64,000 nucleotides of DNA. It comes from an uncultured Ectothiorhodospiraceae bacterium (GTDB lineage: Bacteria; Pseudomonadota; Gammaproteobacteria; Nitrococcales; Nitrococcaceae). Shown here piece after piece: positions 1 to 64,000 of the stretch. Under the pieces are notes generated by a model. That model was given only the letters and a program-made list of their open reading frames with translations. It was not told the DNA's origin and did no database searches. Every line of letters begins with the position of its first letter. Position 1 is the stretch's first letter. A program made the position numbers and the translations under genes. The stretch spans positions 1 through 64,000 of the forward strand of contig CAJXSH010000004.1 in assembly GCA_913061005.1 (NCBI GenBank). Reading direction: 5' to 3'.

Positions 1-132
1 GGCAAGCGGTTAGTCGCGCGCAATCCGCATGTCCATGGCGACGAGTTAAGTCGCATGGTCATCGATGCCGAGGATTTTCTCCCCTATCTTGAGCGTTCAA
101 TGCGACAGAGGCGCAAACGCTGGACGGGTTGA
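1..132 (+). CDS. C-terminal fragment of an unidentified protein
   Basis: Frame 1 is open from the first base to a TGA at 130-132 and gives the last 43 residues of a protein whose start lies outside the window. The fragment is basic at its end (RQRRKRWTG) and shows no motif I can name. In several related lineages a glutamate-cysteine ligase gene precedes gshB, so gshA is possible by context, but the residues themselves do not show it. The 130 bases between its stop and gshB hold no other convincing gene. Confidence 0.5.
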   Translation, partial: GKRLVARNPHVHGDELSRMVIDAEDFLPYLERSMRQRRKRWTG

Positions 133-262
133 CGATGGAGGGGCTTGACGACTTTCGCGCCTTCGCCCGCGCCGTTGCCCGCCACGGAGATGGTCATTGA
201 CGCCAGGGCCGGGCTAGCTTCGATACACTCTCGCCATCGCCAATCGATACAAGGAGTCACCC

Positions 263-1219
263 ATGCCCTATCGCCTCGGGGTTGTCATGGACCCGATCGA
301 GGGAATCACCCCGTACAAGGACACCACGCTTGCGATGCTGCTCGAGGCGCAGCGCCGGGGCTGGGAAATCCGCTATCTGACCCTCGCTGATCTGTCGCTG
401 CGCGATGGCGTGGCCTATGGCGACGGGGCATTGCTCGAGGTCCGCGACGACAACCACGACTGGTACACCCTGGGCGAGCGCGACGAGGAGCCACTGACCA
501 ACCTGGACGCGGTGTTGATGCGAAAGGACCCACCGGTGGACAGCGCCTATGTCTACGCCACCCAGATCCTCGAGGTGGCCGAACGGGCCGGGCTGCTGGT
601 CGTCAATCGACCATCGGGGCTGCGCAACGTCCAGGAAAAGCTCTCGATCGCGCAGTTTCCGCAGTGCTGCACCCCCACCGTGGTCGAGATGAAGGCCGAA
701 CCGCTCAAGGCCTTTATCAACGCCCAGGAACGCGCCGTGCTCAAGCCCCTGCACGGCATGGGCGGTGAGGCCATTTTTGTGGTCCACGCCGGTGACCCCA
801 ACACCAGTGTCATCATCGAGCAGCTCTCCGAGCGTGGCACCCGTTATGTCATGGCCCAGCGCTATCTACCCGAGATCACCGAGGGAGACCGCCGGATTCT
901 GGTCATCGACGGCCGGCCGGCGCCCTTCGCCCTGGCCCGTCTGCCCGCCGCCGGCGAGAGCCGTGGCAACCTGGCCGCCGGCGGCCGCGGTCTTGCCCGT
1001 CCGCTCACCGACCGCGAACACTGGATCGTCGAGCAGGTCCAGCCGCTGCTCGCCGAGCAGGGCATCCTCTTTGCCGGGCTGGATGTCATCGGCGGCTATC
1101 TCACCGAAATCAATGTCACCAGCCCCACCTGTGTGCGCGAAATCGACGCCCAAAAGGACACCAACCTGGCCGGTGAGCTTTTCACGGTCATCGAGCATCG
1201 ACTGCTCGGGCGGCAATGA
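263..1219 (+). CDS. gshB: Glutathione synthetase
   Basis: Joins gamma-glutamylcysteine to glycine with ATP, the second step of cytoplasmic glutathione synthesis. The 318-residue length is normal for the prokaryotic family. The N-terminus (LGVVMDPIEGI, then KDTTLAMLLEAQRRG) is the family signature, followed by an ATP-grasp domain with KPLHGMGGEAIF and the C-terminal metal/ATP segment DVIGGYLTEINVTSPT. The ATG at 263 has an AAGGAG ribosome site at 251-256. Its stop overlaps the ruvX start by four bases. In Pseudomonas, tonB and yqgE lie between gshB and ruvX; both are missing here. A partial glutathione reductase gene occurs at the far end of the window. Confidence 0.96.
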   Translation: MPYRLGVVMDPIEGITPYKDTTLAMLLEAQRRGWEIRYLTLADLSLRDGVAYGDGALLEVRDDNHDWYTLGERDEEPLTNLDAVLMRKDPPVDSAYVYATQILEVAERAGLLVVNRPSGLRNVQEKLSIAQFPQCCTPTVVEMKAEPLKAFINAQERAVLKPLHGMGGEAIFVVHAGDPNTSVIIEQLSERGTRYVMAQRYLPEITEGDRRILVIDGRPAPFALARLPAAGESRGNLAAGGRGLARPLTDREHWIVEQVQPLLAEQGILFAGLDVIGGYLTEINVTSPTCVREIDAQKDTNLAGELFTVIEHRLLGRQ

Positions 1220-1629
1220 GCGCCGACGGCACCTATCTGGGCTTTGACGCCGGCGAAAAACGCCTCGGTGTCGCCGTCGGCCAGACCGTGACCGGCCAGG
1301 CCCGCGCGCTGATGGTGGTCCCCTGCCGCGCGGGTGTCCCCGACTGGGCACGGGTCGATGCCCTGGTCGACGAATGGCGTCCGGTGGGGCTGGTGGTTGG
1401 CATGCCCCGCCATGCCGATGGCAGCGCATCGGCGAGCACCCGGCTGGCCGAGCGGTTTGCCGGTGAACTCGCCCGTCGCAGCGGGCTTGGGGTCTATCGC
1501 ATCGACGAACACCTCTCCAGCCACGCCGCCGCCGAGTCGCTGCGCGAGCGCGGGGCAACCGCGGACGTGCTGGATGCCGAAGCAGCGCGTATCATCCTCG
1601 AGACCTGGTTTGGCGAGCAGTTGACGTGA
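1216..1629 (+). CDS. ruvX: RuvX/YqgF-family Holliday junction resolvase-like nuclease
   Basis: Member of the RNase H-like YqgF family, linked to Holliday junction resolution and to 16S rRNA 5'-end maturation. The 137 residues carry the expected acidic residues: FDAGEKRLGVAVG near the N-terminus, VGMPRHADGS in the middle, IDEHLSS, and VLDAEAARIILETW at the end. It overlaps gshB (ATGA) and pyrR (GTGA), so it is probably translated in coupling with both. The usual upstream partner yqgE is absent. Confidence 0.93.
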   Translation: MSADGTYLGFDAGEKRLGVAVGQTVTGQARALMVVPCRAGVPDWARVDALVDEWRPVGLVVGMPRHADGSASASTRLAERFAGELARRSGLGVYRIDEHLSSHAAAESLRERGATADVLDAEAARIILETWFGEQLT

Positions 1630-2138
1630 CCGATCATTTGCCCGAAATCGACCCCCTGCTGGAGACCCTGACCCAGCGTGTCGATGCCCTTATCGAATCC
1701 GAGGGGCGCGCCCGCTGTTCGCTGGTGGGCATCCATCAGGGCGGGTTCTGGCTTGCCGGGGCATTGCAAAAGCGGCTGGGGCTCGATGGCGAGCCCGGCG
1801 CCCTGGATATCGCCTTCTACCGCGATGACCTGGACCGCGCCGGCCTGCAGAGCGAAGTCCGACCCACCCGTCTGCCCCTTGATATCGACGACCGGGTGAT
1901 CATCCTGGTGGACGATATCCTCTATACCGGTCGTACCATTCGCGCGGCGATGAACGAGTTGTTCGACTATGGCCGTCCGGCCGCCATCCGACTGGCGGTG
2001 CTGCTCGAGCGCCCGGGCCGGGACCTGCCCATCGCCGCCGATATCAGCGCCGATCGCATCGAGCTTGCACCGCGCCAGCGGGTCAAGCTCCGGGGGCCGG
2101 ATCCGCTCCATCTGGTCATCGAGGAGGCCCGGGCATGA
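1626..2138 (+). CDS. pyrR: PyrR: bifunctional pyrimidine regulator / uracil phosphoribosyltransferase
   Basis: A 170-residue type I phosphoribosyltransferase fold. The PRPP-binding motif [16 protein letters not shown] lies near residues 94-109. In Bacillus PyrR attenuates transcription by binding mRNA; in Pseudomonas-type pyrRBC' operons its role is less direct. The GTG start at 1626 overlaps the ruvX stop. Because the gene is embedded in a translationally coupled run starting at gshB, there is no room for a classical PyrR-responsive leader directly upstream of pyrR or pyrB. Any regulation would have to act elsewhere. Confidence 0.94.
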
Positions 2139-3103
2139 GCGTCCAGCTCGATGAAAACGGTCAGCTGCGCCACTTCCTCACCACCGAGGGACTCGACCCG
2201 CAGCTGCTTGCCCGCATCCTCGATACCGCCGAGTCCTTCTCGGGGGTGATCGGCAAATCGGTCAAAAAGGTCCCATTGCTGCGCGGTCGGACCGTGATCA
2301 ACCTGTTTTTCGAAAGCAGCACCCGCACCCGCACCACCTTCGAGCTGGCCGCCAAGCGGCTGTCGGCGGATGTGCTCAACGTCAGCGTGGATACCACCAC
2401 CACCAAGGGCGAGAGCCTGCTGGATATGATGCGCAACCTCCAGGCCATGCAGGCGGACATGTTCGTGGTCCGTCACAGCGAAAGCGGTGCCGCCGAATAC
2501 TTCGCCCGGCATGTCGACCCCGGCGTGGCGGTGCTGAACGCCGGCGATGGCTGGCATGCCCACCCCACCCAGGCGATGCTGGATGCGTTTACCATCCGCC
2601 GGCACAAGGGCGGGTTCGAGAACCTGCGCATCGCCATCGTCGGCGATATCCGCCACTCGCGGGTGGCGCGCTCGCAGATCCATGCCTTCAACGGCCTGGG
2701 CGCGGGCGAGTTGCGGGTGGTCGCGCCCAACACCCTGCTGCCGTCGGATATCGACAGCCTGGGTGTGCAGGTCTACAACGATCTGGGCGCCGGCCTGCGC
2801 GATGTGGACGTGGTCATTGCGCTGCGGCTGCAGCGAGAGCGTATGCAGGGCGCGTTGCTGCCCGGCGAGGCCGAGTACTTCCGGCACTACGGGCTGACCG
2901 AAAGCCGGCTTGGCAACGCCCACCCCGAGGCCATCGTCATGCACCCCGGCCCCATCAACCGCGGCGTCGAGATCGACTCGGCGCTGGCGGACGGGCCGCG
3001 CTCGGTGATCCTCGATCAGGTCACCAACGGCATCGCCGTGCGCATGGCGGTGATGACCATGGTGCTGGGCATCCAGCCGGATACGCCACGGGAGACGACA
3101 TGA
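2135..3103 (+). CDS. pyrB: Aspartate carbamoyltransferase catalytic subunit
   Basis: Condenses carbamoyl phosphate with aspartate in de novo pyrimidine synthesis. The 322-residue protein has the carbamoyl-phosphate motif [13 protein letters not shown], the [12 protein letters not shown] segment near the C-terminus, and [12 protein letters not shown]. An N-terminal extension of about ten residues precedes the fold, as in Pseudomonas class A enzymes, where catalytic PyrB assembles with an inactive dihydroorotase-like PyrC'. That fits the downstream gene, which has lost its active-site histidines. It overlaps pyrR and the next gene by ATGA. No pyrI regulatory-chain gene is nearby. Confidence 0.96.
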
Positions 3104-4383
3104 GCCGCATCCTCATCCGCAATGGCCGTCTGATCGATCCGGCGGACGACCTGGATACCATCGGGGATGTGGCGATTGGTGATGGCCGCATCATCCGGCT
3201 TGGCGGCGACATCGATGACTTTACCCCCGACCGGGTGATTGACGCCGAAGGCCAGTGGGTCATCCCCGGACTTGTCGATCTGTGTGCACGGCTTCGCGAG
3301 CCCGGTGCCACCCGCAAGGCGGATATCGCCAGCGAGGCCCGTGCCGCGGCCGCCGGCGGTATCACCACGCTGGTCATGCCGCCGGACACCGACCCGGTCA
3401 TCGACACCCCCTCGGTGGTCGAGCTGATCCACCACCGCGCCGAGTCGGCCGCCGGTGCCCGGGTGGTCCCTCTGGGGGCCCTGACCCGGGGACTGGCAGG
3501 CGAGGCCTTGCCGGGCATGGCCGGGTTGGCGGCGGCTGGCTGCCCAGCGGTCTCGGACGGCGGGCAGCCGGTCACCGATGCGCTGGTGCTGCGGCGGGCA
3601 CTGGACTATGCCGCGACCTTTGCGCTGCCCGGGTTGCTGACCCCGGTCGAGCCGACGCTTGCCGGGGGCTGCCTGAACGAAGGGGCAACGGCCACCCGGC
3701 TGGGTCTGCCCGGCATTCCCGCCGCCGCCGAGACAGCGGCGCTGGGCCGGCAGCTGGCAGTGGCAGGCGCCACCGGTGCCCGGGTCCATTTTGGCCGGCT
3801 CTCGAGCGCCGAGGGGGTCCGGGCCCTGACCCATGCCCTGGGCGACAACCGCAAGCTCTCGGCCGATGTCGCCATCCATCAGCTCTTTCTCACCGATCAG
3901 GATGCGATGGACTATGACCCGCGGTTCCATCTGAACCCGCCGCTGCGCGATATCATCGACCGCGAAGCCCTGCGCCAGGCCTTTGCCGACGGCGTGCTCC
4001 GGATCATCTGCTCCGATCACCAGCCGCATGACGCCGATGCCAAAGAGGGGCCGTTTGCCAGCACGGCCCCCGGCGCCAGCGGCATCGATACCCTGCTGCC
4101 GCTGCTGCTGCGGCTGGTCGAGGATGAGGTCCTGCCGCTGCGCAAGGCGCTTGCCGCCGCGACCATCGAACCGGCCCGTCTGCTGGGCCTCGAAGGCGGC
4201 CGCCTGGCCGAAGGGGCGGCCGCCGATATCGCCGTGGTCGACCCGGCCGATCCCTGGTTCTGTCGCCCCGACACCCTGCAAAGCCGCGGCAAGAACTCGC
4301 CCTTTCTGGGGTGGGAGTTCAGCGCCCGTGTCCGTCATACCCTGGTCGAGGGCCGCCTGGTCCATTCCATCGACCGCTCATGA
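3100..4383 (+). CDS. pyrX: Dihydroorotase-like PyrC' (probably non-catalytic PyrB partner)
   Basis: A 427-residue protein of the class I dihydroorotase/amidohydrolase fold. The canonical metal motif DxHxHxR reads D60-L-C-A-R-L-R66 here, so both metal-binding histidines are replaced (by Cys62 and Arg64). The [11 protein letters not shown] segment, HLNPPLRDI and [15 protein letters not shown] are still recognisable. Loss of the HxH pair is the hallmark of the PyrC' proteins that stabilise aspartate transcarbamoylase in Pseudomonas, so I infer a structural role. A separate active dihydroorotase would then be expected elsewhere in the genome. Position directly after pyrB, with ATGA overlap, supports this. 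Confidence 0.88.
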
Positions 4384-5066
4384 CGCCGGCCCGCCTGCTG
4401 GATGCGAGCGCCGTATCCGACGACTGGCGTCTGATCCGGCTGCAATGGCACGACCCGCTGCCCGGGCCCGGGCAGTGGCTGTGGATGGACATCGATGGCC
4501 GGCGGCTGTGTCTGCCCTTTCGCGATGGCGACAGCGGCGAAGGCTGGATCGCCGGCGTTATCCCCAGCGCGCTCTTGCCCGGCAATCCCGGCCCCGGCCA
4601 TGCCGTCAGCCTCTCGGCGCTGCAAGGCGAGCCGCTTTTCGCGCCCGACGGGCAGGGGCTGATCATCCTGGGCCAGGATCTGGGGATTGGCCCGGCCATG
4701 GCCCTTGCCGAGCGCTGTCCCGAGTCCACCCGACTGGTGGTGCTCGGCGGCCAGCACGGTGTGCCGGCCCGGCTGGCGCCTTCCCGGTTCTACATCCCGG
4801 CGCTGGTCGACTGTGCCATTGCCGGGGTGGGCACCCTCGAGTCATTGGCGGTGCCATCACGCATCGCCCTCACCGATGAGCGACCGGGCGTCTACGAAGG
4901 CAGTCCCGTGGACCTGTTGGGCCGTTATCTCAGCGACCTCTCGGCCGATCAGCGCCAGGCACTCACGGTGGTCGCCATCGTCCCCTGGGGCAGCCTGCAT
5001 GGCCGGCAGGCCGGGCTGGCGGCGAGCATCGGCGCTCTGCAGCTTGTCGAGTTGCCGTCGCCGTAG
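4380..5066 (+). CDS. Ferredoxin-reductase/PyrK-like flavoprotein lacking the 2Fe-2S motif
   Basis: A 228-residue protein; the ATG at 4380 overlaps the previous stop by ATGA. The layout recalls the ferredoxin-NADP reductase/PyrK superfamily: an N-terminal barrel-like part with PGPGQWLWMDIDGRRLCLPF, then GEPLFAPDGQGLIILGQDLG and IGPAMALAERCP, like the GGGIGIAP nucleotide-binding turn. Only three scattered cysteines are present, so the cysteine cluster that holds PyrK's 2Fe-2S centre is absent. As last gene of the pyr run it may relate to electron transfer in pyrimidine synthesis, but function is unproven. Family assignment is by eye and moderate. Confidence 0.55.
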   Translation: MTPARLLDASAVSDDWRLIRLQWHDPLPGPGQWLWMDIDGRRLCLPFRDGDSGEGWIAGVIPSALLPGNPGPGHAVSLSALQGEPLFAPDGQGLIILGQDLGIGPAMALAERCPESTRLVVLGGQHGVPARLAPSRFYIPALVDCAIAGVGTLESLAVPSRIALTDERPGVYEGSPVDLLGRYLSDLSADQRQALTVVAIVPWGSLHGRQAGLAASIGALQLVELPSP

Positions 5067-5094
5067 CGGCGCCGTTTCGGATCCCCCGGGCCGC

Positions 5095-5109
5095 GGCCGC
5101 GAGGCGGCC
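5095..5109. terminator. GC-rich hairpin after the pyr operon
   Basis: GGCCGC at 5095-5100 pairs perfectly with GCGGCC at 5104-5109 around a three-base loop, inside a very GC-rich stretch just after the operon stop. There is no following T-run, so intrinsic termination is uncertain. Confidence 0.3.
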
Positions 5110-5130
5110 GGGCCGCGCCGGGGCAAGGAT

Positions 5131-5160
5131 TCGACGAGACTCTGCCGCCCGCCGTATGAT
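5131..5160 (+). promoter_or_regulatory. Candidate sigma-70 promoter for yggS-proC-yggT-metXW
   Basis: TCGACG at 5131-5136 (four of six to the -35 consensus) and TATGAT at 5155-5160 (five of six to the -10 consensus) are separated by 18 bases. Transcription would start near 5167, which favours the ATG at 5186 over the in-frame ATGs at 5156 and 5168. Confidence 0.45.
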
Positions 5161-5185
5161 TCCCGGCATGGAAGCCACCGCCAGC

Positions 5186-5878
5186 ATGGATATTGCCGAT
5201 CGCCTCGCCGCAGTGCGTGAGCGCATCGCAAAGGCCGAGCGTGACTACGGCCGGTCGCCGGGCAGCGTGCAGCTGCTGGCGGTGAGCAAGCGTCAGCCGG
5301 TGGCGGCGATCCGCGCGGCCCAGGCACAAGGCCAACAGGCGTTCGGCGAGAACTACCTCCAGGAGGCCGCCGACAAGCGTGAGGCGCTTGCCGATGCACC
5401 CATCGAGTGGCATTTCATCGGGGCGCTGCAATCCAACAAGACCCGGCCGGTGGCCGAGGGCTTCGACTGGGTGCATACCATCGACCGGCTCAAGATCGCG
5501 CGGCGGCTCTCGCAACAGCGCCCGCCGGCCATGCCACCACTGAATTGCTGTATACAGGTCAACGTCAGTGGCGAGGCGAGCAAGGCGGGGGTGGCGCCGG
5601 CGGATGCCGCCGAGCTGGCCCGCTCGGTGGCCGAACTGCCGGGCCTTGCCCTGCGCGGGCTGATGACACTGCCCGAAGCGGTCATGGATTTTGCCGCGCA
5701 ACGGGCGGCTTTCGCGCGGCTGCGGGCAATTCAGCAGGCGCTGATCGCCGAGGGCCTGGCACTGGATACCCTGTCGATGGGCATGTCCAATGATCTTGAG
5801 GCCGCGGTCGCCGAAGGCAGTACCCTGGTGCGCCTGGGGACCGCGGTATTCGGACCTCGACCGGAGAAGACAACGTGA
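5186..5878 (+). CDS. yggS: YggS/PROSC-family pyridoxal-phosphate homeostasis protein
   Basis: Binds pyridoxal 5'-phosphate and buffers its level in the cytoplasm; no enzymatic reaction is known for the family. The 230-residue form from 5186 has LLAVSKRQPVAAIRAA (PLP lysine), FGENYLQEAADK, WHFIGALQSNK and the C-terminal LSMGMSNDLEAAVAEGSTLVRLGTAVFG. In-frame starts exist at 5156 and 5168, but the likely promoter and alignment to typical starts favour 5186. In Pseudomonas this gene follows pilT; no pilT/pilU is present here. It overlaps proC at GTGA. Confidence 0.94.
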   Translation: MDIADRLAAVRERIAKAERDYGRSPGSVQLLAVSKRQPVAAIRAAQAQGQQAFGENYLQEAADKREALADAPIEWHFIGALQSNKTRPVAEGFDWVHTIDRLKIARRLSQQRPPAMPPLNCCIQVNVSGEASKAGVAPADAAELARSVAELPGLALRGLMTLPEAVMDFAAQRAAFARLRAIQQALIAEGLALDTLSMGMSNDLEAAVAEGSTLVRLGTAVFGPRPEKTT

Positions 5879-6702
5879 GCGAGAAAACCATCGCCTTTAT
5901 CGGAGGCGGCAACATGGCACGCAGCCTGATCGGCGGGCTGGTGGCCGACGGTCATCCGCCGGCGGCGCTGCGGGCCGCCGAGCCCGATGCCGAGCGGCGT
6001 GAGGCGCTGATCAGTGACTACGGCATCCAGGGCTTCGAGGACAACGCCACCGCCGCGCGGGGCGCGGATGCGGTCATCCTGGCGGTCAAGCCGGGCGAGC
6101 TGGCGGGCGTCGCCCGCCAGCTGGGCGGGCAGATCCGCGATCAGCAAAGCCTGGTGATTTCCATCGCCGCCGGGGTGCGCAGCCCGGACATTGCCGAGTG
6201 GCTGGGCGGCGATGTGCCTGTGGTCCGGGCCATGCCCAACACCCCGGCGCTCATCCAGACCGGTGCCACTGCGCTCTTTGCCAACCCTTCGGTTCGCCCC
6301 GAGCAGCGGGATCTTGCCGAGACCACCCTGCGGGCCGCCGGCATGGTGGTATGGCTGCCCGAAGAGACACAGATGGACGCGGTCACGGCGCTCTCCGGCA
6401 GCGGGCCGGCGTATTTCTTCCTGACCATGGAGGCGATGCAGGCAGCCGCCGAGCGGCTGGGCCTCGACAGCGACACGGCCCGACTGCTCACCCTCGAGAC
6501 CGCCCTGGGCGCGGCGCGAATGGCGCTCGAGGCGAGCGAAGAACCCGCCTTGTTGCGCCGGCGTGTGACATCACCCGGCGGCACCACCGCGGCGGCGCTC
6601 GCCGAGCTCGAGGGCGGTGACCTGGCCGGGCTCTACGAGCGGGCCCTGCGGGCGGCCGCGGGGCGCGCCCACGAACTGGGCGACGAACTGGGAGCACAAT
6701 AG
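5875..6702 (+). CDS. proC: Pyrroline-5-carboxylate reductase
   Basis: Reduces 1-pyrroline-5-carboxylate to proline with NAD(P)H, the last step of proline synthesis. The 275 residues begin with the Rossmann motif IAFIGGGNMARSLIGGL and contain VRAMPNTPALI and the dimer-domain signature near SGSGPAYFFL and TSPGGTTAAAL. Length and motifs are standard. The GTG start at 5875 overlaps yggS. Proline is a compatible solute in halophiles, although the gene arrangement is the ordinary gammaproteobacterial one. Confidence 0.97.
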   Translation: MSEKTIAFIGGGNMARSLIGGLVADGHPPAALRAAEPDAERREALISDYGIQGFEDNATAARGADAVILAVKPGELAGVARQLGGQIRDQQSLVISIAAGVRSPDIAEWLGGDVPVVRAMPNTPALIQTGATALFANPSVRPEQRDLAETTLRAAGMVVWLPEETQMDAVTALSGSGPAYFFLTMEAMQAAAERLGLDSDTARLLTLETALGAARMALEASEEPALLRRRVTSPGGTTAAALAELEGGDLAGLYERALRAAAGRAHELGDELGAQ

Positions 6703-6704
6703 CC

Positions 6705-7283
6705 ATGGGGCCGGGGTATCTTGCCAATCCACTGGCCTTTTTAGTGGATACACTCTTCAGCCTCTACATCATGGCGGTCATGCTGCGGTTTCTGCTGCAG
6801 TGGGCGCGGGCCGATTTCTACAACCCGCTCTCGCAGTTTCTGGTGCGCATCACCCAACCATTGTTGCACCCCTTTCGGCGGTTGATTCCCGGCTGGGGGG
6901 GCATCGATCTCTCGGCGCTGGTGTTGATGATCATCCTGCAGATGATCGCCCTGGCGCTTTTGATGATGATCGCCGGGGTCACGCCGCGGATGGATTATCT
7001 GCTGCTGCGCACACCCGCCGAGCTCATCAGCCTGCTTTTGAATGTCTATCTGGTGGCCATTGTGGTCCGGGCGGTGCTCTCGTGGATCAACCCCCATGAC
7101 TACAACCCCGCCACCACCGTGCTGCTCAGCCTCACCGAGCCGGTCATCCGGCCGTTGCGCTCGGTGATCCCGCCGCTCGGCGGGGTCGATCTCTCGCCGC
7201 TGGTGGCCATCATCCTGATCCAGGTGGCCAAGATGCTCATCCTCCCACCCCTCGATCGCATTGCCCCCGGGTTGATGATGTGA
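6705..7283 (+). CDS. yggT: YggT-family integral membrane protein
   Basis: A 192-residue inner-membrane protein made of two similar YggT repeats. Each has a hydrophobic helix followed by a segment of the type [31 protein letters not shown] (first half) and [20 protein letters not shown] (second half), then another helix. The molecular function is not firmly known; a role in osmotic shock or K+-related homeostasis has been suggested for E. coli YggT. It sits two bases after proC and overlaps metX at GTGA, the standard order. Confidence 0.93.
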
Positions 7284-8437
7284 ACACGCCCCAGTCCTTG
7301 CCCAGTGATTCGGTTGGCTATGTGGAGCCGGCGTCGGTGCACTTCGATGAGGCCCTGTCGCTGGAGTCGGGCCACACCCTGTCCGGCTATACCCTGGCCT
7401 ACGAAACCTACGGCACGCTTAATGCCGATCGCAGCAACGCCGTGCTGGTCTGCCATGCCTTATCGGGCGATCACCACGCCGCCGGCTACCGCGAGGGCGA
7501 GCGCAAGCCGGGCTGGTGGGAGGCCTGCATCGGTCCGGGCAAGCCGCTTGATACCAACCGCTTTTTTGTCGTCTGCAGCAACAATATCGGTGGCTGCCAC
7601 GGCTCGACCGGCCCGACCAGCATCAACCCCACCACCGGCGAAGCCTACGGGGCCGACTTCCCGATGGTGACCGTGCGTGACTGGGTCAAGACCCAGGCCC
7701 GGCTGGCGGATCACCTGGGCATCGAGACCTGGGCGGCGGTCGCCGGCGGCAGCCTGGGGGGCATGCAGGCGCTGCAGTGGGCCATCGATCTGCCCGAGCG
7801 GCTCGCCCATGCCATCGTGATCGCCGCCGCGCCGCGGCTCTCGGCACAGAACATCGCCTTCAACGAGGTGGCCCGCCAGGCCATCCGCTCTGACCCGGCC
7901 TTTCACGAAGGCCGCTACGCCGCCGCCGGTGACCAGCCCGCCACCGGGCTGATGCTCGCGCGCATGCTCGGCCACATCACCTATCTCTCCGAGGCCGCCA
8001 TGGGGGCGAAATTCGGCCGCGAGCGACGTGGCGAGCCCAACGACTATGGCTTTCACTACGATGTGGAGTTCGAGGTCGAAAGCTACCTGCGCCACCAGGG
8101 CCAGTCGTTCGTCGACCGGTTTGACGCTAACACCTACCTGCTCATGACCAAGGCGCTCGATTATTTTGACCCGGCGGCGGCGACCGGCGGCGATCTGGCC
8201 GCGGCCCTGGCCGGTGCAAAGGCCCGCTTTATGGTGACCTCGTTTACCAGCGACTGGCGGTTCCCGCCCTCGGCCAGCCGCGAAATCGTCCGGGCCCTTC
8301 TGGATACCAACAAACCGGTGAGCTACGCCGAGATCCGCGCCGACCACGGCCACGACGCCTTTTTGATGCCGGTGCCGCGCTACCGCTCGGTCTTTACCAC
8401 GTATATGCAGCGGGTCGCCGCCGAGGTGGGGGCATGA
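7280..8437 (+). CDS. metX: Homoserine O-acyltransferase (MetX; probably O-succinyltransferase)
   Basis: Alpha/beta-hydrolase-fold enzyme that acylates homoserine in methionine synthesis. The 385 residues show the oxyanion segment [12 protein letters not shown], the nucleophile elbow [13 protein letters not shown] (Ser158), the acidic residue region [10 protein letters not shown] and catalytic His in [11 protein letters not shown]. Proteobacterial MetX encoded next to MetW is generally a succinyltransferase, so I favour succinyl-CoA as donor; acetyl-CoA cannot be excluded from sequence by eye. GTG start overlaps yggT; it overlaps metW by ATGA. Confidence 0.95.
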
Positions 8438-9036
8438 GCCCGTTGCGCGAAGACCTGCAGATCGTCGCCGACTGGGTGGCACCGGGACAGCGCGTCCTCG
8501 ATCTGGGCTGTGGCGACGGCATGCTGTTGCGGCATTTGTTCGACAGCCGCCAGGCCACCGGATACGGCCTCGAGATCGACCCCGAGGGCATTACCCAGAG
8601 CATCGCCAATGGCATTAACGTCATCGAAAGCGATCTCGATCAGGGGCTTTCCGATTTCGAGGACGATGCCTTCGATCAGGTCATCCTCACCCAGACCATC
8701 CAGGCGGTGCAAAGGCCCGATGCGCTGCTCCAGGAGATGCTGCGGGTGGGTCGCACCGGCATCGTCACCTTTCCCAACTTTGCCTACTACCGACTGCGCT
8801 ACCATCTGGCGGTCCGCGGCCGGATGCCCATGAGCGACGCCCTGTCCTACGCCTGGTACGAGACACCCAATATCCATTTCTGCACCATCCGCGACTTTGA
8901 GGTGCTCTGCGACGAGCTGGGTATTCACATTCTGGAGCGGCGCGTGTTATCCCATGACCTAAAGCGGCCGGTACTCGCCCGGGTGATGCCCAACCTCTTC
9001 GGCGAGGTGGCGCTGTATCGTATCTGTCGCGCCTGA
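8434..9036 (+). CDS. metW: Methionine biosynthesis protein MetW
   Basis: A 200-residue class I methyltransferase-fold protein that forms a pair with MetX and is needed for full homoserine acylation in proteobacteria. The SAM-binding-like motif [15 protein letters not shown] is near residue 25, and the family-specific [14 protein letters not shown] and [12 protein letters not shown] segments follow. Genuine methyltransferase activity has not been shown for the family. It overlaps metX by four bases, so both products are likely co-translated. Confidence 0.95.
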
Positions 9037-9048
9037 TGGAGGCATGCC

Positions 9049-9504
9049 ATGAGATGTTTTTCGTTTTCTTCCCCGGCCCGCGCATTGACCCGGGCGGTGG
9101 CCGCGGCCGCCATGCTGCTGCCCATGATCGCCCTGGGCCAGCAGGCCGAGCGCTTTGGTGATTACGAAATCCACTACAGCGCCCTGCCCACCGGCATGCT
9201 CAACGCCCAGGTCGCCGAGAGCTACGACATTTTAAGAAGCCGCACCCGCGGGATGCTCATGATCACCATCCTGCGCAACGGCGAACCGGTCACCGGCCGG
9301 GTGGATGTCCTGGCACGGGATGTCGACGATGAACTCACCGAAATCCCGGCTCGACAGGTCAAGGACGACCAGTGGGTCTCCTATGTGGGCACCTTTCCCG
9401 TGGACGAAGGGGACTCGCTGATCTTCGAGGTGACGGTCAACCCGCACGAGGGTGGCGGGCCGTTCGAGATGGCCTTCAAACAGACCTTCTATCCCGGGAA
9501 GTAG
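9049..9504 (+). CDS. Secreted DUF4426 protein
   Basis: A 151-residue protein with a typical Sec signal peptide (about 30 residues, ending near LGQQA) and a small beta-rich domain beginning FGDYEIHYSALPTG. Proteins with this domain (DUF4426) regularly sit just downstream of metW in Pseudomonas and relatives, matching this position. Function is unknown; it is likely periplasmic. The ATG at 9049 follows a GATGGAGG sequence at a normal ribosome-site distance. Confidence 0.85.
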   Translation: MRCFSFSSPARALTRAVAAAAMLLPMIALGQQAERFGDYEIHYSALPTGMLNAQVAESYDILRSRTRGMLMITILRNGEPVTGRVDVLARDVDDELTEIPARQVKDDQWVSYVGTFPVDEGDSLIFEVTVNPHEGGGPFEMAFKQTFYPGK

Positions 9505-9507
9505 CCG

Positions 9508-10431
9508 GTGTCGACCTGGCTGATCACCCACAGCGACTGCGAGCACCACGACACCGGCAGCGATCACCCCGAGCGCATCGAGCGCCTCGAGGCCATCAAC
9601 CAGGCGCTGGCCGACCCCGCCTTTGCCGATCTGATCCGCCAGCCGGCGGAATACGGCACCCGTCAGGCCATCGCCCGGGCCCATGACGCGGCCTATATCG
9701 ATTCGGTCTTTGCGGCCATCCCGACCCGCGGGCGCCGGCATTTCAACGCCGACACCGTGGTATCCCCCGGCTCCGCGGCGGCCGCGATGCGCGGCGTGGG
9801 CGCCGCCACCCAGGCCGTGGATGCCATCCAGGCGGGCCTGGCCCGGCGGGTCTTCTGCGCCACCCGCCCGCCGGGCCACCACGCCGAGCCCGATGAGTCC
9901 ATGGGCTTTTGCCTTTTCAACAATGCCGCCATCGCCGCTTTCCATGCCCAGGCGGTGCACGGCGTCCAGCGGGTCGCCGTGGTGGATTTCGATGTCCACC
10001 ACGGCAACGGCACGCAGACGCTTTTTAGCGGTCGCGAGGGGCTTTTCTACCTCTCGCTGCATCAACATCCGCTGTTCCCGGGCACCGGCACCCGGCGCGA
10101 CAACCGCCCCGGCAATATCCTCAACCTGCCTCTTGCCGAGGGCACGGGCTCGGCGGCCTATCGGCAGCAGTTCCATGGCGAGGCCATCTCGGCGCTGATC
10201 GAATTCGACCCGGAATTGCTCATCGTCTCGGCCGGGTTTGATGCCGCCGCCGAGGATCCACTCGCCGGATTGACGCTGACCCGCGATGATTTTGCCTGGA
10301 TCACCGATGAGCTGGTGGCGGTGGCCAACTACTGCTGCGGTGGCCATATCTGCTCGGTGCTCGAGGGCGGTTATGACCTGGGGGCACTGGGCCGGGGCGT
10401 GGCCGCCCATGTCGCCGGTCTGATGCGCTGA
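9508..10431 (+). CDS. Histone deacetylase-family (AcuC/AphA-like) amidohydrolase
   Basis: A 307-residue zinc hydrolase of the class II histone-deacetylase superfamily. Active-site landmarks: RPPGHHAEPDESMGFCLFNN (tandem histidines), VDFDVHHGNGTQ (Asp/His metal ligands) and SAGFDAAAEDPLAGL (second metal Asp). Bacterial members deacetylate acetylpolyamines, acetoin-related or other small substrates, or protein lysines; the substrate cannot be told here. GTG start at 9508, three bases after the previous stop. It is the last gene of the + strand run and converges on zapE across an AT-rich island. Confidence 0.92.
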   Translation: MSTWLITHSDCEHHDTGSDHPERIERLEAINQALADPAFADLIRQPAEYGTRQAIARAHDAAYIDSVFAAIPTRGRRHFNADTVVSPGSAAAAMRGVGAATQAVDAIQAGLARRVFCATRPPGHHAEPDESMGFCLFNNAAIAAFHAQAVHGVQRVAVVDFDVHHGNGTQTLFSGREGLFYLSLHQHPLFPGTGTRRDNRPGNILNLPLAEGTGSAAYRQQFHGEAISALIEFDPELLIVSAGFDAAAEDPLAGLTLTRDDFAWITDELVAVANYCCGGHICSVLEGGYDLGALGRGVAAHVAGLMR

Positions 10432-10437
10432 CAGGGG

Positions 10438-10660
10438 TTGACAGATGCGGTTATACACACGGGAGTGCGCGGCGTTTCTTCACTGTCTACGCTAAATGCC
10501 TGATCAGCCAAGATAAATCGCAAGCTATTGTTTATATTAATATTTTTGAATTGGTGAAGATTTCACCGATCTAACACAAACTCCCATGCCATGCCGCTTG
10601 CAACGCCGATCGGCCATTTCCTCCACAGACTTATCCACAGCTTCTGGGGACAACTCCTCA
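10438..10660. other. AT-rich island with DnaA boxes (candidate replication origin or DnaA-binding locus)
   Basis: Two perfect DnaA boxes (TTATNCACA) lie on the + strand at 10451-10459 and 10631-10639. Around the second, TCCTCCACA at 10619-10627 and, on the other strand, a TTGTCCCCA at 10645-10653 are degenerate copies. Between them, 10501-10570 is only about 30 percent G+C in a roughly 65 percent genome, with an A/T run at 10526-10552. A perfect hairpin (GGTGAA, GAT, TTCACC) is at 10553-10567 and GATC sites at 10502, 10568 and 10608. These are the ingredients of an origin: boxes plus unwinding element. Against it, the two flanking genes converge on it and no dnaA, dnaN or mnmG is in view; a datA- or DARS-like regulatory site is the alternative. 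Confidence 0.5.
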
Positions 10661-11755
10661 GGGCCGGTGGGCGAGCCCCAGGTACTCATGGGACTGCATC
10701 TCGCGCAACCTCGAGACGGTGCGACGAAACTCGAATCGCAAACGCGCGCCCCGATAGAGCCAGTCGATCTCGGCATCGGCGGCGATGATCAACTTCACCC
10801 CCCGGTCATAGAACTCGTCCACCAGCGCGATAAAGCGACGCGCCGCATCCTCGAGATCCCGATCCAGGATGGGCACCCGCCATAGCAGCACCGTGTGGAA
10901 CTGCCGGGCAATCTCGACGTAGTCATCGGGGCTGCGCGGCCCTTTGCAGAGCGCGTCAAAATCGCACCACAACACCCCGTCACCCACGGCCCGGGCGGTG
11001 ATGCGCCGCTGGTTGATGGTCAGCATCGGCTCGCCGTGCTCCCGCTCCGGGCAGATGGCCTCGAAGGTCTCGGCCAGTCGACGGTGAGCGTGCTCGTCCG
11101 CCGGCACATGATAAACCGGCGCCCGCGAGAGCAGCCGCAGGCGGTAATCCACCCCACCATCGACGTTGAGCACCCGGGTGTGCGATTCAAGCAGATCGAT
11201 GGCCGGCAGAAACCGGTCGCGCTGCAGGCCGTCACGGTAGAGCGATTCGGGGGGGACGTTGGAGGTGGCAACCAGGGTGACGCCTTCCTCGACCAGCCCG
11301 TGCAGCAGCCCCGAGAGGACCATGGCATCGGCGATATCACTGACGAAGAACTCATCGAAGCACAGCACCCGCGTGTCCGCGGCCCACTCGGCGGCGAGCC
11401 GGCGCAGGGGATCCTGCTGGGCGCGCAATACCCGCAGCCGCTCGTGGGCCGACTGCATGAAGCGATGGAAATGCGCCCGGCGCTTGCCCACCGCCGCCGG
11501 CAGGCACTCGTAGAACATATCCATGAGATAGGTCTTGCCGCGGCCGACCCCACCCCAGAGGTAGAGCCCCGGGATCCCCGTCGGGTCCTGACGCCGGCGT
11601 TGCCACCAGCCCCGCAGCCCCCCGGCGGGTTCAGGGGTCTCGAGCAGCTGTTCGTACAACGCCTCCAGTGCCACGACCGCCTGGCGCTGCGCCTCATCCG
11701 GCTGAAACCCGCTTTCTGTCAGATCCTGCTGATATCGTTGACCCGGCGTCGTCAA
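10658..11755 (-). CDS. zapE: Cell division protein ZapE (AFG1-like ATPase)
   Basis: A 365-residue AAA-type ATPase. Walker A is GLYLWGGVGRGKTYLMDMF, Walker B VLCFDEFFVSDIADA, followed by sensor segment VATSNVPPESLY. In E. coli ZapE acts at the Z-ring late in division; mitochondrial AFG1 helps clear unassembled oxidase subunits. The predicted start is a TTG at 11755; no in-frame ATG precedes it, and the encoded start aligns well with known members. It converges on the histone-deacetylase-like gene and is divergent from ilvD with 136 bases between, where I see no strong promoter match. Confidence 0.93.
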   Translation of the reverse strand: MTTPGQRYQQDLTESGFQPDEAQRQAVVALEALYEQLLETPEPAGGLRGWWQRRRQDPTGIPGLYLWGGVGRGKTYLMDMFYECLPAAVGKRRAHFHRFMQSAHERLRVLRAQQDPLRRLAAEWAADTRVLCFDEFFVSDIADAMVLSGLLHGLVEEGVTLVATSNVPPESLYRDGLQRDRFLPAIDLLESHTRVLNVDGGVDYRLRLLSRAPVYHVPADEHAHRRLAETFEAICPEREHGEPMLTINQRRITARAVGDGVLWCDFDALCKGPRSPDDYVEIARQFHTVLLWRVPILDRDLEDAARRFIALVDEFYDRGVKLIIAADAEIDWLYRGARLRFEFRRTVSRLREMQSHEYLGLAHRP

Positions 11756-11891
11756 GGCGCTGACTCGTTCTCATTCCCTTGCCAGTGGCGATTATGCCAC
11801 GGCATCGGGGCCGCGAAGATTGCCAGCGCCCCGGCAGTTTCGTATTTTGCCCGGTGGAACATAAGCGAAATCACCGAACCGAGGATTCAAC

Positions 11892-13583
11892 ATGGCCGAT
11901 AACCGCCGCAGCCGCGTCGTCACCCAGGGGCTCGCCCGCACGCCCAACCGCGCGATGATGCGCGCCGCCGGGTTCGGGGATGAAGACTTCGACAAACCCA
12001 TCGTCGGTGTCGGCAACGCCCACAGCACCATCACGCCCTGCAACCTGGGCATCGGCGCCCAGGCCGAGCGGGCCAGCGAGGCATTGAAAAGCGCCGGCGC
12101 CATGCCGGTGATGTTCGGCACCATCACCATCTCGGATGGCATCTCGATGGGCACCGAGGGGATGAAATACTCGCTGGTCTCGCGCGAGGTCATCGCCGAT
12201 TCCATCGAGACCGTCTGCAACGGCCAGAGCCTGGATGGCGTGCTCGCCACCGGCGGCTGCGACAAGAACATGCCCGGGGCGATGATCGGTATCGCCCGGC
12301 TCAATATCCCGTCGATCTTTGTCTACGGTGGCACCATCAAGCCGGGTAACTACAAGGGCAAGGACCTGACCATCGTGAGCGCCTTCGAGGCGGTGGGCGA
12401 GGCCGCCGCCGGACGGCTCTCCGACGAGGACCTAAAGGGCGTCGAGATGAACGCCTGCCCCGGGGCAGGTTCCTGCGGTGGCATGTATACCGCCAACACC
12501 ATGTCCAGCGCCTTCGAGGCCATGGGCATGAGCCTGATGGGCTCGAGCACGGTCTCGGCGGTGGATGAAGAGGCCCACACCGTTGCCGCCCGGGCGGCCG
12601 AGGTGCTGGTGGACGCTATCCATCATCAGCGCCTGCCGCGCGATATCATGACCCGCAAGGCGTTCGAGAATGCCGCCACCCTGCTCATGGCGGTGGGCGG
12701 GTCGACCAACGCGGTGCTGCACCTCATGGCCATCGCCAACGCCTGCGAGGTGGATTTTTCCATCGACGATATCGAGGCCATTCGCCGCAAGGTGCCGGTG
12801 CTCTGCGACCTCAAGCCCTCGGGGCGTTACGTCACTAGCGAGTTCCACGAGGTCGGCGGCACCCCGCAGGTGATGAAGATGCTGCTGGCCCGGGGGCTGC
12901 TGCACGGCGACTGCATGACCATCACCGGCCAGACCATCGAAGCGCTGCTGGCCGATGTGCCGTCGGATCCGCCGGCCGAGCAGGAAATCATCCGCAATTT
13001 CGACAACCCGGTCTACGCCGAAGGGCATCTGGCCATTCTGCGTGGCAACCTGGCCGAGGAAGGCGCCGTGGCCAAGGTCAGCGGCATCAAGCATCGCCGC
13101 ATCGAGGGGCCGGCCCGGGTCTTTGACTCCGAAGAGCTGGCCATGGAGGCGATCCTCGCCGACCGGATCCAGGCCGGTGATGTGCTGATCATCCGCTATG
13201 AAGGGCCCAAGGGGGGACCGGGGATGCGCGAGATGCTCGCCCCCACCTCGGCGATCATCGGCCGGGGCCTGGGGGATGCCGTGGGGCTGATCACCGATGG
13301 CCGCTTCTCGGGCGGGACCTACGGCATGGTGGTCGGTCACGTGGCCCCCGAGGCCGCCGTCGGTGGCAATATCGCCCTGGTCGAAGAAGGCGACACGGTG
13401 GTGATCGACGCCGATAAGAACCTGCTCGAGATCCGCATTGACGACGAGACCCTGGCCGAGCGACGGCGGCGTTGGCAGCCCCGGCCGCCCAACTATCGCC
13501 GCGGCATCCTGGGCAAGTTCGCCAAGCTGGTGAGCTCGGCGTCCCACGGGGCGGTGACCGACAAGGACCTTTTCGACGACTGA
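11892..13583 (+). CDS. ilvD: Dihydroxy-acid dehydratase
   Basis: Dehydrates 2,3-dihydroxy-3-methylvalerate and 2,3-dihydroxyisovalerate in isoleucine/valine synthesis. The 563 residues carry three cysteines at the positions expected for the Fe-S cluster: Cys50 (TPCN), Cys123 (GGCDKNMPG) and Cys195 ([16 protein letters not shown]). C-terminal signatures [14 protein letters not shown] and [13 protein letters not shown] are intact. These positions fit the 2Fe-2S type. It stands alone, not with other ilv genes. ATG at 11892 has only a weak ribosome site. Confidence 0.97.
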
Positions 13584-13593
13584 CGGCCCCTCA

Positions 13594-13617
13594 CCCGTGC
13601 GTCGAACGGCGCACGGG
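13594..13617. terminator. Hairpin between convergent ilvD and sco genes
   Basis: CCCGTGCG at 13594-13601 pairs perfectly with CGCACGGG at 13610-13617, an eight-base stem with an eight-base loop in the 35-base gap between two convergent genes. It could end transcription in both directions, although no T-run follows. Confidence 0.5.
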
Positions 13618-13618
13618 C

Positions 13619-14218
13619 CTACCCCTCGCTCGCCACCCGCCGCAGGTCGGCGGCCATGGCCGCCACACTGTCATCCGGGCTGAACAGCGCCCGGGCCTCG
13701 CCTTTGGCGTCAAACAGGTACATGGCGCTGGAGTGGGAGACGCTGTAGTCACCAAACTCGTTGGGCTCGCCGTAGCCAAAGGTCGCCCGGTAGCGCTTGG
13801 TCATCTCGCGCAGTGTCTCGACATCGGCCGTGGCACCGGTCACCCGGTCACTGAAAAAATCCGTATAGCGCTTGAGCGTGGCCGGATCATCGCGTCCTGG
13901 ATCCACCGAGACAAACAGCACCCGCAGATCCGAGGCCGGCGCCCCGGCCGCCTCCATGGCCGCGGCGATCCGGGCCATGGCGGTGGGGCAGACATCCGGG
14001 CAGTGGGTAAAGCCAAAGAACACCACCGCCGGGGCGCCGCGGAACGCCGCCTCGGTGATGGGCTCGCCGGATTCGGCGGTCAGCTCGAAGCGAAGCGGCG
14101 GCAGCAGGTTTTCGATGCCCTTGGTCTGGTAATCTCGCCCGCCGCAGCCAACCAGCACAGCCAGCATCACCCCCAGCAGTGCGATGCGCGCCGCCCTATT
14201 GCGAAGCTTTTTGACCAT
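13619..14218 (-). CDS. SCO1/SenC-family copper chaperone lipoprotein
   Basis: Delivers copper to, or maintains thiols of, the CuA site of cytochrome c oxidase. From the ATG at 14218 the protein has 199 residues, with a lipoprotein signal ending LVGC (Cys25), so it is likely anchored in the periplasmic face of the membrane. The copper motif is THCPDVCP (Cys73, Cys77) and the distal histidine lies in YSVSHSSAMYLFD. An upstream in-frame start at 14266 would bury the signal peptide and is less likely. Its start overlaps ctaG by 23 bases, so the pair is co-transcribed with the gene at 15020. Confidence 0.93.
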   Translation of the reverse strand: MVKKLRNRAARIALLGVMLAVLVGCGGRDYQTKGIENLLPPLRFELTAESGEPITEAAFRGAPAVVFFGFTHCPDVCPTAMARIAAAMEAAGAPASDLRVLFVSVDPGRDDPATLKRYTDFFSDRVTGATADVETLREMTKRYRATFGYGEPNEFGDYSVSHSSAMYLFDAKGEARALFSPDDSVAAMAADLRRVASEG

Positions 14219-15023
14219 CAGGCTTCTCCAGTCGAAAGGCCAGGACGATGATCGCCGCCGCCACACTCATCATCGAGGCCGGAATCCAGGTGATCAGCCC
14301 ACCGATTTGCTGATCCAGCAGCGGATCGATGGGAAAGGCCCGCCCGCAGACATCATAGATCTCGAAAAGGTTCTGATCACTGAAGGTGATGAACGCCCCG
14401 AGGGCAATCTGCGGCGGCATGACCAGCGCAAGCACCAGGATTCGCTTACCCGGCGACAGCCGGGGCGTCACACCACGATCACCGCGCTCGAAAATCAGCC
14501 ACCAGAACAACAGTCCATCGAGCACCATGGTCCAGTTCATCAACCAGTAGAGATCGATACTGAGCATGGCGTCGAAGTGGATTTCCGGGGTCAGCCAGAA
14601 ATAGATCAGCCCGACAAACAGAAAACCGGCGATGAACGGTTGCTGGAGGATGCGATAGCCCCCGCGCAGGAGGGTGAACACCGGGGCCGCCGGCCCCTGG
14701 GGCCAACGCCGCACCACCGCCGGCAACCCCGCGGCGAGGACCGCCGTGGGCATGGCCAGGGCGATCAGAAAGGGGCCCAGGTGATGCAGGATGAGATGCT
14801 GCAGGCGATGCGCCGAGAAAAGATACTGCGAGTAGTAGTCGTAGTGGGTCTGGGTGACCAGATAGATCAGCGTCACGCCGGCAAAATACGACAGCGCCGG
14901 CCAGAACCCGGGACGGGCGCCGCGCAGCAGACCCGCGGCATAGAGCACCACGGCCAGGATGCAGGCGAGAAAAACCGGGGCAGAAGGCTCCCAGGGCCGC
15001 AGCCACTCAAAAAGCGTGTTCAT
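14196..15023 (-). CDS. ctaG: CtaG (caa3-type) cytochrome c oxidase assembly protein
   Basis: A 275-residue membrane protein with about seven predicted helices and the histidine-rich loop SAHRLQHLILHHLGPF typical of the Caa3_CtaG family, thought to help form the CuB site of cytochrome oxidase. This family is unrelated to Cox11, which is also called CtaG; no Cox11 gene is seen in the oxidase cluster, so this protein may do its job. It overlaps the upstream gene by ATGA and the sco gene by 23 bases. Confidence 0.9.
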   Translation of the reverse strand: MNTLFEWLRPWEPSAPVFLACILAVVLYAAGLLRGARPGFWPALSYFAGVTLIYLVTQTHYDYYSQYLFSAHRLQHLILHHLGPFLIALAMPTAVLAAGLPAVVRRWPQGPAAPVFTLLRGGYRILQQPFIAGFLFVGLIYFWLTPEIHFDAMLSIDLYWLMNWTMVLDGLLFWWLIFERGDRGVTPRLSPGKRILVLALVMPPQIALGAFITFSDQNLFEIYDVCGRAFPIDPLLDQQIGGLITWIPASMMSVAAAIIVLAFRLEKPDGQKASQ

Positions 15024-15355
15024 CGGGCTGAGAGATTAGCAACCGCGCTCATGTGCGCATAGGCCCTTTCGCTGAGCAACACCACCACCCGGCTGCTGGC
15101 ATAGCGGCCATCCTGCCGGTCGAGCGATTCGATCAGCGCGGCAACCTGCGCGTCGTCGTCGGCCGCCGCCGGATCGATGACAAAAAAATCCTGCCCCTCG
15201 ACAAGGGTGTCGCGAACCCGTTTGAACGCCCGAAAGGCGGTCCCCTTGGGTGCGGCATTGAGCCGGTCGATCTGTCGCAGCGACAACACCGCAACGCCCT
15301 GCCATGTCAGCGGCTGCTCACTCACCGCCGACACCTCGGTGGCCTCGCCACCCAA
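15020..15355 (-). CDS. Small ORF6N-like DNA-binding domain protein
   Basis: About 100-111 residues. The stretch from WQGVAVLSLRQIDRLN through FKRVRDTLVEGQDFFVID, then VVVLLSERAYAHMS, resembles the ORF6N domain found in phage antirepressors and related DNA-binding proteins. That likeness is by eye. The farthest start is a TTG at 15355; GTG codons at 15334 and 15325 are equally credible, so the true N-terminus is open. It is the first gene of a run with ctaG and sco (ATGA overlap with ctaG), which is unusual company for this domain. It could be a local regulator of oxidase assembly or of unrelated targets. Confidence 0.6.
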   Translation of the reverse strand: MGGEATEVSAVSEQPLTWQGVAVLSLRQIDRLNAAPKGTAFRAFKRVRDTLVEGQDFFVIDPAAADDDAQVAALIESLDRQDGRYASSRVVVLLSERAYAHMSAVANLSAR

Positions 15356-15358
15356 GGC

Positions 15359-15386
15359 TTACCCGGCGGCGTCGGTGGCGTAGAAT
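15359..15386 (+). promoter_or_regulatory. Candidate promoter for sohB
   Basis: TAGAAT at 15381-15386 matches the -10 consensus at five of six positions; TTACCC at 15359-15364 is a weak -35 at 16 bases. The start would leave a leader of about 33 bases with AAGGAG at 15414-15419 before the ATG. Confidence 0.4.
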
Positions 15387-15425
15387 GATCGATTTGGCGT
15401 TGTTCCATCCAACAAGGAGCCCAGC

Positions 15426-16421
15426 ATGGAGTTCATCCAGGATTATGCCCTGTTTCTGGCCCGGGTCGTGACCCTGGTGGTGGCCATCGGGGTGGTGATC
15501 AGCCTGATCGGCGCCGCCGGCAAGCGCCGGGGCCGGCAGCGGGAACAGCTCGAGGTGGAACCGCTCAACCGCCGCTACGAAGCCATGACCCGGCGGATCG
15601 AACAGGGCACCGGCAAGGAACGGCCCGGACTGGTCAAGCGCCTCAAGGCGCGCCGGCAGAAAAAGTCCAAAAGCGGTGAGGGGCGACTGCCGAGGCTCTT
15701 TGTGCTGGATTTCGAGGGCGACCTGCGCGCCAGCGCCACCGAGACCCTGCGCGAAGAGATCAGCGCGGTACTGGCAAGTGCCAGGAGCGATGACGAGGTG
15801 CTGCTGCGGCTGGAGAGCCCCGGCGGCATGGTGCCCGGCTATGGCCTGGCGGCCAGTCAACTGGCGCGGCTTCGCGAAAAAGGGATCCGCCTGACCGTAT
15901 CGGTGGACCGGGTAGCCGCCAGCGGTGGCTATTTAATGGCCTGTGTCGCCGATCGCATCGTCGCCGCCCCGTTTGCGGTCATCGGCTCGATCGGTGTGGT
16001 CGGTCAGCTGCCCAACTTCAACCGCCTGCTCAAACGGCACGATATCGACTTCGAGCTGCATACCGCCGGCGAGAACAAGCGCGACCTCACCGTCTTTGGC
16101 CACAACACCGACGAGGGTCGGGCCAAGTTCCGCGAATCGCTCCAGGAAGTCCACGACCTTTTCAAAGAGCATATCGCCCGGCACCGGCCCCGGGTGGATC
16201 TCGACCGGGTGGCGACCGGCGAGCACTGGATGGGCGAAAAGGCCCTGGAGCTGGGTCTGGTGGATGACCTGGGCACCAGCGATGATCTGCTGCTCGAGCG
16301 GCGCGAGCGCATGGAGCTGGTCAAGCTGGACTACCAGCCCGCGCCCTCGCTCAAGCGGCGTCTCTCGGTGGTGGTCGAGTCGCTGCTGGCGCGGCTGGGG
16401 CTGGCCCCGAGCCGGGTCTAG
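15426..16421 (+). CDS. sohB: SohB-type inner-membrane S49 peptidase
   Basis: A 331-residue signal-peptide-peptidase A family protease. An N-terminal membrane helix (residues about 8-30) is followed by a basic cytoplasmic-like linker, then the S49 domain with LLRLESPGGMVPGYGLAASQ, the nucleophile region VDRVAASGGYLMACVADRI and IGSIGVVGQLPNFN. The later segment GEHWMGEKALELGLVDDLG is also conserved. Members cleave residual signal peptides or membrane proteins. The gene is monocistronic, divergent from the ORF6N-like gene and convergent with tusA. Confidence 0.94.
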   Translation: MEFIQDYALFLARVVTLVVAIGVVISLIGAAGKRRGRQREQLEVEPLNRRYEAMTRRIEQGTGKERPGLVKRLKARRQKKSKSGEGRLPRLFVLDFEGDLRASATETLREEISAVLASARSDDEVLLRLESPGGMVPGYGLAASQLARLREKGIRLTVSVDRVAASGGYLMACVADRIVAAPFAVIGSIGVVGQLPNFNRLLKRHDIDFELHTAGENKRDLTVFGHNTDEGRAKFRESLQEVHDLFKEHIARHRPRVDLDRVATGEHWMGEKALELGLVDDLGTSDDLLLERRERMELVKLDYQPAPSLKRRLSVVVESLLARLGLAPSRV

Positions 16422-16445
16422 CCGCCGCCGGCGCCTTCCCTGCCC

Positions 16446-16461
16446 ACCCGCAGCGGCGGGT
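16446..16461. terminator. Hairpin between convergent sohB and tusA
   Basis: ACCCGC at 16446-16451 pairs with GCGGGT at 16456-16461, overlapping the tusA stop codon. The stem is short and no T-run follows, so termination is only suggested by position. Confidence 0.3.
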
Positions 16462-16706
16462 CAACCCTTCTCGAGCCAGAAGGTAAACACCCCGTCCGCT
16501 TCGTCGTGGGCCAGCAATCGGTGCTCGGTGGTATCGCAGAACCCACGAAAATCGATCACCGAATGGGGGTCGGTGGCGCGCACCCGCAACCGCTCGCCCG
16601 CCGCCATATCCCGCAGCGCCTGCTTGGTCCGCAGGATCGGCAGTGGACAGTTGAGGCCGCGGACATCCAGATCGCGGTGGAAATCGACTTGTGACGGCAA
16701 AGCCAT
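16461..16706 (-). CDS. tusA: TusA-family sulfur carrier protein
   Basis: Small cytoplasmic sulfur-transfer protein; TusA carries persulfide sulfur for tRNA 2-thiolation and, in some sulfur oxidisers, for sulfur oxidation. From the ATG at 16706 it has 81 residues, with the family motif DVRGLNCPLPILRTKQAL holding the active Cys20 in a CPxP context. A longer start at 16745 would run through the palindrome at 16728-16752 and is unlikely. No other tus or sulfur-oxidation gene is in the window. Confidence 0.92.
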   Translation of the reverse strand: MALPSQVDFHRDLDVRGLNCPLPILRTKQALRDMAAGERLRVRATDPHSVIDFRGFCDTTEHRLLAHDEADGVFTFWLEKG

Positions 16707-16727
16707 GGAGCAAGCCCCGAACCAGTG

Positions 16728-16752
16728 CGTATACTTGGCGTCCAAGTATACG
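16728..16752. promoter_or_regulatory. Perfect 11-bp inverted repeat between tusA and a divergent gene
   Basis: CGTATACTTGG at 16728-16738 and CCAAGTATACG at 16742-16752 are exact reverse complements around CGT. Each arm holds TATACT, five of six to the -10 consensus: 16730-16735 reading toward the small gene at 16775 and 16745-16750 reading toward tusA. Each would give a leader of a little over 30 bases. This looks like an operator that overlaps both promoters. I find no good -35 for either, so an activator or a different sigma contact is possible. The binding protein is unknown. Confidence 0.6.
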
Positions 16753-16774
16753 GAACGAGTAACGCCACCGCCTC

Positions 16775-16981
16775 ATGAGTGACGAGAAAAAACAATCCGA
16801 CCGCCAGGGCGCGACCCGCCAGTCCGACGCCGCGGCATCCGACTTCGACCCGCGGCCGGTCAGCGATGCCGAGCTGCGCGAGGAGGTATCGCGTGAGCAG
16901 GCCCAGGATTATCAACGCCAGGCCGATCAAGCCCATCAGAACTGGTTTTCGGTGATGAACAACCCCTACGGCAAGGACTGA
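16775..16981 (+). CDS. Small hydrophilic protein of unknown function
   Basis: A 68-residue protein rich in Asp, Glu, Gln, Ser and Arg, without membrane helix or signal peptide. The N-terminal half is low complexity and probably disordered; the second half (ELREEVSREQAQDYQRQADQAH) could form an amphipathic helix, and it ends in NNPYGKD. I do not recognise a family. It is divergent from tusA across the palindrome and lies 24 bases before lipA, so it may be co-transcribed with lipA. No clear ribosome site precedes the ATG. Confidence 0.6.
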   Translation: MSDEKKQSDRQGATRQSDAAASDFDPRPVSDAELREEVSREQAQDYQRQADQAHQNWFSVMNNPYGKD

Positions 16982-17005
16982 GCGTCCCGCCCAAGGAGCA
17001 TGACC

Positions 17006-18010
17006 ATGAGCGAACTCAAGGGCATACCGGTCGTCGTCAGCGGCCAGAAGGTCAGCAAACCCAACGGCGTTCGGGCCATTAAAAACGGCATCAAGACCCA
17101 GCGGGACAGCGCACCGGTCAACCGTGGCGACAAGCCCGACTGGCTGCGGGTGAAAATCCCCACCGGCGAGACCTACCAGAAGGTCCGCCAGACGGTGCGC
17201 GAGCACAAGCTGGCCACTGTCTGCGAAGAATCCATGTGCCCCAACATGGGCGAGTGCTGGAGCGCCGGCACCGCCACCATCATGCTCATGGGCGATGTCT
17301 GCACCCGGGCCTGCCGTTTTTGCGCGGTGGACACCGGCAACCCCCGTGGCTGGCTGGACGACAACGAGCCCGCCGGTGCGGCGGAGACCGTCGAGCTGAT
17401 GGGACTGAAGTACGTGGTGCTCACCTCGGTGGACCGGGATGACCTGCCGGATGGTGGGGCGAGCCACTACGCGGCCTGCATCCGCGAAATCCAGCGCCGC
17501 AACCCCAACACCGCCGTCGAGGCGCTGACCCCCGACTTTGACGGACGCCACGAGGCGATCAATACGGTCGTGGACACCGGCCTCGAGGTCTTTGCCCAGA
17601 ACGTCGAGACCGTCGAGCGACTCACCCATCCGGTCCGCGATCCCCGCGCGGGCTACCAGAAGACCCTGGATGTGCTCGCCCATGCCAAGGCGCGGCGGCC
17701 CGAGGTGTTGACCAAGACCTCTCTCATGCTCGGGCTGGGCGAGACGGATGAGGAAATCATCCAGACCATGGATGATCTGCGCGCCATCGGTGTTGATATT
17801 GTCACCTTTGGCCAGTATCTGCGCCCCACCATCAACCACCTGCCCGTGGATCGCTACGTCACGCCGGCGCAGTTCGACCGCTACCGCGACATCGGCCTGG
17901 CCAAGGGCTTTCTCGAGGTGGTCTCCGGGCCGTTGGTGCGCTCGAGCTACCGGGCCGACCGGGTTCTTGAGAAGAACAACGTCGGCCTCGACACCGCGGC
18001 CAGCGGCTAG
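17006..18010 (+). CDS. lipA: Lipoyl synthase
   Basis: Radical-SAM enzyme that inserts two sulfurs into octanoyl-carrier domains to make lipoate. The 334 residues hold both Fe-S clusters: the auxiliary cluster in [12 protein letters not shown] and the radical-SAM motif in [11 protein letters not shown]. The C-terminal RSSYRAD motif serine/arginine region ([13 protein letters not shown]) is intact. AAGGAG at 16993-16998 favours the ATG at 17006 over 17000. No lipB is adjacent; its usual neighbours are not here. Confidence 0.97.
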
Positions 18011-18023
18011 CGCCCAACCGACG

Positions 18024-18041
18024 GGCCGGCTGCGGCCGGCC
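18024..18041. terminator. Hairpin between convergent lipA and antiporter genes
   Basis: GGCCGGC at 18024-18030 pairs perfectly with GCCGGCC at 18035-18041 around four bases, in the 30-base gap between two convergent genes. No T-run is present; a bidirectional role is inferred from position. Confidence 0.45.
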
Positions 18042-19774
18042 TAGTCACCCCCCTCGGCCCCCGGTTCCGAGGTCATGCGCGGAATCGGCGTGCGACGGAC
18101 CTGGCGGGCACCGCAGATCAGCTCAACCGCGCGGTCGGCCGCATCCTGGAAAGGCTCCATGACCGTATCTGCGCCGCGACGTCGAAGCTCCTCGGTCTCG
18201 CGGGCGCTATGGGATGCCACCGCGATGCGGCCGCTGAACGGGTGGCCCTGGATCAGTTGCATCAGCGTATGCCGGCTGTCTTCGTGGCTCAGGCCGGTCG
18301 GATGCCTTGGCACGGTGCTGACCACCCATTGGGCGCCGTCCAGTGGCAAAGCGGCGATAAACTCCGGGTCGGTGGCGTCACCATACTGCGCATTCAGCCC
18401 AAGATCCCTGGCCCGCCGCACCGCGCTGGGGTTGAAGTCGACACCCAGCACACCCAGGCCGCGGTTCTGCAGCCGCAAAGCCATGGCGGTCCCAAAGCGC
18501 CCCATCCCGAAAATCAGCACGTCCACCCCGCGCACCCCGGTCTGCGACGACGCCCGCGGCTCGCGGGGGGTGTCCGCCCGCTCGAAAACCCCGAGCCAGG
18601 GCTTGAAGCGGTCGTAGAGCCAGTGCGAGTAGGTGATCATGTAGACCGACACCGCAATGGTGATCAGCCCCACCAGCGTCACCAGCCCGAGGGCGGCTTC
18701 GCCCACATGCCCCAGTGCCAGGCCCATGCCGATGAAGATCAACGAAAACTCCGATATCTGCGCCACCGTCAGTCCGGCCAGAAAGCCGGTCCGCCGGCGA
18801 TAGCCCATCGCGCCCATGATCGCCAGGACGATCAATGGATTGCCAATGAGCACGAACGCCGAAAACACCCCGGCCTCGACCAGACTCTGCCCCAACAGCG
18901 CCAGGTCCAGGGTCGAGCCAAGGGAGATGAAGAAAAACAGCAGCAGAAAATCGCGCAACGGGGCAAGCCGCGCCGAAATGGTCTCTCGATAGGGGGTGGA
19001 AGCCAGCGAGACACCGGCCAGCAAACCGCCCAGCTCTTTGCCCAGGCCGATCAGATCGGCCACCGTGGCAAAAACCGTCGCCTGGGCGATGGCAAAGATC
19101 ACGAGCAGTTCCGGCGCGTGGGCCAGCCGCGCACTCAAGGGATTGGCCACATACCGCACAAAAAGGCCGACCAGGCCCACCAGGGCAACGCCGGCGGCGA
19201 TCACCACAGCGATATCTCCGGCGCCGCCACCATCCGCCCGGGCACCGATTCCAACGGTCGAGAGCACGATCATCGCCAGCACCACCACCAGGTCCTGGAC
19301 GATGAGAAAACCCAGCGCGATCTGACCATGGAGGGCATCGATCTCGCGCTTATCCGACAGCAGCTTGACGATAATGATGGTGCTCGAGAAGGTCAGTGCC
19401 ACGGCCACATAGATGGCCGTGACCGGATCGAGCCCCATAGCAAGTCCTAGCACGAACCCGATGGCGGCGGTAAACACCACCTGCCCCAGACCGGTGACAA
19501 GGGCCACGGCCCCGAGCGAACGGACCAGCTTGATATCGAGCTTGATCCCCACCAGAAACAGCAAAACGGCGATGCCGAGCTCCGAGAGCAGCTCGATCTG
19601 CGCCTCGGCGTGGACCACGTCAAGGACCGACGGACCGGCCAGTATCCCCACAGCAATGAAACTGACAATCAGTGGCTGGCGGGCCAGGATGCCGACAAAG
19701 CCGACCGCCGCGGCAAGCATGAGCAGCGTTGCAACCTCGGCAAAGGCAGAGTGGAATACAATCTCCATGACCAT
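18041..19774 (-). CDS. KefB/YbaL-like CPA2 cation:proton antiporter with TrkA-N domain
   Basis: A 577-residue membrane transporter. The first 380 residues form a 12- to 13-helix Na+/H+-exchanger-type domain with PLIVSFIAVGILAGPSVL and the LTFSSTIIIVKLLSDKR region. A cytoplasmic Rossmann domain follows, VDVLIFGMGRFGTAMALRLQ with ADxNP-like acidic end (VLGVDFNPSA), typical of the nucleotide-binding TrkA-N/RCK module that gates Kef-type K+ efflux. Substrate is most likely K+ or Na+ against protons. Its start lies 51 bases from that of a divergent tandem-Usp gene, suggesting linked ion or stress regulation. Confidence 0.88.
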   Translation of the reverse strand: MVMEIVFHSAFAEVATLLMLAAAVGFVGILARQPLIVSFIAVGILAGPSVLDVVHAEAQIELLSELGIAVLLFLVGIKLDIKLVRSLGAVALVTGLGQVVFTAAIGFVLGLAMGLDPVTAIYVAVALTFSSTIIIVKLLSDKREIDALHGQIALGFLIVQDLVVVLAMIVLSTVGIGARADGGGAGDIAVVIAAGVALVGLVGLFVRYVANPLSARLAHAPELLVIFAIAQATVFATVADLIGLGKELGGLLAGVSLASTPYRETISARLAPLRDFLLLFFFISLGSTLDLALLGQSLVEAGVFSAFVLIGNPLIVLAIMGAMGYRRRTGFLAGLTVAQISEFSLIFIGMGLALGHVGEAALGLVTLVGLITIAVSVYMITYSHWLYDRFKPWLGVFERADTPREPRASSQTGVRGVDVLIFGMGRFGTAMALRLQNRGLGVLGVDFNPSAVRRARDLGLNAQYGDATDPEFIAALPLDGAQWVVSTVPRHPTGLSHEDSRHTLMQLIQGHPFSGRIAVASHSARETEELRRRGADTVMEPFQDAADRAVELICGARQVRRTPIPRMTSEPGAEGGD

Positions 19775-19825
19775 AGTCTACTGGGTTTCAACGACTGGCC
19801 TCACCCTGCGCCAAGGCATACGCAC

Positions 19826-20671
19826 ATGGATACCATCGTCATCGCCACCGATCTCAGTAGCCGGGCCGAGCGGGCCCATCGCATGGGCGTACTGCTGGCC
19901 CGTCAGTCCGGTGCCCGTCTGCGGTTCGTCTATGGCATCGACAACGACCAGCCCGCCAACCTGGTCAAGGCACAATCCGATCAGGCGTGGATCAGCCTGC
20001 AGCGGCTGGCCGACACCGTCGAGCGCTTCGATGGCATCGACTGCTCGGCCGAGGTCGCCAGCGGCGACGGGATCGCCGAGGCGATCACCGCCTGCGTGCC
20101 ATCGTCGGCATCATTGCTGATCCTCGGCAGCCACCGACGCCGGCCCGTCCGGGATCTTTTTCTGGGCGGCACACCCGAGCGTCTTGTCGCCCAGCGCCAG
20201 GTACCCGTACTGGTGGTCCGCCAACCGCCGGTCGAGGCCTATCGGCGCATGCTGTTTGCAACGGATCTCTCTGATGCGTCCATGGCGGTGGCCAGGCGAA
20301 TCGCCGACCATCCGGTGACCGGTCCATTGGCAAAGATCGTGCTCACCGTCGCCGGCAGCCTCGAGCAAAGCCCGGTGGCCGCCAACCGGATGAGTGACCC
20401 GGCCCGGGAGGAATGGCTGGCCGGCATGGCGGCCCGCGCCGAGGCCGCGCTCGAGCGTTTTATCGAACGCGCGCGGATGGGCGTGGTGACCCCCCGCGTC
20501 GAGGCGACGACCCAGCCCACCGCCGCCGCCATCGTGGAAGCGGCCCGACACGAGGGCGCGGATCTGATTGCCGTCTCGCCCAGTGAATCCCAGGGACTGG
20601 AGTCGTTCCTGCGCGAGAGCGTCACCGTTCAGCTACTCAATAGCGCCCCGATGGATGTCATGGTTCTGTGA
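19826..20671 (+). CDS. Tandem universal stress protein
   Basis: A 281-residue protein with two Usp domains. The first (1-135) begins TIVIATDLSSRAERAH and includes LLILGSHRRRPVRDLFLGGTPERLVAQRQVPVLVV, whose GxxxGT-like turn suggests ATP binding. The second begins MLFATDLSDASMAVAR and ends with SEGLESF-type features and VQLLNSAPMDVMVL but has a poorer nucleotide motif. Such proteins act in stress and energy sensing. Divergent from a CPA2 antiporter, which suggests a functional pair. The ATG at 19826 is preceded by AAGG at a suitable distance. Confidence 0.86.
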   Translation: MDTIVIATDLSSRAERAHRMGVLLARQSGARLRFVYGIDNDQPANLVKAQSDQAWISLQRLADTVERFDGIDCSAEVASGDGIAEAITACVPSSASLLILGSHRRRPVRDLFLGGTPERLVAQRQVPVLVVRQPPVEAYRRMLFATDLSDASMAVARRIADHPVTGPLAKIVLTVAGSLEQSPVAANRMSDPAREEWLAGMAARAEAALERFIERARMGVVTPRVEATTQPTAAAIVEAARHEGADLIAVSPSESQGLESFLRESVTVQLLNSAPMDVMVL

Positions 20672-20699
20672 CGGTGCTGGCCTCGCCGCCGATGCCCGG

Positions 20700-21653
20700 C
20701 TAACCGAGCAGCGGCGCCAGGGCGATCGGCAGGTAGGCATCCAGTAGTAGAAACGCGAAAAGCGCCATTAAATAGACGATGCTGTAGCCGAAGGAACGCA
20801 TCGGCAGCGAGCGATCCTCGTTGCGGCGGAGCATCTCGACGCCAAACCACAGATACCGTGCCCCCAGTACCGTGGCACCGGCGAGGTAGAGCAGCCCGCT
20901 CATGCCGGTGACAAAAGGCAGCATGGTCACGCCCACCAGCAGCACGGTATAGAACAGGATCTGCCAGCGCGTGAACCGGTCGCCATGGGTGACCGGCAAC
21001 ATGGGGATATCGACGCTCGCGTACTCTTCGCGACGATGGATGGCCAGCGCCCAGAAATGGGGCGGCGTCCAGGTGAAGATGATCAGAAACAGCAAAAGCG
21101 CGTGGGGGTCGATGGTGCCGGTGACCGCGACCCAGCCGAGCACCGGGGGGGCCGCGCCGGCGGCGCCGCCAATGACGATATTCTGTGGCGTCGCGCGCTT
21201 GAGAAAGAGGGTGTAGATAAAGGCATAACCGATCAGCGAGCCGAAGGTCAGCCAGGCGGTGAGCGGGTTGACCGCAAAGTACAAAAGACTAAGCCCACTG
21301 ACCCCGAGGGCGCCGGCGAAGAAGATCGCATGACCGGTACGCAGATGACCGGTGGGCAACGGGCGGCCCTCGGTGCGCTTCATCCGCGCATCGACCCGGC
21401 GGTCGACCAGGTGGTTGATGGCGGCGGCCGAACCCGCGGCCAGTGCGATGCCAATGTTGCCCACGATCAGCGCATTCCAGGGGATGGTCCCCGGGCTTGC
21501 CAGCAGGTTGCCGACCACGGCCGTGAATACCATCAGCGCCACGACCCCGGGTTTGGTCAGCTCGTAGTAGTCCCGCCAGTGCTGGAGCAGGTGCTGCAGC
21601 GGCGGCGCCTGGTCTCCGGTCCGCGGTGATGTGGCTTCCAGGGTACGGCTCAT
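20700..21653 (-). CDS. ctaB: Protoheme IX farnesyltransferase (heme O synthase)
   Basis: Adds a farnesyl group to heme B to form heme O, on the way to heme A of the oxidase. The 317-residue UbiA-superfamily membrane protein has the first Asp-rich motif [23 protein letters not shown] and a second polar loop [19 protein letters not shown]. The ATG at 21653 overlaps the ctaA stop (ATGA). Last gene of the run surf1-hypothetical-ctaA-ctaB. Confidence 0.96.
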
Positions 21654-22660
21654 GATGCTGCGAGGGGTCGCCTGACGTGGATGATGGTCACCAGCACGAG
21701 TGCCAGCAACGCTGCACCCGCATTGTGCGCGACCGCCAGGGCGAGAGGCAAGTTGTAGATCACATTGCCAATGCCGATCAGAATCTGCAGCGCAAGCGCC
21801 CCGCCAAGGGCGATTCCCAGTCCCCGGCCGATGCCACCGGCCCGCCACAGCCACCAGGCCAGCGCCCCCAGCACCAGTGCCGCGACAATCGCCCCGGCCC
21901 GGTGCACCAGATGGATGGCCATGCGGGCGGGATGGTCCAGTACACCAAATTCATAGTTGACCCCCAGTCCCCGCCAGAGGACGAAGCCTTCACCGAAATC
22001 GGCCCGATCCGGCCAGTATTCACCCAGACTGCAGGTCGGAAACTCGTTGCAGGCCAGGGCCGCATAGTTGGTGCTCGTCCACCCGCCCAGGGTGATCTGG
22101 GCGATGGCCACGACAATCCCGGCGGCCAGCATGGCACCCAGCCCCCGTTGGGCAAAAAGCCGTCCGCTCCCGCCCAGGTAGTTGCAGCGCAGGGTCAACC
22201 ACCAAAGCAGTGACAGCGTGGTCAACCCGCCGAGCAGATGCGCGGTCACCACCGCCGGCTTGAGCTGCCAGGTCACGGTCCAGGCGCCGAGGATGGCCTG
22301 GAAGGTCACAAGACCGGCCAGGAACAACGGCACCTTCCAGGGCTGACCCGGCCGCTTGCGCTGCCGCCAGGCAAAGAACGCCAGCCCGTAGATGAGCGGC
22401 CCCACGATCCCGGCCAGGTAGCGATGGACCATCTCGCGCCAGCCCTTGCCCACATGCACGGGGGTGTCCGGGAACGCCTCGTTGGCGCGCTCGATGGCGG
22501 CCGGGGTGTTGGGTACATCCCATTGGCCATAGCAGCCCGGCCAGTCCGGGCAGCCCAGCCCGGCATCGGTCAGTCGCACCCACGCGCCCAGGACCACCAG
22601 CGCGAAGGTCAGCACGGTGGTGATCAGACTCATGCGGTAGAACCACGGATGGGTTTTCAT
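21650..22660 (-). CDS. ctaA: Heme A synthase (CtaA/Cox15)
   Basis: Oxidises heme O to heme A in the inner membrane. The 336 residues form about eight helices. Typical features are [26 protein letters not shown] after the first helix, with the paired cysteines seen in many CtaA proteins, [14 protein letters not shown] with a heme-ligand histidine, and [15 protein letters not shown] in the second half. It overlaps the genes on both sides by ATGA, which argues for coupled expression of the whole heme A branch. Confidence 0.95.
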
Positions 22661-23247
22661 CGGCTCATGGCCTCCTCAGCGGCGCGGCGCTCGGCCTCTT
22701 CCTTGGCGAGGCGCAGCAGTTTGTCCAGATCATCCAGCAGCCCCGAGGCATCCAGCGGCTGGGCGTAGCGCATGACGTGATAGCCGCGGTAGTCGACGAT
22801 ATGGGCGGCCATGGCGTTGCCCTCGTGCCGGGCCAGGCGCTCGAGTGTCTCAGCCGGCGCGCTCATGCGCAGAAAGCCGGCCTGCACTTCGGTCACGGGC
22901 TCGGCCCGGGTATCGGGCTGGAGCACGATGATCCGCACCCGGTCGATGTCCTTGTCCAGCGCCACGCGAATGCGGTTGAGCACATCCAGCCGCCCCCGGC
23001 AGTCTTCACCACAGTCGCTTTGCTGCGGCATGACCAGCAGCCAGTCACCGGCCAGCGCCGGGGTCTCGCCATCCAGGTTCTGCCAGGTCGACGGGTCCAA
23101 CTGAACCGCGGGTTGGACCAGATCACCATTGTTGGTGAATGTCCCCGGCCGCCAGTCACTGAATACCATGATCATTGCCGCTGCCGTGGGCAGTATGAAA
23201 AGCGCCAGAAGCGCGATTAATTGCCAGCGGCCTTTCAACCAGTTCAT
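22657..23247 (-). CDS. Conserved cytochrome oxidase-cluster membrane protein, function unknown
   Basis: A 196-residue protein with one N-terminal helix (about residues 11-32) and a soluble, probably periplasmic, domain. It contains WLLVMPQQSDCGEDCRGRL; the two cysteines three residues apart in a thioredoxin-like context recall redox or copper chaperones of the Sco type, but no CxxxCP motif is present. An unnamed gene occupies the same place between surf1 and ctaA in Pseudomonas. ATGA overlaps join it to surf1 and ctaA. I infer a role in oxidase assembly. Confidence 0.7.
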   Translation of the reverse strand: MNWLKGRWQLIALLALFILPTAAAMIMVFSDWRPGTFTNNGDLVQPAVQLDPSTWQNLDGETPALAGDWLLVMPQQSDCGEDCRGRLDVLNRIRVALDKDIDRVRIIVLQPDTRAEPVTEVQAGFLRMSAPAETLERLARHEGNAMAAHIVDYRGYHVMRYAQPLDASGLLDDLDKLLRLAKEEAERRAAEEAMSR

Positions 23248-24011
23248 TCGCCGGTCGCCCTCTTGTGTTTGCGTTTTGTATTGACCACCAGCCAGATCAC
23301 CGTCAGGGCCGCGGCCAGCGAGAACCATTGCACGGCGTAGCCCTCGTGGCGCTCGGGCCCGAAGCGCCAGGCATCCCGGCCACTGCGGCGCACCACCGGG
23401 TCGTTACTCAATGACCCCTCAATCAGAAGATAGTCCGCAATGGGGTAGCCAAGTTCCTCGGCCATGTAATCAAAATCGAGATATTGTACCCGCCTCGGCC
23501 ACTCGCCGGCATTATCAGCGGGCTCGCCCAGCCGGATACCCACCGACGGGCCGCGCCGGATGCGGCCGGCCACCTCGGCCTCGGGCGGCACCGGCGGCAG
23601 GTCGGGGAGCGTCTGCCGGTTACCGACAATCGGCACAAACCCCCGGTCCACCAGCACCGCCCGATCCTGGCCGGCGAGCCGTAACGGGGTGAGCAACCGG
23701 TACCCGACCTGGCCATCCTGGATGCGGTTATCCAGCAGAAACTGCCGGCTGGCATCGAACCGGCCGCTGCCCCGGGCGCGGCGATACTCGTGGCTGGCCA
23801 GCCGGGTGGGCGTGTCGTTGAGATCGACCACCGGCGCACGGGAGGCCGCCGCCCGCTCGGCAAGCGCCTGATGTTTCTGCTCGGCACGGTCCAGCTGCCA
23901 GAGCCCCAGGCTGATCAAGAGCACCAGCAGCACGACATAGGCGAGGGTCGGAAGCACGCGCGGTGCGAACACCCAATCGCCCATCCGCAGGCCTTTGGAG
24001 ATTCCCGACAC
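23244..24011 (-). CDS. SURF1-family cytochrome oxidase assembly protein
   Basis: A 255-residue membrane protein with one helix near each end, the SURF1 topology. Characteristic segments are LGLWQLDRAEQKHQAL after the first helix, GRFDASRQFLLDNRIQDGQVGYRLLTPL, LVDRGFVP, and GYAVQWFSLAAALTVIWLVV at the end. It helps load heme A into subunit I. The GTG at 24011 has AAGGAGG eleven bases upstream; an ATG at 23984 is an alternative start. It is separated from ctaE by the opposite-strand DUF2909 gene. Confidence 0.9.
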   Translation of the reverse strand: MSGISKGLRMGDWVFAPRVLPTLAYVVLLVLLISLGLWQLDRAEQKHQALAERAAASRAPVVDLNDTPTRLASHEYRRARGSGRFDASRQFLLDNRIQDGQVGYRLLTPLRLAGQDRAVLVDRGFVPIVGNRQTLPDLPPVPPEAEVAGRIRRGPSVGIRLGEPADNAGEWPRRVQYLDFDYMAEELGYPIADYLLIEGSLSNDPVVRRSGRDAWRFGPERHEGYAVQWFSLAAALTVIWLVVNTKRKHKRATGE

Positions 24012-24068
24012 GGGGGTCAGCGCCTCCTTGATGCTTTATACTTGGCCGATACTCACAAGGAGGGCCCC

Positions 24069-24287
24069 ATGGACCTCACCATTCGCATCGCCATCGTCGC
24101 GGCGCTTTTTGCCATCGTTGCCAGTCTGGGCTCGGGGCTGTTCTATCTAATCCGCGACCGCGGAGAATCCCGCCGCACCCTCAACGCGCTCAAGCTGCGT
24201 ATCGGGCTGTCCATCGCACTCTTTATCCTGATCCTGCTGGGTTACTTCACCGGGGTGATCGCCCCCAACCAGAGCCCGCTGTCGTAG
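24069..24287 (+). CDS. DUF2909 twin-helix membrane protein
   Basis: A 72-residue protein with two transmembrane helices separated by a basic loop (RDRGESRRTLNALKLRIG). This is the DUF2909 arrangement, regularly found as a short opposite-strand gene between the coxIII and surf1 genes in gammaproteobacteria. A strong AAGGAGG at 24057-24063 precedes the ATG, and a TATACT at 24037-24042 could be its -10 element. Function unknown; its constant position suggests an oxidase-related role. Confidence 0.85.
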   Translation: MDLTIRIAIVAALFAIVASLGSGLFYLIRDRGESRRTLNALKLRIGLSIALFILILLGYFTGVIAPNQSPLS

Positions 24288-24294
24288 CGCGGCC

Positions 24295-25155
24295 CTAGAG
24301 GATATAGACAAAGATATAAAGGCCCAGCCAGACCACGTCGACGAAGTGCCAGTACCAGGCGGCGCCCTCAAACCCGAAGTGCGAGTCAGGCCGGAAGTGG
24401 CCCTTCATGCAGCGCAAGGTAATCACCAGCAGCAAAATCGTGCCGATGACCACATGCATGCCGTGGAAGCCGGTCAGCATGAAGAAGGTCGAGCCGTAGA
24501 TGCCCGTATCCAGGCGGAGGTTCAGATGGGCGTAGGCTTCGTAGTACTCGTAGCCCTGAAAACCGGTAAAGATCACCCCCAGCGCCACGGTCATCCACAT
24601 AAAGGTGATGAGCTTGGCACGGTTGCCCTCCTTGAGTGCGTGGTGGGCAACGGTCAGGGTCAGCCCCGAGGTGAGCAGGATCAGGGTGTTGATGGTCGGC
24701 AGCGGCCAGGGCCCCATGGGCTGGAAGTCCATGGCGGCATTGCCGGGGCCGGCGGTTGGCCAGTTCAGCGCCATCGAATCCCACAACAGCCGGCTGGTCG
24801 CCGGGTCTTCGCCCGAGAGCCACGGCACTGACAGCGTCCGGGCATAGAAAAGCGCGCCGAAGAAGGCGGCGAAGAACATGATCTCGGAGAAAATGAACCA
24901 GATCATCCCCCAGCGCAGCGACCGGTCCACCTGGTCGGAGTAAAGCCCCTTGACGCTCTCGCGGATGACATCGCCGAACCAGCCGATGACCATCCAGGCG
25001 GTGATCAGCGCCCCGGCGCCAAGCACCCAGGTGCCGATGCCCATTCCTTCGAGATACATGGCGATGCCCACGACCAGGGTGGTCATGCCGACGCTGCCAA
25101 TGATGGGCCAGTTACTGCCGTGCGGTACGTAGTAACCGCCTTCTGCCTGCGCCAT
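24295..25155 (-). CDS. ctaE: Cytochrome c oxidase subunit III
   Basis: A 286-residue seven-helix subunit of the aa3-type terminal oxidase in the inner membrane. Hallmarks are WGMIWFIFSEIMFFAAFFGALFYAR, the GYEYYEAY segment and the last stretch GFEGAAWYWHFVDVVWLGLYIFVY. AGGAGAGAGAGG lies just upstream of the ATG. It follows ctaD and a very short membrane-peptide gene. Confidence 0.97.
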   Translation of the reverse strand: MAQAEGGYYVPHGSNWPIIGSVGMTTLVVGIAMYLEGMGIGTWVLGAGALITAWMVIGWFGDVIRESVKGLYSDQVDRSLRWGMIWFIFSEIMFFAAFFGALFYARTLSVPWLSGEDPATSRLLWDSMALNWPTAGPGNAAMDFQPMGPWPLPTINTLILLTSGLTLTVAHHALKEGNRAKLITFMWMTVALGVIFTGFQGYEYYEAYAHLNLRLDTGIYGSTFFMLTGFHGMHVVIGTILLLVITLRCMKGHFRPDSHFGFEGAAWYWHFVDVVWLGLYIFVYIL

Positions 25156-25182
25156 GCGCTTTCCTCTCTCTCCTGCCCCGAC

Positions 25183-25296
25183 CTATAGACGGTCGAGGAA
25201 AACCCCCAGATATATGCCAAGGACGACCAGCGCGAGCAGCAGCACCGTCCAGCGGATGTTCCGCCGCGTGCGCCGGTCGACCTCTTTATTGATCAT
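25183..25296 (-). CDS. 37-residue single-helix peptide of the oxidase operon
   Basis: Between ctaD and ctaE an ATG at 25296 opens a 37-codon frame ending in TAG at 25183. The product starts MINKEVDRRTRRNIRWTV, is basic, then has one membrane helix (LLLALVVLGIYLGVF) and ends LDRL. Its size, charge pattern and place match the cytochrome oxidase small assembly proteins that lie after ctaD in many proteobacteria. No cox11 gene follows it here, unlike the usual order. Confidence 0.7.
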   Translation of the reverse strand: MINKEVDRRTRRNIRWTVLLLALVVLGIYLGVFLDRL

Positions 25297-25299
25297 CAG

Positions 25300-26874
25300 T
25301 TAGCGAACCACCGGTGGTGTGTCGAAGGTGTGATGGGGTGCCGGCGAGGGCACTTCCCACTCCAGGCCTTCGGCCCCTTCCCAGGCCCGCGCCTCGGCCT
25401 TCTGACCGCCGCGAATGCACTTGTAGAGCAGCCAGACAAAGATCAGCTGGGCGAAGCCAAAGCCAAAGCCACCGATACTGGAGATCATGTTCCAGTCGGC
25501 GAACTGCACCGAATAGTCCGGGATACGCCGCGGCATGCCGGCCAGTCCCAGGAAGTGCTGCGGGAAGAAGAGCACGTTCACAAAGATTACCGACAGCCAG
25601 AAATGCCACTGACCCAGGCGCTCGCTGTACATGTGGCCCGTCCACTTGGGCAGCCAGTAGTAGGCCGCCGCCAGGATCGCGAACACCGCCCCGGTCACCA
25701 GCACGTAGTGGAAATGGGCGACCACGAAGTAGGTGTCGTGGTACTGGAAGTCCGCCGGCGCGATGGCGAGCATCAGCCCGGAGAAGCCACCGATGGTGAA
25801 CAGAAAGACAAACGCCAGGGCGAACAGCATGGGCGTTTCAAAGGTCATCGCCCCCCGCCACATGGTGGCCACCCAGTTGAACACCTTCACCCCGGTGGGC
25901 ACCGCAATGAGCATGGTGGCGTACATGAAAAACAGCTGTCCGGCGAGCGGCATCCCCACGGTAAACATGTGGTGCGCCCAGACGATGAACGACAGAAAGG
26001 CGATCGACGCGGTGGCGTAGACCATCGAGCTGTAGCCGAACAGCGGCTTGCGCGTGAATGCCGGGATGATGGTCGAGATGATGCCAAACGCCGGCAGGAT
26101 GAGGATGTACACCTCAGGGTGGCCGAAGAACCAGAAGATATGCTGGTAGAGCACCGGATCACCGCCACCGGCGGCACTGAAGAACGTGGTGCCGAAGTAC
26201 TGGTCCGTGAGCAGCATGGTGATGGCACCGGCCAGCACCGGCATCACGGCGATCATCAGATAGGCAGTGATCAGCCACGTCCAGACGAAAAGCGGCATCT
26301 TCATCAGGGTCATCCCCGGTGCCCGCATGTTCAGGATGGTGGCGATCACGTTGATCGAGCCCATGATCGAGCTGATGCCCAGCACGTGAATGGCAAAGAT
26401 CACGAAGGGGAACGCCGTGCCGGTCTGCAGCATCAGCGGCGGATACATGGTCCAGCCGCCGGCCGGTCCACCGCCGGGCATGAAAAGCGTCGACAGCAGA
26501 ATGGCAAAGCCAAACGGCAGCAGCCAGAAGCTCCAGTTGTTCATGCGCGGCAGCGCCATGTCCGGCGCCCCGACCATCAGCGGGATCATCCAGTTGGCAA
26601 GACCGGTGAACGCGGGCATGACCGCACCGAAGATCATCACCAGCGCATGCATGGTGGTCATCTGGTTGAAGAAATACGGATCCACCACCTGCAGACCGGG
26701 CTGGAAGAGCTCGGCCCGGATCACAAGGGCCATGGCCCCGCCGACCAGGAACATGGCCAGCGAGAACAGCAGGTACATCGAGCCGATGTCCTTGTGGTTG
26801 GTGGTCACCAGCCAGCGCTTGAGACCGGTCGGTTCCGCCTCGTGATGCGCGTGATCTTGGGTTGTTGCCGTCAT
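25300..26874 (-). CDS. ctaD: Cytochrome c oxidase subunit I
   Basis: Catalytic heme-copper subunit of the aa3-type oxidase. The 524 residues form twelve helices with the CuB/heme region [17 protein letters not shown] and the covalent His-Tyr motif, HHMFTVGMP with paired copper histidines, and [20 protein letters not shown] with heme ligands. The YILI and proton-channel features place it in the A family. Heme A synthesis genes and CuA/CuB assembly genes lie nearby. GGGGAG precedes the ATG. Gap to ctaC is 30 bases. Confidence 0.98.
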
Positions 26875-26904
26875 GTCTAACGTCTCCCCTTGAGGATACT
26901 TCGC

Positions 26905-27771
26905 TTATCGCGACGCCAGGGCGTCACCGACTTGTTCGTCTTCGTTCGTCTCAGCCGCATCGGCCGTCGCTCCGGTCTCGCCCCGCTGCTCCGCCAGCCA
27001 GGCCTGGAACTCGTCCTTTTCGACCGCCTCGACCACGATCGGCATGAAGCCATGATCACGGCCGCAGAGCTCAGCACACCGGCCGCGATAGACCCCTGGC
27101 TCGTCAATGCGGGTCCAGGTCTCGTTCACAAACCCGGGGATGGCGTCCTTCTTCCATCCCAGGTCCGGCATCCACCACGAGTGGATCACATCCGCGGCGG
27201 TGATCTGGAACCGGATCTTGGTATCCACCGGCAGGACCAACCGCTTGTCGACATTCTGCAGGTAGTTATCCACCGAGGCCGGCTCGACGCCCGAGCCCAG
27301 CCGCCGGGCCCGATCGCTGTCGACATCCAGACGGCTTAAGAACTGGACATCCTCGTCCATGTACTCATAGCCCCAGAACCACTGATAGCCGGTGACCTTG
27401 ACGGTCATCTCGGACTCGCTGGTGTCGTCCAGATCAATCAGGGTCTGGGTGGCCGGCACCGCCATCGCCACCAGAATGCCCAGCGGGATCACCGTCCAGA
27501 CAATCTCGACCGCGGTGCTGTGGTGGAACTTCGCCGGTTTGACGCCGCGCGCCTTGCGATGCCGGAAGATGGAATAGAACATCGCCCCGAAGACCAGCAA
27601 CCCGATGGCCACCGTGATCGAGAAGATGGTCATGTGCAGGTCATAGATCTGCCGGCTCGATTCGGTCACGCCGCGGGTCATGTTGATCAACCCGAGATCC
27701 GCCGACGCTGTGGTGCTGAATAGCGCCAGCGCCATCGACCCGATCAGCCCGTTTGCGGTTGTCATCCTCAT
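26905..27771 (-). CDS. ctaC: Cytochrome c oxidase subunit II
   Basis: A 288-residue periplasm-facing subunit with a signal-like N-terminus, two helices (about residues 45-68 and 88-108) and a cupredoxin domain. The CuA site is complete: a histidine in AADVIHSWWMPDLG and the CAELCGRDHGFMP motif. There is no fused cytochrome c domain, so electrons come from a separate cytochrome c. An acidic tail (residues about 265-288) is consistent with a halophile. First structural gene of the oxidase, overlapping the DUF2244 gene by ATGA. Confidence 0.97.
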   Translation of the reverse strand: MRMTTANGLIGSMALALFSTTASADLGLINMTRGVTESSRQIYDLHMTIFSITVAIGLLVFGAMFYSIFRHRKARGVKPAKFHHSTAVEIVWTVIPLGILVAMAVPATQTLIDLDDTSESEMTVKVTGYQWFWGYEYMDEDVQFLSRLDVDSDRARRLGSGVEPASVDNYLQNVDKRLVLPVDTKIRFQITAADVIHSWWMPDLGWKKDAIPGFVNETWTRIDEPGVYRGRCAELCGRDHGFMPIVVEAVEKDEFQAWLAEQRGETGATADAAETNEDEQVGDALASR

Positions 27772-28343
27772 CCCGTTCTCTCTCCCAGACTGTGCGTGGG
27801 ACCGATGGCTTTGGCCGGGTCATCCGCCCCGGTCAGCGCGCTGTAGGCGCCGGTGCCGCAGCGTGCCATGGGCCCGATGCAGTGGCTCAGCTCGCGCGCC
27901 AGGCTACGCCGCTCATCTGTCTCCAGAAACTCGCCAAGTATAACCTCCCGGCCGCGCGAGCGCAGCACCAGCTGGGTATGTTCCCAGCGACGCGGCAGCT
28001 GCCGCAGTGCGACCTCGGTCCAGGCCCGGTCCAGGTACCAGGTCTTCTCGACCCGGCCGCGCCCCTTCTCGACGCGGATCTCCGCCCCCTCGACGTGGAC
28101 GATCTCGCGGTCCAGCGATCGCCGCGCCGATACATAAAGCGCCGCCCCCAGGGCGGTCAGCTCGAGCCCGGCAAAGGGCAGCACCGGCCAGAACCCCATC
28201 GAGGTCAGCACCAGCGCCACGCCCAGACAGACCACGCTCAGCCCGATGAAGACCCGCACCGTCTGGCCCCAGTTGGGCGCGACATTGGGGGCGAGCACGA
28301 AACGACGTGCGCCCTCGGCAGAATTGGATTGCGTGGTGCTCAT
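27768..28343 (-). CDS. DUF2244 membrane protein
   Basis: A 191-residue protein with two adjacent helices (about residues 30-75) followed by a soluble domain containing SLDREIVHVEGAEIRVEKGRG and VALRQLPRRWEHTQLVLRSRG. This is the DUF2244 pattern. The gene commonly neighbours cytochrome oxidase genes in proteobacteria, and here it overlaps the ctaC start, so it heads the ctaC-ctaD-ctaE transcript. Its exact role is unknown. Confidence 0.82.
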   Translation of the reverse strand: MSTTQSNSAEGARRFVLAPNVAPNWGQTVRVFIGLSVVCLGVALVLTSMGFWPVLPFAGLELTALGAALYVSARRSLDREIVHVEGAEIRVEKGRGRVEKTWYLDRAWTEVALRQLPRRWEHTQLVLRSRGREVILGEFLETDERRSLARELSHCIGPMARCGTGAYSALTGADDPAKAIGPTHSLGERTG

Positions 28344-28433
28344 GTCAATGCGACCGCCCGCCCAAAGACTTGATTGCCGTCAAGTTTAGGTGAATCGCCC
28401 GCCCGAGAAAAGCGTGGCATGCCACTGGCAGGC

Positions 28434-29333
28434 CTATCGGGATCGTTTGGGCACCGACAGGGTATCCAGCGGGATTTCCACCACCCCCGAGGACTGACGC
28501 AGCTGGGGCTGCGCGTCGGTGCCCCAGGCATGACCGTAGGCGATCTCCCAGGTGGCCGGCAGCCGGCCATCCGCATCGCGGAAGGCGTCGTAGGCGGACT
28601 GCATCGCCCGCCACTGCCGTGGGGTCGTCAGCCCCGGGCGCCGCCCCGGTGCGGCATTGCGCAACCCGAGTGCGGTCAGATCATCCACCAGCCCGCTCAC
28701 ATCCGGGTAGGTAAGCGTGAAATGCTCCATGTCCATCACCGGATCGGCCAGACGGGCATTGACCAGCGCATCGCCGATATCATGCATGTCGACGAATCCG
28801 TGCACATGGACGGCCGCGTCCACCTGCGCCCAGGCGCTGCGCAGTTCATGCAGCGTATCCGGCCCGTAGGTGGCGAACAGCAACACCCCGCCCGGGCGGA
28901 GCAGGCGCTGCAACTCGCGGGCGGTGGCGGCCAGATCGCTGCTGCGATGGAGGACCAGGCTCGAGAAGATCAAATCGAACTGATCGTTGCCAAACGGCAG
29001 TTGATCGACGTGGCAGGCCACCGCCGGCGGGCGTCGCCAGCGCCCCGCCGAGCGCCGGGCCCGGGCCACCAGACCGGGGGCCAGGTCGGCAAGGACCAAC
29101 CGCGCCCGCGGATAGCGCTTGCGCAGCCCGCGCACATGAAACCCGCTGCCGCAGCCGAGATCGAGGATCGTCGCCGGATCAAGCCGCATGTAGGCAAGGC
29201 GGTCGAGCAGCCGCGCCCCGACTTCGCGATGCAGGACCGCGGCGGCGTCAAAATGCGGGACGGCCGCCTCAACACGGCGATGGAGCACACGCCGGTCGAG
29301 GGCAAGGGGGTTGCTGTCTGAAGACGCGCTCAT
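28434..29333 (-). CDS. bioC: BioC-like malonyl-ACP O-methyltransferase
   Basis: A 299-residue SAM-dependent methyltransferase. Motif I is ILDLGCGSGFHVRGL, preceded by the typical BioC N-terminus with VRRRFDRAA-like spacing (HRRVEAAVPHFDAAAVLHREVG). Later HVDQLPFGNDQFDLIFSSLVL and LRPGGVLLFATYGPDTLHELR follow. BioC methylates malonyl-ACP to start pimelate synthesis for biotin. No other bio gene is in the window, but bioC beside comF is a frequent arrangement. Assignment is strong for the family, slightly weaker for the biotin role. Confidence 0.82.
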   Translation of the reverse strand: MSASSDSNPLALDRRVLHRRVEAAVPHFDAAAVLHREVGARLLDRLAYMRLDPATILDLGCGSGFHVRGLRKRYPRARLVLADLAPGLVARARRSAGRWRRPPAVACHVDQLPFGNDQFDLIFSSLVLHRSSDLAATARELQRLLRPGGVLLFATYGPDTLHELRSAWAQVDAAVHVHGFVDMHDIGDALVNARLADPVMDMEHFTLTYPDVSGLVDDLTALGLRNAAPGRRPGLTTPRQWRAMQSAYDAFRDADGRLPATWEIAYGHAWGTDAQPQLRQSSGVVEIPLDTLSVPKRSR

Positions 29334-29421
29334 CCCCCCATGCTGCCACAGACACCCCCCGGGCCCCAGCGGTGCGCGGTGTCACAGAATGCCGCCCGAG
29401 CCCCGGCGCACCCTACCGGTC

Positions 29422-30129
29422 ATGCCAGGACATCCTGTCAATGGATGGCGTCAGCCCCCGTACTGGCGCCTGCGATTCGACCGACTGCTCCATGGCCGCT
29501 GCCATTTCTGCAACGGCCCGGTCGCCGACGGCGGTCTCTGCCCCGGCTGCCGCGAGGACCTGCCCTGGATCACCGCCGCCTGCCGGTGCTGTGGCGCACC
29601 CTTGAGCTCGGGCGCTGCGACATGCGCCGGCTGCATCGGCGATCCACCGCCTTTTCAGCGCACCCATGCATTGTGGCAATACCGGGACGGGATCGATGAC
29701 TGCCTGCGGGCGTTCAAGGATCGTGGCGACATCGCCATGGGACGGCTGCTGACCGACCTGGCGGCGGCGGCGCTGGCGCAGCGCGGGCTCAGGCTGCCCG
29801 GGCCGCTGGTCCCCATGCCTTTGCATCGCGATCGCTATCGTCAACGCGGCTTCAACCAGTCCGTGCTGATCGGCCGTTGGCTGGGCGGACCCTGTCTGGA
29901 GGATCTGGTGGAGCGATCGCGCAACACCGCGGATCAGCGGGGTCTGGATGCCCGCCAGCGACGCGCCAATCTGGACAGGGCCTTTCGGCTGCGGCGGCCG
30001 CCCCCGCGGGCGGTGACGCTGGTCGACGATGTCATGACCACCGGCGCCAGCCTGCGGGCCCTGGCGCATTGCCTGCGCGAGGGCGGCGCCGAACATATCC
30101 GGGTTCTGGTCCTCGCCCGGGCGGTCTGA
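29422..30129 (+). CDS. comF: ComF-family phosphoribosyltransferase-like protein
   Basis: A protein of about 235 residues from the ATG at 29422; upstream in-frame starts at 29311 and 29389 give unconvincing tails. It begins with a double zinc finger (CHFCNGP, CPGC, CRCCGAPL, CAGC), then the phosphoribosyltransferase fold with PMPLHRDRYRQRGFNQS and VTLVDDVMTTGASLRALA. ComF is needed for natural transformation in several bacteria, after uptake. With the pilM-Q genes it suggests competence. Divergent from bioC, convergent with ubiA. Confidence 0.92.
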   Translation: MPGHPVNGWRQPPYWRLRFDRLLHGRCHFCNGPVADGGLCPGCREDLPWITAACRCCGAPLSSGAATCAGCIGDPPPFQRTHALWQYRDGIDDCLRAFKDRGDIAMGRLLTDLAAAALAQRGLRLPGPLVPMPLHRDRYRQRGFNQSVLIGRWLGGPCLEDLVERSRNTADQRGLDARQRRANLDRAFRLRRPPPRAVTLVDDVMTTGASLRALAHCLREGGAEHIRVLVLARAV

Positions 30130-30141
30130 CCGCGCCTCCGG

Positions 30142-31011
30142 CTAGATCACCCCGGTGTAGTCCAGCGCCAGCCCGGCAAAGACAATCCCGCCGTAGATGT
30201 TGTTGTTGAGAAACGCACGAAAACAGTCCTGCCGGTCGCGGTGGCGGATCAACCCCTGTTGGTAGACAAAAAGCGGCGTTGCCAGCGCGACGCCGGCAAA
30301 ATAGACCGCGCCCAGCTGCGCCTGCCAGCCGATCAGTACCAGCAAGAACGTCATCACCGCCTGCAGCAAGCCGATGATCAGACGATCGTGCCGACCAAAC
30401 AGAATGGCCGTGGAGCGGATGCCGATTTTCAGATCATCGTCGCGATCGACCATCGCGTATTCGGTGTCGTAGATGGTCGCCCAGACCACCGCTGCGACAA
30501 ACACCAGCCACGCCAGAGCCGGGACCGAGCCGGTCTGGGCAGCGAAAGCCATGGGGGCGGCCCAACCGAACGCGGCCCCCAGATGGATCTGCGGCAGATG
30601 GGTATGCCGCTTCATGAACGGATAGGTGGCCGCCAGCACCACCCCGCCCAGCGACAGCAGGATGGTCAGCCGGTTCATCAAAAGCACCAGTCCGAAGGCC
30701 AGCAGACACAACAGCACAAAAAGACTCAGCGCCTCGCGCTCGCTGACCCGGCCGGTGGTCAGGGGCCGGTGACGGGTGCGCTTGACGTGACGGTCGAAAT
30801 CGCGATCGGCGTAGTCGTTGATCACGCAGCCGGCGGCGCGCATGACCACCACCCCCAGCACAAAGACCACCAGCACGCCCGGCCGGGGCAGCCCCTCGGC
30901 GGCGAGCCACAAGGCCCAGAGCGTCGGCCAGAGCAACAGGAAATTGCCGATGGGCCGATCCAGCCGCGCCAACTGGGCATAGCATCGCAGTTTCTCGCGC
31001 CATCGGTTCAT
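30142..31011 (-). CDS. ubiA: 4-hydroxybenzoate octaprenyltransferase
   Basis: Attaches the polyprenyl chain to 4-hydroxybenzoate in ubiquinone synthesis. From the ATG at 31011 it has 289 residues and eight to nine helices with both Asp-rich motifs: [18 protein letters not shown] and [17 protein letters not shown]. It overlaps ubiC by ATGA, so substrate production and prenylation are coupled. The longer open frame upstream belongs to the ubiC region and is not its start. Confidence 0.95.
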
Positions 31012-31583
31012 GGCCGCTCTCCGGTGGCCAGTGCATGGATCAGGGCAGGCAGAAAGACCTCGGTGACCAGAAGCGGCCGCCCGGCCACCCGAAAGACCGA
31101 GCGTCGGGCCCAGGCGGGTGTTGCCCGACCGCGCGCCAGTCGACGGGCCAGCGACGAGTCCGGCTGCACCGGGGCGATATCGATCACGCCGCGGGTCACC
31201 GGATAGCGCCCGAACAGAAGCTGCCCCAGTGGCTGACTGCCAAGGCGACGCAGCCGGCGCAGCGGGCCGCGCAGACTGCTTGCCGGAATGACGCTGCGTG
31301 CCGCGACAAGCGGTGTCTGGCCCCGGCACAGCTGGACCTCGCGCACCCAGGCAGCACGCCGCGTCGAGGCGCCCAGCCGGACCGCCTCGGTCGGCCATGG
31401 CCGCTGCCAGTGCTGATGCTGGAGCTCGACGCCGAAGGCATCGCCGGCCAGCGCCCGCAGCCGCCGGGTCAGCGAGCCGGGCTCGTCGAGCCAGGGCCGG
31501 AGGCTTTCCGGCGGCCCGTCGACCCGCGGCACTGATCCGGGCCGCCAGCCGGCGCCCATGGCGGTTGGCCGATCAAAACCCAT
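31008..31583 (-). CDS. ubiC: Chorismate pyruvate-lyase
   Basis: Releases pyruvate from chorismate to give 4-hydroxybenzoate, the first committed ubiquinone step. The protein of 191 residues from the ATG at 31583 has [15 protein letters not shown], the [20 protein letters not shown] core and [11 protein letters not shown] / [22 protein letters not shown] near the end, all matching the UbiC family. An ATG at 31559 is a second possible start. Very arginine-rich for this halophile. It precedes ubiA and follows recG by 13 bases. Confidence 0.9.
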
Positions 31584-31596
31584 GCCCTGTCTGTCC

Positions 31597-33672
31597 CTAA
31601 ACCTGCGCGTAGCGTTCACCTTCACCCACCCAGCGCCGTATCAGTTCGCTGCAGGCCTGGGGCCGGGTGCGCAACAGCTCCGGTGCGGCGGCCTGGACCG
31701 GGTCGAGCAGATCCCCGTCCCGCAACAGATCGGCGATGCGATAGTTGAGCGCCCCGGTCTGCCGGGTGCCAAGCAACTCGCCCGGGCCGCGGATCTCGAG
31801 GTCACGGCGCGCGATGCGAAAGCCATCGTTGCTCTCGCGCAGGATCCCCAGCCGCGCACGTGCGACCTCGCCGAGGGGCGGATGATACAGCAGCACGCAG
31901 CTGCTTTGCGTCTCGCCGCGGCCGACACGGCCGCGGAGCTGATGCAGCTGTGCCAGGCCCAGCCGCTCGGCATTCTCGATGATCATCAAAGAGGCATTGG
32001 GCACATTGACGCCCACCTCGATCACCGTGGTCGCCACCAGAAGATCCACTTCGCCGGCCTCGAACTGCCGCATCACCGATTCCTTCTGCGCCGCGGACAA
32101 ACGCCCGTGGACCAGCGCGACGCGCAGCCCCGCAAGCTGCTCGGCGAGCCGCTCGGCGGTGGCTTCGGCCGCCTGGGCCTCGAGCAGCTCGGAGGCCTCC
32201 ACCAGGGTACAGACCCAGTAGGCCTGTCGCCCGGCACGGCAGGCCTCGCGAATGCGCTCGATGACCTCGTCACGCCGGGTCTCGGGCAGCGCCACCGTCC
32301 TCACCGGCGTCCGGCCCGGCGGCAGCTCGTCTATCACCGAGACATCCAGATCGGCATAGGCGGTCATGGCCAGCGTCCGCGGGATGGGGGTGGCCGTCAT
32401 GACCAGTTGATGGGGCTGCAGCCCCGCCCGGCCCTTGTCCCGAAGGGCGAGACGTTGATGCACGCCAAAGCGGTGCTGTTCGTCGATCACCACCAGACCA
32501 AGGCCGTGGAACGCCACCGACGCCTGAAAAAGGGCGTGGGTGCCCACCACCACCTGGATATCCCCGCGCTCGAGCCCGGCCAGGCAGTCGCGGCGCTCGG
32601 CGGCACTGCTCCGCCCACTGAGCCAGCCCACCCGCACGCCCAATGGCTCGAGCCAGGCCCGAAAGCTTCGTTCATGCTGCTCGGCAAGCAGCTCGGTGGG
32701 GGCCATGATGGCCGCCTGCCAACCATCACTGACCGCCATCAAGGCCGCCATGGCCGCAATCACGGTCTTGCCCGAGCCCACATCGCCCTGGATGAGCCGC
32801 AGCATGGGCTCGCCCCGGGCCATGTCCCGGGCCACCTCGTGCTGTACCCGCTGCTGTGCGGCGGTCAGGGCAAACCCCAGGGCATCGAGCAGGCGCTCGA
32901 TGGGACCATGGGCATCGCCGAGAACCGGCGCCGGTGCGCTGGCCTGATGGGCCTGGCGTAGTCGCAGCAGGCTGAGACGGTGGGCGAGCAACTCTTCGAA
33001 GGCCAGGCGCCGGACCGCCGGGTGGCTGCCATCCATCAACGCCTGGGTATCGGCCTCCGGCCCCGGGGCATGCACCGTAATCAGGGCATGGTCCAGCGAG
33101 GGCAGGCCGAGCTTTTGCAGTAATGCCCCGGGCAGCCACTCGGTCAGGGTCTCCGGCCGGTCAAGGGCCGCGCCGATGGCCCGGCGGAGCATCGATTGCG
33201 TCACCCCCTCGCAGGCCGGATAGACCGGTTTGAACTCGCCCGCCGGCAGCGGGGCATCGGGCTCGACGATCTCCCAGTCCGGGTGGATCATCTGCAACAT
33301 CACCGGCCCGGGCTTGGCCTCACCAAAAACCCGCAGATGTACCCCGCGGGCAAGCTGGCGTTGCTGATTGGCGTAGAAGTGGAAGAACACCAGCTCGAGG
33401 CTGCCGGTGCCATCGCTGATGCGGCAGATCAGCCGCCGGCGCCGACCACCGGTGACCTCGCTGGCGGTGATCTCGCCGCTGACCAGCGCATCCACCCCGC
33501 TCGCCAGCTCGCCCAGACGTCGGACCCGGGTGCGGTCCTCGTAGCGCAGCGGCAGATGGAAGGGCAGATCCTCGATGCGCACCAGCCCCAGGCGCGAGAG
33601 CTTGCCCGCCACCTTGGGGCCGACTCCGGGCAGGCGCGTCAGCGGTGTGCCGGCGGCGGCGTGATCGGTCAC
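31597..33672 (-). CDS. recG: ATP-dependent DNA helicase RecG
   Basis: Remodels stalled forks and branched DNA. The 691 residues comprise an N-terminal wedge/OB region (LRYEDRTRVRRLGEL), then superfamily 2 helicase motifs: LIQGDVGSGKTVIAAMAAL (I), MAPTELLAEQH (Ia), VVIDEQHRFGVHQR (II), MTATPIPRTLAMT (III), VEVGVNVPNASLMIIE (V) and LHQLRGRVGRG (VI). Start is GTG at 33672. It is four bases from ridA, in the frequent order spoT-ridA-recG. Confidence 0.97.
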   Translation of the reverse strand: MTDHAAAGTPLTRLPGVGPKVAGKLSRLGLVRIEDLPFHLPLRYEDRTRVRRLGELASGVDALVSGEITASEVTGGRRRRLICRISDGTGSLELVFFHFYANQQRQLARGVHLRVFGEAKPGPVMLQMIHPDWEIVEPDAPLPAGEFKPVYPACEGVTQSMLRRAIGAALDRPETLTEWLPGALLQKLGLPSLDHALITVHAPGPEADTQALMDGSHPAVRRLAFEELLAHRLSLLRLRQAHQASAPAPVLGDAHGPIERLLDALGFALTAAQQRVQHEVARDMARGEPMLRLIQGDVGSGKTVIAAMAALMAVSDGWQAAIMAPTELLAEQHERSFRAWLEPLGVRVGWLSGRSSAAERRDCLAGLERGDIQVVVGTHALFQASVAFHGLGLVVIDEQHRFGVHQRLALRDKGRAGLQPHQLVMTATPIPRTLAMTAYADLDVSVIDELPPGRTPVRTVALPETRRDEVIERIREACRAGRQAYWVCTLVEASELLEAQAAEATAERLAEQLAGLRVALVHGRLSAAQKESVMRQFEAGEVDLLVATTVIEVGVNVPNASLMIIENAERLGLAQLHQLRGRVGRGETQSSCVLLYHPPLGEVARARLGILRESNDGFRIARRDLEIRGPGELLGTRQTGALNYRIADLLRDGDLLDPVQAAAPELLRTRPQACSELIRRWVGEGERYAQV

Positions 33673-33675
33673 GGG

Positions 33676-34062
33676 CTAGTCGGCCAGGCTCAGAATGGCC
33701 TCCACTTCGACCATGGCGTCCTTGGGCAGTGCGGCCACGCCAATGGCTGCGCGGGCGGGATAGGGCTCTTCGAAGTACTCCGCCATGATGCTGTTGACCG
33801 TGGCGAAGTGGCCGAGGTCGGTCAAAAAGATGCTCAGTTTGCAGATATCGGCCAGCGAACCGCCGCTTGCCAGACAGAGCTGGGCCAGATTGTCGAACAC
33901 CCGCCGGGTCTGCACATCGATATCCGCCTCGACCAACTCCATGGTCAGCGGATCCAGGGGGATCTGGCCGGAGATGAACACCAGATCGCCCACCTGGACG
34001 GCCTGGGAATAGGGACCAATGGCCGCCGGGGCCTGATCGGTCTGGATGATACGGCGGCTCAT
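33676..34062 (-). CDS. ridA: RidA-family enamine/imine deaminase
   Basis: Hydrolyses reactive 2-aminoacrylate-type enamines made by pyridoxal-phosphate enzymes. The 128 residues are full length and include [25 protein letters not shown] near the start, [12 protein letters not shown], and the catalytic arginine region [23 protein letters not shown]. It sits between spoT and recG as in many gammaproteobacteria. AAGGAGCT lies just upstream of the ATG on the - strand. Confidence 0.95.
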
Positions 34063-34092
34063 GACAGCTCCTTGCGGTTGAAAAGAATGCGA

Positions 34093-36261
34093 TTATCCAC
34101 GCCGGCGGGCGATCCGCAGCACAGCGGCCAGCCCGCGCAGTCGACGCATGATACGCGCCAGATGGACGCGATCGGTGACATCCATGACCAGCCTGATGGT
34201 GGCGATCATCCCTTCCTTTTCCTCGATCTGCACGGCATCGATGTTGGAGTCGAGATCCGAGATGACCGCGGCGACACTCGCCAGGACCCCCTGTCGGTTC
34301 ATCACCTCCAGATCGATCGCCACGGGATAGCCGCCTTCGGTTGAAGGGTCCCACTGCACATCCACCCATTTTTCGGGGTGGTTGCGGTATTCGCGGATGT
34401 TGTTGCAATCCTGGTGGTGGATGACAACGCCGCGGCCGGCGCTGGCAAAGCCGACGATGGGGTCGCCGGGGATGGGTCGACAGCAGCGGGCGAAGGTCAT
34501 CACCGCCCCCTCGTTGCCACGGATCATCAACGCGCCGCCGGCCTCGGAGCGGTCGGTTTCGGCGGCGCCATCATCCACACCCGAGAGATGACGCGCCACC
34601 AGCCAGGGCATGCGACGGCCCAGGCCCACCTCTTCGAGCACCGCATCCAGATCGTCCGCGGCCAGCGCCTCCAGCGCCTCCTCGATCTGGGCCGGGCCGA
34701 TCTGCCCGAGGGTCAGGCCCATGGCATTGAGCGCCTGCTCGACCAGGCGTCGGCCGAGGTCGGCCGCCTCGGCGCCCTGCAGGCGCTTGAGCCGCTGACG
34801 GATCGCCGCCCGGGCCTTGGCGGTGACCACAAAATCCAGCCAGGCCGGGTTGGGGCGGGCGATGGGCGCGGTGATGATCTCGACCGTCTGCCCGGTCTCC
34901 AGCGGGGTCCGCAGCGGGGCGAGCCGATGATCGATGTTCGCGGCAATGCAGGCATCACCGATTTCCGAGTGGACCATGTAGGCGAAGTCCACCACCGTGG
35001 CGCCCTTGGGCAATTCCATGATGTCGCCGCCGGGGGTGAAGACGTAGATTTCATCCGGCAGCAGATCGATTTTGACGTTTTCGATGAATTCGATCGGGTT
35101 GCCGGCGCTCTCCTGCATCTCCACCAGGCCGTGGACCCATTCCCGGGCCCGGGTCTGGGCGACGCTGTGGGCGGTATCGGCGTCCTTGTAGAGCCAGTGG
35201 GCGGCGATCCCCGCCTCGGCCACCCGATCCATCTCGGCGGTGCGGATCTGGACCTCGACCTGGATCCGGCGCGGCCCGACCAGTGTGGTGTGCAGGCTTT
35301 GATAGCCGTTGATCTTGGGGATGGCGATGTAGTCCTTGATACGGCCCGGCAAGGGCTTGTAGAGCCCGTGGCAGTGGCCCAGGACGCGGTAGCAGGTATC
35401 CACATCCGCCACCACCACCCGAAACCCGTAGACATCAAAGATGTCGTCAAAACCCGCCTGTTTGCTGCGCATCTTCTGGTAGATGCTCCACAGATGCTTC
35501 TGGCGGCCGATCACGCGCCCCTTGATCCCGCCTTCGGCCAGGCTTTCCTCGAGCGCATGGCGCACGGTATCGAGGATCTCGCGGCGCGACCCCTGCTGCT
35601 GTCGGACCCGCTCTTTGAGGACGCGGTAGCGCATGGGATAGAGCGCGGCAAACCCCAGGTCCTCGAGCTCGATCCGCACACTGTTGATACCCAGACGCTG
35701 GGCTATGGGGGCATAGATCTCGAGGGTCTCGCGCGCGATGCGTGACCGCTTGCTCGGCGGCATGACAAAGATCGTGCGCATGTTGTGCAGCCGGTCCGCG
35801 AGCTTGATCAGGATGACCCGGATGTCATGGGACATGGCCATGACCATCTTGCGGAAATTCTCGGCCTGGGCTTCGGCCTTGCTGCGAAAATTGATCTGGG
35901 TGAGCTTGGAGACGCCATCGACAAGCTGCGCCACCTCGGCGCCGAAGGCCTCGGCGATCTCGGCCTTGGCGGTGGGCGTATCCTCGATGACGTCATGGAG
36001 GATGGCCGCGCAGAGGCTCTCGGCGTCCAGGCCCATTTCGGCCAGCGTCCTGGCCACCGCCAGCGGATGGGTGATGTAGGGTTCGCCGGAGAGGCGCCGC
36101 TGCCCCTCATGGGCCGCCGCGCCGAATTGGTAGGCCTTGTAGACCTGCTGGACCTGGCGGGGTTCGAGATAGTCTTCGAGCAGCGTGCAAAGGTCAGCGG
36201 CGCGGGTTGCGGCATCGGAACCCGCTGTCTGCCGTTTGACCGCCGCGTCGCTGCTTGCCAT
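34093..36261 (-). CDS. spoT: SpoT: bifunctional (p)ppGpp synthetase/hydrolase
   Basis: Controls the stringent response. From the ATG at 36261 it has 722 residues, normal for SpoT. The N-terminal HD hydrolase domain is intact (HDVIEDTP), the synthetase domain shows GRQKHLWSIYQKMRSK, VYGFRVVVADV and DYIAIPKINGYQSLHTTLVG, followed by TGS (VFTPGGDIMELPKGATVVDFAY), a helical region and a C-terminal ACT domain. Both activities look intact. Longer starts overlap rpoZ and are not credible. Downstream of rpoZ, the usual gmk-rpoZ-spoT order. Confidence 0.96.
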   Translation of the reverse strand: MASSDAAVKRQTAGSDAATRAADLCTLLEDYLEPRQVQQVYKAYQFGAAAHEGQRRLSGEPYITHPLAVARTLAEMGLDAESLCAAILHDVIEDTPTAKAEIAEAFGAEVAQLVDGVSKLTQINFRSKAEAQAENFRKMVMAMSHDIRVILIKLADRLHNMRTIFVMPPSKRSRIARETLEIYAPIAQRLGINSVRIELEDLGFAALYPMRYRVLKERVRQQQGSRREILDTVRHALEESLAEGGIKGRVIGRQKHLWSIYQKMRSKQAGFDDIFDVYGFRVVVADVDTCYRVLGHCHGLYKPLPGRIKDYIAIPKINGYQSLHTTLVGPRRIQVEVQIRTAEMDRVAEAGIAAHWLYKDADTAHSVAQTRAREWVHGLVEMQESAGNPIEFIENVKIDLLPDEIYVFTPGGDIMELPKGATVVDFAYMVHSEIGDACIAANIDHRLAPLRTPLETGQTVEIITAPIARPNPAWLDFVVTAKARAAIRQRLKRLQGAEAADLGRRLVEQALNAMGLTLGQIGPAQIEEALEALAADDLDAVLEEVGLGRRMPWLVARHLSGVDDGAAETDRSEAGGALMIRGNEGAVMTFARCCRPIPGDPIVGFASAGRGVVIHHQDCNNIREYRNHPEKWVDVQWDPSTEGGYPVAIDLEVMNRQGVLASVAAVISDLDSNIDAVQIEEKEGMIATIRLVMDVTDRVHLARIMRRLRGLAAVLRIARRRG

Positions 36262-36271
36262 GGATGCCGGT

Positions 36272-36664
36272 TCAGTCGGCCGGCTTTTCCCCGGTTTCTT
36301 CGTCACCCGGCTCGGCAGCCTCCTCGTCTGCCCCGGAGGCTTCGGTCGACGGCTCGTCGGCGGCGGCTTCCGCCTCGCCTGCCACCTCATCGGCCGGCAT
36401 GTCGGCGTCGGCTTCTGCCGCCGGCTCGGCCTCTTCCAGGGCACCCAGCGCCTCGGCGGCTTCGGCCTCGGCGTTGAGAATCTCCGAGGTGACAAACCCG
36501 TCGGCAATCTCGCGCAGCGCAACCACCGTGGGCTTGTCGTTTTCCCACGCCACGAAGGGCTCCTGGCCGTGGGCGACCTGCCGTGCCCGCCGGGTCGCGG
36601 CCAGCACCAGCTCAAAACGGTTATCGATCGTATCGAGGCAGTCCTCGACCGTCACTCGTGCCAT
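36272..36664 (-). CDS. rpoZ: RNA polymerase omega subunit with long acidic tail
   Basis: Small subunit that helps assemble RNA polymerase and, in E. coli, contributes to ppGpp binding. The first about 68 residues are the conserved core ([20 protein letters not shown], then AARQVA-like segment and [15 protein letters not shown]). The remaining about 60 residues are almost only Ala, Glu, Asp, Gly and Pro, so the protein is 130 residues against about 91 in E. coli. GGAGG at 36673-36677 on the - strand is its ribosome site. Next to spoT, whose product it senses in some bacteria. Confidence 0.94.
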
Positions 36665-36726
36665 CGCGGCAACCTCCAGAACTTACAAACTTTCCTTTAC
36701 ACCGAGTCTAGCGCAATGCCGAGCAA

Positions 36727-37374
36727 TCAGACAGGGGGGCCGGCGATGGCCCCATCGGTCAGCGACCCGAGCGTATCGCCGTGATCGTGGAATTGCCGCG
36801 CCCGGCGCAGTCGTCTTGCCCGGACAATCGCCTCGAGATCGGCCAGGGCGGTGTCGAAATCGTCATTCCAGACCAGATAATCGTATTCGTCACAGTGGCG
36901 CATCTCGCTGACCGCTGCGCGCATCCGATCGGCAATGACCGCCTCACTATCCTGACCCCGGCCGCGCAGCCGTGCCTCGAGCGCCGCGCGGGACGGCGGC
37001 AGGATGAACACCGAGACGGTCTCCTCGAGCCGCTCACGGATCTGCCGCGCCCCCTGCCAGTCGATTTCCACAAGCACATCCCGCCCCGCCGCCAGATCGG
37101 CCTCGACCGCCGCGTGGGTGGTGCCATAGCGCCGATCGAACACCCGGGCATGCTCGAGGAATGCCCCGGCCTCGACCAGGCCGCTGAACGCGGCATCATC
37201 GACAAAATGATAGTCCCGGCCATCCACCTCGCCGGGCCGCGGCGCGCGGGTGGTGTGCGAGACCGAGATCACCAGCCTCGGATCCCGGTCCATCAACGCC
37301 CGCAGCAACGAGGTCTTCCCCGCCCCGGAGGCCGCCGAGACGATGTAAAGCGTGCCTGAGATGTCCGTTTCCAT
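36727..37374 (-). CDS. gmk: Guanylate kinase
   Basis: Phosphorylates GMP to GDP. From the ATG at 37374 the protein has 215 residues, with the P-loop [38 protein letters not shown] (GMP-binding) and [14 protein letters not shown] longer start at 37410 is possible but adds an unlikely tail. A TAGCAT close to the start could serve as its -10 element. Divergent from rph with 62 bases between; 62 bases also separate its stop from rpoZ. Confidence 0.96.
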
Positions 37375-37436
37375 CCCGGGAATGCTACCCTGACCGGCTG
37401 ATTTTCGCACCGTCCGATCAACACCAGGAGACGCCC

Positions 37437-38153
37437 ATGCGCCCCAGTGGCCGCAACGCCGATGAACTTCGCCCGATCCGCCTCACCCGGGGCTTTACCC
37501 AGCACGCCGAGGGCTCGGTGCTGGTGGAGTTTGGCAACACCCGGGTGCTATGCACCGCCTCGGTCGAAGCGCGCGTCCCGCCGTGGCTGCGCAACAGCAA
37601 CCGCGGCTGGGTCACGGCCGAATACGGCATGCTGCCCCGGGCGACCGGCAGCCGGACCGACCGCGAAGCCGCCCGGGGCCGTCAGCAGGGCCGGACGGTG
37701 GAGATCCAGCGGCTGATCGGCCGCTCGCTGCGGGCGGTGGTGGATCTGGAGGCCCTGGGCGAGCGCCGCATCGTGGTTGACTGCGATGTCCTGCAGGCCG
37801 ACGGTGGGACGCGGACCGCCTCGATCACCGGCGGGTATGTGGCGCTGGCCGACGCGGTCCAGACCCTCATGAAAGCCGGCCAGGTCCGGCGCAACCCGTT
37901 GCACGGTCAGGTGGCGGCCATCTCGGTGGGCATCCACAACGGCACCGCCGTGCTCGATCTCGACTACGCCGAAGACTCGGACGCCGAGACCGACATGAAC
38001 GTGGTCATGAACGACGCCGGGCATTTCATCGAAATCCAGGGCACCGCCGAGGGGCATGCCTTTCGCCGGCCCGAGCTCGAGAGCATGCTCGATCTGGCAA
38101 GCGATGGCATCGACCGGCTGATCGCCGAGCAGCGCAAGGCACTGGAGGCCTGA
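37437..38153 (+). CDS. rph: Ribonuclease PH
   Basis: Phosphorolytic 3'-5' exoribonuclease that trims tRNA 3' ends. Full length at 238 residues, starting [19 protein letters not shown] and containing [40 protein letters not shown]-type signature and [18 protein letters not shown]. Catalytic acidic residues in [18 protein letters not shown] are present. CAGGAG precedes the ATG. First gene of the rph-rdgB-hemW run. Confidence 0.97.
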
Positions 38154-38156
38154 GGA

Positions 38157-38765
38157 ATGATCGAACGGCTCGTGGTGGCCAGTGGCAACGCCGGCAAGCT
38201 GGCCGAACTCCAGCAACTGCTAAGCGGGCTGGTCACCGAGCTGCGCCCCCAGTCGTTTTACTATGTGCCGACCGCCGCCGAGACCGGCACCACCTTTATC
38301 GAAAACGCCATCATCAAGGCCCGCAATGCCGCGTTGCATACCCGCTTGCCGGCCCTTGCCGACGACTCGGGCCTGGAGATACCGGCCCTGGACGGGGCAC
38401 CCGGGGTGCGCTCGGCGCGCTGGGCCGGCGACGAGGCCGATGACCGGGCCAATAATGCGCGACTGGTGGACGCGCTCCTCGACCTTGGCCCGGACGAGCG
38501 CGTTGCCCATTACCGATGCGTGATCGCGTTGATGCGCCACGCCGACGATCCGGCACCGCTGATTGCCGAGGGCCGCTGGCGCGGGCAGTTGATCGAGACG
38601 GCGCAGGGCGACGGCGGGTTTGGCTATGACCCGCATTTCTATCTGCCGGCATCGGGCTGTACCGCCGCCGAGTTGCCGGCCGCCGAGAAAAACCGCCAAA
38701 GCCATCGGGGTCAGGCGCTGCAGGCCCTTCGTCGGCGTCTGGAGGCGGAGTGGACAGCCAACTGA
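38157..38765 (+). CDS. rdgB: RdgB/HAM1 non-canonical purine NTP pyrophosphatase
   Basis: Removes dITP, dXTP and ITP from the nucleotide pool. The 202 residues have the N-terminal VVASGNAGKLAEL, ADDSGLEIPALDGAPGVRSARWAG, GFGYDPHFYLP and the end motif EKNRQSHRGQAL. Length and motifs are standard. Three bases after rph; the hemW GTG start lies 16 bases inside its 3' end, so translation is coupled. Confidence 0.96.
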   Translation: MIERLVVASGNAGKLAELQQLLSGLVTELRPQSFYYVPTAAETGTTFIENAIIKARNAALHTRLPALADDSGLEIPALDGAPGVRSARWAGDEADDRANNARLVDALLDLGPDERVAHYRCVIALMRHADDPAPLIAEGRWRGQLIETAQGDGGFGYDPHFYLPASGCTAAELPAAEKNRQSHRGQALQALRRRLEAEWTAN

Positions 38766-39922
38766 CCCCGCCACCGCTGGGGCTCTATGTCCATCTGCCG
38801 TGGTGCGTGCAGAAATGCCCCTACTGCGATTTCAACTCCCACGCCCTCAAAGGGACGCTGCCCGAGCGTGAATACCTCAACGCGCTGCTTCGGGACGCCG
38901 ACACCGAGGCCGAAGCGGCGTCGGGACGTCCCATCGAGACGGTTTTCATCGGCGGGGGGACGCCCAGCCTTTTCAGTGCCGAGGCCATCCAGGATCTGCT
39001 GGATGGCCTGGGCCAGCGACTCCACATGGCCGCGGATGCCGAGATCACCCTCGAGGCCAATCCCGGGACGGTGGAGGCCCAACGCTTTGCCGGGTATCGC
39101 GCGGCGGGGGTCAACCGCATCTCCATGGGGGTGCAAAGCCTCAACGATGCGCATCTTCGGCGCCTTGGCCGCATCCATGGCGGCGCCGAGGCGGTGGCCG
39201 CCATCCACAGCGCCCGTGCCGCCGGCTTCGAGCGCATCAATGTCGATCTCATGCACGGCCTGCCTGACCAGACCCCGGCGCAGGCCCTGGAGGATGTCGA
39301 GCGCATCCTCGATCTGGGCATCCGCCACCTCTCCCACTACCAGCTCACCCTCGAACCCGGCACCCCCTTTCACAACCGGCCCCCGGCACTGCCCGATGAG
39401 GACGCGCTGGCCGATATCGAGGCGGCCTGTGCCGAACGCATCCGCGAACACGGCCTGCATCGCTACGAGGTCTCGGCCTGGGCGGTGCCCGGCGAGGAAT
39501 GCCGTCACAACCTCAACTACTGGGCGTTCGGCGACTACCTGGCGATCGGCGCCGGTGCCCACGGCAAGCTGACCGACCGCCAGGGCGGGATCAGGCGCTA
39601 CAGCCGGCTGCGCTTTCCGCGCCAGTACCAGGCGGTGGCGGGGACTCCGCAGGGTCTGGCGGAATCCCGCCGGGTCGAGGCTGGCGAGCGGGTGCTTGAA
39701 TATCTAATGAATGCCCTGCGCCTGACCGAGGGGACACCGATGGACCAGGCCCTGGCGCGCACAGGACTGCGGCGCGAGGATTTTGAACCGGGACTGGGCA
39801 TCGCCCGGGCGCGGGGGTGGATAAGCGACGACCCGGCCATCCTGCGGGCCACCCCCCGGGGGCAGCGCTATCTCAACGACCTGCTGGGGCTTTTCCTCGA
39901 CACCGACGGGGCCGGCGCATGA
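38750..39922 (+). CDS. hemW: HemW radical-SAM heme chaperone
   Basis: Radical-SAM family protein that transfers heme to respiratory proteins rather than being a coproporphyrinogen oxidase. The 390 residues begin LGLYVHLPWCVQKCPYCDFN with the three Fe-S cysteines in CxxxCxxC order, followed by FIGGGTPSLF and SMGVQSLNDAHLRRLGR, and HNLNYWAFGDYLAIGAGAHG. GTG start at 38750 overlaps rdgB. It is a heme-delivery gene in a window that also encodes aa3 oxidase and heme synthesis steps. Confidence 0.95.
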   Translation: MDSQLTPPPLGLYVHLPWCVQKCPYCDFNSHALKGTLPEREYLNALLRDADTEAEAASGRPIETVFIGGGTPSLFSAEAIQDLLDGLGQRLHMAADAEITLEANPGTVEAQRFAGYRAAGVNRISMGVQSLNDAHLRRLGRIHGGAEAVAAIHSARAAGFERINVDLMHGLPDQTPAQALEDVERILDLGIRHLSHYQLTLEPGTPFHNRPPALPDEDALADIEAACAERIREHGLHRYEVSAWAVPGEECRHNLNYWAFGDYLAIGAGAHGKLTDRQGGIRRYSRLRFPRQYQAVAGTPQGLAESRRVEAGERVLEYLMNALRLTEGTPMDQALARTGLRREDFEPGLGIARARGWISDDPAILRATPRGQRYLNDLLGLFLDTDGAGA

Positions 39923-40101
39923 TCGAAGAAGTCACCATCCACTGCCCGTACTGCGGTGAGTCATTCACGACACTGGCCGACGGCAGCGCCGGCGATCAGG
40001 CCTACATCGAAGACTGTCAGGTCTGTTGCCGACCCATCGAATGCCGGCTGACCGTCACCCCGGACGGGCCGGTCATCGATACCCGCCGGGATGACGAGTG
40101 A
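39919..40101 (+). CDS. CPXCG-motif cysteine-rich protein
   Basis: A 60-residue protein with CPYCG near the N-terminus and CQVCCRPIEC in the middle, giving a zinc-ribbon-like pattern, with an acidic flank (GDQAYIEDC). This matches the small CPXCG cysteine-rich family common in gammaproteobacteria; function unknown. The ATG overlaps the hemW stop (ATGA), so it is the last gene of that run. Confidence 0.85.
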   Translation: MIEEVTIHCPYCGESFTTLADGSAGDQAYIEDCQVCCRPIECRLTVTPDGPVIDTRRDDE

Positions 40102-40110
40102 CCCGGCGCG

Positions 40111-40127
40111 GGCCGTTCAGAACGGCC
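40111..40127. terminator. Hairpin at the convergent end of the rph run and sirB2
   Basis: GGCCGTT at 40111-40117 pairs perfectly with AACGGCC at 40121-40127 around CAG. The hairpin overlaps the last codons of sirB2 and follows the CPXCG gene by ten bases, so it may end transcription in both directions. No T-run follows. Confidence 0.5.
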
Positions 40128-40497
40128 AGGCCGATTTCGCCAGGGCCACGGCGACCAGATAGCCATAGATCACCAGCGCGCCGATGAAATACCCCACCCG
40201 GGCACCCAGCGACCGCTCGGTCTTGAACGCCAGCACCCCCAGGGCGATGTAGGCGATCAGCCCCAGCACCTTGGCGTTGATCCAGCCGTGCAGGACCGCC
40301 GGGTAGTTCCAGCCCGCCCAGGCGACCCCAAAGGCGGTGACCAGCAGCAGGGTGTTGATGACATGCGGGGTGATGCGCAGCCACTTGCGCGATGCCAGAT
40401 CCGATCCGGCCGTCACCAGTCCAAAACGCAGCACAAAGAGCAGAAGACTCAGCGTGACGACGGTGGTGTGCAGATGTTTGAGGCCGATGTAGAGCAT
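40117..40497 (-). CDS. SirB2-family membrane protein
   Basis: A 126-residue protein with about four transmembrane helices. Features such as YIGLKHLHTTVVTLSLLLFVLRF, then KWLRITPHVINTLLLVTA and WINAKVLGLIAYIALGVLAFK are typical of the SirB2 family, whose molecular role is not known despite its name (invasion gene expression up-regulator). Divergent from the L31 gene with 199 bases between, in which I see no other gene. Confidence 0.85.
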   Translation of the reverse strand: MLYIGLKHLHTTVVTLSLLLFVLRFGLVTAGSDLASRKWLRITPHVINTLLLVTAFGVAWAGWNYPAVLHGWINAKVLGLIAYIALGVLAFKTERSLGARVGYFIGALVIYGYLVAVALAKSAWPF

Positions 40498-40632
40498 AGC
40501 GTTTTCCTGACGATCCCGGTGACAGACACAGCATCCAGCCGCGGTAGGCTACCTGCTGGCGCCGCCGCTGTCACAGCGCCCATCGGCCGTCCCGGCCGGC
40601 CGGCGGATGTCGATGCACCGCAGCATGGTCTC

Positions 40633-40661
40633 TTGTACCCGTCCCGTCGAGGGCCTAAGAT
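40633..40661 (+). promoter_or_regulatory. Weak candidate promoter for the L31 gene
   Basis: TTGTAC at 40633-40638 and TAAGAT at 40656-40661 are 17 bases apart, matching the consensus at three and four of six positions. A start near 40668 would leave a leader of about 30 bases. I see no palindrome resembling a Zur box, which might be expected for a zinc-independent L31. Confidence 0.35.
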
Positions 40662-40696
40662 ACCGCGCTTCGAAAACCAGCGTCCCGAGAAGCGCC

Positions 40697-40960
40697 ATGA
40701 AAAAAGATATCCACCCCGAATACCGCGAAGTTGTGTTTCAGGACATTTCTTCGGATTTCTCCTTTCTGACCCGCTCGACGGTGCAGACCGATGACACCAT
40801 TCAGTGGGAGGACGGCAACGAATACCCGCTGGTCAAGGTCGAGATCTCCAGCGCCAGTCATCCGTTCTACACCGGCAAGCAGCGGGTGCTCTCGAGCGGC
40901 GGCCGAGTGGACCAGTTCCGCAAGCGGTACGGCTCGATGGCCAAGGGCGGCCGGGGCTGA
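40697..40960 (+). CDS. rpmE2: 50S ribosomal protein L31 type B
   Basis: An 87-residue L31 without cysteines, so it is the zinc-free type B form. It begins [20 protein letters not shown] and includes [18 protein letters not shown] and [10 protein letters not shown]. In species with both forms this one replaces zinc-binding L31 under zinc shortage; in others it is the only L31. Which holds here cannot be told. The ATG at 40697 is preferred to an upstream in-frame start because it matches the family start. Confidence 0.95.
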
Positions 40961-41031
40961 GCGCCCCCGCCGGCCGGCACGCGGGAGTATCAATGACATA
41001 GCGGCGCCAGGCGCCACGCGGAGGAGTAAGC

Positions 41032-42330
41032 ATGTCCGACAAGACCGTTACCATCACCGACAACGCCACCGGCAAGCAAAGCGAAGCACCGGTGCGCAGC
41101 GGCACGCATGGGCCGGATTTGGTCGATATCCGCTCGCTCCACAGCGATCTGGGCTATTTCACCTACGACCCGGGCTACTCCTCCACCGGTTGCTGCCAGA
41201 GTGACATCACCTTCATCGATGGCGACCAGGGCGTGCTGCTCTATCGCGGCTACCCCATCGAACAACTCGCCGAACAGAGCTCGTTTCTTGAGGTCTCGTA
41301 TCTGCTGTTGAACGGCGAGCTGCCCGACAAACAACAGCTCGAGCAGTTCGATGACACCATCACCCGGCACACCCTGGTCAACGAAAGCCTGCGGATTTTC
41401 TTCAACGGCTTCCACCACGACGCCCATCCCATGGCCATGCTCACCGGCGTGGTGGGGTCGCTGTCGGCGTTCTATCACGACACCATCGATATCAACGATC
41501 CGGAAAGCCGCATGCTCAGCGCCCATCGGATCATTGCCAAGATGCCGACCATCGCGGCGGCGTCGTTCAAACACATGGTGGGCGAGCCGTTTGTCCATCC
41601 GCAGAACCGGCTGTCCTACACCGGCAACCTGCTCAACATGCTCTTCGCCCGGCCCAGCGAGGAATACGAGATCAACCCGGTGGCCGAAAAAGCCCTCGAT
41701 CAGCTGCTGATCCTGCATGCCGACCACGAGCAGAACGCCAGCACATCGACGGTGCGCATGGCCGGCAGCACCGGCACCAACCCCTTTGCGGCCATCGCCT
41801 CGGGGTGTGCCGCACTCTGGGGCCCGGCCCACGGGGGCGCCAACGAGGCCGTGCTGAACATGCTCAGCGAGATCGGCACCGTCGATCAGGTGCCGCGGTT
41901 CATCGAAAAGGCCAAGGACAAGAACGATCCGTTCCGCTTGATGGGCTTCGGCCATCGGGTCTACAAAAACTACGACCCGCGGGCGACGATCATCCGCAAG
42001 ACCTGCCACGAGGTCCTCGACGAGCTGGGGGTGGCCAACGACCCGCAGCTCGAGCTCGCCATGAAGCTCGAGGAGATCGCCCTGGCGGACGACTACTTTG
42101 TCGAGCGCAAGCTCTATCCCAACGTCGATTTCTACTCGGGCATCATCTACCGGGCGCTGGGGATCCCCACCGAGTTCTTCACCGTGCTGTTTGCCATTGG
42201 CCGGACGCCGGGCTGGATCGCGCAGTGGATCGAGATGCTCGAGGACCCGGAGCAGCGCATCAGCCGGCCCCGGCAGCTCTACACCGGGGCCGCGCGCCGC
42301 GATTACACGCCCCTGCACCGCCGCAACTGA
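41032..42330 (+). CDS. gltA: Citrate synthase (type II)
   Basis: Condenses oxaloacetate and acetyl-CoA to enter the TCA cycle. The 432-residue protein has the hexameric, NADH-sensitive type layout, with a small N-terminal beta domain, [19 protein letters not shown], active-site [28 protein letters not shown] and [27 protein letters not shown] precedes the ATG at 41032. It is followed within eight bases by the convergent nucleotidyltransferase-like gene. Confidence 0.97.
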
Positions 42331-42337
42331 ACCGGGC

Positions 42338-42949
42338 TCAGGCCTCGGCCGCGATGAGCGACTCCAGCTCGCCGCGGCCGGCGCGCTGCATGGGTCGGCC
42401 ATCCACCGGGCTGCGCGGCGGATGGGCCCGCCCCCGACCGGTAAAGACCGCGACGTTCACCGGGACATCGCCGGCCACGAAGCGGTGGACCGGCACGAAA
42501 TCGTAGTGATCATCAAAGCGAAGACGCTGCTCTTCGGTGTCAAAGGGCACGCCCTGATCCATTAAAAACAGCACGACATCCTCGGGGGTGTCGGCAAAGC
42601 AGTGCAGATCCACGGCACTGTCCGGGCCGGCGGTGCCATCGAGCACCGAGCCCACCAGCCGTGGCTTGAACGCGGCAAAGAAATCCATCGCCTCCAGCGC
42701 CGCCTCGCGCAGGGTCTGCAGCGCCGTGACCTGGCGCGCGCCTCCGAAAAGGCGCTGATACTCCTGCAACGCCGCCTGGATCTCGCGATTCTGCGGCAGG
42801 TTGGTCGTGGCGGGCGCGCCCAGATGCAGGGCTGCCTTGCGTTTGGCCTGTGAGAAATCGCGGATCCCCTCCACGGCCATGATGCGGGCCGCCTCCTGGG
42901 TCAAGCGCTCGCGCATGCGGGCGTCGCGGCTTGCCTTTCCCCTTGCCAT
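42338..42949 (-). CDS. Nucleotidyltransferase-like conserved protein
   Basis: A 203-residue protein. Its middle segment, RLVGSVLDGTAGPDSAVDLHCFAD, recalls the GS...DxD core of minimal nucleotidyltransferases, but the second acidic position is degenerate (AVDLH), so activity is doubtful. The N-terminal half is helical and basic (ASRDARMRERLTQEAARIM, then FSQAKRKAALHLGA). The rest ends in a Gly/Arg-rich region. Similar proteins of unknown role occur beside mrcA in related genomes. It lies 19 bases after the mrcA stop, on the same strand, so is probably in its operon. Confidence 0.6.
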   Translation of the reverse strand: MARGKASRDARMRERLTQEAARIMAVEGIRDFSQAKRKAALHLGAPATTNLPQNREIQAALQEYQRLFGGARQVTALQTLREAALEAMDFFAAFKPRLVGSVLDGTAGPDSAVDLHCFADTPEDVVLFLMDQGVPFDTEEQRLRFDDHYDFVPVHRFVAGDVPVNVAVFTGRGRAHPPRSPVDGRPMQRAGRGELESLIAAEA

Positions 42950-42968
42950 GCCTGGCTACCCCCCCTTG

Positions 42969-45374
42969 TCAGAAAATGGGTGCCTCGGATCCGGCGTCAT
43001 CGCCGTCGCGGGACTCGGCCTGCGCCCGGGCCGACCGGGACGGGACATTCTCGCGGCGGAAGGTCTCGAAAACCGCGCCCTCGTACTCGCCACCAACACG
43101 CTCGCCGGTCTCCGGATCGATTCGCACCGTCACCAGCCCCTCCGGCCGGGGCCATTCGGTCTCATCAATACCCTGCAGGGCCGCGTCCATGTAGTCCATC
43201 CAGATGGGCAACGCCGCCCGGCCGCCGGTCTCGTAACGCCCCAGGGTCTGCAGCTCGTCGAACCCCACCCACACGGTGGTCACCAGATCACCATTGAACC
43301 CCGAAAACCAGGCGTCCCGTTGCTCATTGGTGGTCCCGGTCTTGCCCGCAATATCCCCTCGGCCCAGCGCCCGGGCCGATCGCGCGGTGCCCCGTTCGAC
43401 CACATCCCGCAGCATCGAGCGCATCAGCCAGGCATTCTCGGCACTGATGGCCCGTTCGGCGGGCCGGAACGCCGGCCGCTGTGGCCCCGTGCGACCGGGC
43501 TCGGCCGGGCGGATGGCCTCCGGCTCGGCGGCCCGGCGCGGCCAGGCCCGGAACTGCTCGACCCCGTCGTTATCCACCACCCGCTCGATCAGATAGGGTT
43601 TGACCCGATAGCCGCCATTAGCGAACACCGCATAGGCCCGGGCCAGCGCCATCGGCGTGATCTCCGCCGAGCCGAGCGCCAGCGAGAGGTTGCGTGGCAG
43701 CTGGTCGCCCGGCACGCCAAAGCGGCGGATATGCTCGATCGCCGCATCGACACCGATGCGGCGCAGCACCCGAATCGAGACCAGATTGCGAGAGAAGGTC
43801 AGCGCCTCGCGCAGCCGGGTGGGCCCGAACACCCGGCCACTGTAGTTCTCGGGCCGCCAGACATCCTCGAGCGAGGCATCCGGGAAGACCACCGGGGCAT
43901 CGTTGACCAGCGTGGCCGGGGTCAGGCCATTGGCCAGGCCGGCGGAATAGATCAGCGGCTTGAACGACGAGCCGGGCTGGCGCGCTGCCTGGGTGGCGCG
44001 GTTGAACTTGCTGCGGGCAAAGTCATACCCCCCCACCAGCGCCTCCATCCGGCCGGTCTCCGGGTCCAGCGACACCAACGCCGCCTGCGGCTCGGGGACC
44101 TGTGCCAGACGCCACTGCCCCTCGGCCTGGCGCAGATACACCACATCCCCCGGCACCAGAACATCGTCGGCCGCCTCGGGATTCGGCCCCATGGCATTCC
44201 GGCCCAGCTGCGCGCGGGCCCAGGACAGTCCCGCCCAGCCCAGGGTGATGCGCTGCCCATCATGCAAAAGCAGACTGGCCTGTTGCCCGTCCACCGCCTC
44301 GACCAGGCCCACGGCCAGATCTCCGGGGCGGTTGTAGTCATCCAGACGCGCCAGCAGCTGCTCGCGGTCGGCCTCGAGCAGCTCGGGGGAGAGCTCATCC
44401 AGCACACCCCGATAACCGTGGCGCTCGTCGTAGGCATGCAACCCGTCACGCAGCGCCTGTCGAGCAGCACGCTGACGCTCGCGGGTCACGGTGGTGTAGA
44501 GCTCGTAGCCACCGGTGTAGGCGGCCTGCTGGCCGTACCGATCGACCATCCAGGCCCGGGCCATCTCGGCGACAAACGGCGCATCCACCGTCCGGCGTCG
44601 GCCGTGGTAGGCGGCGGTGATCGGTGCCGCCATGGCCTGCTCGTAGCGTTCGGTCTGAATAAAGCCACTCTCGCGCATCCGCCCGAGCACATAGGCCCGG
44701 CGTTGCAGCGCCCGCTCGGGGTTGGCCAGCGGATTCCAGGCCGAAGGCGCCTTGGGCAGGCCGGCGATCATTGCCTGCTGCGCGAGGGTGAGCTCAGCCA
44801 GGGGCTTGCCGTAGTAGACCTCGGCGGCGGCGGCGACGCCGTAGGCGCGCTGTCCCAGGTAGATCTTGTTGAGATAGAGCTCGAGGATGGTGGCCTTCTC
44901 GAGCTCCTGCTCGATGCGCAGTGCCAGCAGGATTTCGCGCAGCTTGCGTAGATAGGTCCGCTCGGCGGTGAGAAACAGGTTGCGGGCAAGCTGCATGGTA
45001 ATGGTGCTGCCCCCGGGGCCTTTCTCGCCGGTGCGAACCAGGTACCAGACCGCCCGGATGATGCCTTGATAATCTACCCCCGGATGCACATAGAAGCGCT
45101 GGTCTTCGGCCGCGATAAACGCCTGTTGCAGGGTTGTCGGGACGTTGGCAAGCGACACCGGCGTCCGTCGCATCTGCCCGAACTCGTCGATGAGCTCGCC
45201 ATCGCGGGTGTAGACGCGCAACGGCACCTGAAGCTCGACGCTGCGCACCTCCTCGACACTGGGCAGGCTCGGCGCCAGCAGGATGTAGGCCATCACCAGT
45301 CCCGCCCCGGCGAGAAGGGCCAGTGCCGCGAGGCCAGCGATTGCCTGCAGGGAGAGCCGGATGATGCGTGACAT
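42969..45374 (-). CDS. mrcA: Penicillin-binding protein 1A
   Basis: Bifunctional peptidoglycan glycosyltransferase/transpeptidase. The 801-residue protein from the ATG at 45374 has one N-terminal helix, the GT51 domain with AAEDQRFYVHPGVD and GGSTITMQLARNL, an OB-like insert typical of PBP1A, and the transpeptidase motifs SSFK, SRN and KTGTT. The TTG at 45392 is a less likely start because AAGG lies five bases before 45374. It is divergent from pilM, the classical ponA-pilMNOPQ arrangement. Confidence 0.96.
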   Translation of the reverse strand: MSRIIRLSLQAIAGLAALALLAGAGLVMAYILLAPSLPSVEEVRSVELQVPLRVYTRDGELIDEFGQMRRTPVSLANVPTTLQQAFIAAEDQRFYVHPGVDYQGIIRAVWYLVRTGEKGPGGSTITMQLARNLFLTAERTYLRKLREILLALRIEQELEKATILELYLNKIYLGQRAYGVAAAAEVYYGKPLAELTLAQQAMIAGLPKAPSAWNPLANPERALQRRAYVLGRMRESGFIQTERYEQAMAAPITAAYHGRRRTVDAPFVAEMARAWMVDRYGQQAAYTGGYELYTTVTRERQRAARQALRDGLHAYDERHGYRGVLDELSPELLEADREQLLARLDDYNRPGDLAVGLVEAVDGQQASLLLHDGQRITLGWAGLSWARAQLGRNAMGPNPEAADDVLVPGDVVYLRQAEGQWRLAQVPEPQAALVSLDPETGRMEALVGGYDFARSKFNRATQAARQPGSSFKPLIYSAGLANGLTPATLVNDAPVVFPDASLEDVWRPENYSGRVFGPTRLREALTFSRNLVSIRVLRRIGVDAAIEHIRRFGVPGDQLPRNLSLALGSAEITPMALARAYAVFANGGYRVKPYLIERVVDNDGVEQFRAWPRRAAEPEAIRPAEPGRTGPQRPAFRPAERAISAENAWLMRSMLRDVVERGTARSARALGRGDIAGKTGTTNEQRDAWFSGFNGDLVTTVWVGFDELQTLGRYETGGRAALPIWMDYMDAALQGIDETEWPRPEGLVTVRIDPETGERVGGEYEGAVFETFRRENVPSRSARAQAESRDGDDAGSEAPIF

Positions 45375-45410
45375 GGAAGCCTTGATGCGCAATGGATGCT
45401 GCCAGTGGTC

Positions 45411-45419
45411 AGTATATCA
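45411..45419 (-). promoter_or_regulatory. Candidate extended -10 promoter for mrcA
   Basis: On the - strand TGATATACT is an extended -10 element (TGn plus TATACT, five of six). No good -35 lies 17 or 18 bases further up, which is acceptable for extended -10 promoters. The start would fall about 30 bases before the ATG at 45374. Confidence 0.4.
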
Positions 45420-45455
45420 CCGCCAGGATGACGGCCGCTGTCCGGCGGGTGACTG

Positions 45456-46412
45456 ATGCGTTGGTCACTTCCGCTGATTCGACGGCGCACGCCGATCCAC
45501 CTGGGGGTGGATATCGGCCGCAGCGGGGTTCGCCTGGTGGCCCTCGCGCCCGGCCCCACGCCAAGGTTGGTGGGCTGGAGCAGTCAGCCCGGGCCCGAGC
45601 AACCGGGCGATGGGCAGGCAAAGCCGGATCGCGAGTGGCTCTTGACCGCGCTCGACCAGGCCGCCGCCGAGATCGATATCCACGACCCCATCGCCGCGGT
45701 CGCCGTTCCGGTCGAGGGGATCGCCACCCGGTCTGTGTCCCTGCCCCCGGGGATTTCCCATCGCGCGGTGGACACACGGATCGGCCTTGCAATGGCCGAG
45801 CTGCTGCCCGAGTCGGTGTCCGATTTTTGCGTGGACTATCGAGTGGATGACAGCGCGCTTGATGCGCATGACAACCGGCCCTGGCAGGTGGTTGCCGGGC
45901 GGCGCAGTCACGTGGCCTGGCGAATCGAGGCCATGAAAGCGCTGGGTTGGCGTTGTCCCCTGGTCGATGTGGAATCCCACGCCATTGCCCGGGCACTGCG
46001 TCTGTCCGCGGCGGACGGGCACGAGGGCATCACCGGCGTGGTGGACGCCGGCTACCGGCTGCGTTTCAGCGTTTGTGACGGGGACAGCCTGATCCACGAC
46101 CAGGATCACGGCCCACCCCAACCGGATACACCCGATGCGGTTGCCCAACGCATCGGCCTGGCGCTGTCCGTCTACCAGGGGCTCGATCATGCCCGGGCAG
46201 TGGACCGGATCCTTCTGGTCGGTGGCCGGGCCTGCCCGCCGCTGGCCGAGTCGCTGGCCCAACGGACAGGGCTGCCAACCCGCATCGCCGAGCCGTTTTC
46301 GGCGCTGTCGGCCGAGGACAGCGACCCGGCGCGGATCGCGCAGCCGCATCGCTATCCGGTTGCCCTTGGACTGGCACTGCATCTGGGATCTTGCCATGCC
46401 CATTGGCGTTAA
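45456..46412 (+). CDS. pilM: PilM/ComA-like actin-fold pilus assembly ATPase
   Basis: A 318-residue cytoplasmic protein of the PilM family, which binds the PilN N-terminus and links the inner-membrane platform. It begins PIHLGVDIGRSGVRLVALA (actin-type phosphate 1 motif), with AAVAVPVEGIATRSVSLPPG and DFCVDYRVDD, and RILLVGGRACPPLAESLAQRTGLP. The order mrcA, pilM, pilN, pilO, pilQ, aroK is that of Pseudomonas pilMNOPQ and of E. coli hofMNOPQ. Sequence divergence is notable, so naming by context is part of the call. Confidence 0.86.
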   Translation: MRWSLPLIRRRTPIHLGVDIGRSGVRLVALAPGPTPRLVGWSSQPGPEQPGDGQAKPDREWLLTALDQAAAEIDIHDPIAAVAVPVEGIATRSVSLPPGISHRAVDTRIGLAMAELLPESVSDFCVDYRVDDSALDAHDNRPWQVVAGRRSHVAWRIEAMKALGWRCPLVDVESHAIARALRLSAADGHEGITGVVDAGYRLRFSVCDGDSLIHDQDHGPPQPDTPDAVAQRIGLALSVYQGLDHARAVDRILLVGGRACPPLAESLAQRTGLPTRIAEPFSALSAEDSDPARIAQPHRYPVALGLALHLGSCHAHWR

Positions 46413-46983
46413 TCTGCTGGACTGGCGCGACCGGCAGCGACGCCGGCGGCGGCGGATCGCCGGCAGCTGTCTGCTCGGCGCCGCCGCATTGGCCGTTGCC
46501 GTGATCGGCATCATCGCAGGCCAGGTGGCGCAGACCCTGGATGGCCATCGCCGCGCCGTGGCCGAGCTGGAGCAATCAATCGACGGGCTTGCCGGCAAAC
46601 TCGCCAGGGTCGAAGCGCTCGAGCAGGATATTGAGACGCTGCGCCGGCGGCTCGACCATAAAACCGCCATCCGGCGGGATCGCCGGGCCATCCAGGCGGG
46701 CCTGGCGGCGGCCGTGCAGAGTCGCCCTCAAAAGGCCCGGCTACGCCGTATTGTCATCACGCCCGGGGAGCTCAGCGTCGAGGGCCTCACCCGACAGCCC
46801 ACCGATGCGGCAAAGATGGCCCGGCGCCTTGAACGCCAGCACCCGCTGCAGCAGGCCGATGTCGTGCAGATCACGCCCAACCCTGACGCCGGCGGCGGAG
46901 AACTCGGCTTCCGGCTGCGCGCCGAGATCCTCACCCGAGCGCCTGAAAACGCCGCATCCAGCGGATCCGGGGACGGGCCATGA
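46396..46983 (+). CDS. pilN: PilN-like inner-membrane pilus assembly protein
   Basis: A 195-residue protein beginning MPIGVNLLDWR, the conserved PilN peptide that binds PilM. An arginine-rich stretch (RDRQRRRRRR) precedes one membrane helix (residues about 23-45), then a coiled coil (about 50-95) and a small ferredoxin-like domain. It overlaps pilM by 17 bases and the next gene by ATGA. Topology and place make the assignment secure despite low sequence conservation. Confidence 0.88.
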   Translation: MPIGVNLLDWRDRQRRRRRRIAGSCLLGAAALAVAVIGIIAGQVAQTLDGHRRAVAELEQSIDGLAGKLARVEALEQDIETLRRRLDHKTAIRRDRRAIQAGLAAAVQSRPQKARLRRIVITPGELSVEGLTRQPTDAAKMARRLERQHPLQQADVVQITPNPDAGGGELGFRLRAEILTRAPENAASSGSGDGP

Positions 46984-47882
46984 GGTGGCCGGTCGTCGAG
47001 CGGCGGTTGTCCCGGTCCATCGCCGTGGCGGTGGTGCTGGGCACATTGCTCGGCGCGCTGCCGGGGTGGTGGATCGGTGTCGCCCCGCTCAAAGAGGCGG
47101 TTGTCGACGCCCGCGAGACCCGAACCCGGCTGGCGGCCAGGCTCGAGGCAGGACAGGATGAGGTCAAGCGCCTTGCAGCGCTTCGCCGGCAACGCCAGGC
47201 GCTGGCCCGGCGCGTCGACGGCTTTGGCTTCGAGCTGCCGGAAAGCCCCGCGGTCACCCCGCTCATCGAACAAATATCCGCCCAGCTCGCGCCCACCGGG
47301 GTCGAGATCAATGCCCTGCACCCTACCCCCACCGGTGCCGACCAACCCGTCGACCGGGCCGTGCATATCGCCATCACCGGCGACTGGCCAACGCTTGTCA
47401 AAAGCCTCGAGCAATGGCTGCATTCACCGCTTGCCACCTCGCCGGGGCGGCTGATGATCCGGGCCGACCAGACCGGCGCGGACGCCCCGCCGGGCCGGCC
47501 GCCGATCACCCTTGAACTGCGGCTTCTTGCCCATTCCCTCGCCCATCCGTTGACTGCGCCGAGGGGCGCGGCCATTGGCAAGGCCCCGCTGCCTGAGCTG
47601 GAGCCGCTTGCCGACCCCTTCGCTCTGGCCCATCGCCCGGCCACCGACCGGTCAATGCCGGTCTTTCTGGGCTCGATCCGCGGCAGCCGGCAACAGTGGG
47701 CGTTTTTCCGCGACCGCAGCGGCCGCATCCACCGGCTCCAGCCCGGTCACCGGCTGCCGGGGGCGGGTGGGGTGCTGGAGGCCATACGCCCGGATGCCGC
47801 TGTCGTTCGCCAACGCGACAACGCCGGCAAACCCCGCCGCGTCCGCCTACCCATCCTCGATCGCCATTCAAAAGGAGGCTGA
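46980..47882 (+). CDS. PilO-PilP fusion protein of the pilus/DNA-uptake platform
   Basis: A 300-residue protein. Residues 1-170 resemble PilO: an N-terminal helix (about 12-35), a coiled coil with LEAGQDEVKRLAALRRQRQALARR and a ferredoxin-like domain (LIEQISAQLAPTGVEINALHP). From about residue 195 the chain changes to a PilP-like part: LPELEPLADPFALA, MPVFLGSIRGSRQQWAFFRDRSGRIHRLQPGHRLPG and a beta-rich end. Separate pilO and pilP are usual; here one frame carries both without a stop. The PilP half lacks its own lipoprotein signal, as expected if anchored by the PilO helix. Confidence 0.75.
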   Translation: MRWPVVERRLSRSIAVAVVLGTLLGALPGWWIGVAPLKEAVVDARETRTRLAARLEAGQDEVKRLAALRRQRQALARRVDGFGFELPESPAVTPLIEQISAQLAPTGVEINALHPTPTGADQPVDRAVHIAITGDWPTLVKSLEQWLHSPLATSPGRLMIRADQTGADAPPGRPPITLELRLLAHSLAHPLTAPRGAAIGKAPLPELEPLADPFALAHRPATDRSMPVFLGSIRGSRQQWAFFRDRSGRIHRLQPGHRLPGAGGVLEAIRPDAAVVRQRDNAGKPRRVRLPILDRHSKGG

Positions 47883-47884
47883 CC

Positions 47885-49003
47885 ATGCGCGTGTTCACCG
47901 CTTCAAGGCGCTGTCTGCTGGTAATGGCTATCACGATTTGTGCCGTATCGATGCGGGCGACGGCCGATGAATCGCTGCGTGTGGATGTCCGCGACATGCC
48001 GGTGGACACCCTGGTCGAGCAAATCGAAGCCATCGAAAGCGGCGCTGACCAGCCACCGACCCAGCCGGCCGGCGATGCACCCGCCGATGCCCGGACCCGC
48101 TTTCTGGCCGTTAAATATGCCCGTGCCGAAGCACTCGCCGAGCTCATCGAGGCCGAATCGGTGCGCGTCGACACCCGCACCAACACGTTGATCCTGCACG
48201 CCACCCCGGCGCAGATCGCCGCGGCCCGTTCGCTTGTCGAGCGACTCGACGTCCCGGTCCGCCAGGTCCTCATCGAGGCGCGGATCGTGATCGCCTCGGA
48301 GGGGTTCAGCGACGAGATCGGCGTCGAGTTTGGCTGGCGCCGCGAGACGCGGGCCGGCGAGACGGTGATCTCCGGCGGCGGGCGGCTGGACGACGAGGGA
48401 CTGATGGTGGATCTGCCGGCGGGCGACGCCGCCGGGTCGGCGGGGTTGGCCATCGGCAAGGTGGGCAGCTATCTGCTGCAACTCGAGCTCTCCGCCATGG
48501 AGAGCGAAAACCGCGGCGAGATCATCTCAAGCCCGCGGGTGGTCACCGCCAGTCATCAACAGGCCGAGATCAAACAAGGGGTTCAGATCCCCTTCGAGCA
48601 GGCCACTGCCAGCGGCGCCACCAGCATCGCCTTTCGCGAGGCGGTGCTGGGGCTGGTGGTCACCCCCCGGATCACCCCGGATGACCAGATCCAGCTCGAA
48701 CTGGCGGTCAACCAGGACAGCCGCGGCGAGGACACCCCCGAGGGGCCGGCGATCAATACCCAATCGGTCCGGACCAATGTGCTGGTCGCCGATGGCGAGA
48801 CAGTCGTGCTGGGCGGTGTATTCGAGAAAACCCAGCGCGAGGGCCGCGAACGCGTGCCACTGCTCGCCGACCTGCCGGTGGTCGGTGGGCTTTTCGAGCG
48901 CCGCACCCGGGTCAACGACCGCAGCGAGCTGCTGGTCTTTGTCACCCCGCGCATACTCGAGGGCACGGCCGGGGGGGCGAACGCGTTAGAATCGGGGTCA
49001 TGA
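47885..49003 (+). CDS. pilQ: Short PilQ/HofQ/ComE-type secretin
   Basis: A 372-residue outer-membrane secretin, about half of a Pseudomonas PilQ and close to E. coli HofQ. A signal peptide (residues 1-27) is followed by a small N-domain, a NolW-like repeat (FLAVKYARAEALAELIEAESVRVD, then TLILHATPAQIAAARSLVERLDVP), and the secretin core VLIEARIVIASEGFSDEIGVEFGW to LPVVGGLFERRTRVNDRSELLVFVTPRIL. AMIN peptidoglycan-binding domains are absent. AAAAGGAGG precedes the ATG at 47885. Its size suggests DNA uptake rather than thick pilus export. It overlaps aroK by four bases. Confidence 0.9.
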   Translation: MRVFTASRRCLLVMAITICAVSMRATADESLRVDVRDMPVDTLVEQIEAIESGADQPPTQPAGDAPADARTRFLAVKYARAEALAELIEAESVRVDTRTNTLILHATPAQIAAARSLVERLDVPVRQVLIEARIVIASEGFSDEIGVEFGWRRETRAGETVISGGGRLDDEGLMVDLPAGDAAGSAGLAIGKVGSYLLQLELSAMESENRGEIISSPRVVTASHQQAEIKQGVQIPFEQATASGATSIAFREAVLGLVVTPRITPDDQIQLELAVNQDSRGEDTPEGPAINTQSVRTNVLVADGETVVLGGVFEKTQREGRERVPLLADLPVVGGLFERRTRVNDRSELLVFVTPRILEGTAGGANALESGS

Positions 49004-49530
49004 CACATATCGATCGCGTCTTCATCATCGGGCCCATGGGGGCGGGCAAGACCACCATCGGCCGCCGGCTGGCGCGGCGCCTGGGGCTGGGTTTCATGGA
49101 TCTGGACGAGGCGCTGGAAGCGCGTACCGGTGTCGATATCCCGCGGATTTTCGACATCGAGGGCGAGGCCGGATTCCGCCGGCGCGAGGCCATGCTGCTC
49201 GACGAGCTCACCCGCTGTCCGGCGACGGTGCTCGCCACCGGCGGCGGCGCGGTCCTTGATCCGGCCAACCGCGAACGCCTGGCGGCCCGCGGGGTGGTGG
49301 TCTATCTGCAAACCAGCGTCGCCGCCCAGCTTCGACGCACCCGGGGCAGCAGCCGCCCCCTCATCCAGGGCGAGGACCCCGAGACCCGCCTGACAGAGCT
49401 CATGGCCACCCGTGGGCCCATCTACGAATCCCTTGCCGATGTCATCGTCGGCACGGAAGATGGCAACCCCGAGCGGGTCGCCGAGCGACTCGCCGATCGA
49501 CTGCAGCAGCCGGGGCCGGTGCATGCCTGA
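49000..49530 (+). CDS. aroK: Shikimate kinase
   Basis: Phosphorylates shikimate in the aromatic pathway. The 176 residues have the P-loop IGPMGAGKTTIGRRLA, the shikimate-binding DLDEALEARTG and EGEAGFRRREAMLL, and the ATGGGAVLD segment. Starting ATG at 49000 overlaps pilQ by ATGA, and its end overlaps aroB by eight bases. aroE, encoding the preceding pathway step, lies elsewhere in the window at 60468. Confidence 0.96.
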   Translation: MTHIDRVFIIGPMGAGKTTIGRRLARRLGLGFMDLDEALEARTGVDIPRIFDIEGEAGFRRREAMLLDELTRCPATVLATGGGAVLDPANRERLAARGVVVYLQTSVAAQLRRTRGSSRPLIQGEDPETRLTELMATRGPIYESLADVIVGTEDGNPERVAERLADRLQQPGPVHA

Positions 49531-50617
49531 GCCACGACAAACACTCACCGTCGAGCTGGGCGAGCGCAGCTACCCCATCCACATCGGCCGCGGACTGCTC
49601 GCCGACTACGCGCTTTTGGATAACGCCACCGCGGCCGAATCGGTCATGGTGGTCAGCAACGAGGCGGTCGCCCCGCTCTACCTTGATACGCTCAAAGCCG
49701 GACTGGCGGGTCGCCAGGTGATCGCCACGGTTCTGCCCGATGGCGAACAGGAAAAACGGCTCGAGTCCATGCTGCCGGTCTTTGACGAGATGCTGGTCAA
49801 CGGGCTGGGCCGGGACAGCGCCGTCATCGCCCTGGGTGGCGGCGTCATCGGCGATCTCGCCGGCTTTGTGGCCGCCACCTACCAACGCGGCGTGGCGTTC
49901 GTGCAAATCCCCACCACCCTGTTGGCCATGGTCGACTCCTCGGTGGGCGGCAAAACCGGGGTCAATCATCCGCGGGGCAAGAACATGATCGGCGCCTTCC
50001 ATCAGCCCCGGGCGGTGGTGGCCGATCTGTCGGTGCTCGACACCCTCCCCGATCGCGAGATGCGCGCGGGCATGGCCGAGGTCATCAAATATGCCTTGCT
50101 GGGGGATGCCGCGTTTCTTGGCTGGCTCGAGACCCACCTGGACGAGGCCCTGGCCCGCGAGCCGGGCGTGCTGGCGGAGCTTGTCGCCCGCTGCTGTCGC
50201 AACAAAGCGGCCATTGTCAGCGCCGACGAACGCGAATCCGGCCAGCGCGCCCTGCTCAACCTGGGGCATACCTTCGGCCATGCCATCGAGGCGGCCCGCG
50301 GCTATGGCGACTGGCTGCATGGCGAGGCCATCGCCGCCGGCATGTGCATGGCCACCGGCATGTCCCGTCGGCTGGGCTGGATCAGCCCCGCCGATGAGGC
50401 GCGCGCCACCGCGCTGATCGAGCGCGCCGGCCTGCCCACCGCGCCGCCAGCGGATCTATCGGCAGAACAGTTCCGCGAGTTCATGGCAAGGGATAAGAAA
50501 AACCGCCACGGACAACTGACCCTGGTGCTGTTAAAGGCGCTGGGCGAGGCGGTTGTCACCACCGACTATGACGACCAGGCCCTCGAGGCGACCCTCACGG
50601 AGTCGGCCCATGACTGA
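49523..50617 (+). CDS. aroB: 3-dehydroquinate synthase
   Basis: Cyclises DAHP to dehydroquinate, NAD- and metal-dependent. The 364 residues include LPDGEQEKRLESM, the nucleotide motif ALGGGVIGDLAGFVAATYQRGVAFVQIPTTLLAMVDSSVGGKTGVNH (in parts), and metal ligands near EVIKYALL and LGHTFGHAIE. Start ATG at 49523 is chosen because it matches the family start and overlaps aroK. It overlaps dgt by eight bases. Confidence 0.96.
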   Translation: MPEPRQTLTVELGERSYPIHIGRGLLADYALLDNATAAESVMVVSNEAVAPLYLDTLKAGLAGRQVIATVLPDGEQEKRLESMLPVFDEMLVNGLGRDSAVIALGGGVIGDLAGFVAATYQRGVAFVQIPTTLLAMVDSSVGGKTGVNHPRGKNMIGAFHQPRAVVADLSVLDTLPDREMRAGMAEVIKYALLGDAAFLGWLETHLDEALAREPGVLAELVARCCRNKAAIVSADERESGQRALLNLGHTFGHAIEAARGYGDWLHGEAIAAGMCMATGMSRRLGWISPADEARATALIERAGLPTAPPADLSAEQFREFMARDKKNRHGQLTLVLLKALGEAVVTTDYDDQALEATLTESAHD

Positions 50618-51782
50618 GATGGGCCCGGACCCCCAGGGGCTGGCGGCCTATGCCTCACGGCCGTCGACCAGCCAGGGGCGACGTCATCCCGAACAAAGAC
50701 CGGATCTGCGCAACGCCTTCCAGCGCGACCGCGACCGGGTCATCCACAGCACCGCCTTTCGACGGCTCGAGTACAAAACCCAGGTATTCGTCAATCACGA
50801 GGGGGATCTGTTTCGCACTCGGCTGACCCACAGCCTCGAGGTGGCCCAGATCGCACGCACCATCGCCCGGGCCATGGGGCTCAATGAAGACCTCACCGAG
50901 GCCATCGCCCTGGCCCACGACCTGGGGCATACGCCCTTCGGGCATGCCGGGCAGGAGGCGCTGGATGCCTGCATGGCCCCGTACGGTGGCTTCGAGCACA
51001 ACCTGCAGTCGCTGCGGGTGGTGGATTTGCTCGAGACCCGCTATCCGGACTTCGATGGCCTCAACCTGACCTTCGAGGCCCGTGAGGGGCTGGTCAAACG
51101 CTGCCCCCTGGATCAGGCCGAATCCCTGGGCGCCATTGGCCGGCGTTTTATCGATGGCACCCAGCCCTCGCTGGAAGCGCAGCTGACCAATATCGCCGAT
51201 GAGATCGCCTACAACAGCCACGATGTGGATGATGGGCTGCGTGCCGGTCTGCTGGATCTCGACCAGCTCTGCCAGGTCGAGTGGGTGGCGGCGATCCGTC
51301 AAAGCGTCAACGCCGCCCACCCGGGGCTTGGCGGTCGGCGGCTGATCTATCGCATCGTCCGCGAGTTGATCGCCCAGCAGGTCGAGGATCTGCTCGCCGA
51401 AAGCCGCCGACGCATCGCGGCCGCCGATGTTGACGGCCCGGATGCGGTTCGCCGGCTCGAGAAGCCGCTCATTGGCTTTGGCGCCGAGATGCACGCCCAA
51501 CACCGTGCGCTCAAGGACTTCCTCTACGACAACCTCTACCGCCACTACCGCGTCCACCGCATGACCACCAAGGCCACCCGGGTCATCCATACGCTTTTTG
51601 AGCTGTTCATGGCCGACACAAGGCTGTTGCCGCCCGAGAACCGCCAGATGGCCCTCGCCCGCGCCGAGCGCCGCGGCGAACGGGGCCAGGCCCGGGCGGT
51701 GGCCGATTATATTGCGGGGATGACCGACCGCTATGCCCTTGACGAGCACGAGCGGCTGACCAGTCCCAAACGGCTCACCTGA
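50610..51782 (+). CDS. dgt: dGTPase-like HD phosphohydrolase
   Basis: Deoxyguanosinetriphosphate triphosphohydrolase-like protein of 390 residues. HD-domain motifs are intact: [35 protein letters not shown], and [16 protein letters not shown], with [19 protein letters not shown] later. It hydrolyses dNTPs to nucleosides and tripolyphosphate; substrate range in short Dgt-like proteins is wider than dGTP. In E. coli and Pseudomonas a damX-like gene follows aroB; dgt takes that position here. Confidence 0.92.
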
Positions 51783-51806
51783 AAGGCGCCACCCGGTCCG
51801 ACGAAG

Positions 51807-51835
51807 TTGCCGGATCAGGTCGCTCAAGCTATATT
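51807..51835 (+). promoter_or_regulatory. Candidate sigma-70 promoter of gltBD-hemE
   Basis: TTGCCG at 51807-51812 and TATATT at 51830-51835 are exactly 17 bases apart, matching the consensus at four and five of six positions. Transcription from about 51842 leaves a leader of about 135 bases before gltB. Within it a short hairpin (TCCCCT, C, AGGGGA) lies near 51912-51924. I see no known riboswitch. Confidence 0.55.
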
Positions 51836-51976
51836 GGACGACCATTTGCCCATGAAACGGGAGCGATCCACGGATCGACCCCGGGATCCCCGCAGCCGAT
51901 CGAACCGCCTGTCCCCTCAGGGGATGGCGGCCCGACGCCGCGGCCCGCTCCCCGCAGCAAAAGAGAGGCAGTTCGC

Positions 51977-54900
51977 GTGAGCCAGCTACCGTTCACCCGC
52001 CCGACGCTCTACCGCCCGGAATTCGAGCGCGACAACTGCGGCTTTGGCCTGATTGCGCACATGGATGGCCAACCCAGCCACTGGCTGCTCGACACGGCCA
52101 TCTCGGCGCTGGCCAGGCTCACCCATCGCGGCGCCGTGGCCGCCGATGGCAAAAGCGGTGACGGCTGTGGGCTGTTGATCAAACCGCCGCTGGCGTTTTT
52201 GCGCAAAGCAGCCGAAGCCGAGGGTCTGACCCTTGCCAGCGATTTTGCCGCCGGCTGTGTCTTCCTCTCCCACGACCCGGCCACCGCTGCGACGGCGCGG
52301 GCAACCCTCGAAGAGGCGCTGGCGCACTACCAGGTCCCGGCCGCCGGGTGGCGCGACGTCCCCGTGGATCGCTCCGCCTGCGGCGAGCAGGCACTGGCCA
52401 CGCTGCCGGCGATCAACCAGGTCTTCGTCAACCGACCCGAGGCAATGGAAGAGCCGGAGTTCGAGCGTCGGCTTTTCATGGCCCGGCGGCGGGCCGAGAA
52501 GGCCCTCGACGGCAGCGACGAGGCATTCTATGTGCCAAGCCTCTCGGCGCGGGTGCTCTCGTACAAGGGGCTGGTCATGCCGGAGAACCTGGCGGCCTTC
52601 TATCTGGATCTGCAGGACCCGGCCCTGGAGACCTCGCTGGCGGTATTCCACCAGCGTTTCTCCACCAACACCCTGCCGCAGTGGCGGCTCGCCCAGCCGT
52701 TCCGCTATCTCGCCCACAACGGCGAGATCAACACCATCCAGGGCAACCGCAACTGGGCGCTGGCCCGGGCCTGTCGCTTCGAGACACCGCTACTGCCCGA
52801 CATCGATGCGATCCAGCCGCTGGTCAACCTCACCGGCTCGGACTCCTCCAGCCTGGACAACATGCTCGATGTGCTGATCACCGGTGGCATGGACATCTTC
52901 CGCGCCCTGCGACTGCTCATTCCGCCGGCCTGGCAGAACGTCGAGACCATGGACCCGGATCTGCGTGCCTTCTACGAGTTCCACTCGCAGCACATCGAGC
53001 CCTGGGACGGGCCGGCGGGCATCGTGCTCACCGACGGCCGGCACGCCGCCTGCGCACTCGACCGCAACGGCCTGCGCCCGGCGCGCTGGGTGATCACCCG
53101 GGATCGGCATATCACCCTGGCCTCCGAGGTGGGGGTCTGGGATTACCAGCCCGAGGACGTGGTCGAGAAAGGCCGCCTGCGCCCGGGCGAGATGCTCGCC
53201 GCCGATACCGAAACCGGCGAGCTGCTGCTGCCCGAGACCATCGACGAGCGGCTCAAGAACCGCGCCCCCTACAAGCGCTGGCTGGCCCAGCACTCGCGGG
53301 ATGTGCCCTCGGCGCTCGAGGCCGGCAGTCAGCGCGAGCCGGTGGACCCGGACCAGCTCGACGTCTACCAGAAACAGTTTGGCGTGACCTTCGAAGAACG
53401 GGACATCGTCACCCGCACCCTGGCCCAGGGCGGCCAGGAGGCGGTGGGCTCGATGGGCGATGACACCCCCATGCCGGTGCTCTCGCGCCAGGTGCGCTCG
53501 GTATTCGATTATTTTCGACAGCAGTTCGCGCAGGTGACCAACCCGGCCATCGATCCGCTGCGCGAGCAGATCGTCATGTCGCTGGAGACCGTCTTCGGCC
53601 CCGAGAAAAACCTCTTCGAAGAGGTCGAGGACCATGCCCGGCGACTGGTGCTGGACTCGCCGATCCTCTCGGATGGCAAGTTCCAGGGACTGCTCGGCGA
53701 GCATGAACCGGACAACGCGGTCCATCGCATCGACTTGAGCTATGCCAGTGATGGCGATCTGAGAGCCGCCATCGAGGGCATCCGCGATGAAGCCGAAAAG
53801 GCGGTGCGCGCCGGGGCGACACTGCTGGTGCTCAGCGATCGCCATCTGGCCAGGGATCGCATCCCCGTGCATGCCCTGCTGGCCACCGGCGCGGTCCACC
53901 ATCACCTGGTCCGCACCGGGCTGCGCTGCGATGCCAACCTGGTGGTCGAGACCGCGACCGCGCGGAACAGCCACGAGTGCGCCGTGCTGATCGGCTACGG
54001 CGCGACGGCCATCTACCCCTATCTCGCCTATGACATCGTCCAGGATCAGCTGCGCACCGGCGAGATCAAGGGCGCAGAGATCGGTGATCTGCTGCGCAAC
54101 TACCGCAAGGGCCTGAACAAGGGGCTGTACAAGATCCTCTCGAAGATGGGGATTTCCACCATCACCAGTTATCGCGGCGCCCAGCTCTACGAAATCGTCG
54201 GCTTTGCCGATGAGGTGGTGGACCTTTGCTTCAGCGGCACCACCTCGCGTATTCAGGGGGCGGGGTTCGAGGATCTCGAATCCGATCAGCGTGATCTGCA
54301 CGAAGCCGCCTGGCGGCGCAGCCAGCCGATCACCCAGGGCGGCCTGCTCAAGTACGTCCATGGCGGCGAGTACCATGCCTACAACCCGGATGTTGTCGCC
54401 TCGCTGCAGGAAGCCGCCTACACCGGCGACTACGAGCGTTACAAAGCCTATGCCGAGACGGTGAACACCCGACCGGTGGCCGCCCTGAGGGACCTGCTGC
54501 AGGTCCGCGAGACCGAGGCCATCCCGCTCGACGAGGTCGAGCCGCTCACCGCCATCCTCCAGCGCTTTGACTCGGCGGGCATGAGCCTGGGCGCGCTCTC
54601 ACCCGAGGCCCATGAGGCGCTGGCGATTGCCATGAACCGCCTGGGCGGGCGGTCCAATTCGGGCGAAGGGGGCGAGGATGCCCACCGCTTTGGCAACGAG
54701 CGCATGTCCAAGATCAAGCAGGTGGCCTCCGGCCGCTTTGGCGTCACACCGCATTACCTGCGCAACGCCGAGGTGCTGCAGATCAAGGTGGCCCAGGGCG
54801 CCAAGCCCGGCGAGGGCGGCCAGCTGCCCGGCCACAAAGTCAACGAGATGATCGCCCGGCTGCGCTATTCCAAGCCCGGCGTGGCGTTGATCTCGCCGCC

Positions 54901-56440
54901 GCCCCATCACGATATCTACTCCATCGAGGACCTCGCCCAGCTCATCTACGACCTCAAGCAGGTCAACCCCGATGCGCTGGTGTCGGTCAAGCTGGTGGCC
55001 GAGCCCGGCGTCGGCACCGTGGCCGCCGGTGTGGCCAAGGCCTATGCCGATCTGATCACCATCGCCGGTTACGACGGCGGCACCGGTGCCAGCCCGCTGA
55101 CCTCGGTCAAATACGCCGGCACCCCCTGGGAGCTGGGGCTGACCGAGACCCATCAGACGCTGCGGGCCAACGACCTGCGCGACAAGATCCGCCTGCAGAC
55201 CGATGGCGGGCTGAAGACCGGCCTGGATGTCATCAAGGCGGCCATCCTGGGGGCGGAGAGCTTTGGCTTTGGCACCGCGCCGATGGTGGCGATGGGCTGC
55301 AAGTACCTGCGGGTCTGCCATCTCAACAACTGCCCCACCGGGGTGGCGACGCAGGAAAAGGTCCTGCGCACCAAGCATTTTGTCGGCACCCCCGAGCGGG
55401 TCGCCAACTACTTTACCTTTGTGGCGATGGAAACCCGCGAGTGGCTGGCGCGATTGGGCGTACGCTCGCTCGAGGAGCTCATCGGGCGGCTCGACCTGCT
55501 CGAGCAGCGTGAGCCCGAGACGCCCCGCCAGGCCAAGCTGGATCTCTCGCCGATCCTCTCCGATGGCGGGCTCGACGCGTCGCTGCCCCGTCACTGCATG
55601 ACACCGAGCAATGTGCCGTTTGACCGCGGCGAGCTCGCCGAGCGCATGGTCGGTGACGCCCGCAGCGCCATCGAATCCGCCAGCGGCGGCGAGTTCCACT
55701 ACACCGTGCGCAACGATGACCGATCCATCGGCGCCCGGCTTTCCGGCGAAATCGCCGCACGCCACGGCAACCTGGGCATGAGCGGCAACCCGATCCGGCT
55801 CAACCTCACCGGTAGCGCCGGTCAGAGTTTTGGTGTCTGGAACGCCGGCGGCCTGGAAATGTGCCTGGACGGGGATGCCAACGACTATGTCGGCAAGGGC
55901 ATGGCCGGCGGCAAACTCATTGTCCGTCCGCCGCGGGGCAGCCGCTTCAACAGCCAGGACACCACCATCATCGGCAATACCTGCCTCTACGGCGCCACCG
56001 GCGGCAAGCTCTTTGCCGCCGGCCTGGCCGGTGAGCGCTTTGCAGTGCGCAACTCCGGCGCCCATGCGGTGGTCGAGGGCGTCGGGGACCATGGTTGCGA
56101 ATACATGACCGACGGCGTGGTCTGCGTGCTCGGCCCCACGGGGCTCAATTTCGGCGCCGGCATGACCGGCGGCATCGGCTTCGTGCTGGATCTGGAGAAT
56201 CGATTCGTCGATCGCTACAACCACGAGCTCATCGATATCCGTCGCATCCAGACCGAGCCCATGACCGCCCATCGGGAGTTCCTGCGCGACACCATCACCG
56301 AGTTTGTCGACGAGACCGGTTCGGCCTGGGGTCAGGAGATCCTGGACAATTTCCGCGATTACGTCGGCTGCTTCTGGCTGGTCAAGCCGCGGGCCGCCGA
56401 TATCAATGACGTTCTCAACACGCTGCGGCAGGCAGCCTGA
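51977..56440 (+). CDS. gltB: Glutamate synthase (NADPH) large subunit
   Basis: Makes two glutamates from glutamine and 2-oxoglutarate. The 1487 residues are full length. The class II amidotransferase nucleophile is Cys21 after RDN, so a short propeptide must be removed. A long middle domain leads to the synthase barrel, with [40 protein letters not shown] and the 3Fe-4S motif [13 protein letters not shown], and the C-terminal beta-helix domain rich in Gly. GTG start with AGAGAGG upstream. Six bases before gltD. Glutamate is also a major osmolyte in halophiles. Confidence 0.97.
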
Positions 56441-57853
<1,413 letters not shown>

Positions 57854-57859
57854 TCGGCC

Positions 57860-58924
57860 ATGGCCGGATTGCAGAATGACCGCTTGCTGCGGGCGCTGCT
57901 GCGCGAACCGGTGGACCGGACCCCGGTCTGGATCATGCGCCAGGCCGGCCGCTATCTGCCCGAGTACCGCGAAATCCGCGCCCGGGCCGGCAGCTTCATG
58001 GATCTGTGCCGCAATCCGGATCTGGCCTGCGAGGTCACCATGCAGCCCCTGCGGCGCTTCGATCTGGACGCGGCGATTCTGTTCTCGGATATCCTCACCG
58101 TGCCCGACGCCATGGGCCTGGGCCTTTACTTCGAAGCCGGCGAGGGACCGCGTTTCGCGCACCCCCTGCGCGACGCCGCGGCAATCAACGCCCTGCCGAT
58201 CCCGGATGTCGCCGACGAGCTTCGCTATGTCACCGACGCGGTCACCCGCATCCGCCAGGCGCTGGCCGGCTCGGTCCCGTTGATCGGTTTTGCCGGCAGC
58301 CCCTGGACACTGGCCACCTACATGGTCGAGGGCGGCAGCAGCAAGGATTTCCGTCATATCAAGGCCCTCGCCTACGATCAGCCGACGCTGCTCGAGACCC
58401 TGCTCGATAAAACCGCCCGATCCGTCACCGATTACCTCAACGCCCAGGTCGAAGCCGGTGCCCAGGCCCTGATGATCTTCGACACCTGGGGCGGCGCCCT
58501 CGCCCACGACGCCTATCAGCGGTTTTCGCTGGCCTTCGCCCGTCAGGTGATCGATGGACTGGTCCGCGAGCGCGATGGCCGCCGCATCCCGGTGGTTTTC
58601 TTTACCAAAGGCGGCGCTGTGTGGCTTGAATCCATCGCCGACTGCGGCGCCGACGCCCTGGGGGTGGACTGGACGATCTCGCTGACCGAGGCACGACGCC
58701 GGGTCGGCGATCGGGTGGCGCTGCAGGGCAACCTCGACCCCTGCACCCTCTACGCCCAACCCGATGTCATCCGCGGCGAAGTCCAGCGCGTCCTCGCCGA
58801 ATATGGCCCGGGCAGCGGACATGTGTTCAACCTCGGGCATGGCGTCCACCCGCAGATCCCGCCGGAGCATGTCGCCGCCATGGTCGAGGCCGTCCACGAA
58901 CTCAGCCCGGACTGGCATGCCTGA
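57860..58924 (+). CDS. hemE: Uroporphyrinogen decarboxylase
   Basis: Converts uroporphyrinogen III to coproporphyrinogen III in heme synthesis. The 354 residues contain the two signatures [16 protein letters not shown] and [17 protein letters not shown], plus FFTKGG and [13 protein letters not shown] at the end. It follows gltD, an order shared with Pseudomonas. The stop overlaps the Nudix gene by eight bases. Confidence 0.97.
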
Positions 58925-59354
58925 GGGGCGCGCCCGGATCCTCTCCGCCGGCGTGGTGGTGGTCCGGCCCGAGAACGCGACCTGGCAGTTTCTGCTGCTC
59001 CGCGCCTATCAGTACTGGGACTTTCCCAAGGGCCGGACCGAGCCGGACGAAACCCCAAAACAAGCCGCGTTGCGCGAGGTCGCCGAGGAGACCGGGATCA
59101 CCGATCTGACATTTCCCTGGGGCGATGACTATGTCGAGACCGGCCCCTACGCCCGGGGCAAGATCGCCCGCTACTACCTGGGTGAGACGCAGCAGAAAAC
59201 CGTCGTTCTCGGGATTGCCCCGGAGCTTGGCACCCCCGAGCATCACGAATGGCGCTGGGTCGACTTTGCAACCGCCTACGCCATCACCGCACCGCGGGTA
59301 CGGCATGTCCTGGACTGGGCCGTCGAACGCCTCCCCGCCCGGCCCGAGGACTAG
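58917..59354 (+). CDS. Nudix hydrolase (Ap4A-hydrolase-like)
   Basis: A 145-residue Nudix protein. The Nudix box is complete: [23 protein letters not shown] fits Gx5Ex7REUXEEXGU, beginning at about residue 41. The N-terminal [28 protein letters not shown] and C-terminal [14 protein letters not shown] match bis(5'-nucleosyl)-tetraphosphatase relatives, but the substrate cannot be fixed. The ATG at 58917 overlaps hemE and fits the family start; upstream in-frame codons belong to the hemE region. Confidence 0.88.
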
Positions 59355-59363
59355 GCGAGTGGC

Positions 59364-60443
<1,080 letters not shown>

Positions 60444-60467
60444 GCCGGCGCAGCCACAGGAGGCTTC

Positions 60468-61286
60468 ATGGATTTGTATGCCGTTTTTGGCCATCCCGTT
60501 GGCCACTCACTCTCTCCCCGGATCCATCGGCTGTTTGCCGAGGAAACCGCCCAGCAGATCGAATACGAACGCCGCGAGCCACCGCTCGAGGGCTTCGCCG
60601 ATGCCATCCAGGCCTTTCGCGAGGAAGGCGGGCACGGCGCCAATGTCACCGTCCCGTTCAAAGAGCAGGCCTGGTCACTGGCCGAGCAGCGCAGCGAACG
60701 CGCCGAGCGGGCGGGTGCGGTCAACACCCTGGTCTGCGGGGACATCCTCTATGGCGATAACACCGATGGTGAAGGGCTGATCAACGATCTGCGCAACAAC
60801 CTGGGCGTTGGCCTGGCCGGCAAACGGCTTCTGGTCATCGGCGCCGGGGGGGCCGCCCGCGGCGTGCTCGGACCGCTGCTGGTCGAACAGCCGGCGAGCC
60901 TGATCATCGCCAATCGCACCGCCGACAAGGCGCGTGTCCTCGCCAAGGCCTTTGATGACATCGGCAGCGTCGATGGCTGCGGGCTGGATGCGCTCGAGGG
61001 CGAGCGCTTCGAGGTGGTCATCAACGCCACCTCCAGCGGACTGGACGGCGATGTCCCGACGCTGCCGGCGAGCATCGTCGCCGAAGGTGCCACCGCCTAC
61101 GACATGTTCTACAGCGCCGAGCCCACGCCCTTTCTGCGCTGGGCCGAGGCCAATGGCGCATTCCGTACCCGCGACGGCCTGGGCATGCTGGTCGAACAGG
61201 CGGCCGCCTCATTCGAGTTGTGGCGCCGCATCCGACCAAGCACCGAGCCGGTCATCGAGGCGCTGCGGCACGACACCCGTCCCTGA
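60468..61286 (+). CDS. aroE: Shikimate dehydrogenase
   Basis: NADPH-dependent reduction of dehydroshikimate to shikimate. The 272 residues include VFGHPVGHSLSPRIH at the N-terminus, GANVTVPFKE with the catalytic lysine, YGDNTDGEGLIND and the nucleotide motif VIGAGGAARGVLGPLL. ACAGGAGG precedes the ATG. It is followed after three bases by an antiporter gene on the same strand. Confidence 0.96.
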   Translation: MDLYAVFGHPVGHSLSPRIHRLFAEETAQQIEYERREPPLEGFADAIQAFREEGGHGANVTVPFKEQAWSLAEQRSERAERAGAVNTLVCGDILYGDNTDGEGLINDLRNNLGVGLAGKRLLVIGAGGAARGVLGPLLVEQPASLIIANRTADKARVLAKAFDDIGSVDGCGLDALEGERFEVVINATSSGLDGDVPTLPASIVAEGATAYDMFYSAEPTPFLRWAEANGAFRTRDGLGMLVEQAAASFELWRRIRPSTEPVIEALRHDTRP

Positions 61287-61289
61287 TCC

Positions 61290-62510
61290 ATGCCCATCGA
61301 AGCCAGCGCCGCACCGGATGGGCTGCTGGTATTGCTGGTCGGCGGCGCCACACTGGCCGCGGTGGTCATTCGTCATCTCTGCCAGCGGCTCGCGCTGCCC
61401 GCCCTGGTGGGGTACATCGCCATCGGACTGGCGCTGCGCGGCACGGATCGCCTCATCCCCATCCTCCGCGAGCCGGTGCTGGCCGCCTTCGAACTGCTCG
61501 CCGCCCTGGGGCTGGTGGCGCTGCTGTTTCGGGTCGGGCTCAACAGCGACCCGCGTCGACTGCTGCAAAAGCTCCCCAGCGCCAGTCTGATCTGGGCGGT
61601 CAGCGTATTCACCTCGGGGCTGGCCGGCTTTGCCGCCGCCCGGTGGGTGGGCTTTGACACCCTGCCGTCGCTGGTCGCCGGTGTGGCGCTGACTGCCACC
61701 AGCATCGGCGTGGCACTGCCGCCCTGGCAAGAGGCGAACGCCCTGAACAGCGACAGCGGCGCGCTGGTGCTGGATGTGGCCGAGCTGGATGACATCTCCG
61801 GTGTGGTGCTGATGGCGCTGCTGCTCAGTCTCATTCCGGCCATCAGCGCCGGTGGCGCGCTGGAGTGGACGGCACTGGGGCTCACCGGTGCCGGGCTGCT
61901 GGCCAGCCTCGCGGCCTTTGCCGTTGCCTGCTGGTTGTTTGCGCATTACCTCGAGCCGCCGCTGGCCCGCTTTCTCGCCTCACGCGAGCGGCCACCGGCC
62001 CGTATGCTGGTGGTTGTCGCCCTGGGCAGCCTGATCGCCGCGCTGGCCGGGATGCTGGGCTTCTCGCTGGCGGTGGGGGCACTGTTTGCGGGGCTGATCT
62101 TCAGCAAGGCGCCACGCCGGGTGCGGCAGGACCGGGCCTATATCGTGCTCTACGATTTTCTCTCGCCGTTTTTTTTCATCGGCATTGGCCTGAAGCTCTC
62201 ACCGGACGCCCTGGTTGGCGCCCTGGGCGCCGGCGCGGTGCTGTTGGTCGCCGCGGTCGTCGGCAAGCTTGTCGGCGTCATGCTCCCCGCCCGGTGGGCC
62301 GCACCCCCCGGGGCCGCCCTGCCGCTGGGCCTCAGCATGGTGCCGCGGGCCGAGATCGCCATGGTGATTGTCGACCAGGCAGGGCGCTACGGCGATGATG
62401 TGGTGCCCGCCACCCTCTACGGGGCGATGGTGCTGGTGGTGCTTGCCACCTGCGCGATCACCCCGGCGCTCATCCAGCGTCTGCTGGCCAGCCGCGGGGC
62501 GCTGGATTAA
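61290..62510 (+). CDS. CPA2-type cation:proton antiporter without regulatory domain
   Basis: A 406-residue membrane protein of about 12 helices. It has ALPALVGYIAIGLALRG near the start, the GVALTATSIGVALPPWQE and LVLDVAELDDISGVVLMALL ion-path segments typical of Na+/H+ exchangers, and SMVPRAEIAMVIVDQAG near the end. Unlike the KefB-like gene at 18041 it has no TrkA-N domain. Likely exports Na+ or K+ against protons. Three bases after aroE; its 3' end overlaps the convergent carbonic anhydrase gene by four bases. Confidence 0.87.
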   Translation: MPIEASAAPDGLLVLLVGGATLAAVVIRHLCQRLALPALVGYIAIGLALRGTDRLIPILREPVLAAFELLAALGLVALLFRVGLNSDPRRLLQKLPSASLIWAVSVFTSGLAGFAAARWVGFDTLPSLVAGVALTATSIGVALPPWQEANALNSDSGALVLDVAELDDISGVVLMALLLSLIPAISAGGALEWTALGLTGAGLLASLAAFAVACWLFAHYLEPPLARFLASRERPPARMLVVVALGSLIAALAGMLGFSLAVGALFAGLIFSKAPRRVRQDRAYIVLYDFLSPFFFIGIGLKLSPDALVGALGAGAVLLVAAVVGKLVGVMLPARWAAPPGAALPLGLSMVPRAEIAMVIVDQAGRYGDDVVPATLYGAMVLVVLATCAITPALIQRLLASRGALD

Positions 62511-63040
62511 CCCGGACCGGCGTCGCGGTAGTCGGCCATCAGGCGGCTGTAGTGCTCGGCGGAGTAGGCGAGCTGTTCGATTTCGGTGTCGGTGAGCGCC
62601 CGAACGGCCCGGGCCGGACTGCCCAGATACAGATAACCCCGCTCCAGACGCTTGCCCGGCGGCACCAGGGTGTGGGCCCCGATGATGACCTCGTCGTCCA
62701 CCACCGCGCCATCGAGCACCGTCGCCCCCATGCCGACCAGCACCCGGTCGCCAATGGTGCAGGCATGGACCACCGCACGATGGCCGACGGTGACCGCTTC
62801 GCCGATCAGCGCCGGGTGGCCGGATTGATAGGGCCCCTGGTGGGCGACATGCACGATCACCCCGTCCTGGATGTTGCTGCGCTGCCCCACCTCGATGCGA
62901 TGGACATCCCCCCGCAACACCGCCGTCGGCCAGACCGAGACCGAATCGGCCAGGGTGACATCACCGATCACCACCGCGGTGTCGTGAACCCAGGCCGTCG
63001 CCGCGATCGACGGCATGACGCCTTTGTATTGCTCAATCAT
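62507..63040 (-). CDS. Gamma-carbonic anhydrase family protein (YrdA-like)
   Basis: A 177-residue left-handed beta-helix trimer protein built of hexapeptide repeats (IGDVTLADSVSVWPTAVLRGDVHRIEVGQ and on). The zinc histidines are in VIVHVAHQGP and GHRAVVHACTIG, so the metal site appears complete. Most members like YrdA show low or no carbonic anhydrase activity, so function is uncertain. Its 3' end overlaps the antiporter gene by four bases on the other strand; upstream is a partial gor on the same strand. Confidence 0.88.
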   Translation of the reverse strand: MIEQYKGVMPSIAATAWVHDTAVVIGDVTLADSVSVWPTAVLRGDVHRIEVGQRSNIQDGVIVHVAHQGPYQSGHPALIGEAVTVGHRAVVHACTIGDRVLVGMGATVLDGAVVDDEVIIGAHTLVPPGKRLERGYLYLGSPARAVRALTDTEIEQLAYSAEHYSRLMADYRDAGPG

Positions 63041-63064
63041 CGATCCACCCCGCAGCGGCCTGTA

Positions 63065-64000
63065 TCAGCTCATTGTCACCAGCTCTTCGGCGCTGGTCGG
63101 ATGAATGGCAACCGTGTCATCCAGATCCGCCTTGGTCGCGCCCATGCGCAGCGCCACGGCAAAGCCCTGGAGCATCTCATCGCTGCCCACCCCAAAAAGA
63201 TGGATACCCACCAGGCGTTCCGATTCACCGACGCAGACAAGCTTCATGGTGCTGCGCTGCTTGTCCTCGGCCGGGGCCAGGGCGTAGTCCATCGGCACAA
63301 AGGCGGTTTCGTGGATGCGCACCGCCTCACCGTACTGCGCCCGCGCCTGGGCCTCGGTGAGCCCCACCGTGCCAATGGGCGGGTGGGTGAACACCACCGT
63401 GGGCACGTCGCGGTAGTCCAGCCGACGGTCGCCCTGCCCGCCCCACAGCCGATCGGCGAGGCGTCGGCCGGCGGCGATCGCCACCGGGGTCAGCGGATAG
63501 GGATTGTCGGTGACATCCCCCAGGGCAAAGATATGCGGCTGATTGGTGGCCTGCCAGTCGTCCACCGGGATGGTACCGCGCTCGTCCGCGCTGACACCGG
63601 CGGCCTCCAGGCCCAGCTCATCGGTATTGGGCAGCCGCCCCACCGCCCAGATCACCTGATCGAGCCCCTCGAGGCTGCGACCATCCTCGGCGTAGAGGTT
63701 GTAGCCGCCCCATCCGGCTTCGAGCCCCGCCGGGGTAAAGTGGTTGACCAGCGTCGGGCCGTGGGCACCGATGGCCTCGACATAGGCGTTCTGAATGGCC
63801 TCGTCAAAATCCCGCAGGGGTTTTTCGCGACGGACCACCAGACTGACCTCGCTGCCCAGGGCATGGAGCACACCGGCCAGCTCGACGGCGATGTAGCCGG
63901 CACCGACCACGGCGACCCGCTGTGGGCGCTCCTGCATGGCAAAGAACCCGTCCGAGTCGATCCCCAGATCGCCGCCGGGGATGCCCGGCCGGCCCGGCAC
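63065..64000 (-). CDS. gor: Glutathione-disulfide reductase, C-terminal part
   Basis: Reduces oxidised glutathione with NADPH. The window ends inside the gene, so only the last about 311 residues are present and the FAD domain with the redox-active disulfide lies outside. The NADPH motif [21 protein letters not shown], the second FAD segment [23 protein letters not shown] and the interface end [14 protein letters not shown] with the catalytic His are diagnostic. It complements gshB at the window start. The residues remain in frame to base 64000. Confidence 0.94.

Follow-up and report, generated by a model that had tools for sequence, protein, structure and literature searches.

A probable DARS-type DnaA-reactivating sequence beside zapE in Spiribacter, with a second DARS-like copy near dif

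What is the role of a short intergenic gap that holds two perfect DnaA boxes between convergent genes, and could it be the chromosome origin, as a preliminary description had proposed? The gap (226 bp, 10432-10657) lies in a stretch of 64,000 nucleotides, referred to as the window (contig C4:1-64000 of a 37-contig draft genome, 84.7% complete, which we take to belong to the genus Spiribacter), and is flanked by a histone-deacetylase-family gene (PF00850; 9508-10431, plus strand) and zapE (NF040713, 437 bits; 10658-11755, minus strand), which point toward each other, as had been described, with both 3' ends facing the gap. The two perfect boxes, TTATACACA at 10451 and TTATCCACA at 10631, were found at the positions given for them, and the degenerate boxes at 10619 (TCCTCCACA) and 10645 (TGGGGACAA, opposite strand), the G+C content of 30% over 10501-10570 and the three GATC sites in the gap were likewise confirmed. 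The number of perfect boxes had been called far above chance, and indeed these two are the sole TTATNCACA matches in the 64-kb window, where 0.21 are expected; two or more matches anywhere were obtained in 2 of 100 shuffles. The reported 6-bp hairpin holds for this particular sequence, where it overlaps a Fis-like site (10553-10567), and its perfect arms recur in 0 of the 12 other element-bearing alignment rows, as judged by eye. Across positions 4001-22000 of the window, the AT skew climbs from about -0.06 to +0.19, and the GC skew there is about zero or slightly negative.

The three-box core and its spacing

In spacing and orientation, the three boxes on the right match the core of E. coli DARS (9-5-9-3-9 bp, with boxes I and II head to head). 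Box II is the perfect box TTATCCACA (10631-10639, plus strand); the weak box I (TTGTCCCCA, 10645-10653, minus strand) faces it head to head across a 5-bp spacer, and the weak box III (TCCTCCACA, 10619-10627, plus strand) lies 3 bp from it in the same orientation, with boxes I and III each off at 2 of the 8 informative bases. Read along the minus strand, the core of the window is TTGTCCCCA-5-TGTGGATAA-3-TGTGGAGGA, compared with TTATCCACT-5-TGTGGATAA-3-TGTGTATTA in E. coli DARS1 and TTATTCACC-5-TGTGGATAG-3-TGTGAAGAA in E. coli DARS2, the latter core being located between the deletion primers quoted in PMC4585315. The head-to-head pair of boxes I and II is described in PMC10380432 as characteristic of DARS and essential, and the set of core boxes I-III with this pair, on which membership of the DARS class depends, is present here, with boxes I and III weak in the window.

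The 5/3-bp spacing is prominent in related loci. In a grid of 56 spacer combinations, 5/3 occurred in 18 of 30 zapE loci, in 5 of 80 named zapE loci and in 22 of 30 two-box loci (three sets that overlap in part), every other combination in at most 3 loci, and the reversed control gave 0. A column-wise comparison of 33 non-redundant elements likewise shows box I conserved, but the choice of these elements depended on limits set for boxes I and III. Conservation of the two boxes is therefore partly built in, and the spacing grid is the fairer test. The 79 named zapE loci from other genera, examined over at most 3 kb on each side, contained five strict cores, all in records titled Ectothiorhodospiraceae, and the linkage to zapE is therefore not seen beyond such records.

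Similarity to known sites was assessed with R1, a sequence-only model of 136 positions trained on 33 elements of the order, with E. coli absent from the training set. Within the window, the stretch comprising the core, the Fis-like site and the first IHF-like site (10520-10653, minus strand, 80.4 bits) is the sole R1 match at E ≤ 10, the element itself being among the 33 training rows. E. coli DARS1 scored 29.7 bits (E 4.5e-8, as with all R1 E-values a rough figure), the E. coli DARS2 core weakly at 16.1 bits (E 7.7e-4), and E. coli datA gave a partial match of 14.4 bits (E 2.5e-3) whose first position is the last base of box I. Since the DARS2 and datA scores are close to that of the dnaA locus of the window's own genome (15.0 bits), we regard DARS1 as a clear match and scores near 15 as not decisive. 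In genome searches that stayed within the class, R1 matched 54 of 54 genomes of the order at E ≤ 0.001, with 1 to 11 matches per genome, and 245 of 274 genomes of the class.

A passing remark in the preliminary description, that datA and DARS sites also use clusters of DnaA boxes, proved apt: the boxes are spaced as in a DARS core, and the element is tied by a single sequence model to E. coli DARS1 and weakly to DARS2. Judging from sequence architecture, conservation and positions, from which we infer DnaA binding and nucleotide exchange, the element is probably a DARS-type DnaA-reactivating sequence with the variant layout core-Fis-IHF-distal box. The kind itself is already known, as DARS-like sequences are reported to occur in many proteobacteria (PMC10380432).

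Fis-like, IHF-like and distal sites beyond the core

Beyond the core lie a Fis-like site (GGTGAAGATTTCACC, 10553-10567), two IHF-like sites on the minus strand, each with one mismatch, and a distal DnaA box. Of the IHF-like sites, the first (AAACAATAGCTTG, 10521-10533) is at +106 from box II and the second (GATCAGGCATTTA, 10493-10505) at +134, where several Spiribacter relatives have a perfect match; an IHF site beyond the core, as the DARS2 subtype requires, is thus found, with one mismatch in both window sites. Elements for the counts that follow were selected by core limits, and the Fis and IHF sites played no part in choosing them; a distal box accompanies 38 of 40 cores, and none is shown for loci L031, L041, L115 and L126. 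A site differing from the IHF consensus WATCARNNNNTTR at no more than one position lies +105 to +109 from box II in 27 of 38 elements (a hand count of rows), and the other 11 have none there. Perfect interior matches on the same strand were present in 18 of 38 elements, with 0.21 expected and at most 2 in 200 first-order Markov resamplings; these counts are not independent, because the elements share ancestry. The Fis consensus, constrained at 13 positions, fitted best at +72, with a mean of 4.03 of 13 positions mismatched versus 6.42 at the next best place in the 33 elements, and the Fis-like site of the window, which occupies this best position, is off at 3 of the 13.

The starts of the distal box (TTATACACA, 10451-10459, plus strand) and of box II are 180 bp apart. 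Across the order, the pattern TTATNCACA-N160-190-TTATCCACA was found at 53 places in 35 of 54 genomes, with 0 for the reversed-pattern control, and the start-to-start distances, confined to 169-199 by the pattern itself, cluster at 179-181 (23/53) and 188-191 (19/53), a separation of roughly one helical turn. A set of 19 distances, taken from loci that were located in other ways and in several cases belong to a single genus, gave R=0.72 for phasing at 10.5 bp, a value reached by 0 of 5000 uniform draws, and the best period was 10.9.

Carried over by analogy with E. coli DARS, the inferred mechanism would be one of ADP release. ADP-DnaA would bind boxes I, II and III, and at the head-to-head pair I/II two DnaA AAA+ domains would face each other, upon which ADP would leave; the apo-DnaA set free would rebind ATP, giving more ATP-DnaA in time for another round of initiation at oriC. 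By bending the DNA near +72 and +106, respectively, Fis and IHF (the latter also at +134 in Spiribacter) may allow DnaA on the distal box to fold back onto the core, and a DNA loop to the core is suggested by the spacing, because the distal box is phased by one helical turn. The genes for DnaA, Hda and IHF-beta are encoded in the window's genome and a Fis gene is barely above the cut-off (99.1 vs 99); no IHF-alpha gene was found in this roughly 85% complete draft.

Comparison with the E. coli loci places the element near, but not within, the DARS2 subtype. DARS2 shares with it the three-box 9-5-9-3-9 core, an IHF site, a Fis site that is only putative in the element studied here and, 197 bp from box II, a further perfect DnaA box (taken as box V), yet this box runs in the opposite direction relative to box II, DARS2 lies upstream of mutH instead of beside zapE, and its R1 score is just 16.1 bits. 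The DARS2 subtype calls for the order core-IHF-Fis (PMC4245941), whereas the order here is core-Fis-IHF, and because the site order differs we do not file the element as DARS2 proper. DARS1, located between bioD and uvrB, has the same core spacing and the top R1 score among the three E. coli loci, but no TGTGNAYAA box within 260 bp after box III; no pathway that regulates DARS1 is known in E. coli (PMC5010248).

Among the alternatives, we regard a datA-like site as unlikely. Such a site, at which IHF loops flanking DnaA boxes together and the resulting ATP hydrolysis leaves less ATP-DnaA, would account for the same-orientation DnaA boxes on both sides of the IHF-like sites. E. coli datA likewise has an IHF site between same-orientation boxes, with tandem boxes 12 bp apart and another box of the same orientation 162 bp on, and its partial R1 match (14.4 bits, E 0.0025) is near the DARS2 score. 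However, no head-to-head box I is seen in datA, whereas box I at 5 bp is favoured over other spacings in the elements studied here, and the R1 match to datA omits all but the last base of that box, with DARS1 scoring far higher. Moreover, datA, which has the opposite effect on DnaA, is near oriC (0.10) and adjoins tRNA genes, as compared to 16-19% of the genome for the element. The mark of datA is IHF between boxes without a DARS core, and here the DARS core is present.

Linkage to zapE and position in the chromosome

The two-box arrangement is located downstream of zapE in 12 of the 13 genomes of the genus that have zapE, the window's own included, and also in G031, a member of another family. 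Of the 12 genomes of the genus, 8 have TTATNCACA and 4 have TTGTNCACA at the same columns; the zapE-side element was not found in G011 (Spiribacter salilacus). R1 matches on the zapE strand and at most 3 kb downstream of the gene were present in 26 of 43 zapE-carrying genomes of the order, a count that takes R1 rows down to about E 1e-10 and excludes four zapE genomes outside the order. The distance from zapE to the match is 6-8 bp in 12 Spiribacter genomes, 43 bp in G031 and 853-1449 bp in 13 others, and three genomes beyond the 26 (G032, G043 and G045) have the two-box pattern at up to about 1.2 kb from zapE.

Another possibility is that the element only titrates DnaA, or acts as a DnaA-controlled regulatory site for the flanking genes, in either case without nucleotide exchange. 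High-affinity boxes could titrate DnaA, and zapE and the deacetylase-family gene adjoin the element. Titration, however, leaves the fixed weak boxes I and III, the IHF and Fis matches and the phasing unexplained, and regulation is at odds with a gap that, in the window, is bordered by two 3' gene ends and with the 0.85-1.45 kb between zapE and the element in 13 of the 14 non-Spiribacter genomes that have a zapE-linked element. We therefore hold this explanation to be very unlikely and retain the DARS-type reading.

Position in the chromosome was determined in two complete relatives, G005 and G006, with the GC skew sampled in 20 stretches of each. In G006 the skew is positive in each of the 11 stretches between 1 and 777 kb and negative in each of the 9 from 850 kb onward. 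In G005 it is positive in 10 of the 12 stretches as far as 867 kb, with two exceptions (-0.003 and -0.011) at the element and beyond it, and negative in all 8 from 950 kb onward. The intervals in which the sign changes contain dif-like sites, at 823.6 and 871.9 kb, and dnaA is at the start of both contigs, with the element about 320 kb off. Counts of KOPS-like motifs fit an origin at dnaA in G006, with 13 to 5 on the right arm and 2 to 8 on the left; in G005 they fit it on the left arm (1 to 11) and show no bias on the right (11 to 10). In the gap between dnaA and dnaN, G006 has one perfect box together with weak ones and AT-rich DNA (L064:1410-1650), and G031 has three perfect boxes with an AT-rich stretch (L052:2500-2730); this gap is likely to be the oriC of the group, as far as its sequence indicates.

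The origin proposed in the preliminary description, with the AT-rich middle of the element as the unwinding element, accordingly receives almost no credence from us: the box cluster with its AT-rich stretch, the lack of a TTRTNCACR match upstream of dnaA in two Spiribacter loci with upstream DNA (L014 and L047) and the slightly negative skew that G005 alone shows at the element and beyond it speak for it, but in both sampled genomes the skew turns from minus to plus at dnaA and its maximum brackets dif, the dnaA-dnaN gap has boxes and AT-rich DNA of its own, a second similar copy lies near dif in the same genome, and the element is not in G011. The sampled skew, the location of dnaA and the dnaA-dnaN boxes are the grounds on which it was rejected. 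Of the two outcomes that the preliminary description had named as speaking against an origin, one was obtained, as the element, in the two sampled complete relatives, is away from the GC-skew minimum at which an oriC should lie; the other, loss of the boxes in relatives, was not, since the boxes are conserved. A plasmid origin was also rejected, as no plasmid match to 10300-10800 was found.

The distance from the element to dnaA, expressed as a fraction of the genome, is 0.187 in G006, 0.168 in G005, 0.174 in G001 and 0.163 in G012. Measured from dnaA, these four relatives thus have the element at the approximately 0.2 genome lengths from oriC that belong to the DARS2 subtype; the fractions reported for E. 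coli are 0.21 for DARS2, 0.33 for DARS1 and 0.10 for datA (PMC5010248), and DARS2 resembles the element in its mid-arm location (0.21 vs 0.163-0.187 here).

The copy beside dif

The presence of a second copy near dif in Spiribacter was unexpected. In the window's own genome, a second DARS-like copy (C10:50362-50498; loci L011 and L274) lies 1.9 kb from a dif-like site (C10:48443-48468; L269); the distal box of this copy, at 215, is out of phase by about 3 bp. A dif match was found in 14 of 14 genomes of the genus, and where dif and an R1 match share a contig (12 genomes), they are 1.9-2.6 kb apart in 11 and 8.3 kb apart in G002; G003 and G004 have no R1 match on the dif contig among the matches listed. 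Order-wide, dif was counted once per genome, the weaker second match of G019 and two weaker ones of G036 being dropped; among the R1 matches listed, at least one lies no more than 11 kb from dif in 17 of the 41 genomes that have dif. Of 21 genomes with dif and R1 on one contig, 4 are without such a match among those listed.

In E. coli, moving DARS2 to the terminus, near terC, is reported to cause asynchrony and fewer origins (PMC5010248). Literature on DARS with dif or the terminus, or on DARS beyond E. coli, searched by title and the opening of the abstract, yielded no natural dif-side DARS among the papers listed, and within the literature searched in this way the core-Fis-IHF layout, the phasing and the dif-side copy were not found in print. 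The earlier DARS comparisons consulted here dealt with representative relatives of E. coli (PMC4245941) and with seven E. coli-proximal species (PMC8682772), and the natural elements aligned here provide a testable layout for a wider group; they suggest that the order of Fis and IHF is not fixed. With less than even confidence, we propose that the DARS common among gammaproteobacteria, those of the E. coli group apart, may be a looped core-Fis-IHF-distal box switch held in helical register, and that the Spiribacter copy about 2 kb from dif, doubled when replication finishes, may help to license the next round. Because Spiribacter appears to hold a natural DARS-like copy at the terminus, how position times the recharging of DnaA becomes directly testable.

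The distribution of copies varies between genomes. G011 (Spiribacter salilacus) has the dif-side element and is missing the one beside zapE. Three genomes of genus g12 (G038, G028 and G034) have 9-11 lower-scoring R1 matches each, compared with 2-6 in six other g12 genomes and 1-2 in Spiribacter. Pairs of R1 matches about 280-390 bp apart on the same strand, resembling tandem duplications, occur in G049:C103, G030:C38, G041:C117, G023:C106 and G027:C45.
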